Origin: Klebsiella electrica
Lineage (GTDB): Bacteria > Pseudomonadota > Gammaproteobacteria > Enterobacterales > Enterobacteriaceae
Assembly: GCF_006711645.1 (NCBI RefSeq)
Contig: NZ_CP041247.1
Location: 124,001 to 188,000 of the forward strand
Direction: 5' to 3'
Length of the DNA: 64,000 nt
A program made the position numbers and the translations under genes. Shown piece after piece: positions 1-64,000 of this stretch; the first letter of the stretch is position 1; the number at the start of each line of letters is the position of its first letter. The notes beneath the pieces were generated by a model, which searched no databases, was not told where the DNA came from, and worked only from the letters and a program-made list of their open reading frames with translations.

Positions 1-364
1 CCGCTCTTCGCTGCTGGAAGTGCCGATGAGTATTCAGTATAAGCACTCCGGCTGGATGAACAGCGTGAAGCAGGGCTACGATCGCTTGCGCGGTAAAGTG
101 CGCTCGCCTTCCGTTCACTGGCTGCGCCCGATGGGGGGAAATGTCGACACCATGCAGAAAGTGGTGCAGCAGACCCTGGCTCAGGGCAACGACTATGTCG
201 AATATATGCTGCACTCTTCTGAATATATGCCAGGCGGTAGCCCGACGTTTAAAAACCAACAGGATATCGAGCGTTTATATGCCGATCTGGAGGCTTTTTT
301 CAGCTGGCTGGCGCCGCAGGCAAAAGGGATGACATTGGCTGAATATTATCAGACCAAAATCTAG
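1..364 (+). CDS. C-terminal part of an LPS-core polysaccharide deacetylase (WabN-like), cut by the window edge
   Basis: The reading frame is open from the first bases of the window to a TAG at 362-364, so only about the last 120 residues are present. The segment MLHSSEYMPGGSPTF followed by a helical tail resembles the C-terminus of polysaccharide deacetylases. It converges with the waaL-containing operon, which is where the last gene of the waaQ-type operon should lie. In Klebsiella that operon carries wabN, whose product deacetylates a core GlcNAc residue. The family call rests on a short remembered motif and the position; the catalytic N-terminal domain is not visible. Confidence 0.55.
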   Translation, partial: RSSLLEVPMSIQYKHSGWMNSVKQGYDRLRGKVRSPSVHWLRPMGGNVDTMQKVVQQTLAQGNDYVEYMLHSSEYMPGGSPTFKNQQDIERLYADLEAFFSWLAPQAKGMTLAEYYQTKI

Positions 365-365
365 C

Positions 366-1349
366 TTATCGCCCTTTACGTAACATCTGGCGGAGCCGGG
401 AGGTTTTCTTCCAGATGTTCGGGTATCGCAGATGAAGCCGTCGCTTCAGAGACATCCCGTCCGCTGTCAGGAGTTTACTGGCAGCGGTGAGTGCCGCCAT
501 TGTCTCATCGCTGTAGTTATAAAATCCGTAGATCTTGTCGTGCAACCCTTTTATCTCATTGAATAAATTGTTAATCAGCGCGGTGATCAATCGCGGCGGT
601 AATTCAGATGGCGGTTGCGTGGCCACCTTCTCAATCAGCTGATTGAGTGCAAAGACCATATCGCTGATATCCGAGGTCTGAATATTGCGGGTAATGCCGA
701 AGGCGTTATCGCGATACCAGTAGAGCGTCTCCTCCAGGCAAATAATGCGTCTGGCCTCGAGATATAACCAGGGGGTAAACATCATATCTTCATAGCGACG
801 GCCAACATGGAAGCGATGGTTGCCGATGAGTTCGCGCCGGTAGACCCGACTCCAGATATGCCAGTGGGAGCGGCGGAAGACGGCATATAACGCATCATGC
901 TGTTTATCGGCGATCGTTGTCTGCTGCCCTGGTGCCGTTTGCGTGGGCGCAGGCAGCCGGTCTTTAAAATAGTGATAATGAAAGTCGATTAAATCACTAT
1001 CGCCTTGCTGGAGGAGTGGTTTTATTGTTTGCCAGAAATGAGGGCTCCAGAGGTCATCGCCATCAATAAAGCCAATCCAGGCACCCTGTGCTTTATCCAG
1101 GGCACGATTACGCGTGCTGGATACGCCGGTATTCTCGTGGCTATAAAAATGGATCTGGCCCGCGCCGCGATATTCATCAATGGCCTGCTGGATAACCGCT
1201 TTGCTATTGTCCGTCGAGCCGTCATTGCTAATGATGACTTCGACATCGCTATCAATTTGGGCAAACACCGAGTCCAGCGTCTGCCTGATATACGGCGCAT
1301 TATTAAAGACCGGGATAATAACGCTGAACAGGCAGTGAGGTTTACGCAT
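366..1349 (-). CDS. Family 2 glycosyltransferase of LPS core synthesis
   Basis: The 327-residue protein opens with FSVIIPVFNNAPYIRQTLDS and has EVIISNDGSTDNS and FIDGDDLW, the nucleotide-sugar-binding and metal-binding (DGDD) motifs of GT-A family 2 enzymes. It is the last gene of the hldD operon, and its start overlaps the waaL stop by 8 bases, indicating translational coupling. It probably adds an outer-core sugar at the cytoplasmic face of the inner membrane, but donor and acceptor cannot be read from the sequence. Klebsiella strains differ in this outer-core transferase slot, so I give no symbol. Confidence 0.8.
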   Translation of the reverse strand: MRKPHCLFSVIIPVFNNAPYIRQTLDSVFAQIDSDVEVIISNDGSTDNSKAVIQQAIDEYRGAGQIHFYSHENTGVSSTRNRALDKAQGAWIGFIDGDDLWSPHFWQTIKPLLQQGDSDLIDFHYHYFKDRLPAPTQTAPGQQTTIADKQHDALYAVFRRSHWHIWSRVYRRELIGNHRFHVGRRYEDMMFTPWLYLEARRIICLEETLYWYRDNAFGITRNIQTSDISDMVFALNQLIEKVATQPPSELPPRLITALINNLFNEIKGLHDKIYGFYNYSDETMAALTAASKLLTADGMSLKRRLHLRYPNIWKKTSRLRQMLRKGR

Positions 1350-2592
1350 GCGCTTTATCCTGCCCGATGGCGATTTTCTGCTGTAATACGGAGAGTATCA
1401 GGGCCATTGAGAAGACAATCACCGCTTCTTTACTAAAGAAAATCACGTCGCTTAATCCGTAAACTATCACCGTTAGCGTGAGAACGCCTTGTATCGCGTT
1501 ACGTTTGCGCCAGGCGTTGAGCAATAATACGGCGTATAAAAGGATCAGCGTGGCAACGCCGCCAATGCCGCGCAGGGAGAAGTTTTCAATAAACTCGTTG
1601 TGCATATGGACATTGATAAAATCCAGCGCCCCGGCAAGGCCAGGATTAGCCTGCACTTGCTGCTTAATATCGTTCCCGCGTCTTTCCGCTGACTCGCCGA
1701 AGGGGGCATCAAGACCTGCCTGTAATCCCGTTTTAAACATGACTAAACGCGAACCGACGGAGGAGACACTATTGTGGTCCTGGTACTGGGTGATATCGGT
1801 TTGCATCTCCTGATAGCGGGCGATCAGTTTTTGATGGAACAGGGCGGTCAGCAGAACCAGTGCAATAACAAAGGCCGCACATAGCTTCAGCAACTGCTGT
1901 TTACTCACCTGCGGGTGCACAAAGAGCAGCAGGATAATCAGTACCGGGCAGGCCAGCAGCGCGGCTCGCGTTTCGGTAAACGCAATCGCCGCCAGCCCGG
2001 TCATCGCGCAAATCAGGAACAGGACGTAACGATATTTATTTTTCAGTTCCAGAATGGTTCCGAGCAGCACGATATTGGTCATGGTGAAGATATAGGCGAT
2101 GATCGTGGCCCGTTCGAGCGTAATCTGAATCCGGAAAACGTGCAGCGTCAGCCCCTGGTAGATGGCATAGAAGTTGGTGACCAGCCCCGCTGCGATAAGC
2201 AAGTAGTTGAACCATGTTGCGTTAAAGGTAAACCGGAGACTGGAGAGCAGAAACACCACGATGGCGCTCACCGCCAGCACTTTGGCGGTGTCTTTGTAGG
2301 AATCGTAAATATCCCAGTACTCGCCATGCGCGTAATTTAATCCGTACCAGGCAAACAGCCCCAGGGCAAAGAGGGCTAGCGCACCGGCAAGATCCCAATT
2401 CTGGGTCCAGGTTTTCGTTGTCCGGATGCTGAGCAATGCGCTTAACACCGTCAGATAACCAGCCAGGTAGTACACTTTTCTGATTTCTGCGGGATTAATG
2501 TAATACAGTGCAAAAGCAAGGAGATACAGTGAAACAACCAGGTTAAGTATTGTTTTTCTGATTTTTGAGCTGTCTAAGGTCACGCTATGCAT
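1342..2592 (-). CDS. waaL: O-antigen ligase WaaL
   Basis: This is a polytopic inner-membrane protein of 416 residues with about a dozen hydrophobic stretches and a large periplasmic loop late in the protein. The loop contains GSRLVMFKTG and NVHMHNEFIENF, matching the conserved Arg and His regions of WaaL/Wzy_C ligases that join undecaprenyl-linked O-antigen to lipid A-core in the periplasm. The ATG at 2592 is chosen because it gives an 8-base overlap with the upstream glycosyltransferase stop; the longer upstream frame would run deep into that gene. WaaL is poorly conserved between strains, so the call rests on topology, these motifs and position after waaC. Confidence 0.85.
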   Translation of the reverse strand: MHSVTLDSSKIRKTILNLVVSLYLLAFALYYINPAEIRKVYYLAGYLTVLSALLSIRTTKTWTQNWDLAGALALFALGLFAWYGLNYAHGEYWDIYDSYKDTAKVLAVSAIVVFLLSSLRFTFNATWFNYLLIAAGLVTNFYAIYQGLTLHVFRIQITLERATIIAYIFTMTNIVLLGTILELKNKYRYVLFLICAMTGLAAIAFTETRAALLACPVLIILLLFVHPQVSKQQLLKLCAAFVIALVLLTALFHQKLIARYQEMQTDITQYQDHNSVSSVGSRLVMFKTGLQAGLDAPFGESAERRGNDIKQQVQANPGLAGALDFINVHMHNEFIENFSLRGIGGVATLILLYAVLLLNAWRKRNAIQGVLTLTVIVYGLSDVIFFSKEAVIVFSMALILSVLQQKIAIGQDKAHA

Positions 2593-3748
2593 CCACAAGT
2601 TCGCTGATGGTAGAGTTAAAATCACTGACAAAGGTCGTGGCATCGAAATGCGCTTTTACGTGCTCAAAAGCATGTTGGCGGAAAAGCTCGTAGTCGTTAT
2701 TCACGATGTATAGCACCGCGTCGGCGCATTTTTCCGGCGATAACAGCCGCGGGGGAAGTAGCGCGTCTTGCTGCGGATAATAAACATCGTGGGGGAAGTT
2801 GACGTTCACACCGCAGAGTCTGAAATGGTCCTCCGGCGTCACGTCCGGCGTAATACCAATGCCGCAGTATCCGTTCTTAACCACTTCCGGTTGCCCGTCA
2901 ATTAACGGGTAAATAACCGGCACGCCGTAAAACAGAGCTTCCAGGCAGGACAGGCCAAAGGGTTCTGTAACCGGTGTGCTGAGATAAATATGAATATTGT
3001 TGAAAAAATGACTTAAGTCGTCGTGGAAACCGAGAAAATTGACGCGATCGGCAATACCTGACTTTTCGGCAAGCGCTTTAAACTGCTGCTCATCTGGCCC
3101 TTTACCGACAATATCGAGGGTGACGTTAGTACCCCGATCGAGAAGATTTTTTAACGTTAACAGCGCGACGCTTATCCCCTTCAGACCAACCAGCCTTGCC
3201 GCTACGCCCAGACGCAGGGGGGCAGAGAGGGGCTTATCGCCGGTAAAAATATTGTCAGGCGGCGTAATGCGGTTGGTGAGCACCCGGGAAGGACACGGCA
3301 GGTTGAAGCGTAACGTCATGACCCGCTGAGAGGCATAGGATGCGGAAATATAGCCGCTCAGGGAGGCAAAGAAGCCGGACGTTTTTTTATTGTGAGGGTA
3401 GCGCCAGGAGCAGCCATGATCGTAATAAATCACCTTTCCCCGGGACGGTCTGGCAGCAAATACGGGGACCAGATCCCAGACGATGATAACGTCTGCATTG
3501 GCCAGCCAGGTCCGGGTCTGCAACGCATACTTGCGCAGGAACGGCGGAAATTTCACCGGACAGCTGTTGATTATCCGGTTTACGAAGGTGATATGACGGC
3601 CCTTCAGATGCTGCGCGATTTCCGGACCAATATTGTTGCTGATGCAAAAAATACGATCCTGTCCGGCGGTGATATCATGAATGTACTGTAAGAAGAGGCG
3701 CTCGACGCCCCCCATCTTTTCCAGATTAATCACATGGATTTTGCGCAT
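2585..3748 (-). CDS. Family 4 glycosyltransferase of LPS core synthesis
   Basis: The 387-residue protein starts MRKIHVINLEKMGGVERLF, the GG-loop start of a GT-B fold. Its C-terminal half carries LGVAARLVGLKGI, DIVGKGPDEQQF and EPFGLSCLEALFYGVPVI, the EX7E motif of retaining GT4 enzymes. The ATG at 3748 shares one base with the waaC stop (TAATG) and is preceded by AGGAG, so translation is probably coupled. Lying between waaC and waaL, it should extend the core oligosaccharide, but the sugar is not predictable. This slot differs between Klebsiella core types. Confidence 0.83.
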   Translation of the reverse strand: MRKIHVINLEKMGGVERLFLQYIHDITAGQDRIFCISNNIGPEIAQHLKGRHITFVNRIINSCPVKFPPFLRKYALQTRTWLANADVIIVWDLVPVFAARPSRGKVIYYDHGCSWRYPHNKKTSGFFASLSGYISASYASQRVMTLRFNLPCPSRVLTNRITPPDNIFTGDKPLSAPLRLGVAARLVGLKGISVALLTLKNLLDRGTNVTLDIVGKGPDEQQFKALAEKSGIADRVNFLGFHDDLSHFFNNIHIYLSTPVTEPFGLSCLEALFYGVPVIYPLIDGQPEVVKNGYCGIGITPDVTPEDHFRLCGVNVNFPHDVYYPQQDALLPPRLLSPEKCADAVLYIVNNDYELFRQHAFEHVKAHFDATTFVSDFNSTISELVDA

Positions 3749-4710
3749 TAAACCACTCCTCTTATCGCCCGCCATATCGTCTCTGCACTTATATCGCTGG
3801 TTGCTTTCGTTGGCGATATGAGCGTGTGCTGGTTTTTACCATATCCGCCAATCAGCCCCGGATCGGTCGGGCCATACAGCGTAAAGTTGGGTTTATCGAG
3901 CGCAGCGGTAAGATGGCTTAGTCCGGTATCGACGGAGACAACCGCGCGAGCGCCCGCCAGCACCTGAGCGACCTGCTCAAGACTCATGCGCGGCAGTACG
4001 TCGACAAAGGCGTGACCCTCCGCCAGGCGCTTAGCCCGCGCTTCTTCATGCGGCGCTCCCCACGGCAGCTTAATACGTAGCCCGCTGGCGGCCAGCAGGT
4101 CGATCAGCGCCCGCCAGTTTTCTTCCGGCCAGTGTTTGTCATCACGAGTCGTCGCGTGCAGAAACACCAGATACGGCTCGGCAGAGGGGTTATCCAGGTG
4201 CATAAAATGGCGTGCAATGGCGTAATCGCCCTGCGCGTCGGGTTTGGCGTAGCCCAGGCTTTTGGCGAACAGTTCGCGGGTGCGCTCAACGGCATGCTGC
4301 TGTTTCGCGATATGGTGGCGGCGATTGTAGAACAGGCTTGCCAGCGGCTCGCGAGCGGTTTGCCAGTCCATACCGTGCTTCACGCCGCGCGCCAGCCGGG
4401 TGACCAGCGCGGCGCTTTTGACCAGACCCTGGGCGTCGATAATCGCGTCATATTTGTGCGCCCGTACGGCGTCGCGAAAGGCCTGGCGTTCGGCCTTCAC
4501 CGGCGCGGAAAACCAGGCTTTACGCCAGCGGCGAATGGCGACGGGAATCACCCGATCGACCGCTTCATGCCAGGACGGAATCTGTGCGAACCCCTCCTCG
4601 ACGACCCAGTCAAAGCGAATACCGGGAAACGCCTGCACGGCATCGGTCAGCGCGGGCAGCGTATGCAGGACGTCGCCCATGGCCGAGGTTTTTACGATCA
4701 ATACCCGCAT
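3748..4710 (-). CDS. waaC: LPS heptosyltransferase I
   Basis: The 320-residue family 9 glycosyltransferase begins MRVLIVKTSAMGDVLHTLPA, the standard WaaC start, and has VVSVDTGLSHLTAALDKPNF in the C-terminal ADP-heptose-binding domain. It adds the first L-glycero-D-manno-heptose to Kdo2-lipid A in the cytoplasm. It lies 3 bases after waaF in the hldD operon and is coupled to the next gene by a TAATG overlap. Length and motifs match the E. coli protein closely. Confidence 0.96.
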   Translation of the reverse strand: MRVLIVKTSAMGDVLHTLPALTDAVQAFPGIRFDWVVEEGFAQIPSWHEAVDRVIPVAIRRWRKAWFSAPVKAERQAFRDAVRAHKYDAIIDAQGLVKSAALVTRLARGVKHGMDWQTAREPLASLFYNRRHHIAKQQHAVERTRELFAKSLGYAKPDAQGDYAIARHFMHLDNPSAEPYLVFLHATTRDDKHWPEENWRALIDLLAASGLRIKLPWGAPHEEARAKRLAEGHAFVDVLPRMSLEQVAQVLAGARAVVSVDTGLSHLTAALDKPNFTLYGPTDPGLIGGYGKNQHTLISPTKATSDISAETIWRAIRGVV

Positions 4711-4713
4711 CCG

Positions 4714-5772
4714 TTACGCTTCCTCTTTATCGGTTTTTTCCTGCAGGAGCGCGTTTAGCTCTTCCTGTACGCGCTGCGGCGTAATATCGATCAGACTCTG
4801 ATGATACCCTTGTGCGGCATCGCCCTTACGTACCTTGTGGTAGCCGCTAATCAGGCGAATCACCCGCGCTTTATGCGACAGCGGGGGAGTGAAGTCCGGG
4901 CTGCTTGGGCCATACAGCGCCACCAGCGGGCGGTCCAGCGCGGCGGCGACGTGCATCAGGCCGGAATCGTTGCTGACCACCGCTTTACAGGCGGCAAGCA
5001 GAATGACGGCCTGCTCAAGCTGGGTCTCCCCGGCCAGATTGCGACACCAGGCCTGCTGTTCGCTGCTCAGCGCGGCGATGATCTCTTTGCCCGCTTCGTT
5101 ATCTTTGGCCGAACCGAACAGGACTATCTGGTAACCGTCGTCGATAAGCTGTTTCGCCAGCTCAGCGTAGTGATAGTGCGGCCAGCGTTTTGCCGGGCCA
5201 AACTCTGCGCCGGGGCAGAAGCCGATCATCGGGCGATCGGCTGAGAGATTAAACGCGCTACAGGCCTGCGATTTTTCGCCTTCATGAACCTGCAGTTGCG
5301 GCCACAGCAGCGGCTGCGGCAGGTCTTTGGCGCTGCGCATGACGCCCTTGTCATAGGCCAGCGCGACATAGCGTTCAACCATCAGCGGCCAGGCGTCTTT
5401 ATCCAGCGCCCGCGCGTCGTTCAGCAGACCGTAGCGCATCTCGCCGCGCCAGCCGGTGCGGTGCGGGATGTTGGCGAAGAACGGCACCAGCGCCGATTTA
5501 AACGAGTTGGGCAGCACGTAAGCACGATCGTAGCGACGCTCGCGCAGGCTGTGCCCCAGCTTACGTCGTTCGCCGATTGCCAGCGCGCCATGGCCGAGCG
5601 GCATCGGGATTGCTTCGTTAACTTCCGGCATGCGCGACAGCAGCGGACGGCACCACGCAGGTGCCATCACGTCGATTATCGCCTGGGGATAGCGCGCCCT
5701 GAGCGTGCGATAGAGACTTTGCGACATCATCATGTCGCCCACCCAAGACGGGCCAACCACCAATATTTTCAT
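4714..5772 (-). CDS. waaF: LPS heptosyltransferase II
   Basis: The 352-residue family 9 transferase has an MKILVVGPSWVGDMMMSQ start and AVVSNDSGLMHVAAALDRPL near the C-terminus. It transfers the second heptose onto heptose I of the inner core, using the ADP-heptose made by HldD, which is encoded immediately upstream with an 8-base gap. The tight spacing on both sides supports one operon, hldD-waaF-waaC. Confidence 0.96.
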   Translation of the reverse strand: MKILVVGPSWVGDMMMSQSLYRTLRARYPQAIIDVMAPAWCRPLLSRMPEVNEAIPMPLGHGALAIGERRKLGHSLRERRYDRAYVLPNSFKSALVPFFANIPHRTGWRGEMRYGLLNDARALDKDAWPLMVERYVALAYDKGVMRSAKDLPQPLLWPQLQVHEGEKSQACSAFNLSADRPMIGFCPGAEFGPAKRWPHYHYAELAKQLIDDGYQIVLFGSAKDNEAGKEIIAALSSEQQAWCRNLAGETQLEQAVILLAACKAVVSNDSGLMHVAAALDRPLVALYGPSSPDFTPPLSHKARVIRLISGYHKVRKGDAAQGYHQSLIDITPQRVQEELNALLQEKTDKEEA

Positions 5773-5780
5773 GTTATGTC

Positions 5781-6713
5781 TTACGCGTCGCGGTTGAGCC
5801 AGGCCATATATTCCGTTACGCCCTCGGCAACGGTTTTAAACGGTTTGTCGTAGCCTGCTGCGCGCAGGTTGGTCAGATCCGCCTGGGTAAATGCCTGGTA
5901 GCGGCCTTTCAGCTTCTCCGGGAACGGGATGTATTCGATGCTGCCTTTCTGGTGATATGCCAGCGCGGCATCGGCTACCGCCTGGAAAGATTCCGCGCGG
6001 CCGGTGCCGAGGTTGAAAATGCCGGATACGCCGTTTTCCCAGAACCACAGATTCACCGCCGCCACGTCGCCCACGTAGACGAAATCGCGTTTGAAGCCAT
6101 CGCTGCCTTCGAACAGTTTCGGACTTTCGCCATTATTCAGTTGGGTGTTGAGGTGGAAAGCTACGCTCGCCATGCTGCCTTTGTGGCCTTCACGCGGCCC
6201 GTAGACGTTGAAATAGCGGAAACCGACGATCTGCGAGTCGGCTTCCGGCAGGATCTGGCGGACGTATTCGTCAAACAGGAATTTGGAGTAACCGTAAACG
6301 TTCAGCGGCTGCTCATATTCACGGGATTCGATAAAGTCGCTGGTGCGACCGCCGTAGGTGGCCGCCGACGAGGCGTACAGGAACGGGATCTGACGCTCCA
6401 GGCAGTAGTGCAGCACCTCTTTAGAGTACTGATAGTTGTTATCCATCATGTACTTGCCATCCCACTCTGTGGTGGAAGAGCAGGCGCCTTCGTGGAATAT
6501 GGCTTCAATTTCGCCGAACTCTTCCCCGGCCATCACCTGAATCAGGAAGTCTTCTTTATCCATGTAATCAGCGATATCCAGGTCTACCAGGTTAGCAAAC
6601 TTGGTGCCGTCTTTCAGATTATCTACGACCAAAATGTCGGTAATGCCTTTGTCATTCAGTGCTTTAACGATGTTGCTGCCGATAAAGCCTGCGCCGCCGG
6701 TAACGATGATCAT
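5781..6713 (-). CDS. hldD: ADP-L-glycero-D-manno-heptose 6-epimerase
   Basis: This 310-residue short-chain dehydrogenase-type epimerase starts [19 protein letters not shown], carrying the NAD(P)-binding GGxGxxG. It has the catalytic YGYSK (YxxxK) and SSAATYGG motifs. It converts ADP-D-glycero-D-manno-heptose to the L-glycero form used by WaaC and WaaF. The start at 6713 gives exactly the usual family length; an upstream in-frame ATG adds 18 non-conserved residues and is rejected. It is the first gene of the core operon and diverges from kbl. Confidence 0.97.
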
Positions 6714-6926
6714 AACTGTAACCTTTGAAGTATGGCGTCCAGAGACAATCCGGACACGGATACTCATATCATATCACCACATGGAGCAGGCTTCAGCCAT
6801 TCACCGTAACGCGGGGTGGTGAGCGTGATTTATGCTGCAAATAATTCATTCAGGAATGCATCATCTCGTATCAGAGTATAGCTTTGGGTAATATGTGCCA
6901 AATTTTGCCAAATCTGGAGAGTTGCA
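6714..6926. promoter_or_regulatory. Divergent intergenic region hldD / kbl
   Basis: These 213 AT-rich bases separate the starts of hldD (minus) and kbl (plus) and must hold both promoters. A good ribosome-binding site, GGAGA, lies just ahead of the kbl ATG. The E. coli hldD promoter region is known to be heat-responsive, but I could not assign a convincing sigma-32 or sigma-70 hexamer pair here by eye. Confidence 0.5.
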
Positions 6927-8120
6927 ATGCGTGGTGATTTTTACGAACAGTTGATCAATAGCCTCGAGACCGCTCGGGCGGAAGGGTTATTTAAAGAAGA
7001 ACGCATTATTACGTCGGCGCAGCAGGCGGATATCACCGTCGGCGGCAGCAACGTGATTAACTTCTGCGCCAATAACTATCTGGGTCTGGCTAACCATCCG
7101 CAGCTGATTGCCGCCGCGAAAGCGGGGATGGACAGCCACGGTTTTGGTATGGCTTCGGTGCGCTTTATTTGCGGGACGCAGGACAGCCACAAAGCGCTTG
7201 AGAAGAAGCTGGCGGAGTTCCTCGGCATGGAAGATGCGATTCTCTACTCCTCCTGCTTTGACGCCAACGGCGGTCTGTTTGAAACCCTGTTAGGCCCGGA
7301 AGATGCCATTATTTCCGATGCCCTGAACCACGCCTCCATCATCGACGGCGTACGTTTGTGTAAAGCCAAACGCTACCGTTATGCCAATAACGACATGCAG
7401 GGGCTGGAGGCGCGTCTGAAAGAGGCCCGTGAAGCTGGCGCGCGTCATGTGTTGATCGCCACCGACGGCGTATTCTCCATGGACGGCGTGATTGCCAACC
7501 TGAAAGGCGTCTGCGACCTGGCGGATAAATACGATGCGCTGGTGATGGTCGACGATTCCCACGCCGTCGGCTTTGTCGGGGAAAACGGTCGCGGCTCTCA
7601 TGAATACTGCGCTGTGATGGGCCGTGTCGATATCATCACCGGGACATTAGGCAAAGCGCTGGGCGGCGCGTCCGGCGGCTATACCGCCGCGCGTAAAGAG
7701 GTGGTTGAATGGCTGCGCCAACGCTCGCGTCCGTATCTGTTCTCCAACTCGCTGGCCCCGGCGATTGTCGCTGCCTCCATCAAAGTGCTGGAGATGGTGG
7801 AGTCCGGCGCCGAACTGCGCGATCGCCTGTGGGCCAACGCGCGCCTGTTTCGCGAAAAAATGACCGCTGCGGGCTTTACGCTGGCCGGCGCCGATCACGC
7901 GATTATCCCGGTCATGCTGGGCGACGCCGTGATTGCGCAAAACTTTGCGCGCGAGCTGCAAAAAGAAGGGATTTACGTGACCGGGTTCTTCTATCCGGTG
8001 GTACCAAAAGGCCAGGCGCGTATTCGTACCCAGATGTCGGCGGCGCATACCCCTGAACAAATTGAACGTGCGGTGGAAGCCTTTACCCGCATCGGTAAAC
8101 AACTGGGCGTGATTGCCTGA
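6927..8120 (+). CDS. kbl: 2-amino-3-ketobutyrate CoA ligase (glycine C-acetyltransferase)
   Basis: This 397-residue fold-type I PLP enzyme has [14 protein letters not shown] near the N-terminus, the Asp-His pair in [11 protein letters not shown], and the cofactor lysine in [15 protein letters not shown]. It cleaves 2-amino-3-ketobutyrate with CoA to glycine and acetyl-CoA, the second step of threonine degradation. It is followed after 9 bases by tdh, the enzyme making its unstable substrate, so they form one operon. Confidence 0.97.
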
Positions 8121-8129
8121 GGGCGTGAG

Positions 8130-9155
8130 ATGAAAGCGTTATCCAAACTGAAAGCGGAAGAAGGCATCTGGATGACCGACGTACCGGAACCGGAAGTCGG
8201 CCATAACGATCTGCTGATCAAAATCCGCAAGACCGCGATTTGCGGTACCGACGTACACATCTATAACTGGGACGAATGGTCGCAAAAAACCATCCCGGTA
8301 CCGATGGTTGTAGGGCATGAATACGTTGGCGAAGTGGTGGGTATCGGCCAGGAAGTACGCGGCTTTAAGATTGGCGATCGCGTGTCCGGTGAAGGGCATA
8401 TTACCTGTGGCCACTGCCGCAATTGCCGCGCCGGGCGCACGCACCTGTGCCGTAATACCATCGGTGTGGGGGTTAACCGTCCGGGCTGTTTCGCGGAATA
8501 TCTGGTGATTCCGGCTTTCAACGCCTTCAAAATCCCCGACAACATTTCTGACGATCTGGCGTCGATTTTTGACCCGTTTGGCAACGCGGTTCACACGGCG
8601 CTCTCTTTCGATCTGGTTGGCGAAGATGTGCTGGTTTCCGGCGCGGGACCGATTGGCATCATGGCGGCGGCGGTCGCTAAACACGTCGGCGCACGTAATG
8701 TGGTTATCACGGACGTTAACGAGTATCGACTGGGCCTGGCGCGTAAAATGGGTGTAACGCGTGCCGTTAACGTCGCCAGGGAGAGTCTGGCCGATGTGAT
8801 GGCCGAACTGGGGATGAGCGAAGGGTTCGATGTGGGCCTGGAAATGTCCGGTGCGCCGCCGGCGTTCCGCACCATGCTGGACACCATGAACCACGGCGGT
8901 CGTATTGCGATGCTCGGTATTCCGCCGTCGGATATGTCGATCGACTGGACCAAAGTTATCTTCAAGGGGCTGTTTATCAAAGGGATTTATGGCCGGGAAA
9001 TGTTTGAAACCTGGTACAAGATGGCGGCCTTGATCCAGTCTGGACTGGATTTGTCACCGATCATCACCCACCGTTTTGCCATTGATGAGTTCCAGCAGGG
9101 CTTTGATGCGATGCGATCTGGCCAGTCCGGTAAAGTGGTTCTGAGCTGGGATTAA
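8130..9155 (+). CDS. tdh: L-threonine 3-dehydrogenase
   Basis: This is a 341-residue zinc-dependent medium-chain dehydrogenase. Catalytic zinc ligands are seen in [10 protein letters not shown] and GHEYVG, the structural-zinc Cys cluster in [20 protein letters not shown], and the NAD-binding loop in [13 protein letters not shown]. It oxidises L-threonine to 2-amino-3-ketobutyrate with NAD. Length equals the E. coli enzyme, and it forms the kbl-tdh operon. Confidence 0.97.
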
Positions 9156-9169
9156 CCTCAGAACACGGC

Positions 9170-9189
9170 AGCCCGGCTGCGGCCGGGCT
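9170..9189 (+). terminator. Hairpin downstream of tdh
   Basis: AGCCCGG and CCGGGCT form a 7-bp GC-rich stem around a 6-base loop, 14 bases after the tdh stop. No clear T-run follows, so it may act as an mRNA 3' end or only a weak terminator of kbl-tdh. Confidence 0.4.
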
Positions 9190-9251
9190 ATAGGCAATCT
9201 TGTACAGTGTTATGAAGTATTTGAAAGCCTGGTATGCTTTTGACGATAAAC

Positions 9252-9284
9252 GGGAATCTGTCGCGGAACAACGAACAGATTCCC
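9252..9284 (-). terminator. Terminator of the gpmM-envC-yibQ operon
   Basis: GGGAATCTGT and ACAGATTCCC form a perfect 10-bp stem with a 13-base loop, 7 bases beyond the yibQ stop. Read on the minus strand, the stem is followed by a short T-rich stretch (GTTTAT), consistent with a factor-independent terminator. Confidence 0.6.
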
Positions 9285-9291
9285 GATCCGC

Positions 9292-10242
9292 TTAGTTCGT
9301 CGGGTTGTCCCAGCCCTGCCATTTCAACTGGTAGTACTGCACCAGAGGGCTGTGGCTGATACTTTCGCTCAGGACGCTGAAGAAGCGGCTGGCGTACACC
9401 GGCTCCGGCGGATGCTTCGTCTTACAGAACTTCACGCCGCGGAACGGATTACGCGGCGACGTTGGCGGCGTGGTTGCCGACGGCGGCAGCCCGCTGTCCG
9501 GCCTTGAGGTATCGACCTGCGGCTCGTTCAGCAGGTTGCTCGGACGCACCAGGGTGATATCCGGCGGCAGGTTATAGACCATTTGCTGCAGGACGCGCAC
9601 CGTGGTGGGGTGCGGGTGACCGATAGCAATCGCGGAACCGTTGCGGCGCGCCAGCGCGATGGCGCGGTTGAACTGGACGCGAATATCGGCCTCATTCTGC
9701 GTGTCATCGAGGAACACCTTGCGCTTGATAACCTTCACCCCGGTGCCCTGCGCCGCGCGCATGGCCTGGGTATTGCCGATGGTGACGCTGTCGAGGAAAT
9801 AGAGATTGTAGCGCTCCAGCGCCTGCATCACCTTTTGCATCCCGAACAGGCTGGAGGTCATCGCGCTGCCCATATGGTTGTTCAGGCCAACGGCGTACGG
9901 CACTTTGCCATAGGCGTCGCGGATGATGCGCTCGATCTCATCGCTGCTCATATCCGGACGCAGGGTGTCTTTTTCCAGCGGTTGCTTGCTGAGCGGCGCC
10001 ATTGGCAGGTGGATGAGGACCTCGTGACCGAGATTATGCGCCTTGCTCGCCATTTCACGGGCGTGAGGGGCGTTGGGTAATACGGCGACGGAGATCGTTG
10101 CTGGCAGCGCCAGTACCTGATTTTCGGTCTGTGGACGATAGCCAAAGTCGTCAATAACGATCGAGAGTTTGCCGGCAAATGCTGGCGAGGCCATAGCCAG
10201 CGTACCGGCTACCGCGAATGCAATTCTGCGAAATTGAAGCAA
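9292..10242 (-). CDS. yibQ: Divergent polysaccharide deacetylase family protein YibQ
   Basis: The 316-residue protein has a Sec signal ending at SPAFA-GK, so it is exported. The mature part matches the divergent polysaccharide deacetylase fold, with KLSIVIDDFGYRP near the start and EVLIHLPMAPL and AIAIGHPHPTT later, although the canonical metal triad is not complete. Its function is not established. It follows envC after 3 bases, suggesting an envelope or peptidoglycan role. The C-terminal 60 residues, rich in Pro and Ser, are low complexity. Confidence 0.9.
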   Translation of the reverse strand: MLQFRRIAFAVAGTLAMASPAFAGKLSIVIDDFGYRPQTENQVLALPATISVAVLPNAPHAREMASKAHNLGHEVLIHLPMAPLSKQPLEKDTLRPDMSSDEIERIIRDAYGKVPYAVGLNNHMGSAMTSSLFGMQKVMQALERYNLYFLDSVTIGNTQAMRAAQGTGVKVIKRKVFLDDTQNEADIRVQFNRAIALARRNGSAIAIGHPHPTTVRVLQQMVYNLPPDITLVRPSNLLNEPQVDTSRPDSGLPPSATTPPTSPRNPFRGVKFCKTKHPPEPVYASRFFSVLSESISHSPLVQYYQLKWQGWDNPTN

Positions 10243-10245
10243 AAC

Positions 10246-11517
10246 TTATCTTCCCAACCACGGCTGTGGATTGACCGCCTGACCCTGGCGACGAATTTCG
10301 AAATAGAGCGACGGACGGCCCTGACCGCCGCTGCTGCCTACGAGAGCAATCGGCTGGCCCGCCCGGACCTGAGTGCCGACGCTGACCAGCGCGCTTTGGT
10401 TATAGCCGTAAAGGCTCATATCGCCTTTACCGTGTTCAACGACCACCACCAGGCCGTAGCCCTGTAGCCAGTCGGCGAGAATCACCCGGCCATCGGCGAT
10501 TGCCTTGACCTCGGTGCCTTCAGACGCAGCGATAACCATCCCTTTCCAACGTAGTTCACCTTGCAGCTGTTCGCCATAACGATGAAGCAACGTTCCGCGT
10601 ACCGGCCAGTAGGCCTGACCGCGCGGAGAGCCGAGACCGCCGGTACGGGACATCAGCGAACGCTCGCTTTCGGTCGGTTTGTAGGTGGTGCCTTTCCGCG
10701 AGGCATCCTGCTGACGATCGCGCACGGCCTGTGCCTCGCGAGCCTCACTCTCAGCGCGGGCCTTCGCGGCGGCTTCTGCCTGCGCGATCCGACCGCGCAG
10801 GCGCGATTCGTTAGCCCGCATTTCGCCCAGCTGCTGTTGACCTTGCTGAATAGACGATTCAAGGCCTGAAAGGGTTTTCTTACGTTCGTTACGCGCCTGT
10901 TCCAGTTTGGCCTGCTGTGCGCGCTGCTCGTAAACCAGCGTTTGCTGTTGGCTCTGCTTTTCTTCCAGCTGCGCTTTTTGCGCGGAGACCTCTTCGCGCG
11001 TCTGTTTCAACTGGGCGATCGTCTCCTGGCGGGCCTGGTTCAGGTAACCGTAGTAAACCTGCATGCGCTGGTTACGCTGACCCTCTTCACCGCTGAGGAT
11101 CATTTGCATCCCGGTATGCGGCCCCTGGCGGAACGCGGCATCAAGCTGCGCGGACAGGTTGCGCTCCTGAGTGGCACGCTGACGCTCCAGTTTAGCGATG
11201 GACGCGTTCATCTCGTCAATCTGCCTGTTCAACTGGTTCAGGGTATCCTGAGTTTCGCGTAATTTGCGGGTGGCCGCAGAGATAGCTTCTTCCTGAGCCC
11301 TGAGCTGGGCGAGCAGGGAAGAACGTTGCTGCTGTTGCTGCTGTATCGCTCTCTGCTTGGCGGCGATATCGGCCTGAATTGATTTGAGCTGGTCGCGGTC
11401 ATCCGCCTGAGCGGGTGCGGCGCACAGCAATACGCCAGCGCTGAGTGCGCTGGCGTAAAGGACGGATCGAACAGCCGTTGCGATCCATGTATTTGAATAA
11501 GTCGCCTTTCCCCTCAT
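10246..11517 (-). CDS. envC: Murein hydrolase activator EnvC
   Basis: The 423-residue exported protein has a signal peptide ending near APAQA-DD and a long coiled coil (about residues 40-280) rich in Gln, Arg and Glu. A C-terminal LytM/M23 domain contains DGRVILADWLQGYGLVVVVE and HGKGDMSLYGYN. The LytM domain lacks the full zinc-ligand set, as in other EnvC proteins, which do not cut peptidoglycan themselves but activate the amidases AmiA and AmiB at the septum through FtsEX. It sits between gpmM and yibQ in one operon. Confidence 0.96.
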   Translation of the reverse strand: MRGKATYSNTWIATAVRSVLYASALSAGVLLCAAPAQADDRDQLKSIQADIAAKQRAIQQQQQQRSSLLAQLRAQEEAISAATRKLRETQDTLNQLNRQIDEMNASIAKLERQRATQERNLSAQLDAAFRQGPHTGMQMILSGEEGQRNQRMQVYYGYLNQARQETIAQLKQTREEVSAQKAQLEEKQSQQQTLVYEQRAQQAKLEQARNERKKTLSGLESSIQQGQQQLGEMRANESRLRGRIAQAEAAAKARAESEAREAQAVRDRQQDASRKGTTYKPTESERSLMSRTGGLGSPRGQAYWPVRGTLLHRYGEQLQGELRWKGMVIAASEGTEVKAIADGRVILADWLQGYGLVVVVEHGKGDMSLYGYNQSALVSVGTQVRAGQPIALVGSSGGQGRPSLYFEIRRQGQAVNPQPWLGR

Positions 11518-11526
11518 GGGGAAGGA

Positions 11527-13071
11527 TTATTCCACGATGAACAGCGGCTTGCCAGTCATCTCTTGCGGGATTTCCATTCCCATCAGCGACAGCATGGTTG
11601 GCGCGATATCGGAAAGCTTGCCGCCTTCGGCGACTTTCACCGATTTATCGCCAACGTAGATCAGCGGCACCGGCAGGTTGGTGTGGGCGGTATGGGCCTG
11701 GCCGGTTGCCGGGTCGCGCATCTGCTCAGCGTTACCGTGATCGGCGGTAATCAGCAGCTGGCCGCCGACGGATTCTACCGCTTTGGCGACCTGATCGATG
11801 CAGTTATCCAGCGTTTCAACGGCTTTAATTGCCGCTTCCATCACGCCGGTATGACCGACCATATCGCCGTTCGGATAGTTACAGATGATGGTGTCGTACT
11901 GACCGCCCTTGATGGCGGCCACCAGTTTTTCGGTCAGCTCAGCGGAGCTCATTTCCGGCTGCAGGTCGTAGGTGGCGACTTTTGGTGAGTTGATCAGAAT
12001 ACGCTCTTCGCCTTTGAACGGCTCTTCAACGCCGCCGTTAAAGAAGAAGGTCACGTGGGCGTATTTCTCGGTTTCGGAGATGCGCAGCTGAGTCTTGTCG
12101 TTCTTCGCCATCCACTCGCCGAAGGTGTTGGCCAGGGATGCTGGCGGATATGCGCAGGCGACTTTGATGTCGGCGGCATATTCGGTCAGCATCACGAAGT
12201 CGAGTTTGACCTCTTTCTTACGGGCGAAACCGTCGAAATCGGCGTTTACGAAGGCACGGGTGATTTCACGGGCGCGGTCAGCACGGAAGTTCATGAAAAT
12301 CAGCGCGTCGCCGTCTTCCATCGCGGCATCGGCCTGGCCGTTGGCACGGATGACGGTCGCCTTCACGAATTCGTCGTTTTCATCGCGGGCGTAGGCGGCC
12401 TGCAGACCGGCAACGGCGCTGTCGGCCTGGAACTCGCCCTGCGCCAGGGTCATCAGATCATACGCCTGCTCAACGCGGTCCCAGCGATTGTCGCGGTCCA
12501 TGGCGTAGTAGCGGCCAATAATGGAGGCCACGCGGCCTTTACCCAGCGCGACAAATTTTTCTTCAAATTTTGCCAGCGAGTTTTCAGCGCTGCGCGGCGG
12601 GGTGTCGCGACCATCGAGGAAAGCGTGCAGGTAGATTTTTTCTGCCCCGCGTTCGGCGGCCAGCTCTACCATCGCCATGATGTGGTCTTCGTGGCTGTGA
12701 ACGCCGCCTGGGGACATCAGGCCCATGATGTGCACGGCTTTACCCGCAGCAACGGCTTTGTCGACTGCGGCGGTCAGCACCGGGTTTGCAAAGAACGTGC
12801 GTTCTTTGATTTCGACATCGAGACGGGTCAGATCCTGGTAAACGATACGACCGGCGCCGAGGTTAACGTGACCCACTTCAGAGTTGCCCATCTGGCGATC
12901 CGGCAGACCGACCTCAAGACCAGAAGCATCAATCAGCGTATGGGGACGTTTCGCCCACAATGCGTCCATGACTGGCGTTTTCGCGCTATAAATCGCGTTA
13001 TCCTGCTGGTCTTCACGATAGCCATAGCCATCCAGAATGACCAGTACCATCGGCTTTTTAGAATTCGACAT
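11527..13071 (-). CDS. gpmM: 2,3-bisphosphoglycerate-independent phosphoglycerate mutase
   Basis: The 514-residue alkaline-phosphatase-superfamily enzyme has [13 protein letters not shown] (first metal site), [14 protein letters not shown] (catalytic serine), and [11 protein letters not shown] and AHTNLPVPL (second metal site). It interconverts 3- and 2-phosphoglycerate using two Mn ions. The ATG at 13071 gives [10 protein letters not shown] and exactly the standard length; the 27-residue upstream extension is not conserved. It is the first gene of gpmM-envC-yibQ. Confidence 0.97.
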
Positions 13072-13316
13072 TGCGACAACCTCATGCTCAAAGACAGAAA
13101 ATTTGCGTAATTTTACTACAGCTGAATCGTTCAAAGCACCGTAAAAGATCAAAGAAAGAGAGCGTCGGGCCCGCGCGAAAGTCGTCGGAAGGGGATTTTT
13201 TCGTGACGGGCCGCAGAAAATACATTACATCGCGCTCACTGGCTGTATTTGCCGCAATGCACAGGTATACTCCTTCCCTGGTTTTTTTATCACTTAGTCG
13301 GGAGTTGTAACCCCCC
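13072..13316. promoter_or_regulatory. Divergent intergenic region gpmM / yibN
   Basis: These 245 bases separate the divergent starts of gpmM and yibN. A good Shine-Dalgarno, GGGAG, precedes the yibN ATG. I see no operator-like inverted repeat and no further gene. Confidence 0.45.
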
Positions 13317-13748
13317 ATGCAAGAAATTATGCAATTCGTCGGCCGTCACCCCGTCCTGAGCATCGCGTGGATCGCGCTGCTGGTGGCGGTGCTGTTCACC
13401 ACCTTTAAGGGGCTGATGTCGAAAGTTAAAGTCATTACCCGTGGCGAAGCGACGCGTCTGATCAACAAAGAAGATGCCGTGGTTGTCGACCTGCGTCAGC
13501 GTGACGACTTCCGTAAAGGCCATATCGCGGGCTCCATCAACCTGCTGCCGAGCGAAATCAAGGCAAATAACGTTGGTGAGTTGGAAAAACACAAAGCACA
13601 ACCCATTATAGTGGTAGATGGTTCCGGTATGCAGGCACAAGAGCCTGCCAGCGCGCTGAATAAAGCCGGATTTGAAAAGGTCTTTGTACTGAAAGAAGGC
13701 ATTGCTGGCTGGAGCGGCGAAAACCTTCCGCTGGTACGCGGCAAATAA
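13317..13748 (+). CDS. yibN: Membrane-anchored rhodanese-like protein YibN
   Basis: The 143-residue protein has one N-terminal transmembrane segment (about residues 13-30, [16 protein letters not shown]), then a rhodanese domain with [20 protein letters not shown]. In the expected active-site loop the sequence is [14 protein letters not shown], with no cysteine; the whole protein lacks cysteine. It therefore should not act as a sulfurtransferase and may serve as a membrane-tethered binding domain. It leads the yibN-grxC-secB-gpsA-cysE group, all on the plus strand. Confidence 0.93.
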
Positions 13749-13781
13749 ATTTACCCACGTCTTTATGACGTAGCCAGGTTT

Positions 13782-13809
13782 CCCCCACTGCGGCGAGCCG
13801 TCGGGGGGG
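13782..13809 (+). other. GC hairpin between yibN and grxC
   Basis: CCCCC pairs with GGGGG around an inner CGGC-GA-GCCG stem. No T-run follows, so it looks like an intercistronic mRNA structure rather than a strong terminator. Confidence 0.35.
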
Positions 13810-13859
13810 TAGCCTTGTCTGCGGCGTAAAATCCTGCGGGTAAAAACAGGAGTGAAGTC

Positions 13860-14111
13860 ATGGCCAATATTGATATCTACACCAAAGCGACTTGTCCGTT
13901 CTGTATTCGTGCAAAAGCACTGCTGAACAGCAAAGGCGTAACGTTCAATGAACTGCCGATCGATGGCAATGCCGCGAAGCGTGAAGAGATGATTGAGCGC
14001 AGCGGTCGTACGACGGTTCCGCAGATTTTTATTGATGAGCAGCACATTGGCGGCTGTGACGACTTGTATGCGCTTGATTCACGTGGTGGACTTGATCCCC
14101 TGCTGCGCTAA
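13860..14111 (+). CDS. grxC: Glutaredoxin 3
   Basis: The 83-residue thioredoxin-fold protein has the dithiol active site CPFC (ATCPFCIRAK) near the N-terminus, the cis-proline TVPQIFID and the glutathione-binding GGCDDLYAL. It reduces disulfides and ribonucleotide reductase with glutathione in the cytoplasm. The ATG is preceded by an AGGAG site. Length and context match E. coli grxC. Confidence 0.97.
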   Translation: MANIDIYTKATCPFCIRAKALLNSKGVTFNELPIDGNAAKREEMIERSGRTTVPQIFIDEQHIGGCDDLYALDSRGGLDPLLR

Positions 14112-14169
14112 TTTTGCGTCCGCCCAGGTCGGGTAGGCGTATTTAAGGACAACACGAAAGGGTTTTACT

Positions 14170-14637
14170 ATGTCAGAACAAAACAGCACCGAAATGACGT
14201 TCCAGATCCAGCGTATCTATACCAAGGATATTTCCTTTGAAGCGCCGAATGCGCCGCAAGTTTTCCAGAAAGACTGGCAGCCGGAAGTTAAACTTGATCT
14301 GGACACTGCTTCCAGCCAGTTGGCTGAAGGCGTCTACGAAGTGGTGCTGCGCGTAACCGTAACCGCTGCGCTGGGCGAAGAAACCGCATTCCTGTGCGAA
14401 GTACAGCAGGGCGGCATCTTCTCCATCGACGGCATTGACGGCAACCAGATGGCGCATTGCCTCGGCGCATACTGCCCGAACATTCTGTTCCCGTATGCGC
14501 GTGAGTGCATTACCAGCCTGGTGTCTCGCGGTACCTTCCCGCAACTGAACCTTGCGCCAGTGAACTTCGATGCGCTGTTCATGAACTATCTGCAGCAGCA
14601 AGCTGGCGAAGGTGCCGAACAACATCAGGATGCCTGA
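14170..14637 (+). CDS. secB: Protein-export chaperone SecB
   Basis: The 155-residue acidic protein has the SecB start [20 protein letters not shown] and [20 protein letters not shown]. The tetramer holds precursor proteins unfolded in the cytoplasm and passes them to SecA. Its TGA overlaps the gpsA ATG (ATGA), so the two are translationally coupled, as in other enterics. Confidence 0.98.
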
Positions 14638-15653
14638 TGAACGCACTTAATGCTGCAATGACTGTGATCGGTGCCGGCTCATACGGCACCGCTCTTGCCA
14701 TCACCCTGGCAAGAAATGGCCACGATGTTGTGCTCTGGGGCCATGACCCGAAACATATCGCGACGCTGCAACATGACCGCTGCAACGCCGCTTTCCTTCC
14801 TGACGTCCCTTTCCCTGACACGCTGCATCTTGAAAGCGATCTGTCTGCCGCGCTGGCGGCCAGCCGCGATATTCTGGTTGTGGTGCCCAGCCATGTCTTT
14901 GGTGAGGTTCTGCGGCAGATTAAACCGCTGATGCGCCCGGATGCGCGCCTGGTCTGGGCGACAAAAGGCCTTGAGGCCGAAACCGGTCGCCTGTTGCAGG
15001 ATGTCGCGCGCGAAGCGCTGGGCGACACGATCCCGCTGGCGGTCATTTCCGGCCCGACCTTTGCCAAAGAACTGGCGGCAGGGCTGCCGACGGCCATTTC
15101 GCTGGCGTCCACGGAGCCGCAGTTTGCCGACGACCTGCAGCATTTACTGCACTGCGGTAAAAGCTTCCGCGTCTATATCAACCCGGACTTTATCGGCGTG
15201 CAGCTTGGCGGGGCGGTGAAAAACGTTATTGCCATTGGCGCCGGGATGTCTGACGGCATCGGCTTTGGCGCCAATGCGCGTACGGCGCTGATAACCCGGG
15301 GTCTGGTTGAAATGTCTCGTCTCGGTACCGCGCTGGGCGCCGATCCGGAAACCTTTATGGGGATGGCGGGGCTGGGCGATCTGGTGCTGACCTGCACCGA
15401 TAACCAATCGCGTAACCGCCGCTTCGGCATGATGCTCGGTCAGGGTATGGATGTGCAAAGCGCGCAGGATAAGATTGGCCAGGTGGTTGAAGGCTATCGC
15501 AATACCAGGGAAGTTCGCGTTCTGGCACAGCGTTTAGGTGTTGAAATGCCAATAACCGAGGAAATTTATCAGGTATTGTATTGCGGAAAAATTGCGCGCG
15601 AGGCAGCATTGACTTTATTAGGCCGTGCGCGCAAGGACGAGCGCAGCAATTAA
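14637..15653 (+). CDS. gpsA: sn-glycerol-3-phosphate dehydrogenase [NAD(P)+]
   Basis: The 338-residue dehydrogenase starts [20 protein letters not shown] with a GxGxxG dinucleotide site. The catalytic lysine lies in [14 protein letters not shown], and [14 protein letters not shown] is present. It reduces dihydroxyacetone phosphate to sn-glycerol 3-phosphate, the backbone of phospholipids. The start is fixed by the 1-base ATGA overlap with secB; the longer frame lies inside secB. Confidence 0.97.
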
Positions 15654-15733
15654 TCTTAAAGGAACCTTTGTCACCTCGATGACCCGGTCAGCGTAGAACT
15701 GGCCGGTCATTCTGCTATCGCCTGGAGTCAGCA

Positions 15734-16555
15734 ATGCCGTGTGAAGAACTGGATATCGTCTGGAATAATATTAAAGCCGAAGCCCGGGCTCTGGCCGACT
15801 GTGAGCCTATGCTCGCCAGTTTTTACCACGCAACGCTACTCAAACACGAAAATCTGGGCAGCGCCCTGAGCTATATGCTGGCGAATAAGCTGGCTTCCCC
15901 CATTATGCCGGCTATCGCTATTCGTGAAGTGGTGGAAGAGGCCTATGCCGCTGACCCGGAAATGATCGCTTCCGCCGCCTGCGATATCCAGGCCGTGCGC
16001 ACCCGCGATCCGGCGGTTGATAAATACTCGACGCCGCTGCTGTACCTGAAAGGTTTCCACGCGCTGCAGGCCTATCGCATTGGCCACTGGCTGTGGAATC
16101 AGGGGCGCCGCGCGCTGGCGATTTTCCTGCAAAACCAGGTTTCCGTTTCTTTCCAGGTGGATATCCATCCGGCGGCGAAAATTGGCCGCGGGATTATGCT
16201 CGATCACGCTACCGGCATTGTGGTCGGCGAAACGGCGGTGATTGAGGACGACGTGTCGATTCTGCAGTCCGTCACCCTCGGCGGGACCGGTAAAACCAGC
16301 GGCGACCGGCACCCGAAAATCCGTGAAGGCGTGATGATTGGCGCCGGTGCGAAGATCCTCGGCAATATCGAAGTGGGTCGGGGGGCGAAAATTGGCGCCG
16401 GTTCCGTGGTGTTACAGCCCGTACCGCCGCACACCACCGCAGCCGGTGTACCGGCGCGTATCGTCGGTAAGCCAGAGAGCGATAAACCCGCGATGGATAT
16501 GGATCAGCACTTTAACGGTATTCACCATACCTTCGAGTACGGCGACGGTATCTAG
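15734..16555 (+). CDS. cysE: Serine O-acetyltransferase
   Basis: The 273-residue protein has an N-terminal helical domain and a C-terminal left-handed beta helix of hexapeptide repeats (roughly residues 140-245: DIHPAAKIGRGIMLDHATG, GAGAKILGNIEVGRGAKIG). It makes O-acetylserine from serine and acetyl-CoA, the first step of cysteine synthesis. The C-terminal tail ending GDGI is the region that binds CysK and carries cysteine feedback inhibition in homologues. An 80-base gap follows gpsA. Confidence 0.98.
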   Translation: MPCEELDIVWNNIKAEARALADCEPMLASFYHATLLKHENLGSALSYMLANKLASPIMPAIAIREVVEEAYAADPEMIASAACDIQAVRTRDPAVDKYSTPLLYLKGFHALQAYRIGHWLWNQGRRALAIFLQNQVSVSFQVDIHPAAKIGRGIMLDHATGIVVGETAVIEDDVSILQSVTLGGTGKTSGDRHPKIREGVMIGAGAKILGNIEVGRGAKIGAGSVVLQPVPPHTTAAGVPARIVGKPESDKPAMDMDQHFNGIHHTFEYGDGI

Positions 16556-16582
16556 AATCGGGTTACGGTCTGGTGCCGGTAT

Positions 16583-16704
16583 GTAGCCCGGATAAGGCGC
16601 GATGCGCCGCTTCCGGGAGTTTCCCCGGCTTGTGCTGCGCTTATCCGGGCTACGGTCTGGCCTGGTATGTAGCCCGGATAAGGCGCGATGCGCCGCCATC
16701 CGGG
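16583..16704. repeat. REP cluster (BIME) between cysE and trmL
   Basis: Three palindromic REP units lie in alternating orientation. Units at 16583-16617 and 16668-16704 share GTAGCCCGGATAAGGCGC followed by GATGCGCCGC and CCGGG; the unit at 16623-16653 is inverted and ends TTATCCGGGCTAC. They sit between convergent cysE and trmL, a typical REP position, and may protect mRNA 3' ends or end transcription. Confidence 0.9.
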
Positions 16705-16715
16705 AATCGCGGAGG

Positions 16716-17189
16716 CTAACTGCGCAATACCGCGCCAGGATACCCCAGCTGGCGCCAGGCCTCGTACACGACCACCGACACCGCATTTGACAGGTTCATG
16801 CTGCGGCTGTCCGGCATCATCGGAATACGGATTTTCTGCTGCGCTGGCAGGGCATCAAGAATGCTGGCCGGCAGGCCGCGCGTTTCCGGGCCAAACATCA
16901 AGAAATCGCCATCCTGATAGCTTACCGCGCTGTGAGCCGGCGTGCCCTTTGTGGTCAGGGCGAACAGGCGCTGCGGCCTGGCGCTTTCGACGAAGGCCGC
17001 GTAGTCGCGATGACGCTGAACGGCGGTAAATTCATGGTAATCCAGCCCGGCGCGGCGCAGGCGCTTATCATCCCAGGTGAATCCCATAGGCTCGATAATG
17101 TGCAGATTGAAGCCGGTGTTGGCACACAGGCGGATGATATTCCCGGTATTCGGCGGGATCTCAGGTTCGAATAGTACAATGTTCAGCAT
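16716..17189 (-). CDS. trmL: tRNA (cytidine/uridine-2'-O)-methyltransferase TrmL
   Basis: The 157-residue SPOUT (trefoil-knot) methyltransferase starts [20 protein letters not shown], with the knot motifs FGPETRGLP and [19 protein letters not shown]. It methylates the 2'-OH at wobble position 34 of certain leucine tRNAs using S-adenosylmethionine. The ATG at 17189 gives exactly the known length of the family; the upstream ATG adds five residues. Confidence 0.96.
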
Positions 17190-17281
17190 GCTGCCCTGTC
17201 TCATTAGGCTCTTAATCGCGCGGGCAGAATAGCAGATATTTGCCCGGCCCTCATCCTCGTGGGAGAGCGCCGGGCGGGGGG

Positions 17282-18466
17282 TTAGGCAGCGTTACCCTGC
17301 TTAATCGCATTGAAGGTTTGCAGCGCGTCGGCGTTCTGCACCAGCGAATCGCGGCTGATTTCGCCGATGGTTTTGGTTCCGGTCAGGGTCATGGCCACTT
17401 TCATCTCTTTCTCGATAAGATTCAGCAGGTTGGCTACCCCCTGCTTACCGTGGGTGGCCAGCGCGTAGAGATAGGCGCGGCCCAGCAGTACGCTATCGGC
17501 GCCCAGCGCAATCATCCGCACCACATCAAGACCATTACGAATACCGCTATCGGCGAGAATGGCGATATCGCCTTTGACCGCATCAGCGATCGCCGGTAGC
17601 GCGCGGGCAGAGGAGAGAACGCCGTCGAGCTGGCGGCCGCCGTGGTTGGAGACCACGATCCCGTCGGCGCCGAAGCGTACCGCATCCCGCGCATCCTGCG
17701 GATCGAGGATCCCTTTGATCACCATCGGGCCATCCCAGAATTCGCGGATCCACTCAAGGTCTTTCCACGAAATCGACGGATCGAAGTTGTTGGCCAGCCA
17801 GCCGATATAATCCTCAAGACCGGTAGGCTTGCCGAGATAGGCGGAGATATTGCCGAGATCGTGAGGGCGACCGTTTAAACCGACATCCCACGCCCACTGT
17901 GGGTGAGTCATCGCCTGCCAGTAGCGGCGCATCGCCGCGTTCGGGCCGCTCATCCCGGAGTGGGCATCGCGATAGCGGGCGCCGGGGGTGGGCATATCAA
18001 CGGTAAACACCAGGGTGGAACAGCCCGCCGCTTTGGCGCGCTCCAGCGCATTGCGCATAAAGCCGCGATCGCGCAGGACGTACAGCTGGAACCACATCGG
18101 ACGCTTGATGGTCGGCGCGACCTCTTCTATCGGGCAGACGGAAACGGTGGAGAGGGTGAACGGAATCCCTTTATCATCCGCGGCGCCTGCCGCCTGCACT
18201 TCACCGCGGCGAGCGTACATTCCGCACAGTCCGACCGGCGCCAGCGCCACCGGCATGGAGAGCTTTTCTTTGAACAGCGTCGTCTCCAGGCTCAGGTCCG
18301 ACATATTCTTCAGGACCCGCTGGCGGAGCGCCACATCAGACAGGTCTTCAACGTTGCGGCGCAGCGTGTGTTCGGCATAGGCGCCGCCGTCGATGTAGTG
18401 GAACAGGAACGGTGGCAGGATACGCTGTGCGGCTGCGCGATAGTCGCTGGCGGCTGAAATAATCAT
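17282..18466 (-). CDS. lldD: L-lactate dehydrogenase (quinone, FMN)
   Basis: The 394-residue FMN-dependent alpha-hydroxyacid dehydrogenase has the catalytic His/Arg pair in [15 protein letters not shown]-contact residues in [11 protein letters not shown], and [14 protein letters not shown] near residue 80. It oxidises L-lactate to pyruvate at the inner membrane and passes electrons to the respiratory chain. ATG at 18466 overlaps the lldR TGA by one base (TGATG); a GTG one codon earlier is possible. Last gene of lldP-lldR-lldD. Confidence 0.97.
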
Positions 18467-19239
18467 CACGGGTTCTCCCTGGCATTTTCATTGTGGTCAC
18501 CGGGCAGACGGGTAATTCGCGCCTGGCGGGCCTGGTCTTCATCAAAGTGTTTAATCGTGGCGTGGACAAAGCCTAAATGCGCCATCATCGCCTGCCGTGC
18601 GCCTTCGGCGTCACCGGCGAAAATGGCCTCCATCACGGCCTGGTGCTGTTCGGTCAGACGGGCGAATACCGGCGGGACAAGGTACATCCGCTGGCGGCTC
18701 TGTTTGACCGAGGATTGCAGGAGGTCGAAAAAGCCGCGCATGGTTTGTAGCAGCACCACGTTGTGCGAGGCTTCGGCGATCGCCAGATGAAAGCGCACGT
18801 CGGCCTGCGAGGCGAGGTCCGGGTCCTCGCTCTGGGTGGCTTCAAAGCACAGGCGAATGCGCTCTTTTTCGGCATCGGTTGCCCGCATCGCCGCATGCCA
18901 GGCCGTGCTGGCTTCGATGGCGTGGCGGGCTTCCAGAATATCAAAGCTGTAATCGGGGTCGTCGGCGAGCAGCGTTTTTAGCGGCTGAACGATATTCTGT
19001 TCCGACCACGTCTCGTGCTGCCAGCGCACGAAGGTCCCGCCGCCGCGACGGCTGACCAGCAGACCTTCGTTCACCAGCATCGCCAGCGCTTCGCGCAGCG
19101 AGTTGCGCGATACGCCAAGCTGCGCGGCCAACTGGCGCTCGGCGGGCAGTCGCATGCCCGCCTCCAGCTTTTGTTCTTCAATCAGCGCCCGCACACGACG
19201 GACGACATCGTCTGCGAGGCGCCGGGGCATCACTATCAT
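18466..19239 (-). CDS. lldR: GntR/FadR-type regulator of L-lactate utilisation
   Basis: The 257-residue regulator has an N-terminal winged helix-turn-helix ([20 protein letters not shown], about residues 30-50) and a C-terminal FCD ligand domain with [12 protein letters not shown] and a late His. In E. coli LldR represses or activates lldPRD depending on L-lactate. Its start overlaps the lldP stop by 4 bases (ATGA). Two matching operator-like repeats lie upstream of lldP. Confidence 0.95.
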
Positions 19240-20891
19240 GGGATCATCCAGGTTAAGACATAGGCCTGTAGCGTGGTGATAACGCCAACCATGCAGGTAA
19301 AGATCAGGCTGTGTTTTACGGTAAAGCGGAACAGGTCCGACTCTTTCCCCACCAGCCCTACCGCCGCACAGGCGATGGCGATGGACTGCGGCGAAATCAT
19401 TTTACCGGTGACGCCGCCTGTGGTGTTGGCCGCGACCAGCAGAATATCGGATACGCCGATCTGCTGTGCCGCGGTCGCCTGCAGCGCGGCGAACAGCGCG
19501 TTAGACGAGGTGTCCGAACCGGTCAGGAATACCCCCAGCCAGCCGAGGAACGGCGAGAAGAAGGTAAACGCGTGGCCGGTATGCGCCAGCGCAAGGGCCA
19601 GCGTCGACGACAGCCCGGAATAGTTAGAGATAAAGGCGAACGCCAGTACCATGCCGATAGAGTAAATCGGCAGAGCCAGTTCTTTTAACGTGCTGCCAAA
19701 GGTGACCAGCGCGTCTTTCGGTTTCATGCGCAGCCAGACGATGGAAAGTAAAGCCGCAAACAGGATGGCGGTGCCGGTAGCCGACAGCCAGTCGAACTTA
19801 TACACCGCAGCGTAAGGCGTGGCGGCGCTGACAACCGGCGGCATGCGGGCCACCATCTTATCGAGGAACGGGACAGAGATATTGATGACGAAGTCATACA
19901 TCGCGCCGCCGGGGGCAAACAGGGCCTTAAACGGCGGAATGCTCCACAGGGTCACGGTGGCGGTCAGGAACAGGAAGGGCGACCAGGCGCGAGCGATCTG
20001 CCCGGCGCTGTAATGGGTACGCGCCAGCGTTTGATCGACCTGCGCGGCGCCCATATCGCCAAAGCGGAAGATACGCACCGGCTGCCAGCGTTTGAGGAAC
20101 AGGGTCAGGCAAACCAGCGACACCAGGGAAGAGATGATGTCCGGCAGTTCCGGGCCGAGGAAGTTGGAGCTGAGGTACTGTGCGATGGCGAACGAGCCAC
20201 CGGCCACCATGACCGCCGGCCAGGTCTCTTTGACACCGCGCCAGCCGTCCATAATCGCCATAATCCAGAACAGGACGATAATGGTCAGGAACGGCAGTTG
20301 ACGACCGACCATCTGGCCGATGGCAAAGCTGTCGATACCGGTCACCTGGCCGGCGACCAGAATGGGAATGCCCATCGCACCGAAGGCAACCGGCGCGGTG
20401 TTGACGATCAGACACAGGCCCGCCGCATACAGCGGGTTAAAACCCAGGCCGACCAGCAGCGCGGCGGTAATCGCCACCGGCGCGCCAAAGCCGGCCGCAC
20501 CTTCGAGGAAAGCCCCGAAGGAGAAGCCGACAATCAGCATCTGCAGGCGCTGGTCAGGGGTAATCGAGAGAATCGACGAGCGGATAATGTCGAACTGCCC
20601 GGTCTTGACCGAAATTTTATAGACGAATACCGCGGCGATAATAATCCACGCGATGGGCCACAGGCCGTAAAAGAAGCCGTAGACCACAGAAGTCAGCGCG
20701 CGGTCCACCGGCATTTTATAGAACAGCAGCGCGACCGATAGCGCAATGGCCACGGTCCATGTCGCTGCCAGGTACCCTTTGAGCTTGAGCTTTATCAGGG
20801 CAAAAAAGAAAAACAGAATCGGTAACGATGCGATAAGACTTGAGAGCCAGATATTACCGGCCGGATCGTAATTTTGTTGCCAGAGGTTCAT
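19236..20891 (-). CDS. lldP: L-lactate permease
   Basis: The 551-residue inner-membrane protein has about 12-14 hydrophobic helices and the LctP motifs [20 protein letters not shown] and [15 protein letters not shown]. It imports L-lactate (and often D-lactate and glycolate) with protons. The ATG at 20891, giving [15 protein letters not shown], produces the usual length; a start four codons earlier is less likely. First gene of the lld operon. Confidence 0.97.
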
Positions 20892-21317
20892 GCAGGTCTC
20901 CATCGGGCCACAAAGATGCGGTGCTGAGTCTGCGCTCCTTGCAGATCACATCTTTTGTAAAACTGGCCCAGCCAAAATTGAGTTGTAGGGTTAACGACAA
21001 TGAATGGTTAATCAAATGTTATTATCAGGCAATACGTCTGTGACCAAAAATGATGGATATGTGAACCGTTGAGTGGTTTAGGAAATAATTGGTTGGGCCA
21101 ATAAGAGAGGGGAGTTCATGGACGTGAGTGATATGTGAATCAGCGCCTGCCCGGCTACCAACCGCCAGCGGACACGATTCCGTCGCCCTGACCAGCGTAG
21201 CGCCGCCGGGGATTTTCCCGGATGGCGGCGCGAGCGCCTGATCCGGGCTACCCGACCGCACGAACCCGTAGCCCCGGTCAGCGTAGCGCCACCGGGGAGG
21301 TTCTCGGGACTAAAGGA
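20892..21317. promoter_or_regulatory. lldP promoter region with two LldR-type operators, then REP-rich spacer
   Basis: Two short inverted repeats stand out: TGGC-CCA-GCCA at 20964-20974 and ATTGG-TTGGG-CCAAT at 21088-21102. Their centres are about 126 bases apart, matching the known E. coli LldR arrangement of O2 just after the start site and O1 about 100 bases upstream. The remaining bases up to yibL (21103-21317) hold only REP-type repeats. Confidence 0.6.
21188..21298. repeat. REP elements between lldP and yibL
   Basis: A REP of the same type as the one after cysE lies at 21216-21251 (CCCGGATGGCGGCGCGAG to ATCCGGGCTAC). A second type, GTAGCCCCGGTCAGCGTAGC ending CCACCGGGG, lies at 21268-21297, with a partial copy of it at 21188-21211. 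Confidence 0.8.
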
Positions 21318-21680
21318 TTAGAACTCGGTTTTAGAGAAGCCGGTCATTTCTTTGAGGTTCATTTCGCGACCGAGGGCGGTCATCGGATGCACAATCACCA
21401 GTCCGCGAACGCTTTTCTTCAGCTTGCCCATATCGGCCTGCTCTTTTTTGGTGATTGCGCGGCGATGTGGCAGGCTCATCAGCTTCTGGGCTTCTTTGCT
21501 TAGTTTCTGGCCCTGAACTTCGCGCAGGCGAATAATTTCGGCTTCGAGGGTGGTTTTTTCTTTTTCCAGCTCGGCGTATTTGTCCGCAGCTTCCACCAGC
21601 GACAGGTCTGCCTGCTGATGGCGGATGGCGTCGAGGCGGTCGCTCAAACGCTTGATTTCATTCTTTTCGACTTCTTTCAT
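21318..21680 (-). CDS. yibL: Conserved coiled-coil protein YibL
   Basis: The 120-residue protein is highly charged and helical: [20 protein letters not shown] and [20 protein letters not shown] form a coiled coil over about the first 55 residues. The C-terminal half has [20 protein letters not shown]. It matches E. coli YibL in length and position. The molecular function is not established, though E. coli YibL has been reported to associate with ribosomes. Confidence 0.93.
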
Positions 21681-21955
21681 GATGACTTAATCTATTAATA
21701 AAGGGATTTCGACAACATATAGTATGTGCTGTGACTTCTGTTGTGGGTAGTCATTTATCAAAAGCCCGACGTTTTTTCCGCGGAAGTCTCAGGCGTAATG
21801 ATTTATAATTATATGAATGTAAATAATATTATTACTAATAGCCGCCTGTTTTTCATCTCTGTGAAGTCTGTCATCAATACCGCACGTTTTCCTCAACCCT
21901 GGCCTCATTTTTCGCTAATCCTTTACAGGATAATCCCTGAAAACAGGAGGGCGAG
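21681..21955. promoter_or_regulatory. Divergent AT-rich spacer yibL / yibT
   Basis: These 275 AT-rich bases separate the divergent yibL and yibT genes. A TATAAT hexamer occurs near 21800 but without a convincing -35 partner. A strong AGGAGG-type site precedes the yibT ATG. No other gene is visible. Confidence 0.4.
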
Positions 21956-22162
21956 ATGGCAAAAATCGGTGACGGCGTACCGCGTATTATCGACAAGACA
22001 GTTGATTTTATGGCTTCAAGCCAGGCTTTTATGGAGTATTTGAAAAAATCCCCGCGTTTGCAGCACGTGCCGCGGGAAATCCCGCAGAACAAAGAGGCGC
22101 TGTTCCTGAGTCGTCTGGAGTATTACAGGCAGCTTTACCGGCCGACTTGTGACCAGGTGTAA
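21956..22162 (+). CDS. yibT: Small conserved protein YibT
   Basis: The 68-residue basic protein has [20 protein letters not shown] and ends with [13 protein letters not shown], features I recognise from enteric YibT (about 69 residues). A strong ribosome-binding site (AACAGGAGGGCGAG) precedes the ATG. It has no known function. It converges with mtlR, leaving only 6 bases between the two stop codons, so the transcripts may overlap. Confidence 0.85.
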
Positions 22163-22168
22163 CCCGGG

Positions 22169-22768
22169 TCAGAGCGTTGATTTCTGAAAGGCTTTTTTCA
22201 AGCTGATTCGGGAAATCAGCTCGGTCAGAGACAGCATCATTGTTGAACGTACAACCTGCTGGTAGCGCAGCTTCTGCATTGCCAGCAGTTCTTCGTCGCT
22301 CTCATCAAACAGTGGCGTCGGCGGCAGGGCGGTCACGCAATGCAGTTCGCCGAAAGGCCCAAGAATTTCATCATCGGTAAAACCGTACTCATTTCCGTCG
22401 TGATTCAACTCTTCGCGCAGAGCCATCAGCAGCTCGGCGTCTTCGTATTCGGCGCGGCTAATCACCCCAAGGCCGTAAATCAGCTTCAGGCGTACAGAAA
22501 GGTCTCCCAGCGGCCCATCGCCATCCAGCAAGGGCTCCACTGCGTATTTCACCGCATAGTCGTCTTTACGGAACACCTGAAGCACCAGAATATTGACCGC
22601 TTCCGTGAGTAGCTCGACGGTGGTGATCAGGAAGCTTCGTACGGTTTTGCCAGCATTCAGACGCTCAAGCACGCGGTTTTCAAATGCCTGTGTTTCTTCC
22701 ATTATGGCCTGCATATCTGACAGGAGTAGTAATGGGCGCGGTTCGTACCGCGCCAGGTCTTGCCTCAT
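22169..22768 (-). CDS. mtlR: Mannitol operon repressor MtlR
   Basis: The 199-residue protein contains [20 protein letters not shown] and [20 protein letters not shown], which identify MtlR. It reduces mannitol operon expression; structural work on homologues shows no classic DNA-binding domain, so it probably acts through protein partners. The start overlaps the mtlD stop by 4 bases (ATGA), giving tight coupling. It is last in mtlA-mtlD-mtlR. Confidence 0.95.
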
Positions 22769-23913
22769 TTGGTGGCGTTGTAGTCGTTAACGGCCTCGGT
22801 CACCACGGCGCTTGCTGCATCCAGACCGGAAATCTGTGCCAGCGCAGCCTGGGGACCCTTCTCGTTAATCAAGTCTGCCAGCTCCTGCGCCTGCGGGTCT
22901 TCTTCGCTGCGGAAATGCATTGCCGCCGCGATCCCTTTGACCAGGTTAACATGCGGCAGAGCATATTCCAGCGTACCAAGCAGCGGCTTAATCAGACGAT
23001 CGCCCGCGCTCAGTTTACGCAGCGGCTGACGGCCCACGCGCTCAACGTCATCTTTCAGGTACGGATTCTCGAAACGGCCGAGGATTTTCTGGATGTAGGC
23101 GGCGTGCTTCTGCGCATCAAAGCCGTAGCGTTTGATCAGTACCGCGCCGCTCTCTTCCATGGCCCCTTTCACCACGGCGCGAATGTTCTCATCGAGAATC
23201 GCCTCGCGGATTGTCTGGTGCCCGGCCAGTTTTCCGAGGTAGGCGGTTATAGCATGTCCGGTGTTTAAGGTGAATAGCTTACGTTCGACAAATGCCATCA
23301 GGTTGTCGGTTAATTCCATGCCAGGGATCGCCGGCAAGGTCCCTTTAAACTGGGTTTTATCGACGATCCACTCGCTAAAGGTTTCCACGGTCACTTCCAG
23401 CGGGTCATGCGTCGCAGAGGCTGACGGGGGAACAATACGGTCAACCGCGGAATCGACAAAGCCGACGTTGGCTTCTACCCAGGCTTTATCTTCTTCCGCC
23501 AGGGCGTTAAATACGTGGCCTTTAAGCTGTGTGGTCCCGCGCACCATATTTTCGCAGGCAATGATGTTTAGCGGGGCGGTTATCCCCTGCGCTTTACGCT
23601 GCGCCAGTCCTTGCGCAATAGCCGGCGCAATGCGCTCCAGCACCACCGGGCCGACGGCGGTGGTGATCAGGTCAACGCGGGCAATCAGGTCAATGACTTC
23701 ATCGCCGATGCTGCTGACGGCATTGACGCCGGAGACGGTATCGACCTGCTCGTTTTCACCGACGACATGAACCTGATAGCTATGACGGGCATTCAGGGCA
23801 TCAAGTACCACCTGATTCACATCGGCGAATGTTAAAGCGATCCCCGCGTCAGCCAGCAATTTGCCGATGAAGCCACGTCCGATATTACCTGCGCCAAAAT
23901 GTAATGCATTCAT
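22765..23913 (-). CDS. mtlD: Mannitol-1-phosphate 5-dehydrogenase
   Basis: The 382-residue polyol-specific long-chain dehydrogenase begins [20 protein letters not shown] with the NAD loop. The catalytic lysine region is [20 protein letters not shown], followed by [12 protein letters not shown]. It oxidises mannitol 1-phosphate to fructose 6-phosphate with NAD. ATG at 23913 gives the exact E. coli length; five upstream residues are not conserved. Confidence 0.97.
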
Positions 23914-23941
23914 AGTATTAGCCTTCATTAATGTTTTTACC

Positions 23942-24042
23942 TGAGAGGGTTCGGGTGAGGCGGGTCCCTCAACCGAACCCTCTCCCCACGCATGAGGAGA
24001 GGGTGGGCGTTCCCGGATTGCGGCGTGAACGCCTTATCCGGA
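23942..24042. repeat. Alternative hairpins and a REP between mtlA and mtlD
   Basis: AGAGGGTTCGG (23944-23954) can pair with CCGAACCCTCT (23973-23983), while ACCCTCTCC (23977-23985) can instead pair with GGAGAGGGT (23996-24004), so two stems compete for the same bases. A REP-like unit follows at 24012-24042 (CCCGGATTGCGGCG to CTTATCCGGA). Being between mtlA and mtlD, it may set their relative expression. Confidence 0.7.
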
Positions 24043-24049
24043 CTCCAGG

Positions 24050-25960
24050 TTACACTTTCAGCAGAGACAACACTTCCTCAACGCTGGTGGTGTGGGTCAG
24101 GCGCTCAATCACCGACTCATCATCCAGCGCGTTAGTCAGGCTGGTAATCACTTGAATGTGCTCGTTATTGCGTGCCGCGATACCGATAACCAGACGGGCG
24201 ACGTCATCTTCGTCTTCGCCAAAGCGAACCCCTTCCGGATACTGGCAGAACACCACGCCGGTCTTCAGGACACGGTCTTTTGCTTCGATGGTGCCGTGCG
24301 GTACCGCGATGGACTCGCCCAGGTAAGTGGAGGTCAGTTTTTCACGGTCCAGCATCGCCTGCACATATTCCGGTTCAACATAACCGCCTTTCACCAGCTG
24401 CTCGCCCGCAAAGCGGATCGCCTCTTCTTTCGTCGCCGCTTTGCGACCGAGGAAGATGTTCTCTTCGCCAAGCTTGAACAGATTGGTTTCCGGTGCATCA
24501 AAGCTGTCTTTCAGGCTACCGTGAACTTTCTTTTCGTTATCAGTATGGCGCTGCGCCGCAACCAGACGCTCGGTCAGGTTGGTGTACAGGCCGCTGTCGA
24601 GGAAGTTGGTCAGCGAAATGTGCTGGGCCTGCGGCACCTGGCGCATCGCCCGCTCGGTCAGATCGCGGTGGGTAATCACCAGGTCGACATCCGGCGGCAG
24701 GTTGTTAATGGCGCAGTTGGTGACGGAGATATTGCTCAGCCCCGCATCCTGCACTTTTTTACGCAGTACCCCGGCGCCCATGGCGCTGGAACCCATGCCG
24801 GCATCGCAGGCGACGATGATTTTGCGCACATGGCTCAGATCGTTAGCCACGGTACCTGCAGACAGCGGTGTGGCCGCGCCTTTGGATTCGGCTTTCATAT
24901 CCTGCATGCGACGGGTCGCAGCATCGATATCATCTTCTTCTTTCACTTTGCTGGTTTTCAGCAGAATGGCGGAGATCACAAAGGAGACGACCATGGCCGC
25001 AATAATTGCCGCGATGTTAGCGAAGTACGCCCCTTTCGGCGTCATCGCCAGCACCGCCAGGATAGAACCTGGGGAGGCAGGAGAAACCAGACCGCCGTTG
25101 AGGATAGTCAGGGTGAACACACCGGTCATACCGCCGAGAATCACGGCAAGGATCAGACGCGGGTTCATCAGCACATACGGGAAGTAGATTTCGTGAATAC
25201 CGCCCAGGAAGTGGATGATTGCGGCACCGCCTGCGGACTGCTTCGCGTTACCGCGACCAAAGAACATGTATGCCATCAGCACGCCCATCCCCGGACCCGG
25301 GTTGGCTTCAATCAGGAAGAAGATGGATTTACCCAGCTCATGAGACTGCTGGATACCCAGCGGCGAGAAGATACCGTGGTTGATGGCGTTGTTAAGGAAC
25401 AGGATTTTCGCTGGCTCAACGAAGATTGATGCCAGCGGCAGCATGTCATGGACAACCATGAAGTTAACGCCTGCCGCCAGAATTTTAGACAGAACCTCAA
25501 CCGCCGGGCCAATGCCGAGGAATGCCAGAATCGCGAGGATCATCCCGATAATACCGGCAGAGAAGTTGTTCACCAGCATCTCGAAACCGGACTTAATCTT
25601 ACCGTCTACCCAGCTATCGAAATGTTTAATCGCCCAGCCGCCCAGCGGACCTGCGATCATCGCGCCGAGGAACATCGGCATGTCCGCGCCGACGATGACG
25701 CCCATTGTGGTAATAGCGCCGACGACGCCACCACGCTCACCGCCAATTAACTTACCACCGGTATAGCCGATAAGCAGCGGCAACAGGTAGGTGATCATCG
25801 GGCCGACTAATTTCGCCAGCGTCTCGTTTGGTAACCACCCTGTCGGGATGAATAATGCGGTAATGATACCCCACGCGATAAACGCGCCGATGTTTGGCAT
25901 CACCATATTGCTGAGGAAACGACCAAAGCTTTGCACCTTGATCTTGATATCGGATGACAT
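24050..25960 (-). CDS. mtlA: Mannitol-specific PTS enzyme IICBA
   Basis: The 636-residue protein has all three PTS domains. IIC (about residues 1-340) is membrane-embedded with LNNAINHGIFSPLG and FLGGIHEIYFPYVL. IIB (about 375-470) has its phosphocysteine in VACDAGMGSSAMGAG. IIA (about 490-636) has its phosphohistidine in SIAVPHGTIEAKD. It imports mannitol as mannitol 1-phosphate at the expense of phosphoenolpyruvate. First gene of mtlADR, preceded by four CRP sites. Confidence 0.98.
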   Translation of the reverse strand: MSSDIKIKVQSFGRFLSNMVMPNIGAFIAWGIITALFIPTGWLPNETLAKLVGPMITYLLPLLIGYTGGKLIGGERGGVVGAITTMGVIVGADMPMFLGAMIAGPLGGWAIKHFDSWVDGKIKSGFEMLVNNFSAGIIGMILAILAFLGIGPAVEVLSKILAAGVNFMVVHDMLPLASIFVEPAKILFLNNAINHGIFSPLGIQQSHELGKSIFFLIEANPGPGMGVLMAYMFFGRGNAKQSAGGAAIIHFLGGIHEIYFPYVLMNPRLILAVILGGMTGVFTLTILNGGLVSPASPGSILAVLAMTPKGAYFANIAAIIAAMVVSFVISAILLKTSKVKEEDDIDAATRRMQDMKAESKGAATPLSAGTVANDLSHVRKIIVACDAGMGSSAMGAGVLRKKVQDAGLSNISVTNCAINNLPPDVDLVITHRDLTERAMRQVPQAQHISLTNFLDSGLYTNLTERLVAAQRHTDNEKKVHGSLKDSFDAPETNLFKLGEENIFLGRKAATKEEAIRFAGEQLVKGGYVEPEYVQAMLDREKLTSTYLGESIAVPHGTIEAKDRVLKTGVVFCQYPEGVRFGEDEDDVARLVIGIAARNNEHIQVITSLTNALDDESVIERLTHTTSVEEVLSLLKV

Positions 25961-26104
25961 AAAACACCCCTTCTTCTGTTTTGCTTATCGCGTAGGCTAA
26001 AAGCCTGAGGCTTGTTGTGAATATGGCGGCAGAGGTCGCCGGACCCTGATTGATAAAGCGAATCTGGCACTGAATCATTAAACTGTCCAGTTGGTGGGTT
26101 TTTG

Positions 26105-26281
26105 TGTGACCTTGATCACATGAATATAGGTATCTGATAGCTATTTATAGTGATTCTCATCACAAAATTGGTGTGCAAAAAAAACGCAACGGGTCAAAAT
26201 TAACCCGATTAGGTTAATTAATGTGAATTACATCACATAATATTGTTTCTGGTTTGTCTCTATATTGTGATGTTGTTCACA
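26105..26281 (-). promoter_or_regulatory. Four CRP-binding sites upstream of mtlA
   Basis: Four near-consensus cAMP-CRP sites are seen: TGTGA-CCTTGA-TCACA at 26105-26120, AGTGA-TTCTCA-TCACA at 26149-26164, TGTGA-ATTACA-TCACA at 26222-26237, and TGTGA-TGTTGT-TCACA at 26266-26281. The E. coli mtl promoter is known for an unusual set of five. The rest of 25961-26339 is AT-rich promoter DNA without a gene. Confidence 0.88.
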
Positions 26282-26339
26282 AAAAATAACTGGTTGAATT
26301 TTGCGGATGTGATCGCCGACAAACTCTGCGCGCCCGATT

Positions 26340-26522
26340 GATCCCGTGCGCTATCAGGCCCGGGTCGACAGACTGCAGGCCGATCTGGTGACCGCGCTGC
26401 ACAGCATCAATACCCTGAAGGCACAGCTTTCTGAAGCGCAGGCGAACACGGTGCGTGTTTCCGCCGAGCGCGACCGGCTCTACAAAGACTACCCGCGCTA
26501 TCGGAAAGTCAGCCAGGCGATT
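26340..26522 (+). pseudogene. yibH: Relic of yibH (HlyD-type membrane fusion protein)
   Basis: Translation gives DPVRYQARVDRLQADLVTAL, INTLKAQLSEAQANTVRVSA and ERDRLYKDYPRYRKVSQA. This matches, from memory, an internal stretch of E. coli YibH just after its first membrane segment, at the start of the hairpin coiled coil. The membrane anchor, start codon and all sequence after SQA are missing, and the frame ends shortly at 26558. In E. coli yibH lies between mtlA and yibF, the same place. I read this as a deletion remnant, not a working 70-residue gene. Confidence 0.8.
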
Positions 26523-26595
26523 GACGTGAAGTCTGACCTGCCTTTTGCCTGCGCCTGACCCATACTTATCTTTTTGTGGGCGAAAGGAGCAGGCA

Positions 26596-27204
26596 ATGAA
26601 ACTGATCGGCAGCTACACCAGTCCCTTTGTGCGTAAAATCTCCGTCATTCTGCTGGAGAAAAACCTCCCCTTCGAATTCGTCAATGAATTTCCCTACCAG
26701 GAGGTGAACGGCGTCGGGAAATACAATCCCTTGGGTAAGGTGCCGGTGCTGGTCACGGACAGCGGCGAATGCTGGTATGACTCCCCCATTATCGCGCAAT
26801 ACCTTGAACAGCTCGACGCTGCGCCGGGAATGGTGCCATCGGACCCGAACGCGGCGTTGAAAATGCGCCAGCTGGAGGCGCTGGCCGACGGCGTAATGGA
26901 GGCGGCGCAGGCGCTGGTACGCGAAAAGACCCGTCCGGCGGCGCAGCAGTCAGAAAGCGAGCTGCTGCGCCAGCGGGAGAAAGTAGCCCGCGGCCTTGAT
27001 GAACTGGAAGCCCGTGTAGCCGATGGCAGCCTGCGGATCGATGAGGTTAATCTGGCGACGATTTCAGCGGCGTGCGCGATTGCCTATCTCAACTTTCGGC
27101 GGGTTGCGCCCGGCTGGTGTGCGACCCGGCCTCAGCTGATTAAGCTGGTCGACGCGCTGTTTCAGCGCGCCAGTTTCGCCCGTACCGAACCGCCAAGGAC
27201 TTGA
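26596..27204 (+). CDS. yibF: Glutathione S-transferase family protein YibF
   Basis: The 202-residue protein has an N-terminal thioredoxin-like domain ([20 protein letters not shown], cis-proline in GKVPVLVTD, glutathione contact in [10 protein letters not shown]) and a C-terminal all-helical GST domain. The physiological substrate is not known. ATG at 26596 follows an AAAGGAG site and gives the E. coli length. It stands alone between the yibH relic and selA. Confidence 0.94.
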
Positions 27205-27262
27205 CCCAGGCAGGTAACAGTTTCTTTCCGGAGACGTTACAATCAGCGCTGATTTGTTGACT

Positions 27263-27283
27263 CCCTCTCCCGCCGGGAGGGGG
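27263..27283. repeat. CCCTCTCCC palindrome before selA
   Basis: CCCTCTCCCG and CGGGAGGGGG form a nearly perfect hairpin. The same sequence family recurs at 23977-24004 and 38878-38897, all in intergenic DNA. It may end yibF transcripts, though no T-run follows. Confidence 0.6.
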
Positions 27284-27309
27284 TAAATAACTTACCGCCA
27301 GGTCCATTC

Positions 27310-28694
27310 ATGACTACCGATATTCGTGCGCTTTACACCCGGCTTCCGGCCACCGACCGTTTGCTTCGCGACCCTGCTTTTTCTGCTGTGCTGGCCCGCT
27401 ATGGTCATGCTCAGGTGGTGGCGCTGCTGCGCCAGATGCTGGAGCGCGGGAATATATTCGTCAGGAACAGGCGCTGCCGGGCTGGTGCGATGACTGGCCG
27501 CAGGAGACCGGGCGGCGGCTGGCGCAAACCGGGCAAAGCGCGCTGCGTCCGGTGTTCAACCTCACCGGCACGGTGCTGCATACCAACCTGGGGCGGGCTA
27601 TCCAGGCGGAAGCGGCGGTTGAAGCGGTCGCACAGGCGATGCGCGCTCCGGTCACTCTGGAGTACAGCCTGGATGATGCCGGGCGCGGGCATCGCGATCG
27701 GGCGCTGGCGGATCTGCTGTGCCGCATCACCGGCGCGGAAGATGCGTGTATCGTCAACAATAACGCCGCGGCGGTGCTGCTGATGCTGGCGGCCACCGCC
27801 GGCGGTAAAGAGGTGGTGCTCTCGCGCGGCGAGCTGGTGGAGATCGGTGGCGCATTCCGCATTCCCGATGTGATGCGTCAGGCGGGCTGCATCCTGCATG
27901 AGGTCGGCACCACCAACCGCACCCATGCCAAAGATTATCGCCAGGCCGTGAATGACAATACCGGGCTGTTGATGAAGGTCCATACCAGCAATTACAGCAT
28001 CGAGGGCTTCACGACAGCCGTCGATGAAGCCGGGCTGGCGGCGATTGGCCGCGAAACGGGTATTCCGGTGATCGCCGATTTGGGCAGCGGTTCGCTGGTT
28101 GATTTGAGCCAGTATGGCCTGCCGAAAGAGCCGATGCCGCAGGAGATGATTGCGGCGGGCGTCAGTCTGGTGAGCTTTTCCGGCGATAAGCTGCTGGGCG
28201 GCCCGCAGGCGGGGATTATCGTTGGCGAAAAGGCGATGATTGCTCGTTTGCAGCAGCATCCGCTGAAGCGCGCGCTGCGGGCGGATAAAATGACCCTTGC
28301 CGCGCTGGAAGCCACTCTGCGGCTCTATCTGCATCCGGAAACGCTGGCCGATCGGCTGCCCACGCTGCGCCTGCTGACCCGCACGGCGGAGGCGATTCAG
28401 GCGCAGGCATGGCGCCTGCAGCCGTTGCTGGCCGCCCACTACACGCAGTTTGAGGTGCGGGTGGAGCCGTGTCAGTCGCAAATTGGCAGCGGTTCGCTAC
28501 CGGTGGATCGCCTGCCTGGGGCGGCGCTGACCTTTACGCCGCGCGATGGTCGCGGCAGTCAGCTGGAGGCGCTGGCGACCCGTTGGCGTGGGCTGACGAT
28601 CCCGGTTATCGGACGGATTTACGATGGCTGTCTGTGGCTGGACTTGCGCTGTCTTGAAGATGAACCCCGGTTTATGGAGATGTTATTACAATGA
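27310..28694 (+). pseudogene. selA: L-seryl-tRNA(Sec) selenium transferase, interrupted by a frameshift
   Basis: SelA normally is about 463 residues and converts Ser-tRNA(Sec) to Sec-tRNA(Sec) with PLP and selenophosphate. Here residues 1-45 ([20 protein letters not shown] to LLRQMLE) read in one frame from 27310. The rest ([40 protein letters not shown] with the PLP lysine) reads in the -1 frame from about 27450 to 28694. Alignment with the remembered E. coli text suggests loss of 4 bases near 27442-27450, at a GGAG repeat. selB overlaps the end by 4 bases. It could be a true mutation or an assembly error. Confidence 0.85.
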
Positions 28695-30529
28695 TTATTG
28701 CCACCGCCGGACATGTTGACCACGGCAAAACGACGTTGCTGCAGGCGATCACCGGCGTTAATGCCGACCGCCTGCCGGAAGAGAAATCGCGCGGGATGAC
28801 GATCGATCTGGGGTACGCCTACTGGCCACAGCCCGACGGTCGCGTACTGGGGTTTATCGATGTGCCGGGCCACGAAAAGTTTCTGTCTAACATGCTGGCG
28901 GGCGTGGGCGGTATTGACCACGCGTTGCTGGTGGTGGCCTGCGATGATGGCGTGATGGCGCAGACTCGCGAACATCTGGCCATTCTGCAACTGACGGGAA
29001 AGCCGTCGCTGACCGTGGCATTGACCAAGGCCGATCGCGTTGATGCGGCGCGCGTGAGCGAGGTGCATGCCGACGTGGTGGCGGTGCTGGCCGAATTTGG
29101 CTTTACCCAGGCGACGTTGTTTGCTACGGCGGCGCCGGAAAACCGGGGCATTGACGCGCTGCGCGAACATCTGCGCCAGCTACCTGAACGTAGCCACCCG
29201 CAGCATCAGCGTTTTCGCCTGGCTATCGATCGCGCCTTTACCGTAAAAGGGGCGGGCCTGGTGGTGACCGGCACCGCGCTCAGCGGCGAGGTCAACGTCG
29301 GCGATACGCTATGGCTGACCGGGGTGGATAAGCCGATGCGCGTGCGCGGGTTGCATGCACAAAACCAGCCGGTCGAGCGGGCGCGGGCCGGTCAGCGCAT
29401 CGCGCTGAATATTGTCGGCGATGCGCAGAAAGAGGTGCTGAATCGCGGCGACTGGCTGCTGTCCGTTCAGCCTCCCGAGCCGTCCGGACGGGTGATTGTT
29501 GAATTACAGCGCCACACGCCGTTGACGCAGTGGCAGTCTTTGCATATCCACCATGCCGCCAGCCATATTACCGGACGCGTATCGCTGCTGGAGGGGGATC
29601 TCGCCGAACTGGTACTCGATACTCCGCTGTGGCTGGCAGATAACGACCGCCTGGTGCTGCGCGATATCTCCGCCCGCGCGACCCTGGCGGGAGCCCGCGT
29701 AGTGACGCTAAATCCGCCGCGGCGCGGGAAACGGAAAGCGGAATATTTGCAGTGGCTTCATGCGCTGACGGCGGCTGCGGATGACGCCCAGGCACTGGAG
29801 ACGCACCTGCAGCGCGACGCGGTACGTGTGGATGAATTTGCCTGGGCCCGCCAGCTGAATGAAAATGGCCTGGCGGCGCTGACCCGCAACGCTGGCTATC
29901 TGCAGGCGGGTCATAATCTGCTCAGTCCTGCGCTGGCGGCGTGCTGGCAGACAAAACTCCTTGATGCGCTGGCGCGCTATCACGATCAGCATCGCGAGGA
30001 GCCTGGACCGGGCCGCGAACGTCTGCGGCGCATTGCGCTGCCGATGGAGGACGAAGCGCTGGTGCTGCTGCTGATTGAACAGATGCGCGCCAGTGGGACC
30101 ATCGACAGCCATCACGGATGGTTGCATCTGCCGGAACACAAAGCGGGCTTTACCGAAGAGCAGCAGGCCATCTGGCTGCGGGTTGCCGACCTGTTCGCCG
30201 ATGAGCCCTGGTGGGTACGCGACCTGGCGAAAGAGGCGGGCGTTGAAGAGTCGCTGATGCGCGCGGTGCTGCGTCAGGCGGCGCAGCAGGGCATGATTAC
30301 CGCGATCGTCAAAGATCGTTATTATCGCAACGATCGGATTGTGACCTTTGCCAGCATGATCCGCGATTTGGATCAGTTGCGCGGTTCGACCTGCGCGGCA
30401 GACTTCCGCGATACGCTGAACGTCGGCAGAAAGCTGGCGATCCAAATCCTCGAATATTTTGACCGGACTGGCTTTACCCGCCGGCGCGGTAATGACCATA
30501 TTCTGCGCGATAAGGCGTTGTTCCTGTAA
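28691..30529 (+). CDS. selB: Selenocysteine-specific elongation factor SelB
   Basis: The 612-residue GTPase starts [20 protein letters not shown] (P-loop), followed by [13 protein letters not shown] and the guanine-binding LTKADRV. Domains II-III resemble EF-Tu; the C-terminal half carries four winged helices that bind the SECIS hairpin of selenoprotein mRNAs. It delivers Sec-tRNA(Sec) to UGA codons. It is intact and overlaps selA by ATGA, so coupled translation would be affected by the selA frameshift. Confidence 0.97.
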
Positions 30530-30614
30530 GTCTCTTCAGGCGTTTTCGGACAGCACAGCGCCGACGGGGATTCTCTGGTTGAACTCCCTCGGGGCGCTGC
30601 GATACCTCCCGCGC

Positions 30615-32576
30615 TTATTCGTCCGTTTCTTTCACCCAGATGCGCATCTCTCCTTCGCCGCGATTGGCCCAGCTAAACCACGGAATAAAGGTTAAGGTCT
30701 GCGGCTGGCGTGAGGCTGGCGTGCGGTCGTAATTCCACAGCGCCTGACGTTCCGCATTCTCCGCCGTTTGCTTATAGCCCGGCGCCTGGAGAAGTATCTT
30801 GTGAGCAAAAATCCCTTTGCCTTCAAAAGCGCTGAACCGTGCGTGACGCGGCAGCTGTAGGTTATGCAATTGCTCGCCGTTGTCCGCCTGCTCCAGACAA
30901 TAAACCAGCGGGCCTCGCTGTACGGCGACCTGGCCTGCCTGATGGCGCACCAGCGAATTACCGTAAACGCGACGCACCGGCATAGGCAGCGTTAGCAGGA
31001 TAGTGTCGCCTTCCTGCCAGCGACGGATGATGTGCAGATAGCCTTTGCGTACATCCTGTGGAACGGGCACACCGTTCAGCGTCACCTGCGGCTTTTCGCA
31101 CCAGTCCGGGAGACGTAACGCCAGGGTATGGTCGATTGGGATGGGTGAGTCGATTGCTATTTTCACCTGCTCCTGCCACGGATAGTTACTGCTGATACGC
31201 AGCCGCAAGGTCTTATCGCCAACCGGGATCTCCGCGCTGTTGCCGACATACAGATTGATGTAGAGCGCTTCTTCACGCGGCGTATAGATATAGTGCCCCA
31301 GAGACGTGAGTACGCGGGCGATATTCGGCGGGCAGCAGGCGCAGCCGAACCAACGCTGACGAACGGGCTTCACGTGGTCATAAATATGATTGAATTTTAA
31401 CGACTTCGGGTGCACTTCCAGCGGGTTAACGTAGAAGAAGTGCTTGCCATCCAGCGCCATTCCTCCCAGCACGGTGTTATACAGCGCGCGTTCCATCACG
31501 TCGGCGTACTGGCTGTCGGCCTCCATTTCCAGCATTCGGCGAGCAAACATCATTAAACCGATGGATGCGCAGCTTTCGGCATAGACCGTGTCGTTTGGCA
31601 GGTCATAGTCGCTGCTGAAGGCCTCACCGCTGCTCTGCGAACCAATGCCGCCGGTAATATACAGCTGACGCTGGGTCATATTGTTCCACAGGCGCAGGCA
31701 GTCCTGACGTTTGCCTTCGTCCTGGCTTAAGCGGGCGAGATGGGCGATGCCGGTCATCAGGTAAACAAAGCGAACCGCATGACCGATGGCGACGGGCTGT
31801 TCAGAAATCGGCTGGTGCGCCTGGCTGTAGGGCTTATCCATCACCATCCACGCCGGGCCGTAGGTATTCCAGTAGGACGTTTTGCCGCGTTTCGCATATT
31901 CGATATCGTAAAAATGCGGCTGCGTTCCGCGCGTTTCGACGAAATAGTTCGTCAATGCCAGATAGCGCGGCTCCTGGGTCACGTCATACAGGCGCATTAA
32001 CGCCAGCTCGATCTCCGGGTGCCCTGGATAGCCGTGCAGCTGATGTTCTCCGGGGCCAAACACGCTGTCGATATGGTCGGCGAGGCGGCAAACCACCTCC
32101 AGCAACCGACGCTTACCGGTCGCCTGGAAGAAGGCGACGCCCGCTTCAATCATGTGCCCGGCACAGTATAGTTCGTGGCACTCGGCGAGGTTAGTCCAGC
32201 GTTCTGCAGGCGCTTTGACCGTGAAGTAAGTGTTCAGATAGCCATCTTCACACTGGGCGGCGGCCACCAGTTCAATCACCTCATCGGCGGTTTTTTCCAG
32301 CCCGGCGTCCGGCTTCTGACACAGCGACCAGGCCACGGCTTCCAGCCATTTCGCCACATCACTGTCCTGAAATACCATCCCGTAAAACTCCCCCTCCTGC
32401 AGCCCTGCGGCAATGCGAAAGTTTTCGATCGCATGGCTTGGATCGGCTTCGTCGATGCGATCGTTCAGTGCATCCCATTGGTAGGGAATCACCACATCGC
32501 GCACCAACTGCTGGTACTGACCGAGGAACGGGTCGCTGATTTTCAGTTTGCGTAGATTGACTTCCATTACAGACAT
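30615..32576 (-). CDS. GH127 beta-L-arabinofuranosidase (DUF1680 family)
   Basis: This 653-residue protein of the GH127/DUF1680 family has GGIGSQSSGEAFSSDYDLPN (candidate acid/base Glu318), VYAESCASIGL (Glu334 and Cys336) and WFGCACCPPNIAR (Cys414 and Cys415). These correspond to the zinc-bound Glu-Cys-Cys-Cys cluster and nucleophilic Cys of HypBA1 from Bifidobacterium, with a constant offset of 3-4 residues. It has no signal peptide, so it should act in the cytoplasm on small imported beta-L-arabinofuranosides. ATG at 32576 follows AAGGAG, 10 bases after the symporter stop. Exact substrate is unknown. Confidence 0.88.
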   Translation of the reverse strand: MSVMEVNLRKLKISDPFLGQYQQLVRDVVIPYQWDALNDRIDEADPSHAIENFRIAAGLQEGEFYGMVFQDSDVAKWLEAVAWSLCQKPDAGLEKTADEVIELVAAAQCEDGYLNTYFTVKAPAERWTNLAECHELYCAGHMIEAGVAFFQATGKRRLLEVVCRLADHIDSVFGPGEHQLHGYPGHPEIELALMRLYDVTQEPRYLALTNYFVETRGTQPHFYDIEYAKRGKTSYWNTYGPAWMVMDKPYSQAHQPISEQPVAIGHAVRFVYLMTGIAHLARLSQDEGKRQDCLRLWNNMTQRQLYITGGIGSQSSGEAFSSDYDLPNDTVYAESCASIGLMMFARRMLEMEADSQYADVMERALYNTVLGGMALDGKHFFYVNPLEVHPKSLKFNHIYDHVKPVRQRWFGCACCPPNIARVLTSLGHYIYTPREEALYINLYVGNSAEIPVGDKTLRLRISSNYPWQEQVKIAIDSPIPIDHTLALRLPDWCEKPQVTLNGVPVPQDVRKGYLHIIRRWQEGDTILLTLPMPVRRVYGNSLVRHQAGQVAVQRGPLVYCLEQADNGEQLHNLQLPRHARFSAFEGKGIFAHKILLQAPGYKQTAENAERQALWNYDRTPASRQPQTLTFIPWFSWANRGEGEMRIWVKETDE

Positions 32577-32586
32577 GACGGACTCC

Positions 32587-33987
32587 TTAAGGCTGAACGT
32601 GACGCGCATGCAGGTCGGTGGCAATGCGCACCATCATCGGATTATTGAGCTTGCAGACGCGGATCGAAAAGGCCAGCAGCAGGTGGAACAGGGCGGGCAG
32701 CAGGGTTTCCATTGAGGCGATCCCGGACAACGACAGGGCCGTTTGGTTGCCGGCGCCAGGCTGATAGGCCACGTAGATAAAAATCAGGCTGATAATTCCG
32801 GCGCTGGAGGCCCACGCCAGCTTGATGAAGAACAGGTTGAAGGCAAAGTTCATACCGGAAGAACGCACGCCGGTTTTCCATTCGCCGTAGTCGTCAGAGA
32901 AGGCCATCAACGAGAAGTGCAGCGGCAGGGTGAAGCCGAGAATAATGCCGTTGCTGAGGATAACCACCAGCCACAGGGTCTGGTATGCCTGGCCGGTTGG
33001 TAAAAACCACATCGCGATGGCCAGGGCGGCCAGCACCAGGTTGGTGTAGTAGTAGAGCTTGATGGTATCGAAGCGGCGTGAAAGCAGGTTGATGATGATG
33101 GAGCCGAAAATCGATGCGAAGGTCACCATGGTGAAAAATAGCGAAGTGTAGCCGGTAGACCCTTCAAGGACGTAGGTGATGAAGTACATATAGCCGCCGC
33201 CGCGGATATTAAAGACGTTGATCAGCAGGAACGACATCACCAGCATCAGCAGCAGCTGGTCGTTTTTACGCAGACCGGCGATATGCTCCCGCAGTGTAAA
33301 TTTACCCATCATGTCTAGCGAGACGCGCTCGCGGACCCAGAAGAAGCAGCACAGGAACATCACCACCGCAATGGCGCAGAGTACGCCGACGCCATACTGA
33401 TAGCCTTGGGCTGTGTTGCCCTGACCGAGCGCTTTTACCAGCCACGGCAGCCCGACGGAGACCAGAAACCCCGCTACGCCGCACAGGACAAAGCGCCAGG
33501 ACTGGCACGAGATAACCTCGCTATGGCGAGTGGTCATGGTGTTGATCAGCGCGCAGTACGGCACGTTAATCGCGGTGTAGCTCATCGACAGCAGCAGATA
33601 GGTGCCGAATGCCCAGGCGATTTTTACCCCCATGCTGGCATCAGGCACGGTAAACGTCAGTACGCCGATAATACCGATCGGCACGGCAATCCACAGTTGC
33701 CAGGGACGAAAGCGCCCCCAGCGGCTTTGAGTTCGGTCGGCGAGAACGCCCATAATGGGGTCGGAAATCGCGTCGAAAACGCGCAGGGCCAGGAACAGGG
33801 TCCCGACCAGCGCGGGCGTTAGCCCAAAGACATCAGTATAGAAAAAAGTTAAAAAGTTCATGATCAGGCAGGTAATGACCGTTCCGCCTGCATCCCCCAG
33901 CCCATAGCCTACTTTTTCACGTACGGATAATTTATCGTCCAGCGCTTTTTGCGCCGGATCGGTAGTGGAAATTAATGTCGAAGTCAT
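32587..33987 (-). CDS. GPH-family glycoside:cation symporter
   Basis: The 466-residue inner-membrane protein has about 12 helices and the glycoside-pentoside-hexuronide family start [20 protein letters not shown], then [20 protein letters not shown] and [11 protein letters not shown]. It belongs with YicJ, MelB and XynB-type sugar importers. Placed first in a two-gene operon with a cytoplasmic GH127 enzyme, it probably imports the arabinofuranoside that enzyme cleaves. The coupling ion cannot be read off with confidence. Confidence 0.9.
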
Positions 33988-34248
33988 GGAGAACGCCTCA
34001 CGTATTCGGAGATTTTGTTTCCAGAAAATAAGCCGCCTGGTTGTGGCTCTTGTTGTGTAGTTTGCAAAGTACCTTTTTATTTTGCATTGAATTCACCACA
34101 CGACAAGGGAAGGGAAAAGTACAAAAAGGTGATGATTCCGACCTGATTGAGAAAATGTGATTTCGATCCGCTCAATCAGGCTGTTTTCGTTAATAATCAA
34201 TAATAAGATGATTATTTTCATCACGTATTAGCGAGAGTTGACATAGTT
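33988..34248. promoter_or_regulatory. Divergent control region symporter-GH127 / AraC regulator
   Basis: The 261 AT-rich bases hold a widely spaced inverted repeat: AAAGTACCTTTTT at 34066-34078 and AAAAGTAC-AAAAAGGT at 34115-34130, with ACCTTTTT/AAAAAGGT exactly complementary. This is a plausible binding arrangement for the divergent AraC-type regulator. A weaker TGAT-N7-ATCA-type repeat near 34208-34222 lies close to the regulator start. Confidence 0.5.
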
Positions 34249-35067
34249 ATGCTCGAATTATCCATAGCGCTTCCGATCCGGGTGCAAAACGGAGGGTTAT
34301 TTATTTCTCGCGGCGTGGGCAGCCACCCGTCGCGTACCCTGCATTCCTGGGAAGTTATTTTTGTTGAAAAGGGGACATTAACGATCCGTGAAGAGGATAA
34401 GATTTTCACGGTAAATTCAGGAGAAAGTTTATTACTCTGGCCGCAACGCCGTCATGTCGGTGTGGGGGAATTTCCGGCAGATTTAAAGTTTTACTGGCTG
34501 CATTTTGAATTAACACCAGCGGTGGAAAAAAAAGCGCATCAATCGGTGTTGATGTTACCGCAGCACACAACGTTAAGTGACCCACAATATATGACCGGGT
34601 TATTTCGACAATTCTTAAATGAGCAGGAAAATGTGCATCGTAGCGTAGCGCTGGAATGTATTTTGCTGCTGATTCTACAGCAGATATCCGCCTCTGCTTT
34701 AAGCGAAAGCGCGGGGAATAACCCGGGTATTGCGCTGGCCTGGAAAGCTCGCCAGATGATCGGTACGCACTTTCATCTGCCCATTTCGGCGTCGCTGCTG
34801 GCGAAAGAGTTGCATTGCAATGTGGATTATTTAGGTCGGGTTTACCGACGGGCCTTTCGTCTGACGTTAACCGAAGCCATTCACCGTCAGCGTGTACGGG
34901 CAGCGGAGAAGCTGTTGATCAGCGATTCGCTGTCGCTAAAAGAGGTGGCGGAGCAGTGCGGTTTTCACGATGTGGGCTATTTTCGGCAGATTTTCCGCAA
35001 GCATACCGGCATAACGCCCGCCGCATGGAAGCGGCGGTATTGTAAGGAGCATATTAATTCGGAATAA
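34249..35067 (+). CDS. AraC-family transcriptional regulator
   Basis: The 272-residue protein has an N-terminal cupin-like sensor (SWEVIFVEKGTLTIREEDKI, SGESLLLWPQRRHVG) and a C-terminal double helix-turn-helix (about residues 165-265: SASLLAKELHCNVDYLGRVY, LKEVAEQCGFHDVGYFRQIF, HTGITPAAWKRRY). It diverges from the symporter-GH127 operon and most likely activates it in response to a released sugar. The ligand is not known. GC content is lower in the first half than in neighbouring backbone genes, compatible with acquisition. Confidence 0.9.
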   Translation: MLELSIALPIRVQNGGLFISRGVGSHPSRTLHSWEVIFVEKGTLTIREEDKIFTVNSGESLLLWPQRRHVGVGEFPADLKFYWLHFELTPAVEKKAHQSVLMLPQHTTLSDPQYMTGLFRQFLNEQENVHRSVALECILLLILQQISASALSESAGNNPGIALAWKARQMIGTHFHLPISASLLAKELHCNVDYLGRVYRRAFRLTLTEAIHRQRVRAAEKLLISDSLSLKEVAEQCGFHDVGYFRQIFRKHTGITPAAWKRRYCKEHINSE

Positions 35068-35092
35068 GGCTCTGGCATTGCGTGGTCTGATA

Positions 35093-35132
35093 CCCTGACC
35101 CCCGACGCTCTCCCGGCGGAAGCTTGTCAGGG
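35093..35132. other. Inverted repeat between the convergent araC-type gene and sgbE
   Basis: CCCTGAC (35093-35099) and GTCAGGG (35126-35132) are complementary around a 26-base loop that contains a further GC stem. It sits between the two stop codons, so it may serve both transcripts, but lacks a T-run. Confidence 0.4.
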
Positions 35133-35149
35133 GGCCGCAGAGGCGTCGC

Positions 35150-35845
35150 TCACTGCCCATAATAGGCATTTGCTCCGTGCTTACGCAGGTAGTGTTTATC
35201 CAACAATTCAGCCTGCATATCCGGCAGCTGTGGGGCCAGCTGGCGCGAGAACAGGCCCATATAGGCGCACTCTTCCAGCACCACCGCATTGTGCACCGCG
35301 TCATGGGCATTTTTACCCCAGGCAAACGGGCCGTGGGAGTGCACCAGTACCGCCGGAACCTGCATCGGGTTCAGGGCGCGCTCCTCAAATGTTTTGACGA
35401 TCACCTCGCCGGTTTGGTACTCGTACTCGCCGCCGATCTCTTCAGCGGTCATCAGGCGGGTGCACGGGATCGTTCCGTAGAAATAGTCCGCGTGGGTGGT
35501 GCCCCAGGCGGGCAGGTCCAGCCCGGCCTGCGACCAGATGGTGGCGTGGCGGGAGTGAGTATGCACAATGCCGCCGATCTCCGGGAAGCGACGATAGAGC
35601 GCCAGGTGCGTTGGCGTATCGGAAGAGGGTTTCTTGCTGCCATCCACCACTTTGCCGCTGGCGATATCCACCACCACCATATCTTCGGCTTTCATCACGG
35701 CGTACTCCACGCCAGAAGGTTTAATCACCATCAGTTTGCCGCTTTCATCCACTGCGCTGACGTTCCCCCAGGTGAAGGTAACAAGCCCGTGAGCGGGCAG
35801 CGCCAGGTTTGCCGCCAGCACCTCGGCTTTCAGTTGCTCTAACAT
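35150..35845 (-). CDS. sgbE: L-ribulose-5-phosphate 4-epimerase SgbE (YiaS)
   Basis: The 231-residue class II aldolase/AraD-family enzyme has zinc histidines in [12 protein letters not shown] and in [11 protein letters not shown], and the acidic SSDTPTH segment. It converts L-ribulose 5-phosphate to D-xylulose 5-phosphate, the last yia step. The start overlaps the sgbU stop by 7 bases. It ends the yia operon. AraD and UlaF do the same reaction; the identity here comes from operon position. Confidence 0.93.
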
Positions 35846-36699
35846 ACGAATCCTCCTTCCTCCATACGGGCTTCAATCCAGCGGCGGGCCTGAATGATTT
35901 CCAGTACCGGCTCTTTGGCTTTTTCAGTCCACATCTCAATCAGAAATGCACCGCGATAGTTCAGGTTCTGTAATGTGCTGAAGACATTGACGAAATCGAC
36001 GCATCCTTCACCAAACGGCACATCACGGAACTGGCCTGGGCTGGTGTCGGTGACCGGCTGCGTGTCTTTCAGATGAATCGCGGCGATGCGGTCGATACCC
36101 AGAGCCAGCTCCGCCGGGACGTCATTACCCCAGGCGCTGAGGTTGCCCACGTCCGGGTAGACGGTGAACCACGGCGAGGCGAGCAGTTGGTCCCATTTTT
36201 TCCACTTGGTGATGGAGTTCATAAACGCGGTGTCCATGATCTCCACCGCCAGCATCACCTGAGCCCCTGCAGCCTGTTCAACGGCCCACGCCAGCCCTTC
36301 GGCGAAACGCTGCTGAGTGCCCGCGTCATGCTCCTCGTAATAGACGTCGTAACCGGCGAGCTGGATGGTGCGGATACCCAAATCGCGCGCCAGCTTGATG
36401 GCTTTGCTCATGATATCCCTGGCCCGCTCACGCACGGCTTCGTCGCGGCTGCCGAACGGAAAACGGCGATGTGCGGAAAGGCACATCGACGGAACCGACA
36501 CATTGGTTTCCAGCATCGCTTCCACTAACGAGGCGCGCTGGGCGGTGGTCCATTCGAGTCGCGACAGGCGCTCATCGGTTTCGTCGACGGACATCTCCAC
36601 GAAGTCGAATCCGCAGCTTTTCGCCAGAACCAGACGCTCCGGCCAGGATAAGTCTTTCGGTAACGCTTTTTCATAAATGCCTAATGGATGGTTACGCAT
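35839..36699 (-). CDS. sgbU: L-xylulose-5-phosphate 3-epimerase SgbU (YiaR)
   Basis: This 286-residue TIM-barrel (AP-endonuclease 2-like) epimerase has [19 protein letters not shown] near the N-terminus, [19 protein letters not shown] in the middle and [13 protein letters not shown] at the end, providing metal-binding Glu residues. It converts L-xylulose 5-phosphate to L-ribulose 5-phosphate. The TAG lies inside the sgbE start region (TATGTTAG), and only 2 bases separate it from sgbH. Confidence 0.94.
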
Positions 36700-36701
36700 A
36701 A

Positions 36702-37355
36702 TTACGCTCTCCAGATGTCGCGAATGTGGGCGTGGAACTCTTCAGCCACTTGCTGCGGATCGGCGGCGCTGGAAAGGGCGCGTCCGGCAATAAAGGCCTT
36801 CACGTTAATCTCTTTGAACAGCGGCAGGTCGGCAGGGGTGATGCCCCCGGTGACGGAGAGCGCCAGGCCGATATCCGACAGCGCTTTCATGCGCGCCAGA
36901 TCCACTTCACCCCACTGCTGGCCGCTCGCCTGAGCGTCGCGCCCACGGTGATAAATCGCCTGACGCACGCCGGCGCTGTACCAGTCGCGCGCATCGTCGA
37001 AGGTCCAGTTACCAAACAACTCGATTTGGATTTCGCCTCCGCGCGCAGCAGCGACGGCGTGACCTTTTTCGATGGTGGCCAGCGGCGCGGCGCAGATGAT
37101 GGTCATCCAGTTGGCCCCCGCGTCCAGCGCCTGCCGGGCCAGGGTTTCCCCGGCGTCGGCGACTTTCCAGTCGGCGACGATCAGTTTTTCCGGGCATTGG
37201 GCGCGCAGGGCGCGAATGGCATGTAGCCCCTCGCTCAGGCAGAGAATGGTGCCCGCTTCTACGATATCCACACGGTCTTTTAACAACGCAACATCGCGCT
37301 GGGCGGCGGCAAGGTCGGTGTGATCGAGCGCCAGCTGCAGTAATGGTCGGCTCAT
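36702..37355 (-). CDS. sgbH: 3-keto-L-gulonate-6-phosphate decarboxylase SgbH (YiaQ)
   Basis: The 217-residue member of the orotidine-monophosphate-decarboxylase suprafamily has LQLALDHTDL at the first strand, VADWKVADAGE with the metal-binding Asp/Lys pattern (D-x-K-x-x-D), and LSVTGGITPADLPL plus FIAGRALS at the phosphate site. It decarboxylates 3-keto-L-gulonate 6-phosphate to L-xylulose 5-phosphate. Its start overlaps the lyxK stop by 4 bases (ATGA). Confidence 0.95.
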   Translation of the reverse strand: MSRPLLQLALDHTDLAAAQRDVALLKDRVDIVEAGTILCLSEGLHAIRALRAQCPEKLIVADWKVADAGETLARQALDAGANWMTIICAAPLATIEKGHAVAAARGGEIQIELFGNWTFDDARDWYSAGVRQAIYHRGRDAQASGQQWGEVDLARMKALSDIGLALSVTGGITPADLPLFKEINVKAFIAGRALSSAADPQQVAEEFHAHIRDIWRA

Positions 37356-38857
37356 AAAGAGTGCTCCTTAATACGGGCGTGAAAGCCCTGAAGTGCTTCA
37401 ATTAACATCTGGTAACGGCGGTATTTGCGCTGGTAGGCCGCGTGGGCGTTCATGTCCGGCGTCAGGGTGCGTATTTCGTAGCTGAAGGTCTGCTGGGCAT
37501 CGGTGAAGTTTGCGTAAACGCCGGTGCCGACGAGAGCCGCAATGGCGGCACCAAAGCAGCCGGTCTCTTCCACCTGCGGCAGTTCAACCGGCAGGCCGCT
37601 GACGTCCGCCAGCATTTGCATCCACACGGGAGAGTGCGCCGGGCCGCCGGTGACGCGCAGGGAACGTACCTCGGTAAAGCGTTCGCGCATGCGGTTGAGG
37701 TGCGTCATGTGGCTAAATACGACCCCTTCATAGACCGCCTGTAGCAGGTGCGCGCGGGTATGCAGCGCCTGTATGCCATAAAAGCCGCTGGTCATCTCAA
37801 GCCCGGCGTTACTGCCGTACAGGAAGGGCAGGAAGAAGACATCGCTGGCGGCTTTCGGCAGGCTGTCGACGAGCTTGTTGATTTCATCAAAGCTGATGTC
37901 GCCAAGTTGTGCGGTCAGCCATTCGAGGTTGCCGGAGGAGGTAGGGCTGGCTTCGTGGACAATGTACTGGCCAGCATTCACGTAGCGTCCGTAGACGAAG
38001 GGGTGCGCTTCGTTATCGCGCAGCCCTTCAGCGATGCCGCTGGTGACCGCCCAGGTTCCCATGACGGCGTTCAGCGTGTACTCGTCATCAAGCCCGGCGC
38101 AGAGCGCGGTAGAAACCACATCAAACAGACCGCCCACAACGGGAGTTCCCGCCGCCAGACCGGTCATGGCGGCTGCCTGAGAGGTGATTTCACCGCTGAT
38201 TTGGGATGAACCGACAATGGGCGGCAGCGCAGCGTCGATTTCGCTGATGCCAAGCCACTGCGTCAGGCGGGGATCGTACCGCCCGGAGGTCATATGGTAG
38301 AGGTTGGATTCAGAGATATTGCTCTCTTCGCAGCCTTTCACGCCGGTGAGGCACCAGCGCAGATAATCGTGGCCCATCATCACGCAGCCAATTTGCGCGT
38401 AACGCTGCGGCTCGTGCTCCTTCACCCAGCGCAACAGTGAAGCCGGGTGCCCGGTCCATAAGGTCTGGCGCGTTAACGGGTAGAGCTTTTGCGGAATGCC
38501 GTCCTGCTGCCAGCGTGTGACGATCTCCATCGCGCGGCGATCGGAAGAGAGGATCGCGGTGCCCAGCGGCTGGTCATTTTTATCCAGCAAAAACAGCCCC
38601 TTGCCCTGAGCGGAAATCCCGATGCCATCGACTTGTTCACCGCGAATGCCGGTGCGTTGCAGCAGACGGGAAATGGTTGCCGCGCAGTGCTGCCACAATG
38701 CCGTCATGTCGCGCTCCGCCCAACCGGGCTGCGGGCTGAGGGTGTGAATGGACCGGCGTTCAATAGCAAATTCTTTACCCTGGCTGTTGTACAGGCCTGC
38801 TTTCAGATAAGTACCGCCACAATCGATACCCAGCCAGAAGGTCTCTTTTTCACTCAT
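37352..38857 (-). CDS. lyxK: L-xylulose/3-keto-L-gulonate kinase LyxK (YiaP)
   Basis: This 501-residue FGGY sugar kinase has the ATP-binding WLGIDCGGTYLKAGLYNSQG, GISAQGKGLFLLD and LRVTGGPAHSPVWMQMLADV. In this operon it should phosphorylate the 3-keto-L-gulonate made by YiaK; E. coli LyxK also acts on L-xylulose. It follows the transporter gene after 54 bases that contain a hairpin, and is coupled to sgbH. Confidence 0.95.
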   Translation of the reverse strand: MSEKETFWLGIDCGGTYLKAGLYNSQGKEFAIERRSIHTLSPQPGWAERDMTALWQHCAATISRLLQRTGIRGEQVDGIGISAQGKGLFLLDKNDQPLGTAILSSDRRAMEIVTRWQQDGIPQKLYPLTRQTLWTGHPASLLRWVKEHEPQRYAQIGCVMMGHDYLRWCLTGVKGCEESNISESNLYHMTSGRYDPRLTQWLGISEIDAALPPIVGSSQISGEITSQAAAMTGLAAGTPVVGGLFDVVSTALCAGLDDEYTLNAVMGTWAVTSGIAEGLRDNEAHPFVYGRYVNAGQYIVHEASPTSSGNLEWLTAQLGDISFDEINKLVDSLPKAASDVFFLPFLYGSNAGLEMTSGFYGIQALHTRAHLLQAVYEGVVFSHMTHLNRMRERFTEVRSLRVTGGPAHSPVWMQMLADVSGLPVELPQVEETGCFGAAIAALVGTGVYANFTDAQQTFSYEIRTLTPDMNAHAAYQRKYRRYQMLIEALQGFHARIKEHSL

Positions 38858-38877
38858 CTTTTTTTCCTGGTTTGCAT

Positions 38878-38897
38878 CCCCTCCCGGTGGGAGAGGG
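38878..38897. repeat. CCCTCTCCC palindrome between yiaX2 and lyxK
   Basis: CCCCTCCC-GGTG-GGAGAGGG is a hairpin inside the operon, followed by TTGGGGTGAAG. It belongs to the same family as the repeats near 23977 and 27263 and may stabilise or partly stop the upstream message. Confidence 0.6.
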
Positions 38898-38911
38898 TTG
38901 GGGTGAAGGCG

Positions 38912-40231
38912 TCAGATCGCGCGTTTCGGTGCGTTGACCGCGCCGATAGACGCACTGTTGGCATCGCACCGGGACGGCAGCAGCAGCGCCATCAGCGCGG
39001 CAATCGCCAGTGAAATCGCCAGGCAGTAAACGCCCGCATCTTTGCTGTAAAGCGTGATCAGCACGCCCACGGCATACGGGCCGCAGAAGCCGCCGAGGTT
39101 GCCGAGGGCGTTGATCACACCGCGTGCGCCGCCGGCCATTTCGGCGCTGAACAGACGGGCAGGGATGGTCCAGAACACCCCGGCAGCGGACTGCAGGAAG
39201 AAGCCACAACCGACCAGCGCGGTGTACGACAGCCAGACGCTCTCTTTCAGCACAACGGAAAGGAACATGCAGGCGGCGAAACCAATCAGCGGCAGGGAGA
39301 CGAACAGTTTGCGTTTGCCGGTGCGGTCAGACAGGGAAGAGAACAGGAACATCCCGGCAATCGCCCCCACGTAAGGCAGAATGGCGAGCATCCCGACCTG
39401 GCCCATACTGGTGTGGGTCAGCTCTTTCAGGATGGTCGGTAGCCAGAGGGTGTAGCCGTAAATCCCGGTCTGGTAGAAGAAGTTCAGGGCAATCAGTTGC
39501 CACATGGTGCGGTCAGACAACACAGTGCTCAGAGAGGCATTCACCGTGGTTTTACCGGCAATGGCGCGCTGTTCAGCGGCCAGGGTTTCCACCAGGTACT
39601 TTTTCTCCGCGTCAGAAATCCAGCGGGCTTCCTGCGGGCGGTCATAAATCGTCAGCGCCCACATCACCAGCACGACGAGGGAGAGCAGACCTTCGATGAT
39701 GAACAGCCAGCGCCAGTCGAGGGCGGTGATTATCCAGCCGGAGAGTGGGGCGGTGATGATCCCGGCGATCGGCACGAACATGATGACGATGGCATTCGCG
39801 CGACCGCGTTCGGCATCCGGGAACCAGTTACTGATCATGGTGAGTACCACAGGCAGCATACCGCCTTCTGCCACACCCAGCAGAAAGCGCAGCGCCAGCA
39901 GCTGGTAGTGGTTGGTAACAAGACCGGTAAACACGGAAATTACCGCCCACGCGACCAGCGACCAGCCGATGAATTTTTTGCCGCTGCCGTGAACGGCGAT
40001 TTTGCCGCCGGGAACCTGTAAGAAGAGATAGCCGAGGAAGAAAATACCGCCAGCCAGGCCTGCCATCGTCGCGGTGATGCCTAAATCCTGATCCATCCCG
40101 CCGGGCATAGCAAAGGCAATATTCACGCGGTCCATATAAGAAATAATACAGGTGATAAGAATCGGAGGAATAATTCTTAACCAGCGTTGGCGCGGAATAT
40201 CCGCGGTTGTAGCGTAAGAGGAAGTATTCAT
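38912..40231 (-). CDS. yiaX2: MFS transporter YiaX2 (anion:cation symporter type)
   Basis: The 439-residue inner-membrane protein has about 12 helices and the ACS-family pattern YMDRVNIAFAMPGGMDQDLG, FLQVPGGKIAVHGSGKK and RFLLGVAEGGMLPVVLTMIS. Related carriers move sugar acids such as hexuronates and tartrate. Klebsiella work on yiaKLX1X2PQRS links it to aerobic L-ascorbate use, so uptake of ascorbate or a breakdown product is the likely role. It replaces the YiaMNO TRAP transporter of E. coli. Confidence 0.88.
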   Translation of the reverse strand: MNTSSYATTADIPRQRWLRIIPPILITCIISYMDRVNIAFAMPGGMDQDLGITATMAGLAGGIFFLGYLFLQVPGGKIAVHGSGKKFIGWSLVAWAVISVFTGLVTNHYQLLALRFLLGVAEGGMLPVVLTMISNWFPDAERGRANAIVIMFVPIAGIITAPLSGWIITALDWRWLFIIEGLLSLVVLVMWALTIYDRPQEARWISDAEKKYLVETLAAEQRAIAGKTTVNASLSTVLSDRTMWQLIALNFFYQTGIYGYTLWLPTILKELTHTSMGQVGMLAILPYVGAIAGMFLFSSLSDRTGKRKLFVSLPLIGFAACMFLSVVLKESVWLSYTALVGCGFFLQSAAGVFWTIPARLFSAEMAGGARGVINALGNLGGFCGPYAVGVLITLYSKDAGVYCLAISLAIAALMALLLPSRCDANSASIGAVNAPKRAI

Positions 40232-40284
40232 ATTAATCTCGTGTTTAAATTGACTGACCTTGCGATGAAATTGACGCTTTATAT

Positions 40285-41220
40285 TTATTGTCGGGCTATG
40301 TTTAGCGCGTGAATGCCATCGCGTAATATGGCTATGCGATGATTCGCATCAGCATTCGCATCAATTTCCAGTAACTTAATACCGGCAAACTGTAATTGTG
40401 CTGAATCAGCCACATTAAATAATTCTTTTGCGTGAGCCGCTGTTAACAGGCCTTGCGGGCAAAACGGGGCGAACGGTGCGTGCAGGTCAGTCCATTCGCC
40501 GTACGGCCCTTCGGTCGCGGTGCCAGAGAACATCAGCGCCCCCAGTTTGCCCGCGGCACGTGCCGCCTGAGTATGCGCCAGCGGCAGGGCGGCGTTACGC
40601 CCTTCAATCGCTGAACGCGCCCAGTTGATACAGATATCAATGCGGTAACCCGCCAGCACCTGCAGCACGTTTTCCAGCGGCAGAAAGCCTTTGCGTGGCG
40701 CAGGCTGGTTCATGGCATCACAATGTTCCAGCATGAGTGAGCATGACCAGTCCCAGTCCGCAATCTCTTTGATGGAGCGCGCGAAGGCATCGGTTGCCTG
40801 CTCTACGCTCGCATTACCCACAAGCGGTGCAGCCTGCAGTTCAAGGGAGATGACCTTGCCGGCAAAACGTTTGTTTAGTGCATTGATTTTGTTGTGTAAA
40901 TGACGATGGAATGCGACGCATGCCAGACGCTGTTCTTCATCGCTGGAGGCCAGGCCGAAAGCCGTGTTGCCGCCGCCGCGGCGACGCATCGTTTCCGGGA
41001 TGGCCGTCACCACCATCTTCCACTCCTGCGGCGTATGCTGGAGCAACCACTCATCGCCATAGGGATGAAAGTGCTCATGGCATGGTTGTTCCAGCCCACG
41101 GATGTGGGGCGTATCCGCGAGTAAGCGCCAGAATTCCGTCTCTTCTTGTTCGCTCTTTTGGTGAAATGAGGGCGCGCAAGGGTATGCGCCGATGATATAA
41201 CCGGCGTCATTTCTTTCCAT
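40285..41220 (-). CDS. yiaX1: DUF4862 family protein, YiaX1
   Basis: The 311-residue soluble protein starts with [20 protein letters not shown] and has [39 protein letters not shown] and [17 protein letters not shown]. The repeated His/Glu pairs at strand ends suggest a metal-using TIM-barrel isomerase or epimerase-like fold, which is my inference. Its position matches yiaX1 of the Klebsiella ascorbate operon; no biochemical activity is established that I know of. Confidence 0.8.
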
Positions 41221-41265
41221 TTTTCACTCCTTTTATTTATCGGTGTTCGATAAATAAATGACGGA

Positions 41266-42743
<1,478 letters not shown>

Positions 42744-42775
42744 ACGCTTTCTCCATGACAACTTTTCGTTTCACA

Positions 42776-42796
42776 TAGTGGAATTTTATTCCACTA
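42776..42796 (-). promoter_or_regulatory. Candidate YiaJ operator upstream of yiaK
   Basis: TAGTGGAAT and ATTCCACTA form a perfect 9-bp inverted repeat around TTT. The TGGAAT-ATTCCA core resembles the known IclR consensus (TGGAAAT-ATTTCCA), and YiaJ is an IclR-family protein encoded nearby. It lies between the SMP-30 gene and yiaK, so it probably marks an internal regulated promoter. Confidence 0.7.
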
Positions 42797-42856
42797 AATA
42801 GTGCTGGGTTGCAAAAACACGCCGGCAGGACCGGTGTGTTTCGGCGTTACTCCGGT

Positions 42857-43720
42857 TTATCCCTGAAGGCGGGATGGGGCGAGGGTCACCCGGTACAGCG
42901 ATGTCGTCGCCGTAATAAAAAGCGTATTCCCGTCGGGGCCGCCAAAAGTGCAGTTAGAGACGCGCTCGGGGACCGCAATGGTGTCCAGTAATTCGCCTGC
43001 GGCGGAGAAAATCAAAATCCCTGTCTCGCAGCTGCAGTAAATATTCCCGTCCCGGTCGACGCAAAATCCGTCCGGAATACCCGGTTTAACCTGGGTTACG
43101 ACGTGGGAAAATAACGCGTTATCGCCTTCAAGGCGGTAAGCACGAATTTCCCGGCGGCCCTGGCTCGGAAAATCAATAACCGACATATCTGCCACGTATA
43201 GCCATTTATCATCCGGCGAAAAGGCCAGCCCGTTGGGGCGCTGGGTATCGCTGATGGCAATAGCGACCTGGTTTCGCGCTTCATCAAATCGGTAGACGTA
43301 GCAGCCAATGACCTGGCTTGCGGCGCGATAGCCCTCTTCGTCGCTGATGATGCCGTAGGGCGGATCGGTAAACCAAATCGACCCGTCCTGGCGCACCGCG
43401 ATATCGTTGGGGGAGTTAAAACGCAGCCCGTCGACTTTATCCACCAGCAGAGTGTGATTGCCTGCGGCGTCGGTACGGCTGATACCGCGCCGACCGTGCT
43501 CGCAGGTCAACAAACGCCCTTGCAAGTCCCGCGCGTTGCCGTTGGCATAGTGGGATTCGGCGCGGAACACGCTGACCCCATTTTGCGCATCCCAACGGAA
43601 CATTCTGTTGCCCTTCACATCGCTGAAAATCAGGCACTGCTGGTCTGCCAGCCACACCGGGCCCTCTGCCCAGATCGCCGGTGAGCACAGGCATGCAAAA
43701 CTTCCCGTGACGACTAACAT
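42857..43720 (-). CDS. SMP-30/gluconolactonase family lactonase
   Basis: The 287-residue beta-propeller protein has the metal-site motifs of SMP-30/regucalcin lactonases: AIWAEGPVW (Glu), RFNSPNDIAV (Asn), RPNGLAFSPDD (Asn) and GIPDGFCVDRDG (Asp). Family members open aldonolactones such as gluconolactone and L-gulonolactone. Here it lies one base after the ABC binding-protein gene and 113 bases before yiaK, which uses the ring-opened 2,3-diketo-L-gulonate. Opening dehydroascorbate or a related lactone is thus a reasonable inference. No clear signal peptide is present. Confidence 0.88.
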   Translation of the reverse strand: MLVVTGSFACLCSPAIWAEGPVWLADQQCLIFSDVKGNRMFRWDAQNGVSVFRAESHYANGNARDLQGRLLTCEHGRRGISRTDAAGNHTLLVDKVDGLRFNSPNDIAVRQDGSIWFTDPPYGIISDEEGYRAASQVIGCYVYRFDEARNQVAIAISDTQRPNGLAFSPDDKWLYVADMSVIDFPSQGRREIRAYRLEGDNALFSHVVTQVKPGIPDGFCVDRDGNIYCSCETGILIFSAAGELLDTIAVPERVSNCTFGGPDGNTLFITATTSLYRVTLAPSRLQG

Positions 43721-43721
43721 C

Positions 43722-44831
43722 TCACTTCACTCCCCAGATGGCTTTGTAGCGATCGCGATAATGGTTGTCCGGGTCAAATTCGTTGTTCTGGCCGCCGTCG
43801 GCGCCGATGTTCTCCTTGGTCACCAGATGCGCCGGGGTGACATAGCCAGACGGCTCTTTACCGGCGAAGGCGCGGTTTAATTCATCCAGCAGCTGCCAGC
43901 CGTGCAGTTTCAACGGCTCGGGTACGGTTGCTACCTGCGCTTTGCCTTCACGCACGCGCTGGTAGGCGGTGACGGAACCGTCGCCAGCGGAGATGTTGTA
44001 CGGCGGCTTATCTCCGGTGCCTTTGCCCGCGGTTTGCAGGGCTGGAGCCATAAAGTCGAAGTACAGATCGTTAATTGCCAGCGAGTATTCGAACCTGTCG
44101 CCATATTTTTGGATCAGGCTGTAGGTCATGCCCGGCATGCGGTTGGAGGTGTCGGCAAGCGGGGTATCGATAAATTCCACTACCTGGCAGCCGCTGCACT
44201 GCTCAATCACCTTCTTCATCGCGTTGGCTTTATCCAGCGCGATTTGGTACAGCGAGTCGGTGAAAATAAGCACTTTGGCGGTACCGTTGGATTTCGCCAC
44301 CGCATACAGCGCCGCCATGCGCGAGACTTCGTTCGAGTCGGAGGTCACGTTGTAGAAAATGTTGTAAGCCGGAACCGGGCCAGGCGCGGGCACCGCGTGC
44401 CAGGCGGTCAGCACGATGCCCTCTTTCACGGCTTTTTTCAGCGGAATTTTGGCGACGTTGGGGTTCCAGCCACCAATGACGATACCGTCCGGTTTGCGGG
44501 CGATCGCCTGGTTAAGCGCCGCCAGTTGATCTTTCACCGAACCTGCGCCATCCAGCACATCCAGCTGCCAGCCTGCGGCTTTCGCCGCTTCTTCCAGCCC
44601 CTCTTTAACCCCCAGCACGCCGCCGTTTTTCATGTCCGAGGCGATGAAAATGATCTTCTTACCAGGCTGCAGCGTCGGACCCTGGGTTGGGCCATCCCAG
44701 TCGGTGACTGGCGCGGTGGCTTTGGCAATCGCCGTTTTCGCCTGCTGAACAAAGGTATCGTCGGCGAGGCTGAAACCACTTGCCATCATCAACCCGGCAG
44801 CCAGACAGTACTGAACTATTTTGTTATTCAT
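43722..44831 (-). CDS. Periplasmic sugar-binding protein of an ABC importer
   Basis: The 369-residue protein has a signal peptide cleaved near GFSLA-DD and a type I periplasmic-binding fold: KKIIFIASDMKNGG, ARKPDGIVIGGWNPNVAKIP, YSLAINDLYFDFM. A CSGC pair about residue 215 may form a disulfide in the periplasm. Ligands of this cluster are pentoses, hexoses and related cyclic compounds; here the yia context suggests a sugar acid or lactone. First of the importer genes downstream of the permease, 21 bases away. Confidence 0.87.
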   Translation of the reverse strand: MNNKIVQYCLAAGLMMASGFSLADDTFVQQAKTAIAKATAPVTDWDGPTQGPTLQPGKKIIFIASDMKNGGVLGVKEGLEEAAKAAGWQLDVLDGAGSVKDQLAALNQAIARKPDGIVIGGWNPNVAKIPLKKAVKEGIVLTAWHAVPAPGPVPAYNIFYNVTSDSNEVSRMAALYAVAKSNGTAKVLIFTDSLYQIALDKANAMKKVIEQCSGCQVVEFIDTPLADTSNRMPGMTYSLIQKYGDRFEYSLAINDLYFDFMAPALQTAGKGTGDKPPYNISAGDGSVTAYQRVREGKAQVATVPEPLKLHGWQLLDELNRAFAGKEPSGYVTPAHLVTKENIGADGGQNNEFDPDNHYRDRYKAIWGVK

Positions 44832-44852
44832 TTTCAGTTCCTTACGCGAGAG

Positions 44853-45923
44853 TCATTGGGTAACGGAGGAGCCTGATGCTGGCGATTGTGCCCGCTGCAC
44901 CAGTTTTTTATTTAATGCCCGACGGCGTTGAGCATAGCCCGCCAGGGTAATCGACAGCAGCAGCGTCGCACCGTTGAACAGCGGTTCGACCCAAAACGCG
45001 CCGCCGAACTGCTGGATGCCCGCAATACCGATCGCCAGCACCGCAATACCGACCACCGTGCCCCAGACGTTCACCCGGCCGGGACGAATGGTGGTGCTGC
45101 CAAGGAACGCGCCCACCAGCGCCGGGAGCAGATAATCCATACCAACGCTGGCCTGGCCCACGCCCTGCTCGGCGGCGATGATCACCCCGGTAAAGCCGGT
45201 TAAAGTGCTGGAAGTGATAAATGCCCCGATGATGTAACGATTAACGGAAATGCCGTTGAGCGCTGCGGCGACCGGGTTACCGCCCACCGCGTACATGCAG
45301 CGACCAATCGGGGTATGTTCGGTGATAATCCACAGCACCACGGCGGCAAAAAGGACGTAGAAGGCCACCACCGGAATACCGAACAGGTCGGAGTGATGCA
45401 GGGCGATAAAGGCGTCCGGTAAGTCACCAACGATCTGCCGACCACCAGAGTGCCAGAGCGCGATGGCGTACAGCACCGTACCGGAACCCAGGGTCGCAAC
45501 AAAGCTGTCGATATCCGCCAGCGCCACCAGAATACCGTTCAGCAAACCGTAGAGCGCAGAGAGCACCAGCACGATCGCCACAGCGGCGGGCCAGGAGAAA
45601 CCATATTCGACCTGCAAAGTAATGGCGAGGATATGCCAGAGCACGATGCCGAAGCCGACGTTGAGGTCGATTTTGCCGACAATCATCGGGATGGTCGCCG
45701 CCAGCGCCAGCAGGGCGATTTTCGATTTGCTGTCGAGGATCGCCTGCAACGTCAACAGGGAAGCAAACGAAGGCGTTGTCAGTGAAAAAACGATAACCAG
45801 CACCACACAGATCGCGGGTAAACCGTAACGGGTGGTTAATTGTCCAAGCCAGGTGGCCACACCGTGTTCATGAAGTGATACGCGTGATTCCAGGGCCGTC
45901 GATTTCATTGATGTTTTAGCCAT
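44853..45923 (-). CDS. ABC sugar importer permease (RbsC/XylH type)
   Basis: The 356-residue inner-membrane protein has about 9-10 helices and the BPD_transp_2 hallmarks VGKIDLNVGFGIVLWHILAI, ATLGSGTVLYAIALWHSGGR and AVGGNPVAAALNGISVNRYI. The ATG at 45923, preceded by CGGAG, lies 13 bases beyond the ATPase stop; the longer open frame runs back into the ATPase gene and is rejected. It forms the channel with the adjacent ATPase and binding protein. Confidence 0.9.
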   Translation of the reverse strand: MAKTSMKSTALESRVSLHEHGVATWLGQLTTRYGLPAICVVLVIVFSLTTPSFASLLTLQAILDSKSKIALLALAATIPMIVGKIDLNVGFGIVLWHILAITLQVEYGFSWPAAVAIVLVLSALYGLLNGILVALADIDSFVATLGSGTVLYAIALWHSGGRQIVGDLPDAFIALHHSDLFGIPVVAFYVLFAAVVLWIITEHTPIGRCMYAVGGNPVAAALNGISVNRYIIGAFITSSTLTGFTGVIIAAEQGVGQASVGMDYLLPALVGAFLGSTTIRPGRVNVWGTVVGIAVLAIGIAGIQQFGGAFWVEPLFNGATLLLSITLAGYAQRRRALNKKLVQRAQSPASGSSVTQ

Positions 45924-45936
45924 AACGCACTCCGAC

Positions 45937-47457
45937 TTAATGTATGGTGCCGCTGCCCGATGCCAGCTCAAGCAATCTGGCAAAGGTGACATCCTGGTTG
46001 AGCAGTTCGCCGACGATCTGCCCGCGGTTAAATACCAGCGCCCGGTTACAGATGTGCGCCACCTCTTCCAGGTCGTTGGAAATGACCAGAATGGCAACGC
46101 CGTTTTGCAGCGCCTGATTGAGTAAATCGTAAATTTCTGCGCGTGCGCCCACGTCAACGCCTGCAGAAGGGTCTTCCAGAATGAGCAGAGGGGCATTGAG
46201 CGAGAGCCAGCGTGCCATGACCACTTTTTGCTGGTTGCCGCCCGACAGTGCACTGATTTCAATATTTATCTGCGAGGGGCGCACGTCGAACTGGCGGATT
46301 TTCTCCCAGCTCAGCGGCGCTTCGCTTTTTTCGTTATAGCGGGAAAGCGGCGCATGACCGTGTTTACAGGGGTTCATAAACAGGTTTTCACGCACCATCA
46401 TGCCCGGAATCAGACTTTCATGAAGACGGTCGCCGGCGACAAAAGAGACGCCGGCGGACATCGCCTCCCCTGGTGTTGTCGCCGTAAACGGCACGCCATT
46501 TAAGGTGATTTGTCCACTTTCCTGCGTCCTGCAGGCAAACAGTAAACGTCCAATCTCTTCCTGACCGGCGCCACGCAGACCGGCGAGCGCCACCATCTCT
46601 CCGGCACGCAGCTCGAAGGAGACCGGCCCGGTATCGCCCACTTTGACGTGGTCCATTTTCAACAGCACCGGCGCGCTGGCATCGGGTAAGGGCTGGCGCT
46701 GGTCATCACGCAGGTTTTCGCCCACAATCAGTTCGACCAGACCACGCAGGCTGTAGCGGCTGATATCGCCGCCTCCGGCGTAGCAACCATCGCGCATCGC
46801 ACAAACGGTATCCGCCATCTCCATCACCTCATCCAGGCGGTGGGTGATGTAAATCATGCCTACCTGCTTCTCGCGCAGGATGTTCATGACGCGGAACAGG
46901 TGGCGTACATCGTCGGCAGGCAGTGAGGCGGTCGGTTCATCGAGCACCAGTACCGAGGCGTCAACTGCCACCGCGCGGGCAATCGCCAGCAGGGATTTTT
47001 CGGTGCGGGAAAGGTCAAACACGCGGTCATCCGGGTCTATCTGAATGCCGATATCTTCCAGCGCTTTTTGCGCCTGGCGTTTGGTGGCCGCCCAGTCAAT
47101 CAGACCGAAGCGACGGGGAAACCCCATCACCAGCGCCATGTTTTCGGCGACGGTCATCCACTCTACCAGGCCTAAATCCTGATGAATAAAGGCGATAGGC
47201 TGTTCGTTGCCCTGACGTAACGCGGCGGCAGAATCCACCGGCTGACCGCGAAACAGGATCTCGCCGCCATCACGGGAATAGACGCCCGCCAGCACCTTAA
47301 TCAACGTCGATTTGCCAGCGCCGTTTTCTCCCAACAGCGCCACAACCTGGCCCGGGTAAATATCCAGACTGACGTTATTGACCGCCACATTGCCACCAAA
47401 ACGCTTGATGATGTGGCGCATAGATAACAACGGAGACAACACTGCTGCTTCTGTCAT
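45937..47457 (-). CDS. ABC sugar importer ATPase (two nucleotide-binding domains)
   Basis: The 506-residue RbsA/XylG-like protein has NBD1 with Walker A GENGAGKST (residues 43-51) and Walker [14 protein letters not shown]1's signature is atypical, LSRTEKS (149-155). NBD2 has the degenerate loop AGLRGAGQEE, a canonical LSGGNQQ (404-410), and LILEDPSAG (425-433), in which the usual Asp-Glu is reversed to Glu-Asp. So only one composite site looks fully equipped. It is first in a minus-strand operon that runs toward yiaK and diverges from yiaJ. Confidence 0.92.
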   Translation of the reverse strand: MTEAAVLSPLLSMRHIIKRFGGNVAVNNVSLDIYPGQVVALLGENGAGKSTLIKVLAGVYSRDGGEILFRGQPVDSAAALRQGNEQPIAFIHQDLGLVEWMTVAENMALVMGFPRRFGLIDWAATKRQAQKALEDIGIQIDPDDRVFDLSRTEKSLLAIARAVAVDASVLVLDEPTASLPADDVRHLFRVMNILREKQVGMIYITHRLDEVMEMADTVCAMRDGCYAGGGDISRYSLRGLVELIVGENLRDDQRQPLPDASAPVLLKMDHVKVGDTGPVSFELRAGEMVALAGLRGAGQEEIGRLLFACRTQESGQITLNGVPFTATTPGEAMSAGVSFVAGDRLHESLIPGMMVRENLFMNPCKHGHAPLSRYNEKSEAPLSWEKIRQFDVRPSQINIEISALSGGNQQKVVMARWLSLNAPLLILEDPSAGVDVGARAEIYDLLNQALQNGVAILVISNDLEEVAHICNRALVFNRGQIVGELLNQDVTFARLLELASGSGTIH

Positions 47458-47680
47458 TTAAGGTGACCTCCCGATGAGGGGGTGAGAACGTTTTACAAGC
47501 TATAAATTTCACTATGCGAAATCTGATTTCAAATATATCGATCATGATTTCACAAAGCAATCGGTGAGGATGTTTTTGAAATTCAATAAAATCAGTTAAT
47601 TACAAAATTTATGTTCAGATCGTGAAGTGAAACACACTTTGCGCTACCATCAGGTCGCCACTGAATGGAGAGCGGAAGCG
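47458..47680. promoter_or_regulatory. Divergent control region ABC importer / yiaJ
   Basis: This AT-rich 223-base region holds GAAATC-T-GATTTC at 47518-47530, whose GAAAT-CTG-ATTTC spacing equals the GGAAT-TTT-ATTCC operator before yiaK. A second overlapping repeat, ATTTC (47506-47510) with GAAAT (47518-47522), lies beside it. They are good candidates for YiaJ binding to control both the importer operon and its own gene. Confidence 0.55.
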
Positions 47681-48496
47681 ATGAACACAAAAGAGAGTGA
47701 AAACGCGCCGGAGAAAGAGCGGCCGGCTGGAAGCCAAAGTTTGTTTCGCGGTTTGATGTTGATAGAAATCTTAAGCAATTACCCGAACGGTTGCCCGCTG
47801 GCGCATCTTTCAGAACTGGCCGGGCTGAACAAAAGCACCGTGCACCGATTACTACAAGGGCTGCAATCCTGTGGCTACGTCACTCCCGCACCCGCCGCCG
47901 GGAGCTATCGTTTAACCACCAAATTTATTGCCGTCGGACAAAAAGCCCTGACGTCGCTGAATATTATCCATGTGGCGGCGCCGCATCTGGAAGCGCTAAA
48001 CCTCTCTACCGGGGAAACCATCAACTTCTCCAGCCGTGAGGACGATCACGCCATTCTGATTTATAAGCTGGAACCGACGACCGGGATGCTGCGTACCCGC
48101 GCGTATATCGGCCAACATATGCCGCTGTACTGTTCGGCAATGGGTAAGATCTACATGGCGTTTGGTCAGCAGGAATATGTGAAAGAGTACTGGGAAACGC
48201 ATCAGGAGCAGATTCAGCCTCTGACGCGCAACACCATTACGGGGCTGCCTGCGATGTACGATGAGCTGGCGCAAATTCGTGAAAGCGTGATGGCGATGGA
48301 CCGTGAAGAGAATGAGCTTGGCGTTTCCTGCATTGCTGTTCCGGTGTTTGATATTCAACACCGTGTACCGTATGCCATCTCCATCTCACTCTCGACGTCA
48401 CGTCTGAAACAGATTGGCGAGAAAAATTTGCTTAAGCCGCTGCGCGACACGGCACAGGCCATCTCTAACGAACTGGGATTTACCTTACGCGTGTAG
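47681..48496 (+). CDS. yiaJ: IclR-family regulator YiaJ (PlaR)
   Basis: The 271-residue protein has an N-terminal winged helix (SLFRGLMLIEILSNYPNGCP, HLSELAGLNKSTVHRLLQGL) and a C-terminal IclR effector domain (GMLRTRAYIGQHMPLYCSAM, NELGVSCIAVPVFDIQHRVP). It represses the yia operon; in Klebsiella L-ascorbate 6-phosphate has been reported as inducer. ATG at 47681 follows GGAGAGCGG and precedes the conserved ERPAGSQSLFRGL. It diverges from the importer operon rather than directly from yiaK. Confidence 0.95.
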   Translation: MNTKESENAPEKERPAGSQSLFRGLMLIEILSNYPNGCPLAHLSELAGLNKSTVHRLLQGLQSCGYVTPAPAAGSYRLTTKFIAVGQKALTSLNIIHVAAPHLEALNLSTGETINFSSREDDHAILIYKLEPTTGMLRTRAYIGQHMPLYCSAMGKIYMAFGQQEYVKEYWETHQEQIQPLTRNTITGLPAMYDELAQIRESVMAMDREENELGVSCIAVPVFDIQHRVPYAISISLSTSRLKQIGEKNLLKPLRDTAQAISNELGFTLRV

Positions 48497-48617
48497 GCAA
48501 AAAGCCCGATGCGGTTGGGCAGATGACAGATCTGGCAACAATCCCCGCCAGGATCAAAGCGAAGGCGGTTCGTTTTCTGGCACTCTGACGCTAATCAACG
48601 TCAGGCGGGGGTGGAAA

Positions 48618-49214
48618 ATGAACCGTTTTATCATTGCGGATTCGGCCAAATGCATTGGCTGTCGTACCTGTGAAGTCGCCTGCGTGGTGTCACACAAGGC
48701 AAATCAGGATTGCGCCGCACTTTCTCCAAAAGCCTTCAGCGCACGCATTTGGGTGGTGAAGGGCGGGTCTTTTACCACCGCCGTGACCTGCCATCATTGC
48801 GAAGACGCGCCCTGCGCCAACGTCTGCCCGGCGGGGGCGATTAGCCGGGTCAGCGGTAGGGTGTACGTTGAACAATCCCTTTGTATTGGCTGCAAAAGCT
48901 GCATGCTGGCCTGTCCGTACGGCGCGATATCCGTGATGATGACCGACAATGGCGTGCAGGCGTTGAAATGCGATTTGTGCGGCCATCGCGAAGACGGCCC
49001 GGCCTGTGTGGCGGCCTGTCCGACCCAGGCGCTGTACTGCATCACGCCGGCGGAGCTGGAGAGATTAAGCGGCGAGCGCCGTCTGCGGACGGCGCTGGCG
49101 ATTCAGACGGGCGACAAAACGCGCGATTACGCGCCCTGCTCACCCCAGGCGCGTTCAACCTCTTCGGCGAGGATTTTCACGCCCGCTTCAATTTTCTCCG
49201 GGTCTGGCACGTAG
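48618..49214 (+). CDS. ysaA: 4Fe-4S ferredoxin-type protein YsaA with extended C-terminus
   Basis: The protein has four cysteine clusters: CIGCRTCEVAC, CHHCEDAPCANVCP, CIGCKSCMLACP and CDLCGHREDGPACVAACP, as in HycB/AegA-type electron carriers with up to four [4Fe-4S] centres. ATG at 48618 begins MNRFIIADSAKCIGCRTC. E. coli YsaA is about 157 residues, while this frame runs to 198 and its last 88 bases overlap the 3' end of avtA on the other strand. The partner enzyme is unknown. Confidence 0.88.
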   Translation: MNRFIIADSAKCIGCRTCEVACVVSHKANQDCAALSPKAFSARIWVVKGGSFTTAVTCHHCEDAPCANVCPAGAISRVSGRVYVEQSLCIGCKSCMLACPYGAISVMMTDNGVQALKCDLCGHREDGPACVAACPTQALYCITPAELERLSGERRLRTALAIQTGDKTRDYAPCSPQARSTSSARIFTPASIFSGSGT

Positions 49215-50383
49215 TTCATGCGCATGCACTGGTGGGTGTGCGGCCAGGGCTTATCAAGGCCCGGGAAGAAGTAGTCGCCCGGCACCATCAGCACGCCGCG
49301 TTTTTTCAGCCGCTGGTACAGCAGCTCGGTGGAGATCGGCAGATCTTTAAACCACAGCCAGAGGAAAATCGCCCCTTCAGGTTTATGAATCAGGCAGCGA
49401 TCTTCCGGCAGATAGCGGCGAATAATGGCGATAGTTTCCTGTACGCGCTGGTAGTAGAACGGTTTGATGACCGTTTCCGACAGGCGCAGCAGGTCGTTGC
49501 GTTTGATCATTTCGCACATCATTGCCGGCCCCATTCCGCCCGGCGCAAGGCTGATGATCCCGTTCATGTTGCTGATGGCGGTAATGATTTTCTCATTGGC
49601 GACGATGATCCCGCAGCGGCTGCCCGGCAGGCCCAGCTTGGACAGGCTCATACACAGCACAATATTCGGGTTCCACAGCGGTCTGGCGTCGCTGAAAATA
49701 ATCCCCGGGAAAGGCACGCCATACGCGTTATCAATCACCAGCGGGACGCCGTGCTGGTGGGCCAGCGCATCCAGTTTGATCAGCTCTTCGTCGGTAATCA
49801 CGTTACCGGTCGGGTTGGTCGGGCGAGAGACGCAAATCATCCCCGTCTCTTCCGTGACCTGCAGGTGCTCAAAATCGACGTGGTATTTAAACTGGCCTTC
49901 TGGCAGCAGCTCAATATTCGGGCGGGTGGCGACAAACAGATCCTCTTCGAGGCCCGAGTCGGCGTAGCCGATATATTCCGGCGTTAGCGGGAACAGGACT
50001 TTGCGGGTGCTGCCATCCGCACGGCGCCCGGCAAAGAGGTTAAACAAGTAGAAAAATGCACTCTGACTGCCATTTGTTAGTGCAATATTCTGTGGTTCGA
50101 TCTCCCAGCCCAGCGCTTCACGCAGCATCTGCGCCAACGCGCTCAGAAGTTCGCTTTTTCCCTGCGGACCGTCGTAATTACAAAGCGCATCAAGGGCTTT
50201 GCCGTTGGTGAGCATGTCGGCCAGCAGGTTCTGGAAGTAGTCGTTCATTTCCGGGATCTGCGCGGGATTACCGCCGCCCAGCATGATTGCGCCCGGAGTG
50301 CGCAGGCCGTCATTGAGGTCTTCCATCAAGCGGGTAATGCCTGAATGACGGGTGAATTTGTCGCCGAAAAGTGAAAATGTCAT
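49127..50383 (-). CDS. avtA: Valine-pyruvate aminotransferase AvtA
   Basis: The 418-residue fold-type I aminotransferase has ALCNYDGPQGKSELLSALAQ, SRPTNPTGNVITDEEL, the aspartate in VPLVIDNAYGVPFPG and the PLP lysine in LCMSLSKLGLPGSRCG. It exchanges amino groups between valine (or 2-aminobutyrate) and pyruvate/alanine. Length matches E. coli AvtA (417). Its 3' end is overlapped by ysaA. Confidence 0.96.
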   Translation of the reverse strand: MTFSLFGDKFTRHSGITRLMEDLNDGLRTPGAIMLGGGNPAQIPEMNDYFQNLLADMLTNGKALDALCNYDGPQGKSELLSALAQMLREALGWEIEPQNIALTNGSQSAFFYLFNLFAGRRADGSTRKVLFPLTPEYIGYADSGLEEDLFVATRPNIELLPEGQFKYHVDFEHLQVTEETGMICVSRPTNPTGNVITDEELIKLDALAHQHGVPLVIDNAYGVPFPGIIFSDARPLWNPNIVLCMSLSKLGLPGSRCGIIVANEKIITAISNMNGIISLAPGGMGPAMMCEMIKRNDLLRLSETVIKPFYYQRVQETIAIIRRYLPEDRCLIHKPEGAIFLWLWFKDLPISTELLYQRLKKRGVLMVPGDYFFPGLDKPWPHTHQCMRMNYVPDPEKIEAGVKILAEEVERAWGEQGA

Positions 50384-50557
50384 TGCGGATAATCTGTCGG
50401 TCTTCCTGGAAAGTGGATAACCATAACGCCAGCCTCGACGCGGTGCAAATCGGCAGGAAAGTCTAAGATTTCATTTTTATGCTGGATTATCGATTTTTAT
50501 TAGTTTTTTATTCTAAAAAGGATCCCGGAAGCGATCGGGGAGCCATCAGAAGGGGGG

Positions 50558-52591
50558 CTATCGTTGACCCGCCCAGACCACCATCACTTTGTCATCGGCG
50601 TTTTCACGGACGAAACCGTAACCCTGCGGCATCGAGAGCGTGGTCTGTTTACCCATGCCAATCGCCGGGTGGCGGGCGCGGAACTGGCCGAGTTTCTGCC
50701 AGTGGCTGACGCTGAGCGCGGCTTTACCCGCGACGTCCTGCCAGTTCATATCCGAACGCGTCCCCTGCAGCGGATCTGAGCCGGTAGGTCCGAACGGCCG
50801 CGCGGACTCATCGCCATAGAAGAGCTGTACCGCGCCTGGCGCCAGCAGCAGCAGTTCTGCCGCGGTGCTGCCGCCTTCGCGGAACAGACGCGTGTCGTGG
50901 GATGAGAGATAGCTCAGGACGTTAAACGTCTGCAGTTTATCCGCCATCTGCTGCCAGGTCAGGTCAATACTGGAGAGACAGCCTGACGCTTTCGCCGCCT
51001 GATCCTGGTAGTCGAAGTTAATCATCGCATCAAAACCGTGGCGGTAGTAATCGCTCTGCATGACGCCGTGGCCCCAGGCCTCGCCGGTCATCCAGAACGG
51101 CGCGTTATCCAGCGCTTTTTCCGGGTTGGCTTTTTTCCATGCCGCCAGCGCCGCGGTGGCCTGGTTTTTTAACTGTTGCCAGGCGGCCAGTTCGACGTGT
51201 TTGGCGGTATCGACGCGGAAACCGTCAATGCCGTAATCACGCACCCACTGACTCAACCAGTGGGTCAGATAATCGCGCGGCGTATAGCCGGGAATTTCTT
51301 TCGCCGCCGTATCCGGCTTGTTGCGATAGAAGTTTGGTAACCCGGAAGGGACCGTTGATTCCGTTTTCAGATCCGGCAGGAAGGCCAGGGACATGGTCAG
51401 ATCGTCAAAGCCGGGGTTGTCGTAGTCGCCAATATCGGTGCGAATCCACTTTTTGCCCCACCACTTTTCCCAGCCGGCTTTATCGCTGAAGTTGATGTAG
51501 TCGTTGAAGCTGTGCCAGGTCTGGCCCGGGCCGGGTTTCCAGTTGGTCCAGTGTTCCCCGAGGGTCTTTTTCAGCTCCTCGCCCTGCAGATACAGCGCGC
51601 CGAATTTGAACGCCTGCATATCGGCGAGAGTGGCGTAGCCGGTGTGGTTCATCACCACATCGAACAGGATGCGAATGCCGCGCTTGTGCGCCTCATCAAC
51701 CAGACGACGCAAATCTTCCTCGCTCCCCATATTGGCATCCAGTCTGGTCCAGTCCTGAGCGTAGTAGCCGTGATAGGCGTAATGCGGGAAATCGCCCTTG
51801 GTTCCGCCGCCGACCCAGCCGTGAATTTGTTCCAGCGGCGAGCTTATCCACAGCGCGTTAACGCCTAACGCTTTCAGGTAGTCGAGTTTGCTGGTCAGCC
51901 CTTGCAGGTCGCCGCCGTGGAAGGTGCCGATTTCCTGCATCCCGTCTTTGTGCCGCCCATAGCTGTTGTCGTTGGCCGGGTTACCGTTGACGAAACGGTC
52001 GGTCAGCACGAAATAGACGGTGGCGTTATGCCAGTTGAAAGGAGCATCGGCGGGGGTGTCTGCCCGCTCAAGGAGCAGTAAACCGTTGCTGTTGGGGGCC
52101 GGTTGCAGCGTAATTTTCCCGGCGCTGACCGTGGCGAGATTGCCGCTGTAGAAATCACGGACTTTGCTGCCCTCGGCAAAGGTCTGACTGACATCCAGCG
52201 TCAGCGGCTTGCCATCCCATTTTGGACACTGGCGCAGCTGCGGCGCGGAAACCGTCGCCGCCTCTTTTTCCTCCAGCGAGAGCATCAGCGTTGGCGTACC
52301 GGAGCGGGTATCCACTTCAAGCGTGTAGCGACCTTCGCGGAAGACCCGCCACTGCGCGGGGGCGCCGCGGCAGGGCTCCATGGACAGCATCTGGTTGAGT
52401 TTGATCGCCCCGGCAGGCTGCCAGCACTGTTGGCCAAAATTAATTTGTAGCGGGCGCGTTCCCTTCGCCACCTCATTTTGACTGATAAATCTGCCGGTGC
52501 CCTCTTCGGTAAAGGCCGGAAAATCGGGGGTGGTCCAGGCGGCGAAGGCCATTCCTGGCAACAACAGCGACGCTAGCGCAGCGAGTTTCAT
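50558..52591 (-). CDS. malS: Periplasmic alpha-amylase MalS
   Basis: The 677-residue GH13 enzyme has a signal peptide (MKLAALASLLLPGMAFA). Catalytic motifs are seen in order: FDVVMNHTGYA, GFRVDTAKHVE (nucleophile Asp), TGEAWGHG (acid/base Glu) and YLSSHDTRLF. An N-terminal domain of about 190 residues precedes the barrel. It degrades maltodextrins in the periplasm to maltohexaose and shorter products that feed the mal system. Length equals the E. coli enzyme. Confidence 0.97.
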   Translation of the reverse strand: MKLAALASLLLPGMAFAAWTTPDFPAFTEEGTGRFISQNEVAKGTRPLQINFGQQCWQPAGAIKLNQMLSMEPCRGAPAQWRVFREGRYTLEVDTRSGTPTLMLSLEEKEAATVSAPQLRQCPKWDGKPLTLDVSQTFAEGSKVRDFYSGNLATVSAGKITLQPAPNSNGLLLLERADTPADAPFNWHNATVYFVLTDRFVNGNPANDNSYGRHKDGMQEIGTFHGGDLQGLTSKLDYLKALGVNALWISSPLEQIHGWVGGGTKGDFPHYAYHGYYAQDWTRLDANMGSEEDLRRLVDEAHKRGIRILFDVVMNHTGYATLADMQAFKFGALYLQGEELKKTLGEHWTNWKPGPGQTWHSFNDYINFSDKAGWEKWWGKKWIRTDIGDYDNPGFDDLTMSLAFLPDLKTESTVPSGLPNFYRNKPDTAAKEIPGYTPRDYLTHWLSQWVRDYGIDGFRVDTAKHVELAAWQQLKNQATAALAAWKKANPEKALDNAPFWMTGEAWGHGVMQSDYYRHGFDAMINFDYQDQAAKASGCLSSIDLTWQQMADKLQTFNVLSYLSSHDTRLFREGGSTAAELLLLAPGAVQLFYGDESARPFGPTGSDPLQGTRSDMNWQDVAGKAALSVSHWQKLGQFRARHPAIGMGKQTTLSMPQGYGFVRENADDKVMVVWAGQR

Positions 52592-52906
52592 TCTGGAGTC
52601 CTGTCAGCGGTTTTTTGTTCAGTTTGCCCGCTAACCCGGATAATAAACTCATCCCGTCTGCGCTTTTGCAGGGAGGACAAAAAGGGCTGAGTGACAGAGG
52701 TCAAAAAACAGGCGAAAAATTAGAGGGCACTAGCATTTTCGTTCTCTGGTGACCGTGCAGAAACCGATTTCAGATGACAGCTTTTAGGAATTGGACTATT
52801 TCTGTTAGTGCTCTCACTGGGTATTTTTGATACTATTCGCGATTCAATTAACGTTTTTTTGCGTAAAACAAGGTGTTGGAATGATTAAATCCGACCAGGA
52901 GACCTA
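52592..52906. promoter_or_regulatory. Divergent region malS / bax with possible MalT boxes
   Basis: Two matches to the MalT core GGA(T/G)GA are seen: GGGATGAG on the minus strand at 52648-52655 and GGGAGGA on the plus strand at 52671-52677, facing each other upstream of malS. For bax, a TACTAT hexamer near 52831 may be a -10. A good ribosome site (CAGGAGACC) precedes the bax ATG. No further gene is visible. Confidence 0.45.
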
Positions 52907-53725
52907 ATGATATCGATTCCCATGCGACGATATGGGGCTGCGATACTCATGTTACTTACCTGTATATTTTCAGGGAGTGTGTTGGCAACAACCCACATAG
53001 CAACAACGAGTCATAAAGCCTCACAAGTAAAGAAAAGTAGTCAGGTTAAGGTAAGCAGTAAACAAGAGTATTCTCGCAATAGTGTAAAGAGTAGTTCACT
53101 TCCTGATTTGCGAAAATACCCTTCCGGAACCCCAAGGAAAAAAGCGTTTCTCCGGACGGTAATGCCTTATATTACTAAACAGAATCAGGTGATCACCGCC
53201 GATCGTAACTGGCTTGTCGCCAAACAATACGACTCGCGCTGGTCACCGACAGAGCGCACGCGTCTGAAGGATATTGCGGCACGCTATAAGGTGAAATGGT
53301 CTGGCAATACGCGTCATATTCCATGGAGTACGCTGATGGAACGCGTTGACATCATTCCGAACAGTATGGTGGCGACCATGGCGGCGGCGGAAAGCGGTTG
53401 GGGTACCTCCAGACTGGCGCGGATGAACAACAATCTGTTTGGTATGAAATGCGGTGGCGGGAACTGCAGCGGCGCGATGAAAGGCTACTCCCAGTTTGAT
53501 TCTGTGGAGGAGTCGGTACAGGCTTACGTGACGAACCTGAACACGCATCCGGCATACAGCTCCTTCCGTAAATCACGCGCGCAGCTGCGTAAAGCGGATC
53601 AGGAACTGACGGCCAGCACCATGATTCATAAGCTGAAGGGTTATTCGACGAAAGGGTCGAGCTATAACAACTATCTCTTCGCGATGTATCAGGACAACCA
53701 GCGGCTGATTGCTGCCCATATGTAA
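52907..53725 (+). CDS. bax: Bax, glucosaminidase-domain protein
   Basis: The 272-residue protein has an N-terminal signal sequence (about residues 1-28), a Ser/Lys-rich linker and a C-terminal Bax/glucosaminidase domain (MAAAESGWGTSRLARMNNNL, GYSQFDSVEESVQAYVTNLN). The likely catalytic Glu is in AAAESGWG. The family cleaves or binds peptidoglycan glycan strands; the precise E. coli role is not settled. It converges with xylR across a bidirectional terminator. Confidence 0.94.
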   Translation: MISIPMRRYGAAILMLLTCIFSGSVLATTHIATTSHKASQVKKSSQVKVSSKQEYSRNSVKSSSLPDLRKYPSGTPRKKAFLRTVMPYITKQNQVITADRNWLVAKQYDSRWSPTERTRLKDIAARYKVKWSGNTRHIPWSTLMERVDIIPNSMVATMAAAESGWGTSRLARMNNNLFGMKCGGGNCSGAMKGYSQFDSVEESVQAYVTNLNTHPAYSSFRKSRAQLRKADQELTASTMIHKLKGYSTKGSSYNNYLFAMYQDNQRLIAAHM

Positions 53726-53730
53726 TAAAA

Positions 53731-53760
53731 AAATGCCCGGAGCGTCAGCCCCGGGCATTT
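53731..53760. terminator. Bidirectional terminator between bax and xylR
   Basis: AAATGCCCGG and CCGGGCATTT form a 10-bp stem, with A-run on the left and T-run on the right (TTTTTCTTT). It starts 5 bases after the bax stop and serves both bax (plus) and xylR (minus). Confidence 0.9.
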
Positions 53761-53786
53761 TTCTTTGTGGTCTCACTTTCTATTCG

Positions 53787-54965
53787 CTACATCATCACTT
53801 CACTGTGCCTGTCCCGGTACTCCTTCGGCGTCACGTCGTACTCTTTCTTAAATACCGAATAGAAATATTGCAGCGACGGATAGCCGCACATTTGCGAAAT
53901 TTCATTAATCGACAGCGTGGTGGACACCAGCAGGCTGCGGGCCTTTTCGAGTTTCTCGCGGTGAATGATGGAGTGAATGGTATCGCCGACCTCCTCCTTG
54001 AAGCGCTTCTCGAGGTTAGAACGGGAAATACCGACGGCATCCAGCACCTGTTCGACCTTGATGCCCTTGCAGGCGTTATTGCGGATGTAGTGCATGGCCT
54101 GAATGACCGACGGATCGCTGAGCGAGCGATAATCCGTGGAGCGCCGTTCGACAACGCGCATGGGCGGCACCAGCCGACGCTGTAGCGGGAGCGGCTCTTT
54201 ATCCAGCAGTCGATGCAGCAGCTTGGCCGCCTGGTAACCCATCTGCCGGGTCCCCTGTGCCACTGAGGAGAGCGCGACGCGCGACAGATAGCGGGTCAAC
54301 TCTTCATTATCAATGCCGATGACGCACAGTTTTTCCGGCACCGGAATATGCAGCAGCTCGCAGGCCTGGAGCACGTGGCGGGCGCGGGCATCGGTCACGG
54401 CGATAATCCCGGTTTGCGGGGGGAGCGTTTGCAGCCAGTCCGCCAGCCGGTTTTGCGCGTGTTGCCAGTTTTCCGGCGCGGTCTCCAGCCCCTGGTAAAC
54501 CACGCCGCGATATTTCTCCTTCGCGACCAGCTGGCAAAACGCGTGTTCGCGCTCGACCGCCCAGCGTTTTCCGCTGGAAGCGGGCAGCCCGTAAAAGGCG
54601 AAGCGCTGGACGCCCTTTTCTTTCAGATGCAGGAAGGCGCTTTCGACCAGCGCGGCGTTATCCGTCGCAATGTAGTGCACCGGGGGATAGCATTCGGGGC
54701 GATGATAGGAGCCGCCGACGCCGACAATCGGGACCTCGACGTCGGCCAGCAGTCTTTCGATTTCCGGGTCGTCATAATCAGCAATCACGCCGTCGCCCAG
54801 CCACTCCCTGATATTCTCGATACGCGCCCGAAAATCCTCTTCAATGAAGATATCCCATTCCTGTTGCGATGCCTGTAAATATTCTCCTACCCCTTCGACG
54901 ACCTGCCGGTCGTAGGCTTTGTTGGCATTGAATAGCAGCGTAATACGGTGGCGCTTTGCAAACAT
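53787..54965 (-). CDS. xylR: Xylose operon activator XylR
   Basis: The 392-residue AraC-family activator begins MFAKRHRITLLFNANKAYDR. Its N-terminal LacI-type periplasmic-binding-like domain senses D-xylose (VIGIDNEELTRYLSRVALSS). The C-terminal HTH domain (last about 100 residues: VEQVLDAVGISRSNLEKRFK, INEISQMCGYPSLQYFYSVF) binds the xylA-xylF control region. ATG at 54965 gives the E. coli length; the 11-residue upstream extension is rejected. Confidence 0.97.
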   Translation of the reverse strand: MFAKRHRITLLFNANKAYDRQVVEGVGEYLQASQQEWDIFIEEDFRARIENIREWLGDGVIADYDDPEIERLLADVEVPIVGVGGSYHRPECYPPVHYIATDNAALVESAFLHLKEKGVQRFAFYGLPASSGKRWAVEREHAFCQLVAKEKYRGVVYQGLETAPENWQHAQNRLADWLQTLPPQTGIIAVTDARARHVLQACELLHIPVPEKLCVIGIDNEELTRYLSRVALSSVAQGTRQMGYQAAKLLHRLLDKEPLPLQRRLVPPMRVVERRSTDYRSLSDPSVIQAMHYIRNNACKGIKVEQVLDAVGISRSNLEKRFKEEVGDTIHSIIHREKLEKARSLLVSTTLSINEISQMCGYPSLQYFYSVFKKEYDVTPKEYRDRHSEVMM

Positions 54966-55010
54966 AGTCTCTTTTCCTAGTTTTCCCTTTCTGGCCATAC
55001 AATACCGGCC

Positions 55011-55075
55011 AATGCCCGAAACATGGCAAGCCTCTTATGCGTAAAGCTGGCGGTAGCGCAAAGAATTCGGGCATT
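55011..55075 (-). other. Long inverted repeat between xylH and xylR
   Basis: AATGCCCGAA (55011-55020) and TTCGGGCATT (55066-55075) are exactly complementary, separated by 45 bases. On the xyl transcript this would form a large stem-loop just before xylR, likely limiting read-through. The xylR promoter may also lie here. Confidence 0.55.
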
Positions 55076-55090
55076 CTTAATTCGGCAGAC

Positions 55091-56272
55091 TTACGCTCTG
55101 CGCTTCGTCGCCGAATCCATCCATACCGCCAGCAGTAAAATGGCGCCTTTGACGATGTACTGCCAGAACGTGGCGACGTCCATCATGCTCATGCCATTAT
55201 CCAGCGCCGACATGATAAATGCCCCCATGACCGCACCGGCGACGCTACCAACCCCGCCAGCGAGGCTGGTGCCGCCGATGACGCAGGCGGCGATAGCATC
55301 CAGCTCGGCGATGTTACCGGCTGAAGGCGAGCCGGCGCCCAGCCGCGAGCTGAGGATCAGACCGGCGATGGCCACCATCAGACCATTGATGGCGAAAACG
55401 GCCAGCTTGGTACGCTCAACGCTAATTCCGGACAGACGTGCGGCTTCCAGATTGCCGCCAATGGCATAGATTCGCCGGCCGAAGGCTGTGCGGGTGGCCA
55501 TAAACATCCCCGCCAGCAGCAGGGCCGCCAGGATGAGAACCGGCGTGGGGACGCCGCGATAATCGTTTAATAGCCAGATGGCGCCGAGCACGATAACCGC
55601 GGTGATGCTCTGGCGAGCCACCGTCGAGGTTGGCGCGGGCGTGGTTAATCCCAGAGACTGGCGACGCAGGCGACCGCGCCATTGCCAGACAATAAAGGCC
55701 GCCATGCCAATGACGCCGATGCCGAAACCCAGACCGTCAGGCAGATAGCTTTGTCCAATTTGCGACATCGCCGGGCTGGTGGGCGAGACGGTGGTGCCGT
55801 TGGTGATACCGATCAGAATGCCGCGGAACGCCAGCATCCCGGCGAGGGTGACGATAAACGACGGGACTTTGCGGTAGGCGACCCACCAGCCGTTCCAGGC
55901 GCCGAGAATCAGCCCCATCGCCAGCGTGACCACAATGGTCAGCGGCAGCGGCCAGCCGAGCCAGACGTCAAAAATCGCCGCTGCGCCGCCGAGCAGCCCC
56001 ATCATCGAGCCCACGGAAAGATCGATCTCGGCGGAAATAATGACGAACACCATCCCGACCGCCAGGATGCCGGTGATCGCCGTCTGCCGCAGCAGGTTAG
56101 AAATATTACGCGCGCTTAAATAGGCTCCTTCGGTGGCCCAGGTGAAGAACAGCATAATCACCACAATCGCGGCGATCATCACGAAAACCTGCAGGTTCAG
56201 CCCTTTGAGTCCAGCCATACCGGCAGGGGCGGGCGGGATAATTTTTATCTCAGACGACGTGTTTTTCGACAT
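55091..56272 (-). CDS. xylH: D-xylose ABC transporter permease XylH
   Basis: The 393-residue inner-membrane protein has about 10 or more helices with [38 protein letters not shown] and [20 protein letters not shown], typical of the RbsC/XylH family. It forms the xylose channel with XylG and XylF. Its start overlaps the end of xylG by 23 bases, implying coupled translation. Confidence 0.97.
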
Positions 56273-57791
56273 GGTGTTCGCTCCTCAACGCGGCTTCCAT
56301 CACCTGCTCCTGGGTCAGATGATGATTGACTAAATTGGCTTTCAGCTTGCCTTCATGCATCACCAGCACCCGATCGCTTAACCCGAGAACTTCAGGCAGT
56401 TCGGACGAGATGACGATGACGGCGATCCCCTGCTGCACCAGCTGATTAATCAGTTTGTAGATTTCGTATTTCGCCCCGATATCGATGCCGCGTGTGGGTT
56501 CATCGAGAATCAGGATGCGCGGATTCAGCAACAGGCAGCGGGCCAGAATCGCTTTCTGCTGGTTGCCGCCGCTCAGACGACCAATGGCCAGCTCCGGCGA
56601 TGACGTTTTGATTTTCAGCCGCTGGATGGATTGCTGGATGCAGTGCTGCTCCCCGGCGTCATCGAGGCTGCTCAGCGGGCCGGTAAACTGATTTAACGCC
56701 GCCAGAGTGATGTTCTTACCCACCGCCATCACCGGCACGATACCGTCTTTCTTGCGGTCCTCCGGGACCATGGCAATACCGTGGGCGATAGCCTGCTGGC
56801 AGTGATGAATCGCCACCGGCTGACCGTCAATGAACACTTTCCCTTCCCAGCGCCCCGGCCAGACGCCAAACAGGCACTGGACGGCCTCGGTACGCCCGGC
56901 GCCGACCAGCCCGGCAATGCCGAGGATTTCACCGCGACGCAGTGAAAAAGAGATATCGTTGACCCGCTTAATATGCCGGTTGACCGGGTGCCAGGCGGTT
57001 AAATGCTCGACGCGTAAAATTTCATCGCCGCAGTCGTGCGGCTCGTTCGGGTAGAGAGCGGTGAGTTCGCGGCCAACCATCATGGTTATCACATCATCTT
57101 CATTCATGCCGCTGGCATCGCGGGTGCCAATATGCTGGCCATCGCGAATGACGCAGATGGTGTCGGAGATGGCTTTCACCTCATTCAGCTTGTGGGAGAT
57201 ATAAATACAAGCGATGCCGTGGGCCTGCAGATCGCGAATGATATCCAGCAGAATGGCCGTTTCCTGCTCGGTGAGAGAGGCGGTGGGTTCATCAAGGATT
57301 AATAACCGCACCTGCTTATTGAGCGCTTTGGCAATTTCAACCAGCTGTTGTTGCCCAAGGCCGAGATCGCCGACACGGGTATCGGGTGAAATGGTCAAAT
57401 TCACCTGTGCCAGCAGCTTCTGGCAGCGCAGAGTCATGGTTTCATAATCAAGGAGACCATAGCGGGAGATTTCCGCGCCAAGAAAAATATTCTCCAGAAC
57501 GCTCAGGTGTTTAACCAGCGCCAGCTCCTGGTGAATAATGGCGATACCTTTGCGTTCGGTGTCGCGAATATGACTGGGCTTAAGCGTTTCACCGGCAAAA
57601 ATAATCTCACCGTCATAGCTGCCGTGAGGATAAATTCCGCACAGGACTTTCATGAGCGTGGATTTACCAGAACCATTTTCGCCGCAGAGTGAGACAATTT
57701 CACCTGCGTTAAGCCGCAGGCTGATATTATCCACCGCCTTCACGGTCCCGAAGGTTTTGGTGATGTTTTTCATTTCAAGTAACCAGGACAT
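56250..57791 (-). CDS. xylG: D-xylose ABC transporter ATPase XylG
   Basis: The 513-residue protein has two nucleotide-binding domains. NBD1 has [16 protein letters not shown], the atypical signature [13 protein letters not shown] and [14 protein letters not shown]2 has the degenerate loop [10 protein letters not shown], then [13 protein letters not shown] and [13 protein letters not shown]. It drives xylose import. It is the second gene of xylFGHR, after a hairpin-containing 64-base gap. Confidence 0.97.
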
Positions 57792-57829
57792 AGATGCTCC
57801 GCATAAGCGATATCCAGCTGGACGAGAAT

Positions 57830-57850
57830 GACGCCCCGGCGAGGGGCGTC
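57830..57850 (-). other. Intercistronic hairpin between xylF and xylG
   Basis: GACGCCCC and GGGGCGTC form a perfect 8-bp stem with loop GGCGA, 5 bases after the xylF stop. Such hairpins after binding-protein genes commonly protect the 5' cistron so that the binding protein exceeds the membrane parts; that role is inferred. Confidence 0.75.
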
Positions 57851-57855
57851 AGGAA

Positions 57856-58848
57856 TTATAAATCGCTCTTTTTGTGGAAACCGTCTTTGATAACCGTTTG
57901 TTCAATATTGTCTTTATTCACTTCGATCGGGGTGAGCAGGCGGGACGGGACATCTTTAAGTCCGTTATTCAACGTAGTATCAGCATGCGGCGCTTTATCA
58001 TTGCCGAGCTCGACGGCAATTTCAGCGGCGGTGGTGGCAAGCGTGGTAATCGGTTTATAGACGGTCATGGTCTGCGTACCGGAAATAATCCGCTTCACGC
58101 CCGCAAGGTCGGCATCCTGGCCGGAAATGGCGACTTTACCCGCCAGACCCTGCGCGCTTAATGCCTGAATCGCGCCGCCGGCGGTGGCATCGTTGGAAGC
58201 GACCACCGCGTCGATTTTGTTATTGTTAGCAGTGAGGGCGTTCTCCATAATCTTTAATGCGTTTTCCGGCAGCCAGCCGTCAACCCACTGGTCGCCAACA
58301 ATCTTAATTTTACCGGAGTCAATATAAGGCTTGAGAACTTTCATTTGCCCGGCGCGGAACAGTTTGGCGTTATTATCTACCGGGGAACCACCCATCAGGA
58401 AATAATTCCCCTGAGGGACTTTATCTACCAGACTTTGGGCCTGCATTTCGCCCACTTTTTCATTATCAAAGGAAATGTAGAAATCAATGTCTGCATTATT
58501 TATCATACGATCGTAGGCCAAAACTTTAATACCTTCCTGTTTGGCTTCTTTAATCACATTACTTAATACCTGGCCGTTGTAGGGAATGATAACCAGGACA
58601 TCAACACCGCGGTTTATCATATTTTCAATTTGCGACATTTGCGTTTCTTCATTGCCATTAGCAGACTGAACAAATACTTTGGCACCTAATGATTCAGCTT
58701 TGTTGACAAATATATCGCGGTCTTTTTGCCAGCGCTCAAGGCGGAGATCGTCAATGGCCATACCAATCTTAACTTCTTTCGCAATCCCCGCCATACTGGT
58801 CAGCAGGAGTGAAGCACAGAGCGTGAGGCAAAGGTTCTTTATCTTCAT
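57856..58848 (-). CDS. xylF: D-xylose-binding periplasmic protein XylF
   Basis: The 330-residue protein has a signal peptide (MKIKNLCLTLCASLLLTSMA, cut about residue 23) and the binding-protein motifs VKIGMAIDDLRLERWQKDRD, VLAYDRMINNADIDFYISFD and VVASNDATAGGAIQALSAQG. Residues such as Lys/Arg near the start, Arg and Asp in YDRMIN, and Asn-Asp in SNDA contact xylose in homologues. First gene of xylFGHR, divergent from xylA. Confidence 0.97.
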   Translation of the reverse strand: MKIKNLCLTLCASLLLTSMAGIAKEVKIGMAIDDLRLERWQKDRDIFVNKAESLGAKVFVQSANGNEETQMSQIENMINRGVDVLVIIPYNGQVLSNVIKEAKQEGIKVLAYDRMINNADIDFYISFDNEKVGEMQAQSLVDKVPQGNYFLMGGSPVDNNAKLFRAGQMKVLKPYIDSGKIKIVGDQWVDGWLPENALKIMENALTANNNKIDAVVASNDATAGGAIQALSAQGLAGKVAISGQDADLAGVKRIISGTQTMTVYKPITTLATTAAEIAVELGNDKAPHADTTLNNGLKDVPSRLLTPIEVNKDNIEQTVIKDGFHKKSDL

Positions 58849-59222
58849 AATAATCAGCCTTTTTTGTAAAGTGCAGGATAAGACGAACGGGGTAAAGAAA
58901 CGGCCTGGTACGTAGTAAATTCTTAACAGCTAAAGGAAGACTGGCAATTATCTGTTCTTATTTCTGGATTACGAAATTTAGTTTGTTTTCTGATTTATGA
59001 CCGCGATCTGGTTTTTAAAAATAAATAAAATCGCTATATCATTGATATGTCATTGAAACGATAGCGTGAGTAGTATTAGTAATATTCAGTTGTGCGATCT
59101 GGCGCACGTTTGTGGATTCTCTCAATCACGGTGTGAAATAACGTAATTGAGGAAAGTAAAACATGAATTCTATATTGGCTTATGACTTATTACCCGCCGC
59201 ACCCCTGAATATGGAGTTCATT
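58849..59222. promoter_or_regulatory. Divergent xylF / xylA control region
   Basis: The 374 AT-rich bases hold a CRP-like site TGTGC-GATCTG-GCGCA at 59091-59106, in the right place to serve both promoters. In E. coli this region has XylR sites on either side of a single CRP site. I could not define the XylR repeats precisely, but GAAAT-containing A-rich stretches lie on both sides. An in-frame ATG with its own GAGGAAA site occurs at 59163. Confidence 0.65.
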
Positions 59223-60545
59223 ATGCAAACCTATTTCGATCAACTCGATCGCGTTCGTTATGAAGGCCCAAAAACCACTAACCCGCTCGCGTTCCGTCAC
59301 TATAACCCGGACGAGCTGGTGCTGGGCAAACGCATGGAAGAGCATCTGCGGTTTGCCGCCTGCTACTGGCATACCTTCTGCTGGAACGGGGCAGATATGT
59401 TTGGCGTGGGCTCCTTCAATCGTCCGTGGCAGCAACCGGGCGACGCGCTGGAAATGGCGAAGCGTAAAGCGGATGTCGCCTTTGAGTTTTTCCATAAGCT
59501 TAATGTGCCGTACTACTGCTTCCATGATGTGGATGTCTCTCCGGAAGGGGCGTCGCTGAAGGAGTATCTGGACAATTTTGCCCGGATGGTTGATGTACTG
59601 GCGGCGAAGCAAGAGCAGAGCGGCGTGAAGCTGCTGTGGGGGACGGCAAACTGCTTTACCAACCCACGCTATGGCGCAGGGGCGGCGACCAACCCGGATC
59701 CGGAGGTCTTCAGCTGGGCGGCGACTCAGGTGGTGACCGCCATGAATGCCACACACAAGCTGGGCGGGGAAAACTATGTCCTGTGGGGCGGTCGCGAAGG
59801 CTACGAAACCCTGCTTAATACCGATCTGCGCCAGGAGCGCGAGCAAATTGGCCGCTTCATGCAGCTGGTGGTGGAACACAAACATAAAATCGGCTTCCAG
59901 GGCACGCTGCTGATTGAACCAAAACCGCAGGAACCGACCAAACATCAGTACGATTATGATGCCTCTACCGTCTACGGTTTCCTCAAGCAGTTTGGCCTCG
60001 AAAAAGAGATCAAACTGAATATCGAAGCCAACCATGCGACTCTGGCCGGACACTCCTTCCACCATGAAATTGCAACCGCCATTGCGCTGGGTCTGTTCGG
60101 CTCCGTGGATGCCAACCGCGGCGATCCGCAGCTGGGCTGGGATACCGATCAGTTCCCGAACAGCGTGGAAGAGAATGCGCTGGTGATGTATGAAATTCTC
60201 AAGGCCGGCGGCTTTACCACCGGCGGGCTGAATTTTGATGCCAAAGTTCGTCGCCAGAGCACCGATAAATACGATCTGTTCTATGGTCATATTGGGGCGA
60301 TGGATACGATGGCGCTGTCGCTGAAAGTGGCGGCCCGTATGATCGAAGGGGGCGAGCTGGATAAACGAGTCGCGAAACGCTATGCCGGCTGGAATGGCGA
60401 CCTGGGTCAGCAAATCCTGAAAGGGCAGATGACGCTGACGGAGATTGCGCACTACGCGGCGCAGCATAATCTGGCTCCTCAGCATCAGAGCGGCCATCAG
60501 GAGCAGCTGGAAAACCTGGTTAACCATTATCTCTTTGATAAGTAA
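59223..60545 (+). CDS. xylA: Xylose isomerase
   Basis: The 440-residue TIM-barrel enzyme has [13 protein letters not shown] (catalytic His and Asp), [14 protein letters not shown], the metal-ligand Glu in [14 protein letters not shown], and [18 protein letters not shown]. It isomerises D-xylose to D-xylulose with two divalent metals. ATG at 59223, after ATGGAGTTCATT, starts [13 protein letters not shown] as in E. coli. An in-frame upstream ATG at 59163 with a strong Shine-Dalgarno would add 20 residues and cannot be excluded. Confidence 0.97.
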
Positions 60546-60591
60546 TAAGGATGCCCGGCAGTGTCGGGCGTGAGTGAGAGCACGCTTTCTC

Positions 60592-60613
60592 GCGCCACGG
60601 TTAACCGTGGCGC
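60592..60613 (+). other. Perfect palindrome between xylA and xylB
   Basis: GCGCCACGG-TTAA-CCGTGGCGC forms a 9-bp stem with a 4-base loop, 21 bases before the xylB ATG. It lacks a T-run, so it is more likely to reduce xylB expression or stabilise xylA mRNA than to stop transcription. Confidence 0.75.
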
Positions 60614-60633
60614 ACTGTTTAAGGAGAGACCGT

Positions 60634-62091
60634 ATGTACATCGGGATTGATTTGGGCACCTCGGGCGTAAAGGCCATTCTGCTCAATGAGCAAGGTGAGG
60701 TGCTGGCTTCGCACACTGCGCCCCTCACCGTATCGCGGCCACACCCTCTATGGTCCGAGCAAGACCCCGAGCACTGGTGGCAGGCGACGGACCGCGCAAT
60801 GAAAGCGTTGGGTGAACAACACACGCTGCGCGATGTAAAAGCAGTGGGGATAGCCGGGCAGATGCACGGCGCAACGCTACTGGATAAACACCAGCGGGTG
60901 CTTCGCCCGGCTATTTTGTGGAATGACGGCCGCAGCGGCGACGAGTGCGTCCAGCTGGAAAAAGCGGTAAGCCGCTCGCGACAAATTGCCGGTAACCTGA
61001 TGATGCCGGGGTTTACGGCGCCAAAATTGCTCTGGGTCCAGCACCATGAACCCGAGATCTTCCGCCAGGTGGACAAGGTGCTGCTGCCGAAAGATTATCT
61101 CCGCCTGCGTATGACCGGTGACTTTGCCAGCGATATGTCTGACGCCGCTGGGACGATGTGGCTGGATGTGGCCAAACGCGACTGGAGCGATGAGCTGCTC
61201 GCCGCCTGCGGCCTGAGCCGCGATAACATGCCGGCGTTGTTCGAAGGTTGCGAAGTGACGGGAACGCTGCGTCCCGCCATCGCCGAGGCGTGGAATATGC
61301 CGCAGGCGCTGGTGGTCGCTGGCGGCGGCGATAATGCTGCCGGTGCGGTAGGCGTCGGCATGGCGGATGCGGGGCAGGCGATGTTGTCCCTGGGAACCTC
61401 CGGGGTCTATTTCGCCGTCAGCAACGGTTTTCTCAGTAAACCTGAAAGCGCCGTACACAGCTTTTGTCACGCTCTGCCGGGACGCTGGCATTTGATGTCG
61501 GTGATGTTGAGCGCCGCTTCCTGCCTCGACTGGGCGGCAAAACTGACCGGCCTCGGCACGGTTCCTGCGCTGGTGGCGGCGGCGGAATCGGCGAGCGAAA
61601 ACGCCGATCCCATCTGGTTTTTACCCTATCTTTCCGGCGAGCGCACGCCGCATAACAACCCACATGCTAAAGGGGTCTTTTTCGGCCTGACGCATCAGCA
61701 CGGCCCGGCAGAACTGGCACGTGCGGTACTGGAGGGCGTGGGCTACGCGCTGGCGGATGGAATGGATGTGGTGCATGCCTGCGGCGTGACGCCGGAGAGC
61801 ATCACTCTGATTGGCGGCGGCGCGCGCAGCGCCTGGTGGCGGCAGATGCTGGCTGATATCAGCGGCCAGCAGCTGGATTACCGTACCGGCGGCGACGTTG
61901 GGCCTGCGCTCGGGGCTGCCCGGTTAGCGCAGCTGGCGCAGCATAAAGAGGCGGTTTTTTCAGAACTGCTGCCGCAGCTGCCGCTGGAACAGGCCCATCG
62001 ACCGGATGCCGAGCGCTTTGCTCGCTATGCGCCGCGTCGCGAAACGTTCCGGCAGATTTATCAGCAGCTGCTGCCGCTGATGTCGTCATAA
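60634..62091 (+). CDS. xylB: Xylulokinase
   Basis: The 485-residue FGGY kinase begins MYIGIDLGTSGVKAILLNEQ, with GIAGQMHGATLLD (substrate site), GGGDNAAGAVGVG (catalytic Asp) and ITLIGGGARSAWWRQMLADI. It phosphorylates D-xylulose to D-xylulose 5-phosphate, which enters the pentose phosphate pathway. ATG at 60634 follows AAGGAGAGA; the longer frame upstream overlaps the intergenic palindrome and is rejected. Confidence 0.97.
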   Translation: MYIGIDLGTSGVKAILLNEQGEVLASHTAPLTVSRPHPLWSEQDPEHWWQATDRAMKALGEQHTLRDVKAVGIAGQMHGATLLDKHQRVLRPAILWNDGRSGDECVQLEKAVSRSRQIAGNLMMPGFTAPKLLWVQHHEPEIFRQVDKVLLPKDYLRLRMTGDFASDMSDAAGTMWLDVAKRDWSDELLAACGLSRDNMPALFEGCEVTGTLRPAIAEAWNMPQALVVAGGGDNAAGAVGVGMADAGQAMLSLGTSGVYFAVSNGFLSKPESAVHSFCHALPGRWHLMSVMLSAASCLDWAAKLTGLGTVPALVAAAESASENADPIWFLPYLSGERTPHNNPHAKGVFFGLTHQHGPAELARAVLEGVGYALADGMDVVHACGVTPESITLIGGGARSAWWRQMLADISGQQLDYRTGGDVGPALGAARLAQLAQHKEAVFSELLPQLPLEQAHRPDAERFARYAPRRETFRQIYQQLLPLMSS

Positions 62092-62129
62092 GCGTCCGCC
62101 CCGAATGGGGCGGATTAATTTTTGCCGCG

Positions 62130-63125
62130 CTAGCTGACCAGGCGTCGGGTATCCAGGCGCTGTACCAGCGTCGACAGCAGCAGGCTCCCCCCCAACGCCG
62201 CGCCGAATATCCAGAAGATATCCAGCAGCGGCCAGCGCGTCAGTTCCACTCCGCTGGCCCGTAACGCATGAATGATCAGGGCATGAAATCCGTAGATCCC
62301 CAGCGAATGGCGTGCAATCAGCGCCAGGGCAGGGATCGGACGTGCGTTGAGGGTATTCTTCACCAGCGTGAGCAGGGTTATCGCGCAGACAAACACCGCC
62401 GGCCCGCAATATAAGTACCAGGTATCGCCGAAGTCGCCGCGCCACTTCAGCTCGTGCAATGTCCCGCGGGAAATCACCCACACCGTGGCAGCGAAAAGCG
62501 CGGCGCACAGCAGCGTGAGCCACTTTTTATCGGTGTCCATCATGCCGATCGCCCGCCCCAGTACGCCATACAGAACATAGTAAAACGTATCGCCGTTGAT
62601 ATAGAGATTGAGCGGCAGCCACTCGATGCCGCCAGCCTTGACCGACACCATGTTGGGGTTGGCCAGAAGGCCTACTACCAGCATCAGAATCAACAGCATC
62701 CTGCCGCTGACCTGTTTAACCTGCAGCAGCGGCGAGAGCAGGTAAATGACGATAATCGCGAAGAAAAACCACAGATGATAGAACACCGGTTTTTGCAGTA
62801 AGTGCTTGAGTGACAGCACCACGTTGATATGGGTGAACAACGTGATGTAGAGCAGGGACAGGGCGCTATAAAACGCCACGCACAGTACGATCCGTAGAAA
62901 ATGCCGTGGTTGGGCGCTGCGCTCACCGAAAAACAGGTAGCCGGATATCATGAAAAACAGCGGGACGCTGACGCGAGAAGCCGAATTAAGCAGGTTGGCG
63001 ATATCCCAGTCCAGCAAGCTGATGATATGCGGGTGGGTGATATACCAGGTGGTGCTGTGAATCATCACTACCATCAGGCATGCGATGCCGCGCAAACTTG
63101 TTATCCAGTTTATTTTTTCCTGCAT
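62130..63125 (-). CDS. wecH: Acyltransferase 3 family protein WecH (YiaH)
   Basis: The 331-residue inner-membrane protein has about 10 helices and the acyltransferase-3 hallmarks [36 protein letters not shown] and [14 protein letters not shown]. In E. coli WecH O-acetylates the enterobacterial common antigen. It converges with xylB; the yiaA-yiaB genes present between them in E. coli are absent here. Confidence 0.93.
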
Positions 63126-63304
63126 CGGTACCTCAGTTGCTCCTGCTTAAAGAGGGTCTGACTCCTCCTGGCCGGCCATGTCGCAATGGAAAATTCCGAG
63201 TTTATCGCGACGCTCTTGTCGAGATGCGCAGAGATTCGCACAATGCCCGGACAATTTCACGTAACCTGCACGATAACGAGTTGCTAACAAGGCGGTTGAG
63301 GAAA

Positions 63305-63610
63305 ATGGTGATGAAATATTTCTTTTCTGGACTGTTATTGCTCCTGCTGGCGGGATGCAGCCAACAGCCGCCTCAGACGGTGCAAAAAGCGCAACGTGCG
63401 CGGATTACGCCGCAAATTACCCTCAATATGGCGCAACTGTGCAAGGATAAGGCGGCAAAACGCTACAGCACCGGGCCCCGCATGGTGGACATTAGCCACT
63501 TCGAGCAGTTCCAGGGGAGCTATGAGCTGTCGGGTCTGACATCGCAGAATGAGCGCTTTATCTGTTCTTTTGATCCAGAGGGTCAGTTTTTACATCTTTC
63601 TATGCGTTAA
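63305..63610 (+). CDS. ysaB: Small lipoprotein YsaB
   Basis: The 101-residue protein has a lipoprotein signal (KYFFSGLLLLLLAGC, lipobox LAGC) and a mature part with LCKDKAAKRYSTGPRMVDIS and FEQFQGSYELSGL, as in E. coli YsaB. Lipidation at Cys17 is predicted. GAGG precedes the ATG at 63305; a second ATG at 63311 in the same frame is an alternative start. Function unknown. The longer upstream frame is not conserved. Confidence 0.87.
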   Translation: MVMKYFFSGLLLLLLAGCSQQPPQTVQKAQRARITPQITLNMAQLCKDKAAKRYSTGPRMVDISHFEQFQGSYELSGLTSQNERFICSFDPEGQFLHLSMR

Positions 63611-63747
63611 ATCGGCACCTGATGCCGCGCGATGGCGTTAATTCCCGCAATTTTATTTAAACAACGCCGTTTCGTACTGTATATCTCGCAGCCAGCGGGT
63701 ATACTGATCCCTTCCTTTAAATCCACACGTATCCAGCACGAAATAAT
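63611..63747 (+). promoter_or_regulatory. glyQ upstream region
   Basis: These 137 bases separate ysaB from glyQ. A TATACT hexamer at 63700-63705 is a plausible -10 for glyQS, about 43 bases before the ATG, but no strong -35 is visible at the right distance. Confidence 0.4.
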
Positions 63748-64000
63748 ATGCAAAAGTTTGATACCAGGACCTTCCAGGGCCTGATCCTGACCTTACAGGA
63801 TTACTGGGCTCGTCAGGGCTGCACCATTGTTCAACCACTGGACATGGAAGTCGGCGCCGGCACCTCTCATCCAATGACCTGCCTGCGTGCGCTGGGGCCA
63901 GAGCCGATGGCGACTGCCTATGTGCAGCCTTCTCGTCGCCCGACCGATGGCCGTTACGGCGAAAACCCGAACCGCTTACAGCACTACTATCAGTTCCAGG
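63748..64000 (+). CDS. glyQ: Glycine-tRNA ligase alpha subunit, 5' part only
   Basis: Translation from ATG at 63748 gives [20 protein letters not shown] and [20 protein letters not shown], identical in style to enteric GlyQ, ending RLQHYYQFQ at the window edge. The alpha subunit holds the class II catalytic core that forms glycyl-adenylate; the beta subunit is normally encoded next by glyS. Only about 84 of about 303 codons are present. Confidence 0.97.

Follow-up and report, generated by a model that had tools for sequence, protein, structure and literature searches.

The ascorbate routes of Ralstonia and of the yia genes share ascorbate, dehydroascorbate and 2,3-diketo-L-gulonate (DKG), and downstream the Ralstonia route runs through lyxonate. 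In the ula operon, which encodes an ascorbate PTS and the lactonase UlaG, ascorbate is phosphorylated on entry and the route converges on L-xylulose 5-phosphate; UlaG has a metallo-beta-lactamase fold, not a propeller. In the L-ascorbate pathway of Ralstonia, reportedly described by Stack et al. in 2020, a gluconolactonase-family enzyme is said to open dehydroascorbate to DKG. Among the closest described systems are the yiaKLX1X2PQRS and yiaKLMNOPQRS genes of Klebsiella and E. coli. Their importer is yiaX2 or yiaMNO in the portions of PMC6958661 and PMC4324149 consulted, which name no ABC importer and no SMP-30 lactonase, and among the titles and abstract openings listed from open-licence papers none concerns either in a yia locus.

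The window (the whole stretch of DNA analysed, 64,000 nucleotides from Klebsiella electrica) contains the complete yia gene set of the Klebsiella type, in the order yiaK, L, X1, X2, lyxK, Q, R, S, with a divergent regulator gene of the same family (YiaJ/PlaR) in the same place. Between yiaJ and yiaK sits a cassette of four genes (Table 1). From the ATPase gene to yiaK the inter-gene gaps are 13, 21, 1 and 113 bases, and the one-strand run from 47457 to 35150 spans 12,308 bases, which confirms to the base the layout given by an earlier sequence-only reading. Downstream, the window uses YiaK-LyxK-YiaQRS, unlike the lyxonate route of Ralstonia. A ula operon is also present in this genome (L148). 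We consider it likely that the cassette is a YiaJ-controlled unit importing an ascorbate-family lactone, most likely dehydroascorbate, opening its ring and feeding the yia pathway.

Table 1. Features of the cassette and the adjoining yia genes (the names yiaX1, yiaX2 and lyxK (yiaP), and by homology yiaQ, are presumed to apply)
Feature	Position	Strand	Basis or remark
yiaJ (plaR), IclR-family regulator, divergent	47627..48496	+	IclR_C 212.7 bits; real start codon may be further in
YiaJ-type operator 1 (putative), upstream of ATPase gene	47507..47531	-	sequence pattern
RbsA-like ATPase of the ABC importer, nucleotide-binding domains fused in a pair	45937..47457	-	ORF; ABC_tran, two stretches
ABC importer permease, BPD_transp_2 family	44853..45923	-	ORF, family profile, hydrophobic segments
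Periplasmic sugar-type binding protein, Peripla_BP_4	43722..44831	-	signal-peptide-like N-terminus (by eye)
SMP-30/gluconolactonase-type lactonase (putative)	42857..43720	-	SGL/SMP-30 155.2 bits (Pfam cut-off 26.3)
Terminator-like hairpin then T run, 3' of lactonase gene	42817..42839	-	core 42822-42834; whole stem found
YiaJ-type operator 2 (putative), palindromic, upstream of yiaK	42769..42793	-	sequence pattern
yiaK, 2,3-diketo-L-gulonate reductase	41745..42743	-	NF009750, NCBIfam equivalog, 645.5 bits (cut-off 316)
yiaL, DUF386 family	41266..41733	-	family profiles
yiaX1, DUF4862	40285..41220	-	family profile
yiaX2, MFS transporter	38912..40231	-	family profiles
lyxK (yiaP), FGGY kinase	37352..38857	-	family profile
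yiaQ, 3-keto-L-gulonate-6-phosphate decarboxylase	36702..37355	-	46% identical paralogue in ula region, same genome (L148)
yiaR, 3-epimerase	35839..36699	-	57% identical to same-genome UlaE
yiaS, 4-epimerase	35150..35845	-	59% identical to same-genome UlaF (locus L146)

The three ABC genes have the subunit plan and fold of the CUT2-type importers RbsABC, AraFGH and XylFGH: a fused two-domain ATPase, one BPD_transp_2 permease and a Peripla_BP_4 binding protein. By family they are predicted to form a sugar-type importer, and all three subunits score below the equivalog cut-offs among the matches listed (for the ATPase, 25 of 191 rows). The ATPase has one clear Walker A (residue 43), two Walker B motifs and an LSGG in its second half (residue 404). 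The binding protein shows at most 24% identity to 50 solved structures among the matches listed. For the putative lactonase, the nearest solved sequences are 3dr2 and 3e5z. Its E19, N102, N105, N163 and D217 are invariant in all 92 aligned rows, a set that contains near-copies, and E19, N163 and D217 presumably correspond to the metal ligands E18, N154 and D204 of human SMP-30, matched by motif, not by superposition. Since no signal peptide was seen by eye at its N-terminus, the enzyme is probably cytoplasmic.

We compared neighbourhoods within 10 kb for the best 80 of 391 binding-protein relatives. At least one of five yia genes occurs in 69 of these 80 loci, across ten named families; yiaK and yiaJ are each found in 65 and the lactonase in 75, and 54 of the 65 yiaK loci carry a second importer, YiaX2 or TRAP. 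Together with a shared operator motif, this linkage upholds the earlier claim that cassette and yia/DKG pathway go together. The gene order recurs in Serratia, Pectobacterium, Erwinia, Pantoea and others, so the combination is not special to this locus. Carriers of the transporter family include plant-associated Enterobacterales and members of the Pasteurellaceae. One distant relative (54-55%) belongs to a full DKG cluster with YiaK (46%), TRAP, YiaS, YiaL, LyxK, YiaQ and YiaR. At three loci (L078, L084 and L095) yiaJ and yiaK accompany the ABC and lactonase genes with no other yia gene in view; two of the three are beta-proteobacterial by name. No yia gene is in view in the remaining 11 of the 80 loci, among them L083, which ends at a contig end; in four of these 11 the lactonase is missing as well.

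Of 295 genomes sampled across the order, 12 carry the binding protein, 18 carry YiaK and 9 carry both (Fisher p = 2.4e-10, a value that ignores kinship). Where both occur, the binding-protein gene lies within 8 kb of YiaK in eight genomes and at 46 kb in one. The co-occurrence that the sequence-only reading had proposed as a check thus holds across the order sample but is not significant within the genus alone (p = 0.26), where the cassette is absent from 9 of 14 YiaK-positive genomes. Binding-protein and YiaK distances correlate (r = 0.825, 63 loci), a value confounded by shared ancestry and given little weight. A search of 5426 E. coli genomes matched 560 of them, and no match spanned 80% of the query; because the 20 matches listed reach the yiaJ end only, a cassette copy was not seen in E. 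coli at megablast sensitivity. A phage search gave no match.

Near-duplicate loci from the same genomes were dropped from the trees, and the YiaK tree leaves out L134, L136, L137 and L143, which break off before reaching the cassette. On this tree (78 rows, 69 with the cassette) the trait needs two changes, which would fit a single loss with a single regain, among other histories. Cassette-free Klebsiella-type genomes may have lost the cassette, and the earlier description of it as inserted implies an unproven direction of change.

Two operator-like sites, upstream of the ATPase gene and of yiaK, are putative YiaJ sites. With at most one mismatch, the pattern occurs only at the cassette and yiaK promoters in the 5.79-Mb genome; two mismatches add two matches elsewhere. 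The motif was defined after the sites were known, and its counts, which are therefore not blind, are 39 of 43 lactonase-yiaK gaps versus 22 of 860 random stretches, and 47 of 78 loci upstream of the ATPase gene versus 21 of 1560 random stretches. The element of operator 1 directly precedes yiaK in the cassette-free relatives L126 and L128. In the consulted portions of PMC6958661, E. coli PlaR (YiaJ) is loosened from the yiaK promoter by L-ascorbate, and also by D-galacturonate. The operator of this locus resembles the published PlaR box.

Because the 113-base gap holds both the terminator-like hairpin and the palindromic operator, the cassette and the yia genes probably form at least two transcription units; we infer these transcript borders, like YiaJ binding, from sequence features. 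The hairpin core is weak alone, as the terminator scan found 13 such sites where 17.5 are expected by chance, and promoter-like and terminator-like sites were both fewer than in shuffles. A hairpin with a T tract occurs in 28 of 43 comparable lactonase-yiaK gaps, counted by a loose rule with no control run. A single 12.3-kb operon was dropped as the default reading: the same-strand layout stands, but the hairpin and the second operator divide the cassette from yiaK.

A second linkage appears among distant relatives of the ABC-lactonase pair. They lie beside YncE-like and enolase-type genes in five of five loci (L102, L103, L104, L140 and L152), accompanied by PdxA in four of the five, by an amidohydrolase in L103 and L104 and by b561 in L140. 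We take this gene set to be the Ralstonia ascorbate route, leading from ascorbate to lyxonate; the lactonase of the window is 41-50% identical to the lactonases in such sets. For the YncE-like protein, 14 plasmid records were found and seven regions examined, of which L151 (Cupriavidus) holds only the lactonase from the set and L154 (Streptomyces) none of it. Six further loci (L036, L065, L068, L096, L100 and L101) show neither yia genes nor this set in view. A tblastn search with the L140 set against the window returned only MFS, ABC and lactonase relatives; YncE, PdxA, the enolase-type gene and b561 were absent. Since the L140 b561 protein had no match in this genome, in a search run with no positive control, an ascorbate oxidase was not identified here.

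It is unlikely, in our judgement, that the compound brought in by the ABC system is L-ascorbate itself, or DKG, with the lactonase acting on dehydroascorbate from intracellular oxidation. The gene linkage would fit this equally well, and the response of E. coli PlaR to L-ascorbate favours it, as do b561 adjoining the module in L140 and, in L066, a UlaG-family lactonase (53%) near ABC genes that have no SMP-30 gene beside them. Yet no oxidase is linked within the window, a YiaX2 or TRAP importer is already present in most yiaK loci, and with DKG import the lactonase would be superfluous. We hold it to be improbable that the module acts on some other lactone, for example L-gulono-1,4-lactone, or on a compound of the 2-keto-L-gulonate/idonate type, its place beside yia reflecting overlap in sugar-acid metabolism. 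SMP-30 enzymes are often broad in substrate, and at the two Rhizobium loci examined a binding protein 51-53% identical lies beside genes for an L-idonate 5-dehydrogenase, a gluconate 5-dehydrogenase-like protein and a 2-hydroxyacid dehydrogenase (the first and last scoring below their NCBIfam cut-offs), so other keto-sugar acids may be ligands of the relatives. To this extent a related transporter does occur with another pathway, which in part is what the sequence-only reading had said would count against it. However, a branch with 97% SH-aLRT in the binding-protein tree divides the yia rows from the Rhizobium rows, and in L078, L084 and L095 yiaK is the sole metabolic yia partner in view besides yiaJ, which ties the product to the substrate of YiaK. 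Chance adjacency of an ordinary sugar ABC transporter would suit a fold and families typical of common sugar importers, but with linkage repeated in ten named families and a shared operator motif we regard it as very improbable.

In the reading that we prefer, the four genes would form one YiaJ-controlled transcription unit feeding the adjoining yia unit. The binding protein and ABC importer would take up a lactone of the ascorbate family, most likely dehydroascorbate. In the cytoplasm the SMP-30 enzyme would open the ring to give DKG, and YiaK, LyxK, YiaQ, YiaR and YiaS would convert DKG to D-xylulose 5-phosphate. The cassette does look like the uptake and lactone opening proposed earlier. 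The response of E. coli PlaR to L-ascorbate and the UlaG-family lactonase near the ABC genes of L066 speak for this reading as well. We infer the imported compound and the lactonase reaction from gene context: dehydroascorbate is our best guess, as the lactonase has no signal peptide and adjoins an importer, and most of the loci have another importer besides. It fits best of the lactones named earlier because relatives of the ABC-lactonase pair sit in the Ralstonia-type set. The part of PMC4324149 consulted reports DKG as the substrate of YiaMNO (TRAP), or L-xylulose according to an earlier study; with YiaX2 or TRAP so common in yiaK loci, the ABC system should import a different compound. The need for the lactonase is not obvious, since dehydroascorbate hydrolyses spontaneously. 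More tentatively, and with somewhat less than even confidence, we propose a dedicated dehydroascorbate importer, an ABC family with a cytoplasmic lactonase that serves as an exchangeable front end on two unrelated back-ends meeting at DKG and stands beside other yia importers.

Because vitamin C is rapidly oxidised in air, some of the vitamin encountered by bacteria of the gut, plants and fruit should be dehydroascorbate. If our reading is correct, a specific importer with its lactonase would account for bacterial uptake of dehydroascorbate before it decays, and a family whose sole label in the annotated plasmid records examined is 'sugar ABC transporter' would gain a function. The enterobacterial yia pathway would then be completed upstream of YiaK, with its missing first step supplied.

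Rechecking the open reading frames in the window confirmed the gene calls and gap lengths that the sequence-only reading had assigned to the four-gene cassette between yiaJ and yiaK. The ATPase, permease and binding protein are the subunits of a sugar-type ABC importer, the lactonase scored 155.2 bits against the SGL domain, and all four proteins are 95-99% identical to those at loci of Raoultella ornithinolytica and 'Enterobacter sp. 10-1', which suggests a source close to Raoultella and Klebsiella. Since the NCBIfam equivalog scores seen for the three ABC subunits fall under the cut-offs, no substrate name can be transferred to them. By eye, a signal peptide is visible at the N-terminus of the binding protein and none was seen at that of the lactonase, which suggests that a lactone ring would open in the cytoplasm, once imported.

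Coordinates and content of features in the window, elsewhere in its genome and in relatives
Feature	Location	Coordinates	Content
Hairpin and T tract	window	42817-42839	3' of the lactonase gene
Binding-protein gene	window	43722-44831	CxxC pair C212, C215 invariant in the 52 rows of one alignment
Genes beside yiaS	window	30615-35067	large putative glycosidase of 669 aa and AraC-like regulator, both named by eye; sugar symporter of 466 aa with 36% identity to the L129 symporter
Complete-looking ula operon	same genome, L148	6668-13398	UlaR, UlaG, PTS subunits, UlaD paralogue, UlaE, UlaF
Second yia copy	genome G005 of the same genus, L129	10292-12585	SMP-30 lactonase (65%) and MFS_2-type sugar symporter beside yiaJ
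ABC genes without SMP-30	KSB3-division genome bin, L066	6106-16082	nearby opposite-strand regulator-like gene and two dehydrogenase-type genes
ABC genes without lactonase	Grimontia, L068	6073-9926	three ABC genes, then phenylalanyl-tRNA synthetase genes

We scanned one genome per species for relatives of the binding protein and scored gene presence, at 75% coverage, in the best 80 of 391 loci. The lactonase was present in 75 of these 80 (76 under a looser rule), yiaK and yiaJ in 65 each and lyxK in 61, and 69 loci carried at least one of yiaK, yiaJ, lyxK, yiaQ and yiaR. These 69, of which 67 carry a family name, span ten named families: Erwiniaceae (16), Pasteurellaceae (13), Yersiniaceae (12), Enterobacteriaceae (11), Pectobacteriaceae (7), Pleomorphomonadaceae (3), Hafniaceae (2), and Aeromonadaceae, Chitinibacteraceae and Rhodocyclaceae (1 each). 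Gene order varies. Serratia, Pectobacterium, Erwinia and Pantoea have the cassette between yiaJ and yiaK; at most Pasteurellaceae loci it follows yiaJ, yiaK, yiaL and a TRAP importer and precedes lyxK; in Mangrovibacter it lies beyond yiaJ; and three loci (L078, L084, L095) show yiaJ, yiaK and the cassette with no further yia gene in view. Judged by these arrangements, what is conserved is the partnership of cassette and yia genes, not gene position.

Among 295 genomes of the order, the binding protein (E 1e-100 or better) was found in 12, YiaK (1e-120) in 18 and both in nine, leaving nine YiaK-positive genomes without such a binding protein and three (G112, G169, G182) with the binding protein only. 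In G112 the contig ends at the binding-protein locus; G169 and G182 possess a more distant YiaK (46% identity), clustered with TRAP, YiaS, YiaL, LyxK, YiaQ, an IclR-type regulator and YiaR, together with a transaldolase-like gene and, in G182, a transketolase-like one (both named by eye). In another family of the order, four loci (L131, L132, L136, L137) hold a 2,3-diketo-L-gulonate (DKG) cluster with transaldolase-, transketolase- and phosphatase-like genes, again named by eye. Within 20 genomes of the genus, true YiaK, taken as a best match of 88% identity or more, occurs in 14 and the cassette binding protein in five; all five have YiaK, and nine of the 14 YiaK genomes lack the cassette.

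In the cassette-free relatives L126 and L128, GAAATCAGATTTCGCAT lies in the yiaJ-yiaK spacer shortly upstream of yiaK, and L125 carries a one-base variant there. The window has this element upstream of the ATPase gene and a second palindrome upstream of yiaK, and the published PlaR box, given as ATnTGAAACnnnGTTCAnTT in PMC6958661, is similar. Across relatives the arms of the palindrome are constant and the spacer bases vary, as would be expected of a bound palindrome. A pattern derived from the two window sites, run over the 5.79-Mb genome, matched only those sites at up to one mismatch and two others at two mismatches each, and its reverse gave no match; this search demonstrates the rarity of the pattern and is not a prediction. 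A 13-base motif, composed after viewing sites in the same loci so that the counts are not blind, occurs in 39 of 43 lactonase-to-yiaK gaps, the window included, versus 22 of 860 length-matched random stretches (one gap, L031, has a measured length of zero, where the motif is impossible), and in 47 of 78 ATPase upstream regions versus 21 of 1560. In 28 of the 43 gaps, scored by a loose rule without a control, the lactonase gene is likewise followed by a hairpin and T tract. Because of the shared operator motif and this hairpin, the cassette and the yia genes most likely form two transcription units under one repressor. The proposed single operon needs correction, since hairpin and second palindrome part the cassette from yiaK. 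The description of the cassette as inserted also needs correction. E. coli PlaR is reported to be loosened by L-ascorbate and also by D-galacturonate (PMC6958661), and a title in the reference list of PMC4324149 names L-ascorbate-6-phosphate as inducer in K. pneumoniae.

DKG arises from dehydroascorbate by ring opening. It is the substrate of YiaK according to PMC3527362, and the NCBIfam name of the YiaK family likewise points to it. A second importer, YiaX2 or TRAP, accompanies the cassette in 54 of the 65 yiaK-bearing loci; over all 80 best loci, YiaX2 occurs in 40 (37 by ORF clusters) and TRAP in 15, never together. The TRAP importer YiaMNO is reported to take up DKG (PMC4324149, citing Thomas et al. 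2006), and an earlier study cited in the same paper gives L-xylulose as its substrate. With DKG thus served, an ABC importer paired with a cytoplasmic lactonase best suits a ring-intact compound, and among dehydroascorbate, L-ascorbate and DKG we would prefer dehydroascorbate, import of L-ascorbate itself being possible. The second yia copy of G005, with no ABC genes in view, is another lactonase-importer pairing. At L066, where SMP-30 is missing, the ABC genes have near them a member of the UlaG family that scored 482.8 bits (cut-off 306).

Distant relatives give a second line of evidence on the substrate. At five of five loci from Caballeronia, Janthinobacterium, Paracidovorax, Paraburkholderia and Phaeobacter (L102, L103, L104, L140, L152), the same ABC family and an SMP-30 lactonase stand beside YncE-like and enolase-type dehydratase genes. 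PdxA is present in all but L104, a lactonase-like amidohydrolase in L103 and L104, and cytochrome b561 in L140, a set that we take to be the ascorbate pathway of Stack et al. 2020. Similar sets occur without this ABC family in Variovorax and Sphingomonas, which have other importers, and in Burkholderia cenocepacia, which has a relative of YiaX2 sharing 65% identity with the one in the window. From these varied partners, lactonase, YiaX2 and ABC importer seem to have been traded between two back-end pathways.

Some relatives of the transporter may, against this reading, take other ligands. Of the 187 plasmid records that gave a match of any kind, 131 are from Rhizobium. On two Rhizobium plasmids (L138, L139), the transporter, at 51-53% identity, adjoins idonate and gluconate genes, with an SMP-30 gene on the opposite strand. 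The neighbours comprise L-idonate 5-dehydrogenase, 2-hydroxyacid dehydrogenase and gluconate dehydrogenase-like genes, possibly a 2-keto-L-gulonate/idonate route. In a binding-protein tree of 91 rows, a 97% branch parts the yia rows from Rhizobium, Burkholderiales and one Anaerolineales row; the Phaeobacter protein is 61% identical to a Rhizobium one, yet lies within a YncE/PdxA set. Given these two contexts, the ligand may vary across the subfamily.

The lactonase function is probably already known from another bacterium. An ABC importer at a yia locus appears undescribed in the open-licence papers searched. Apart from the operon and insertion claims, the functional idea of uptake and lactone opening for the yia pathway is largely supported. 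The association of cassette and yia genes is real, widespread and sensible, and the locus is a variant of the known yia ascorbate system that includes an ABC importer and an SMP-30 lactonase.
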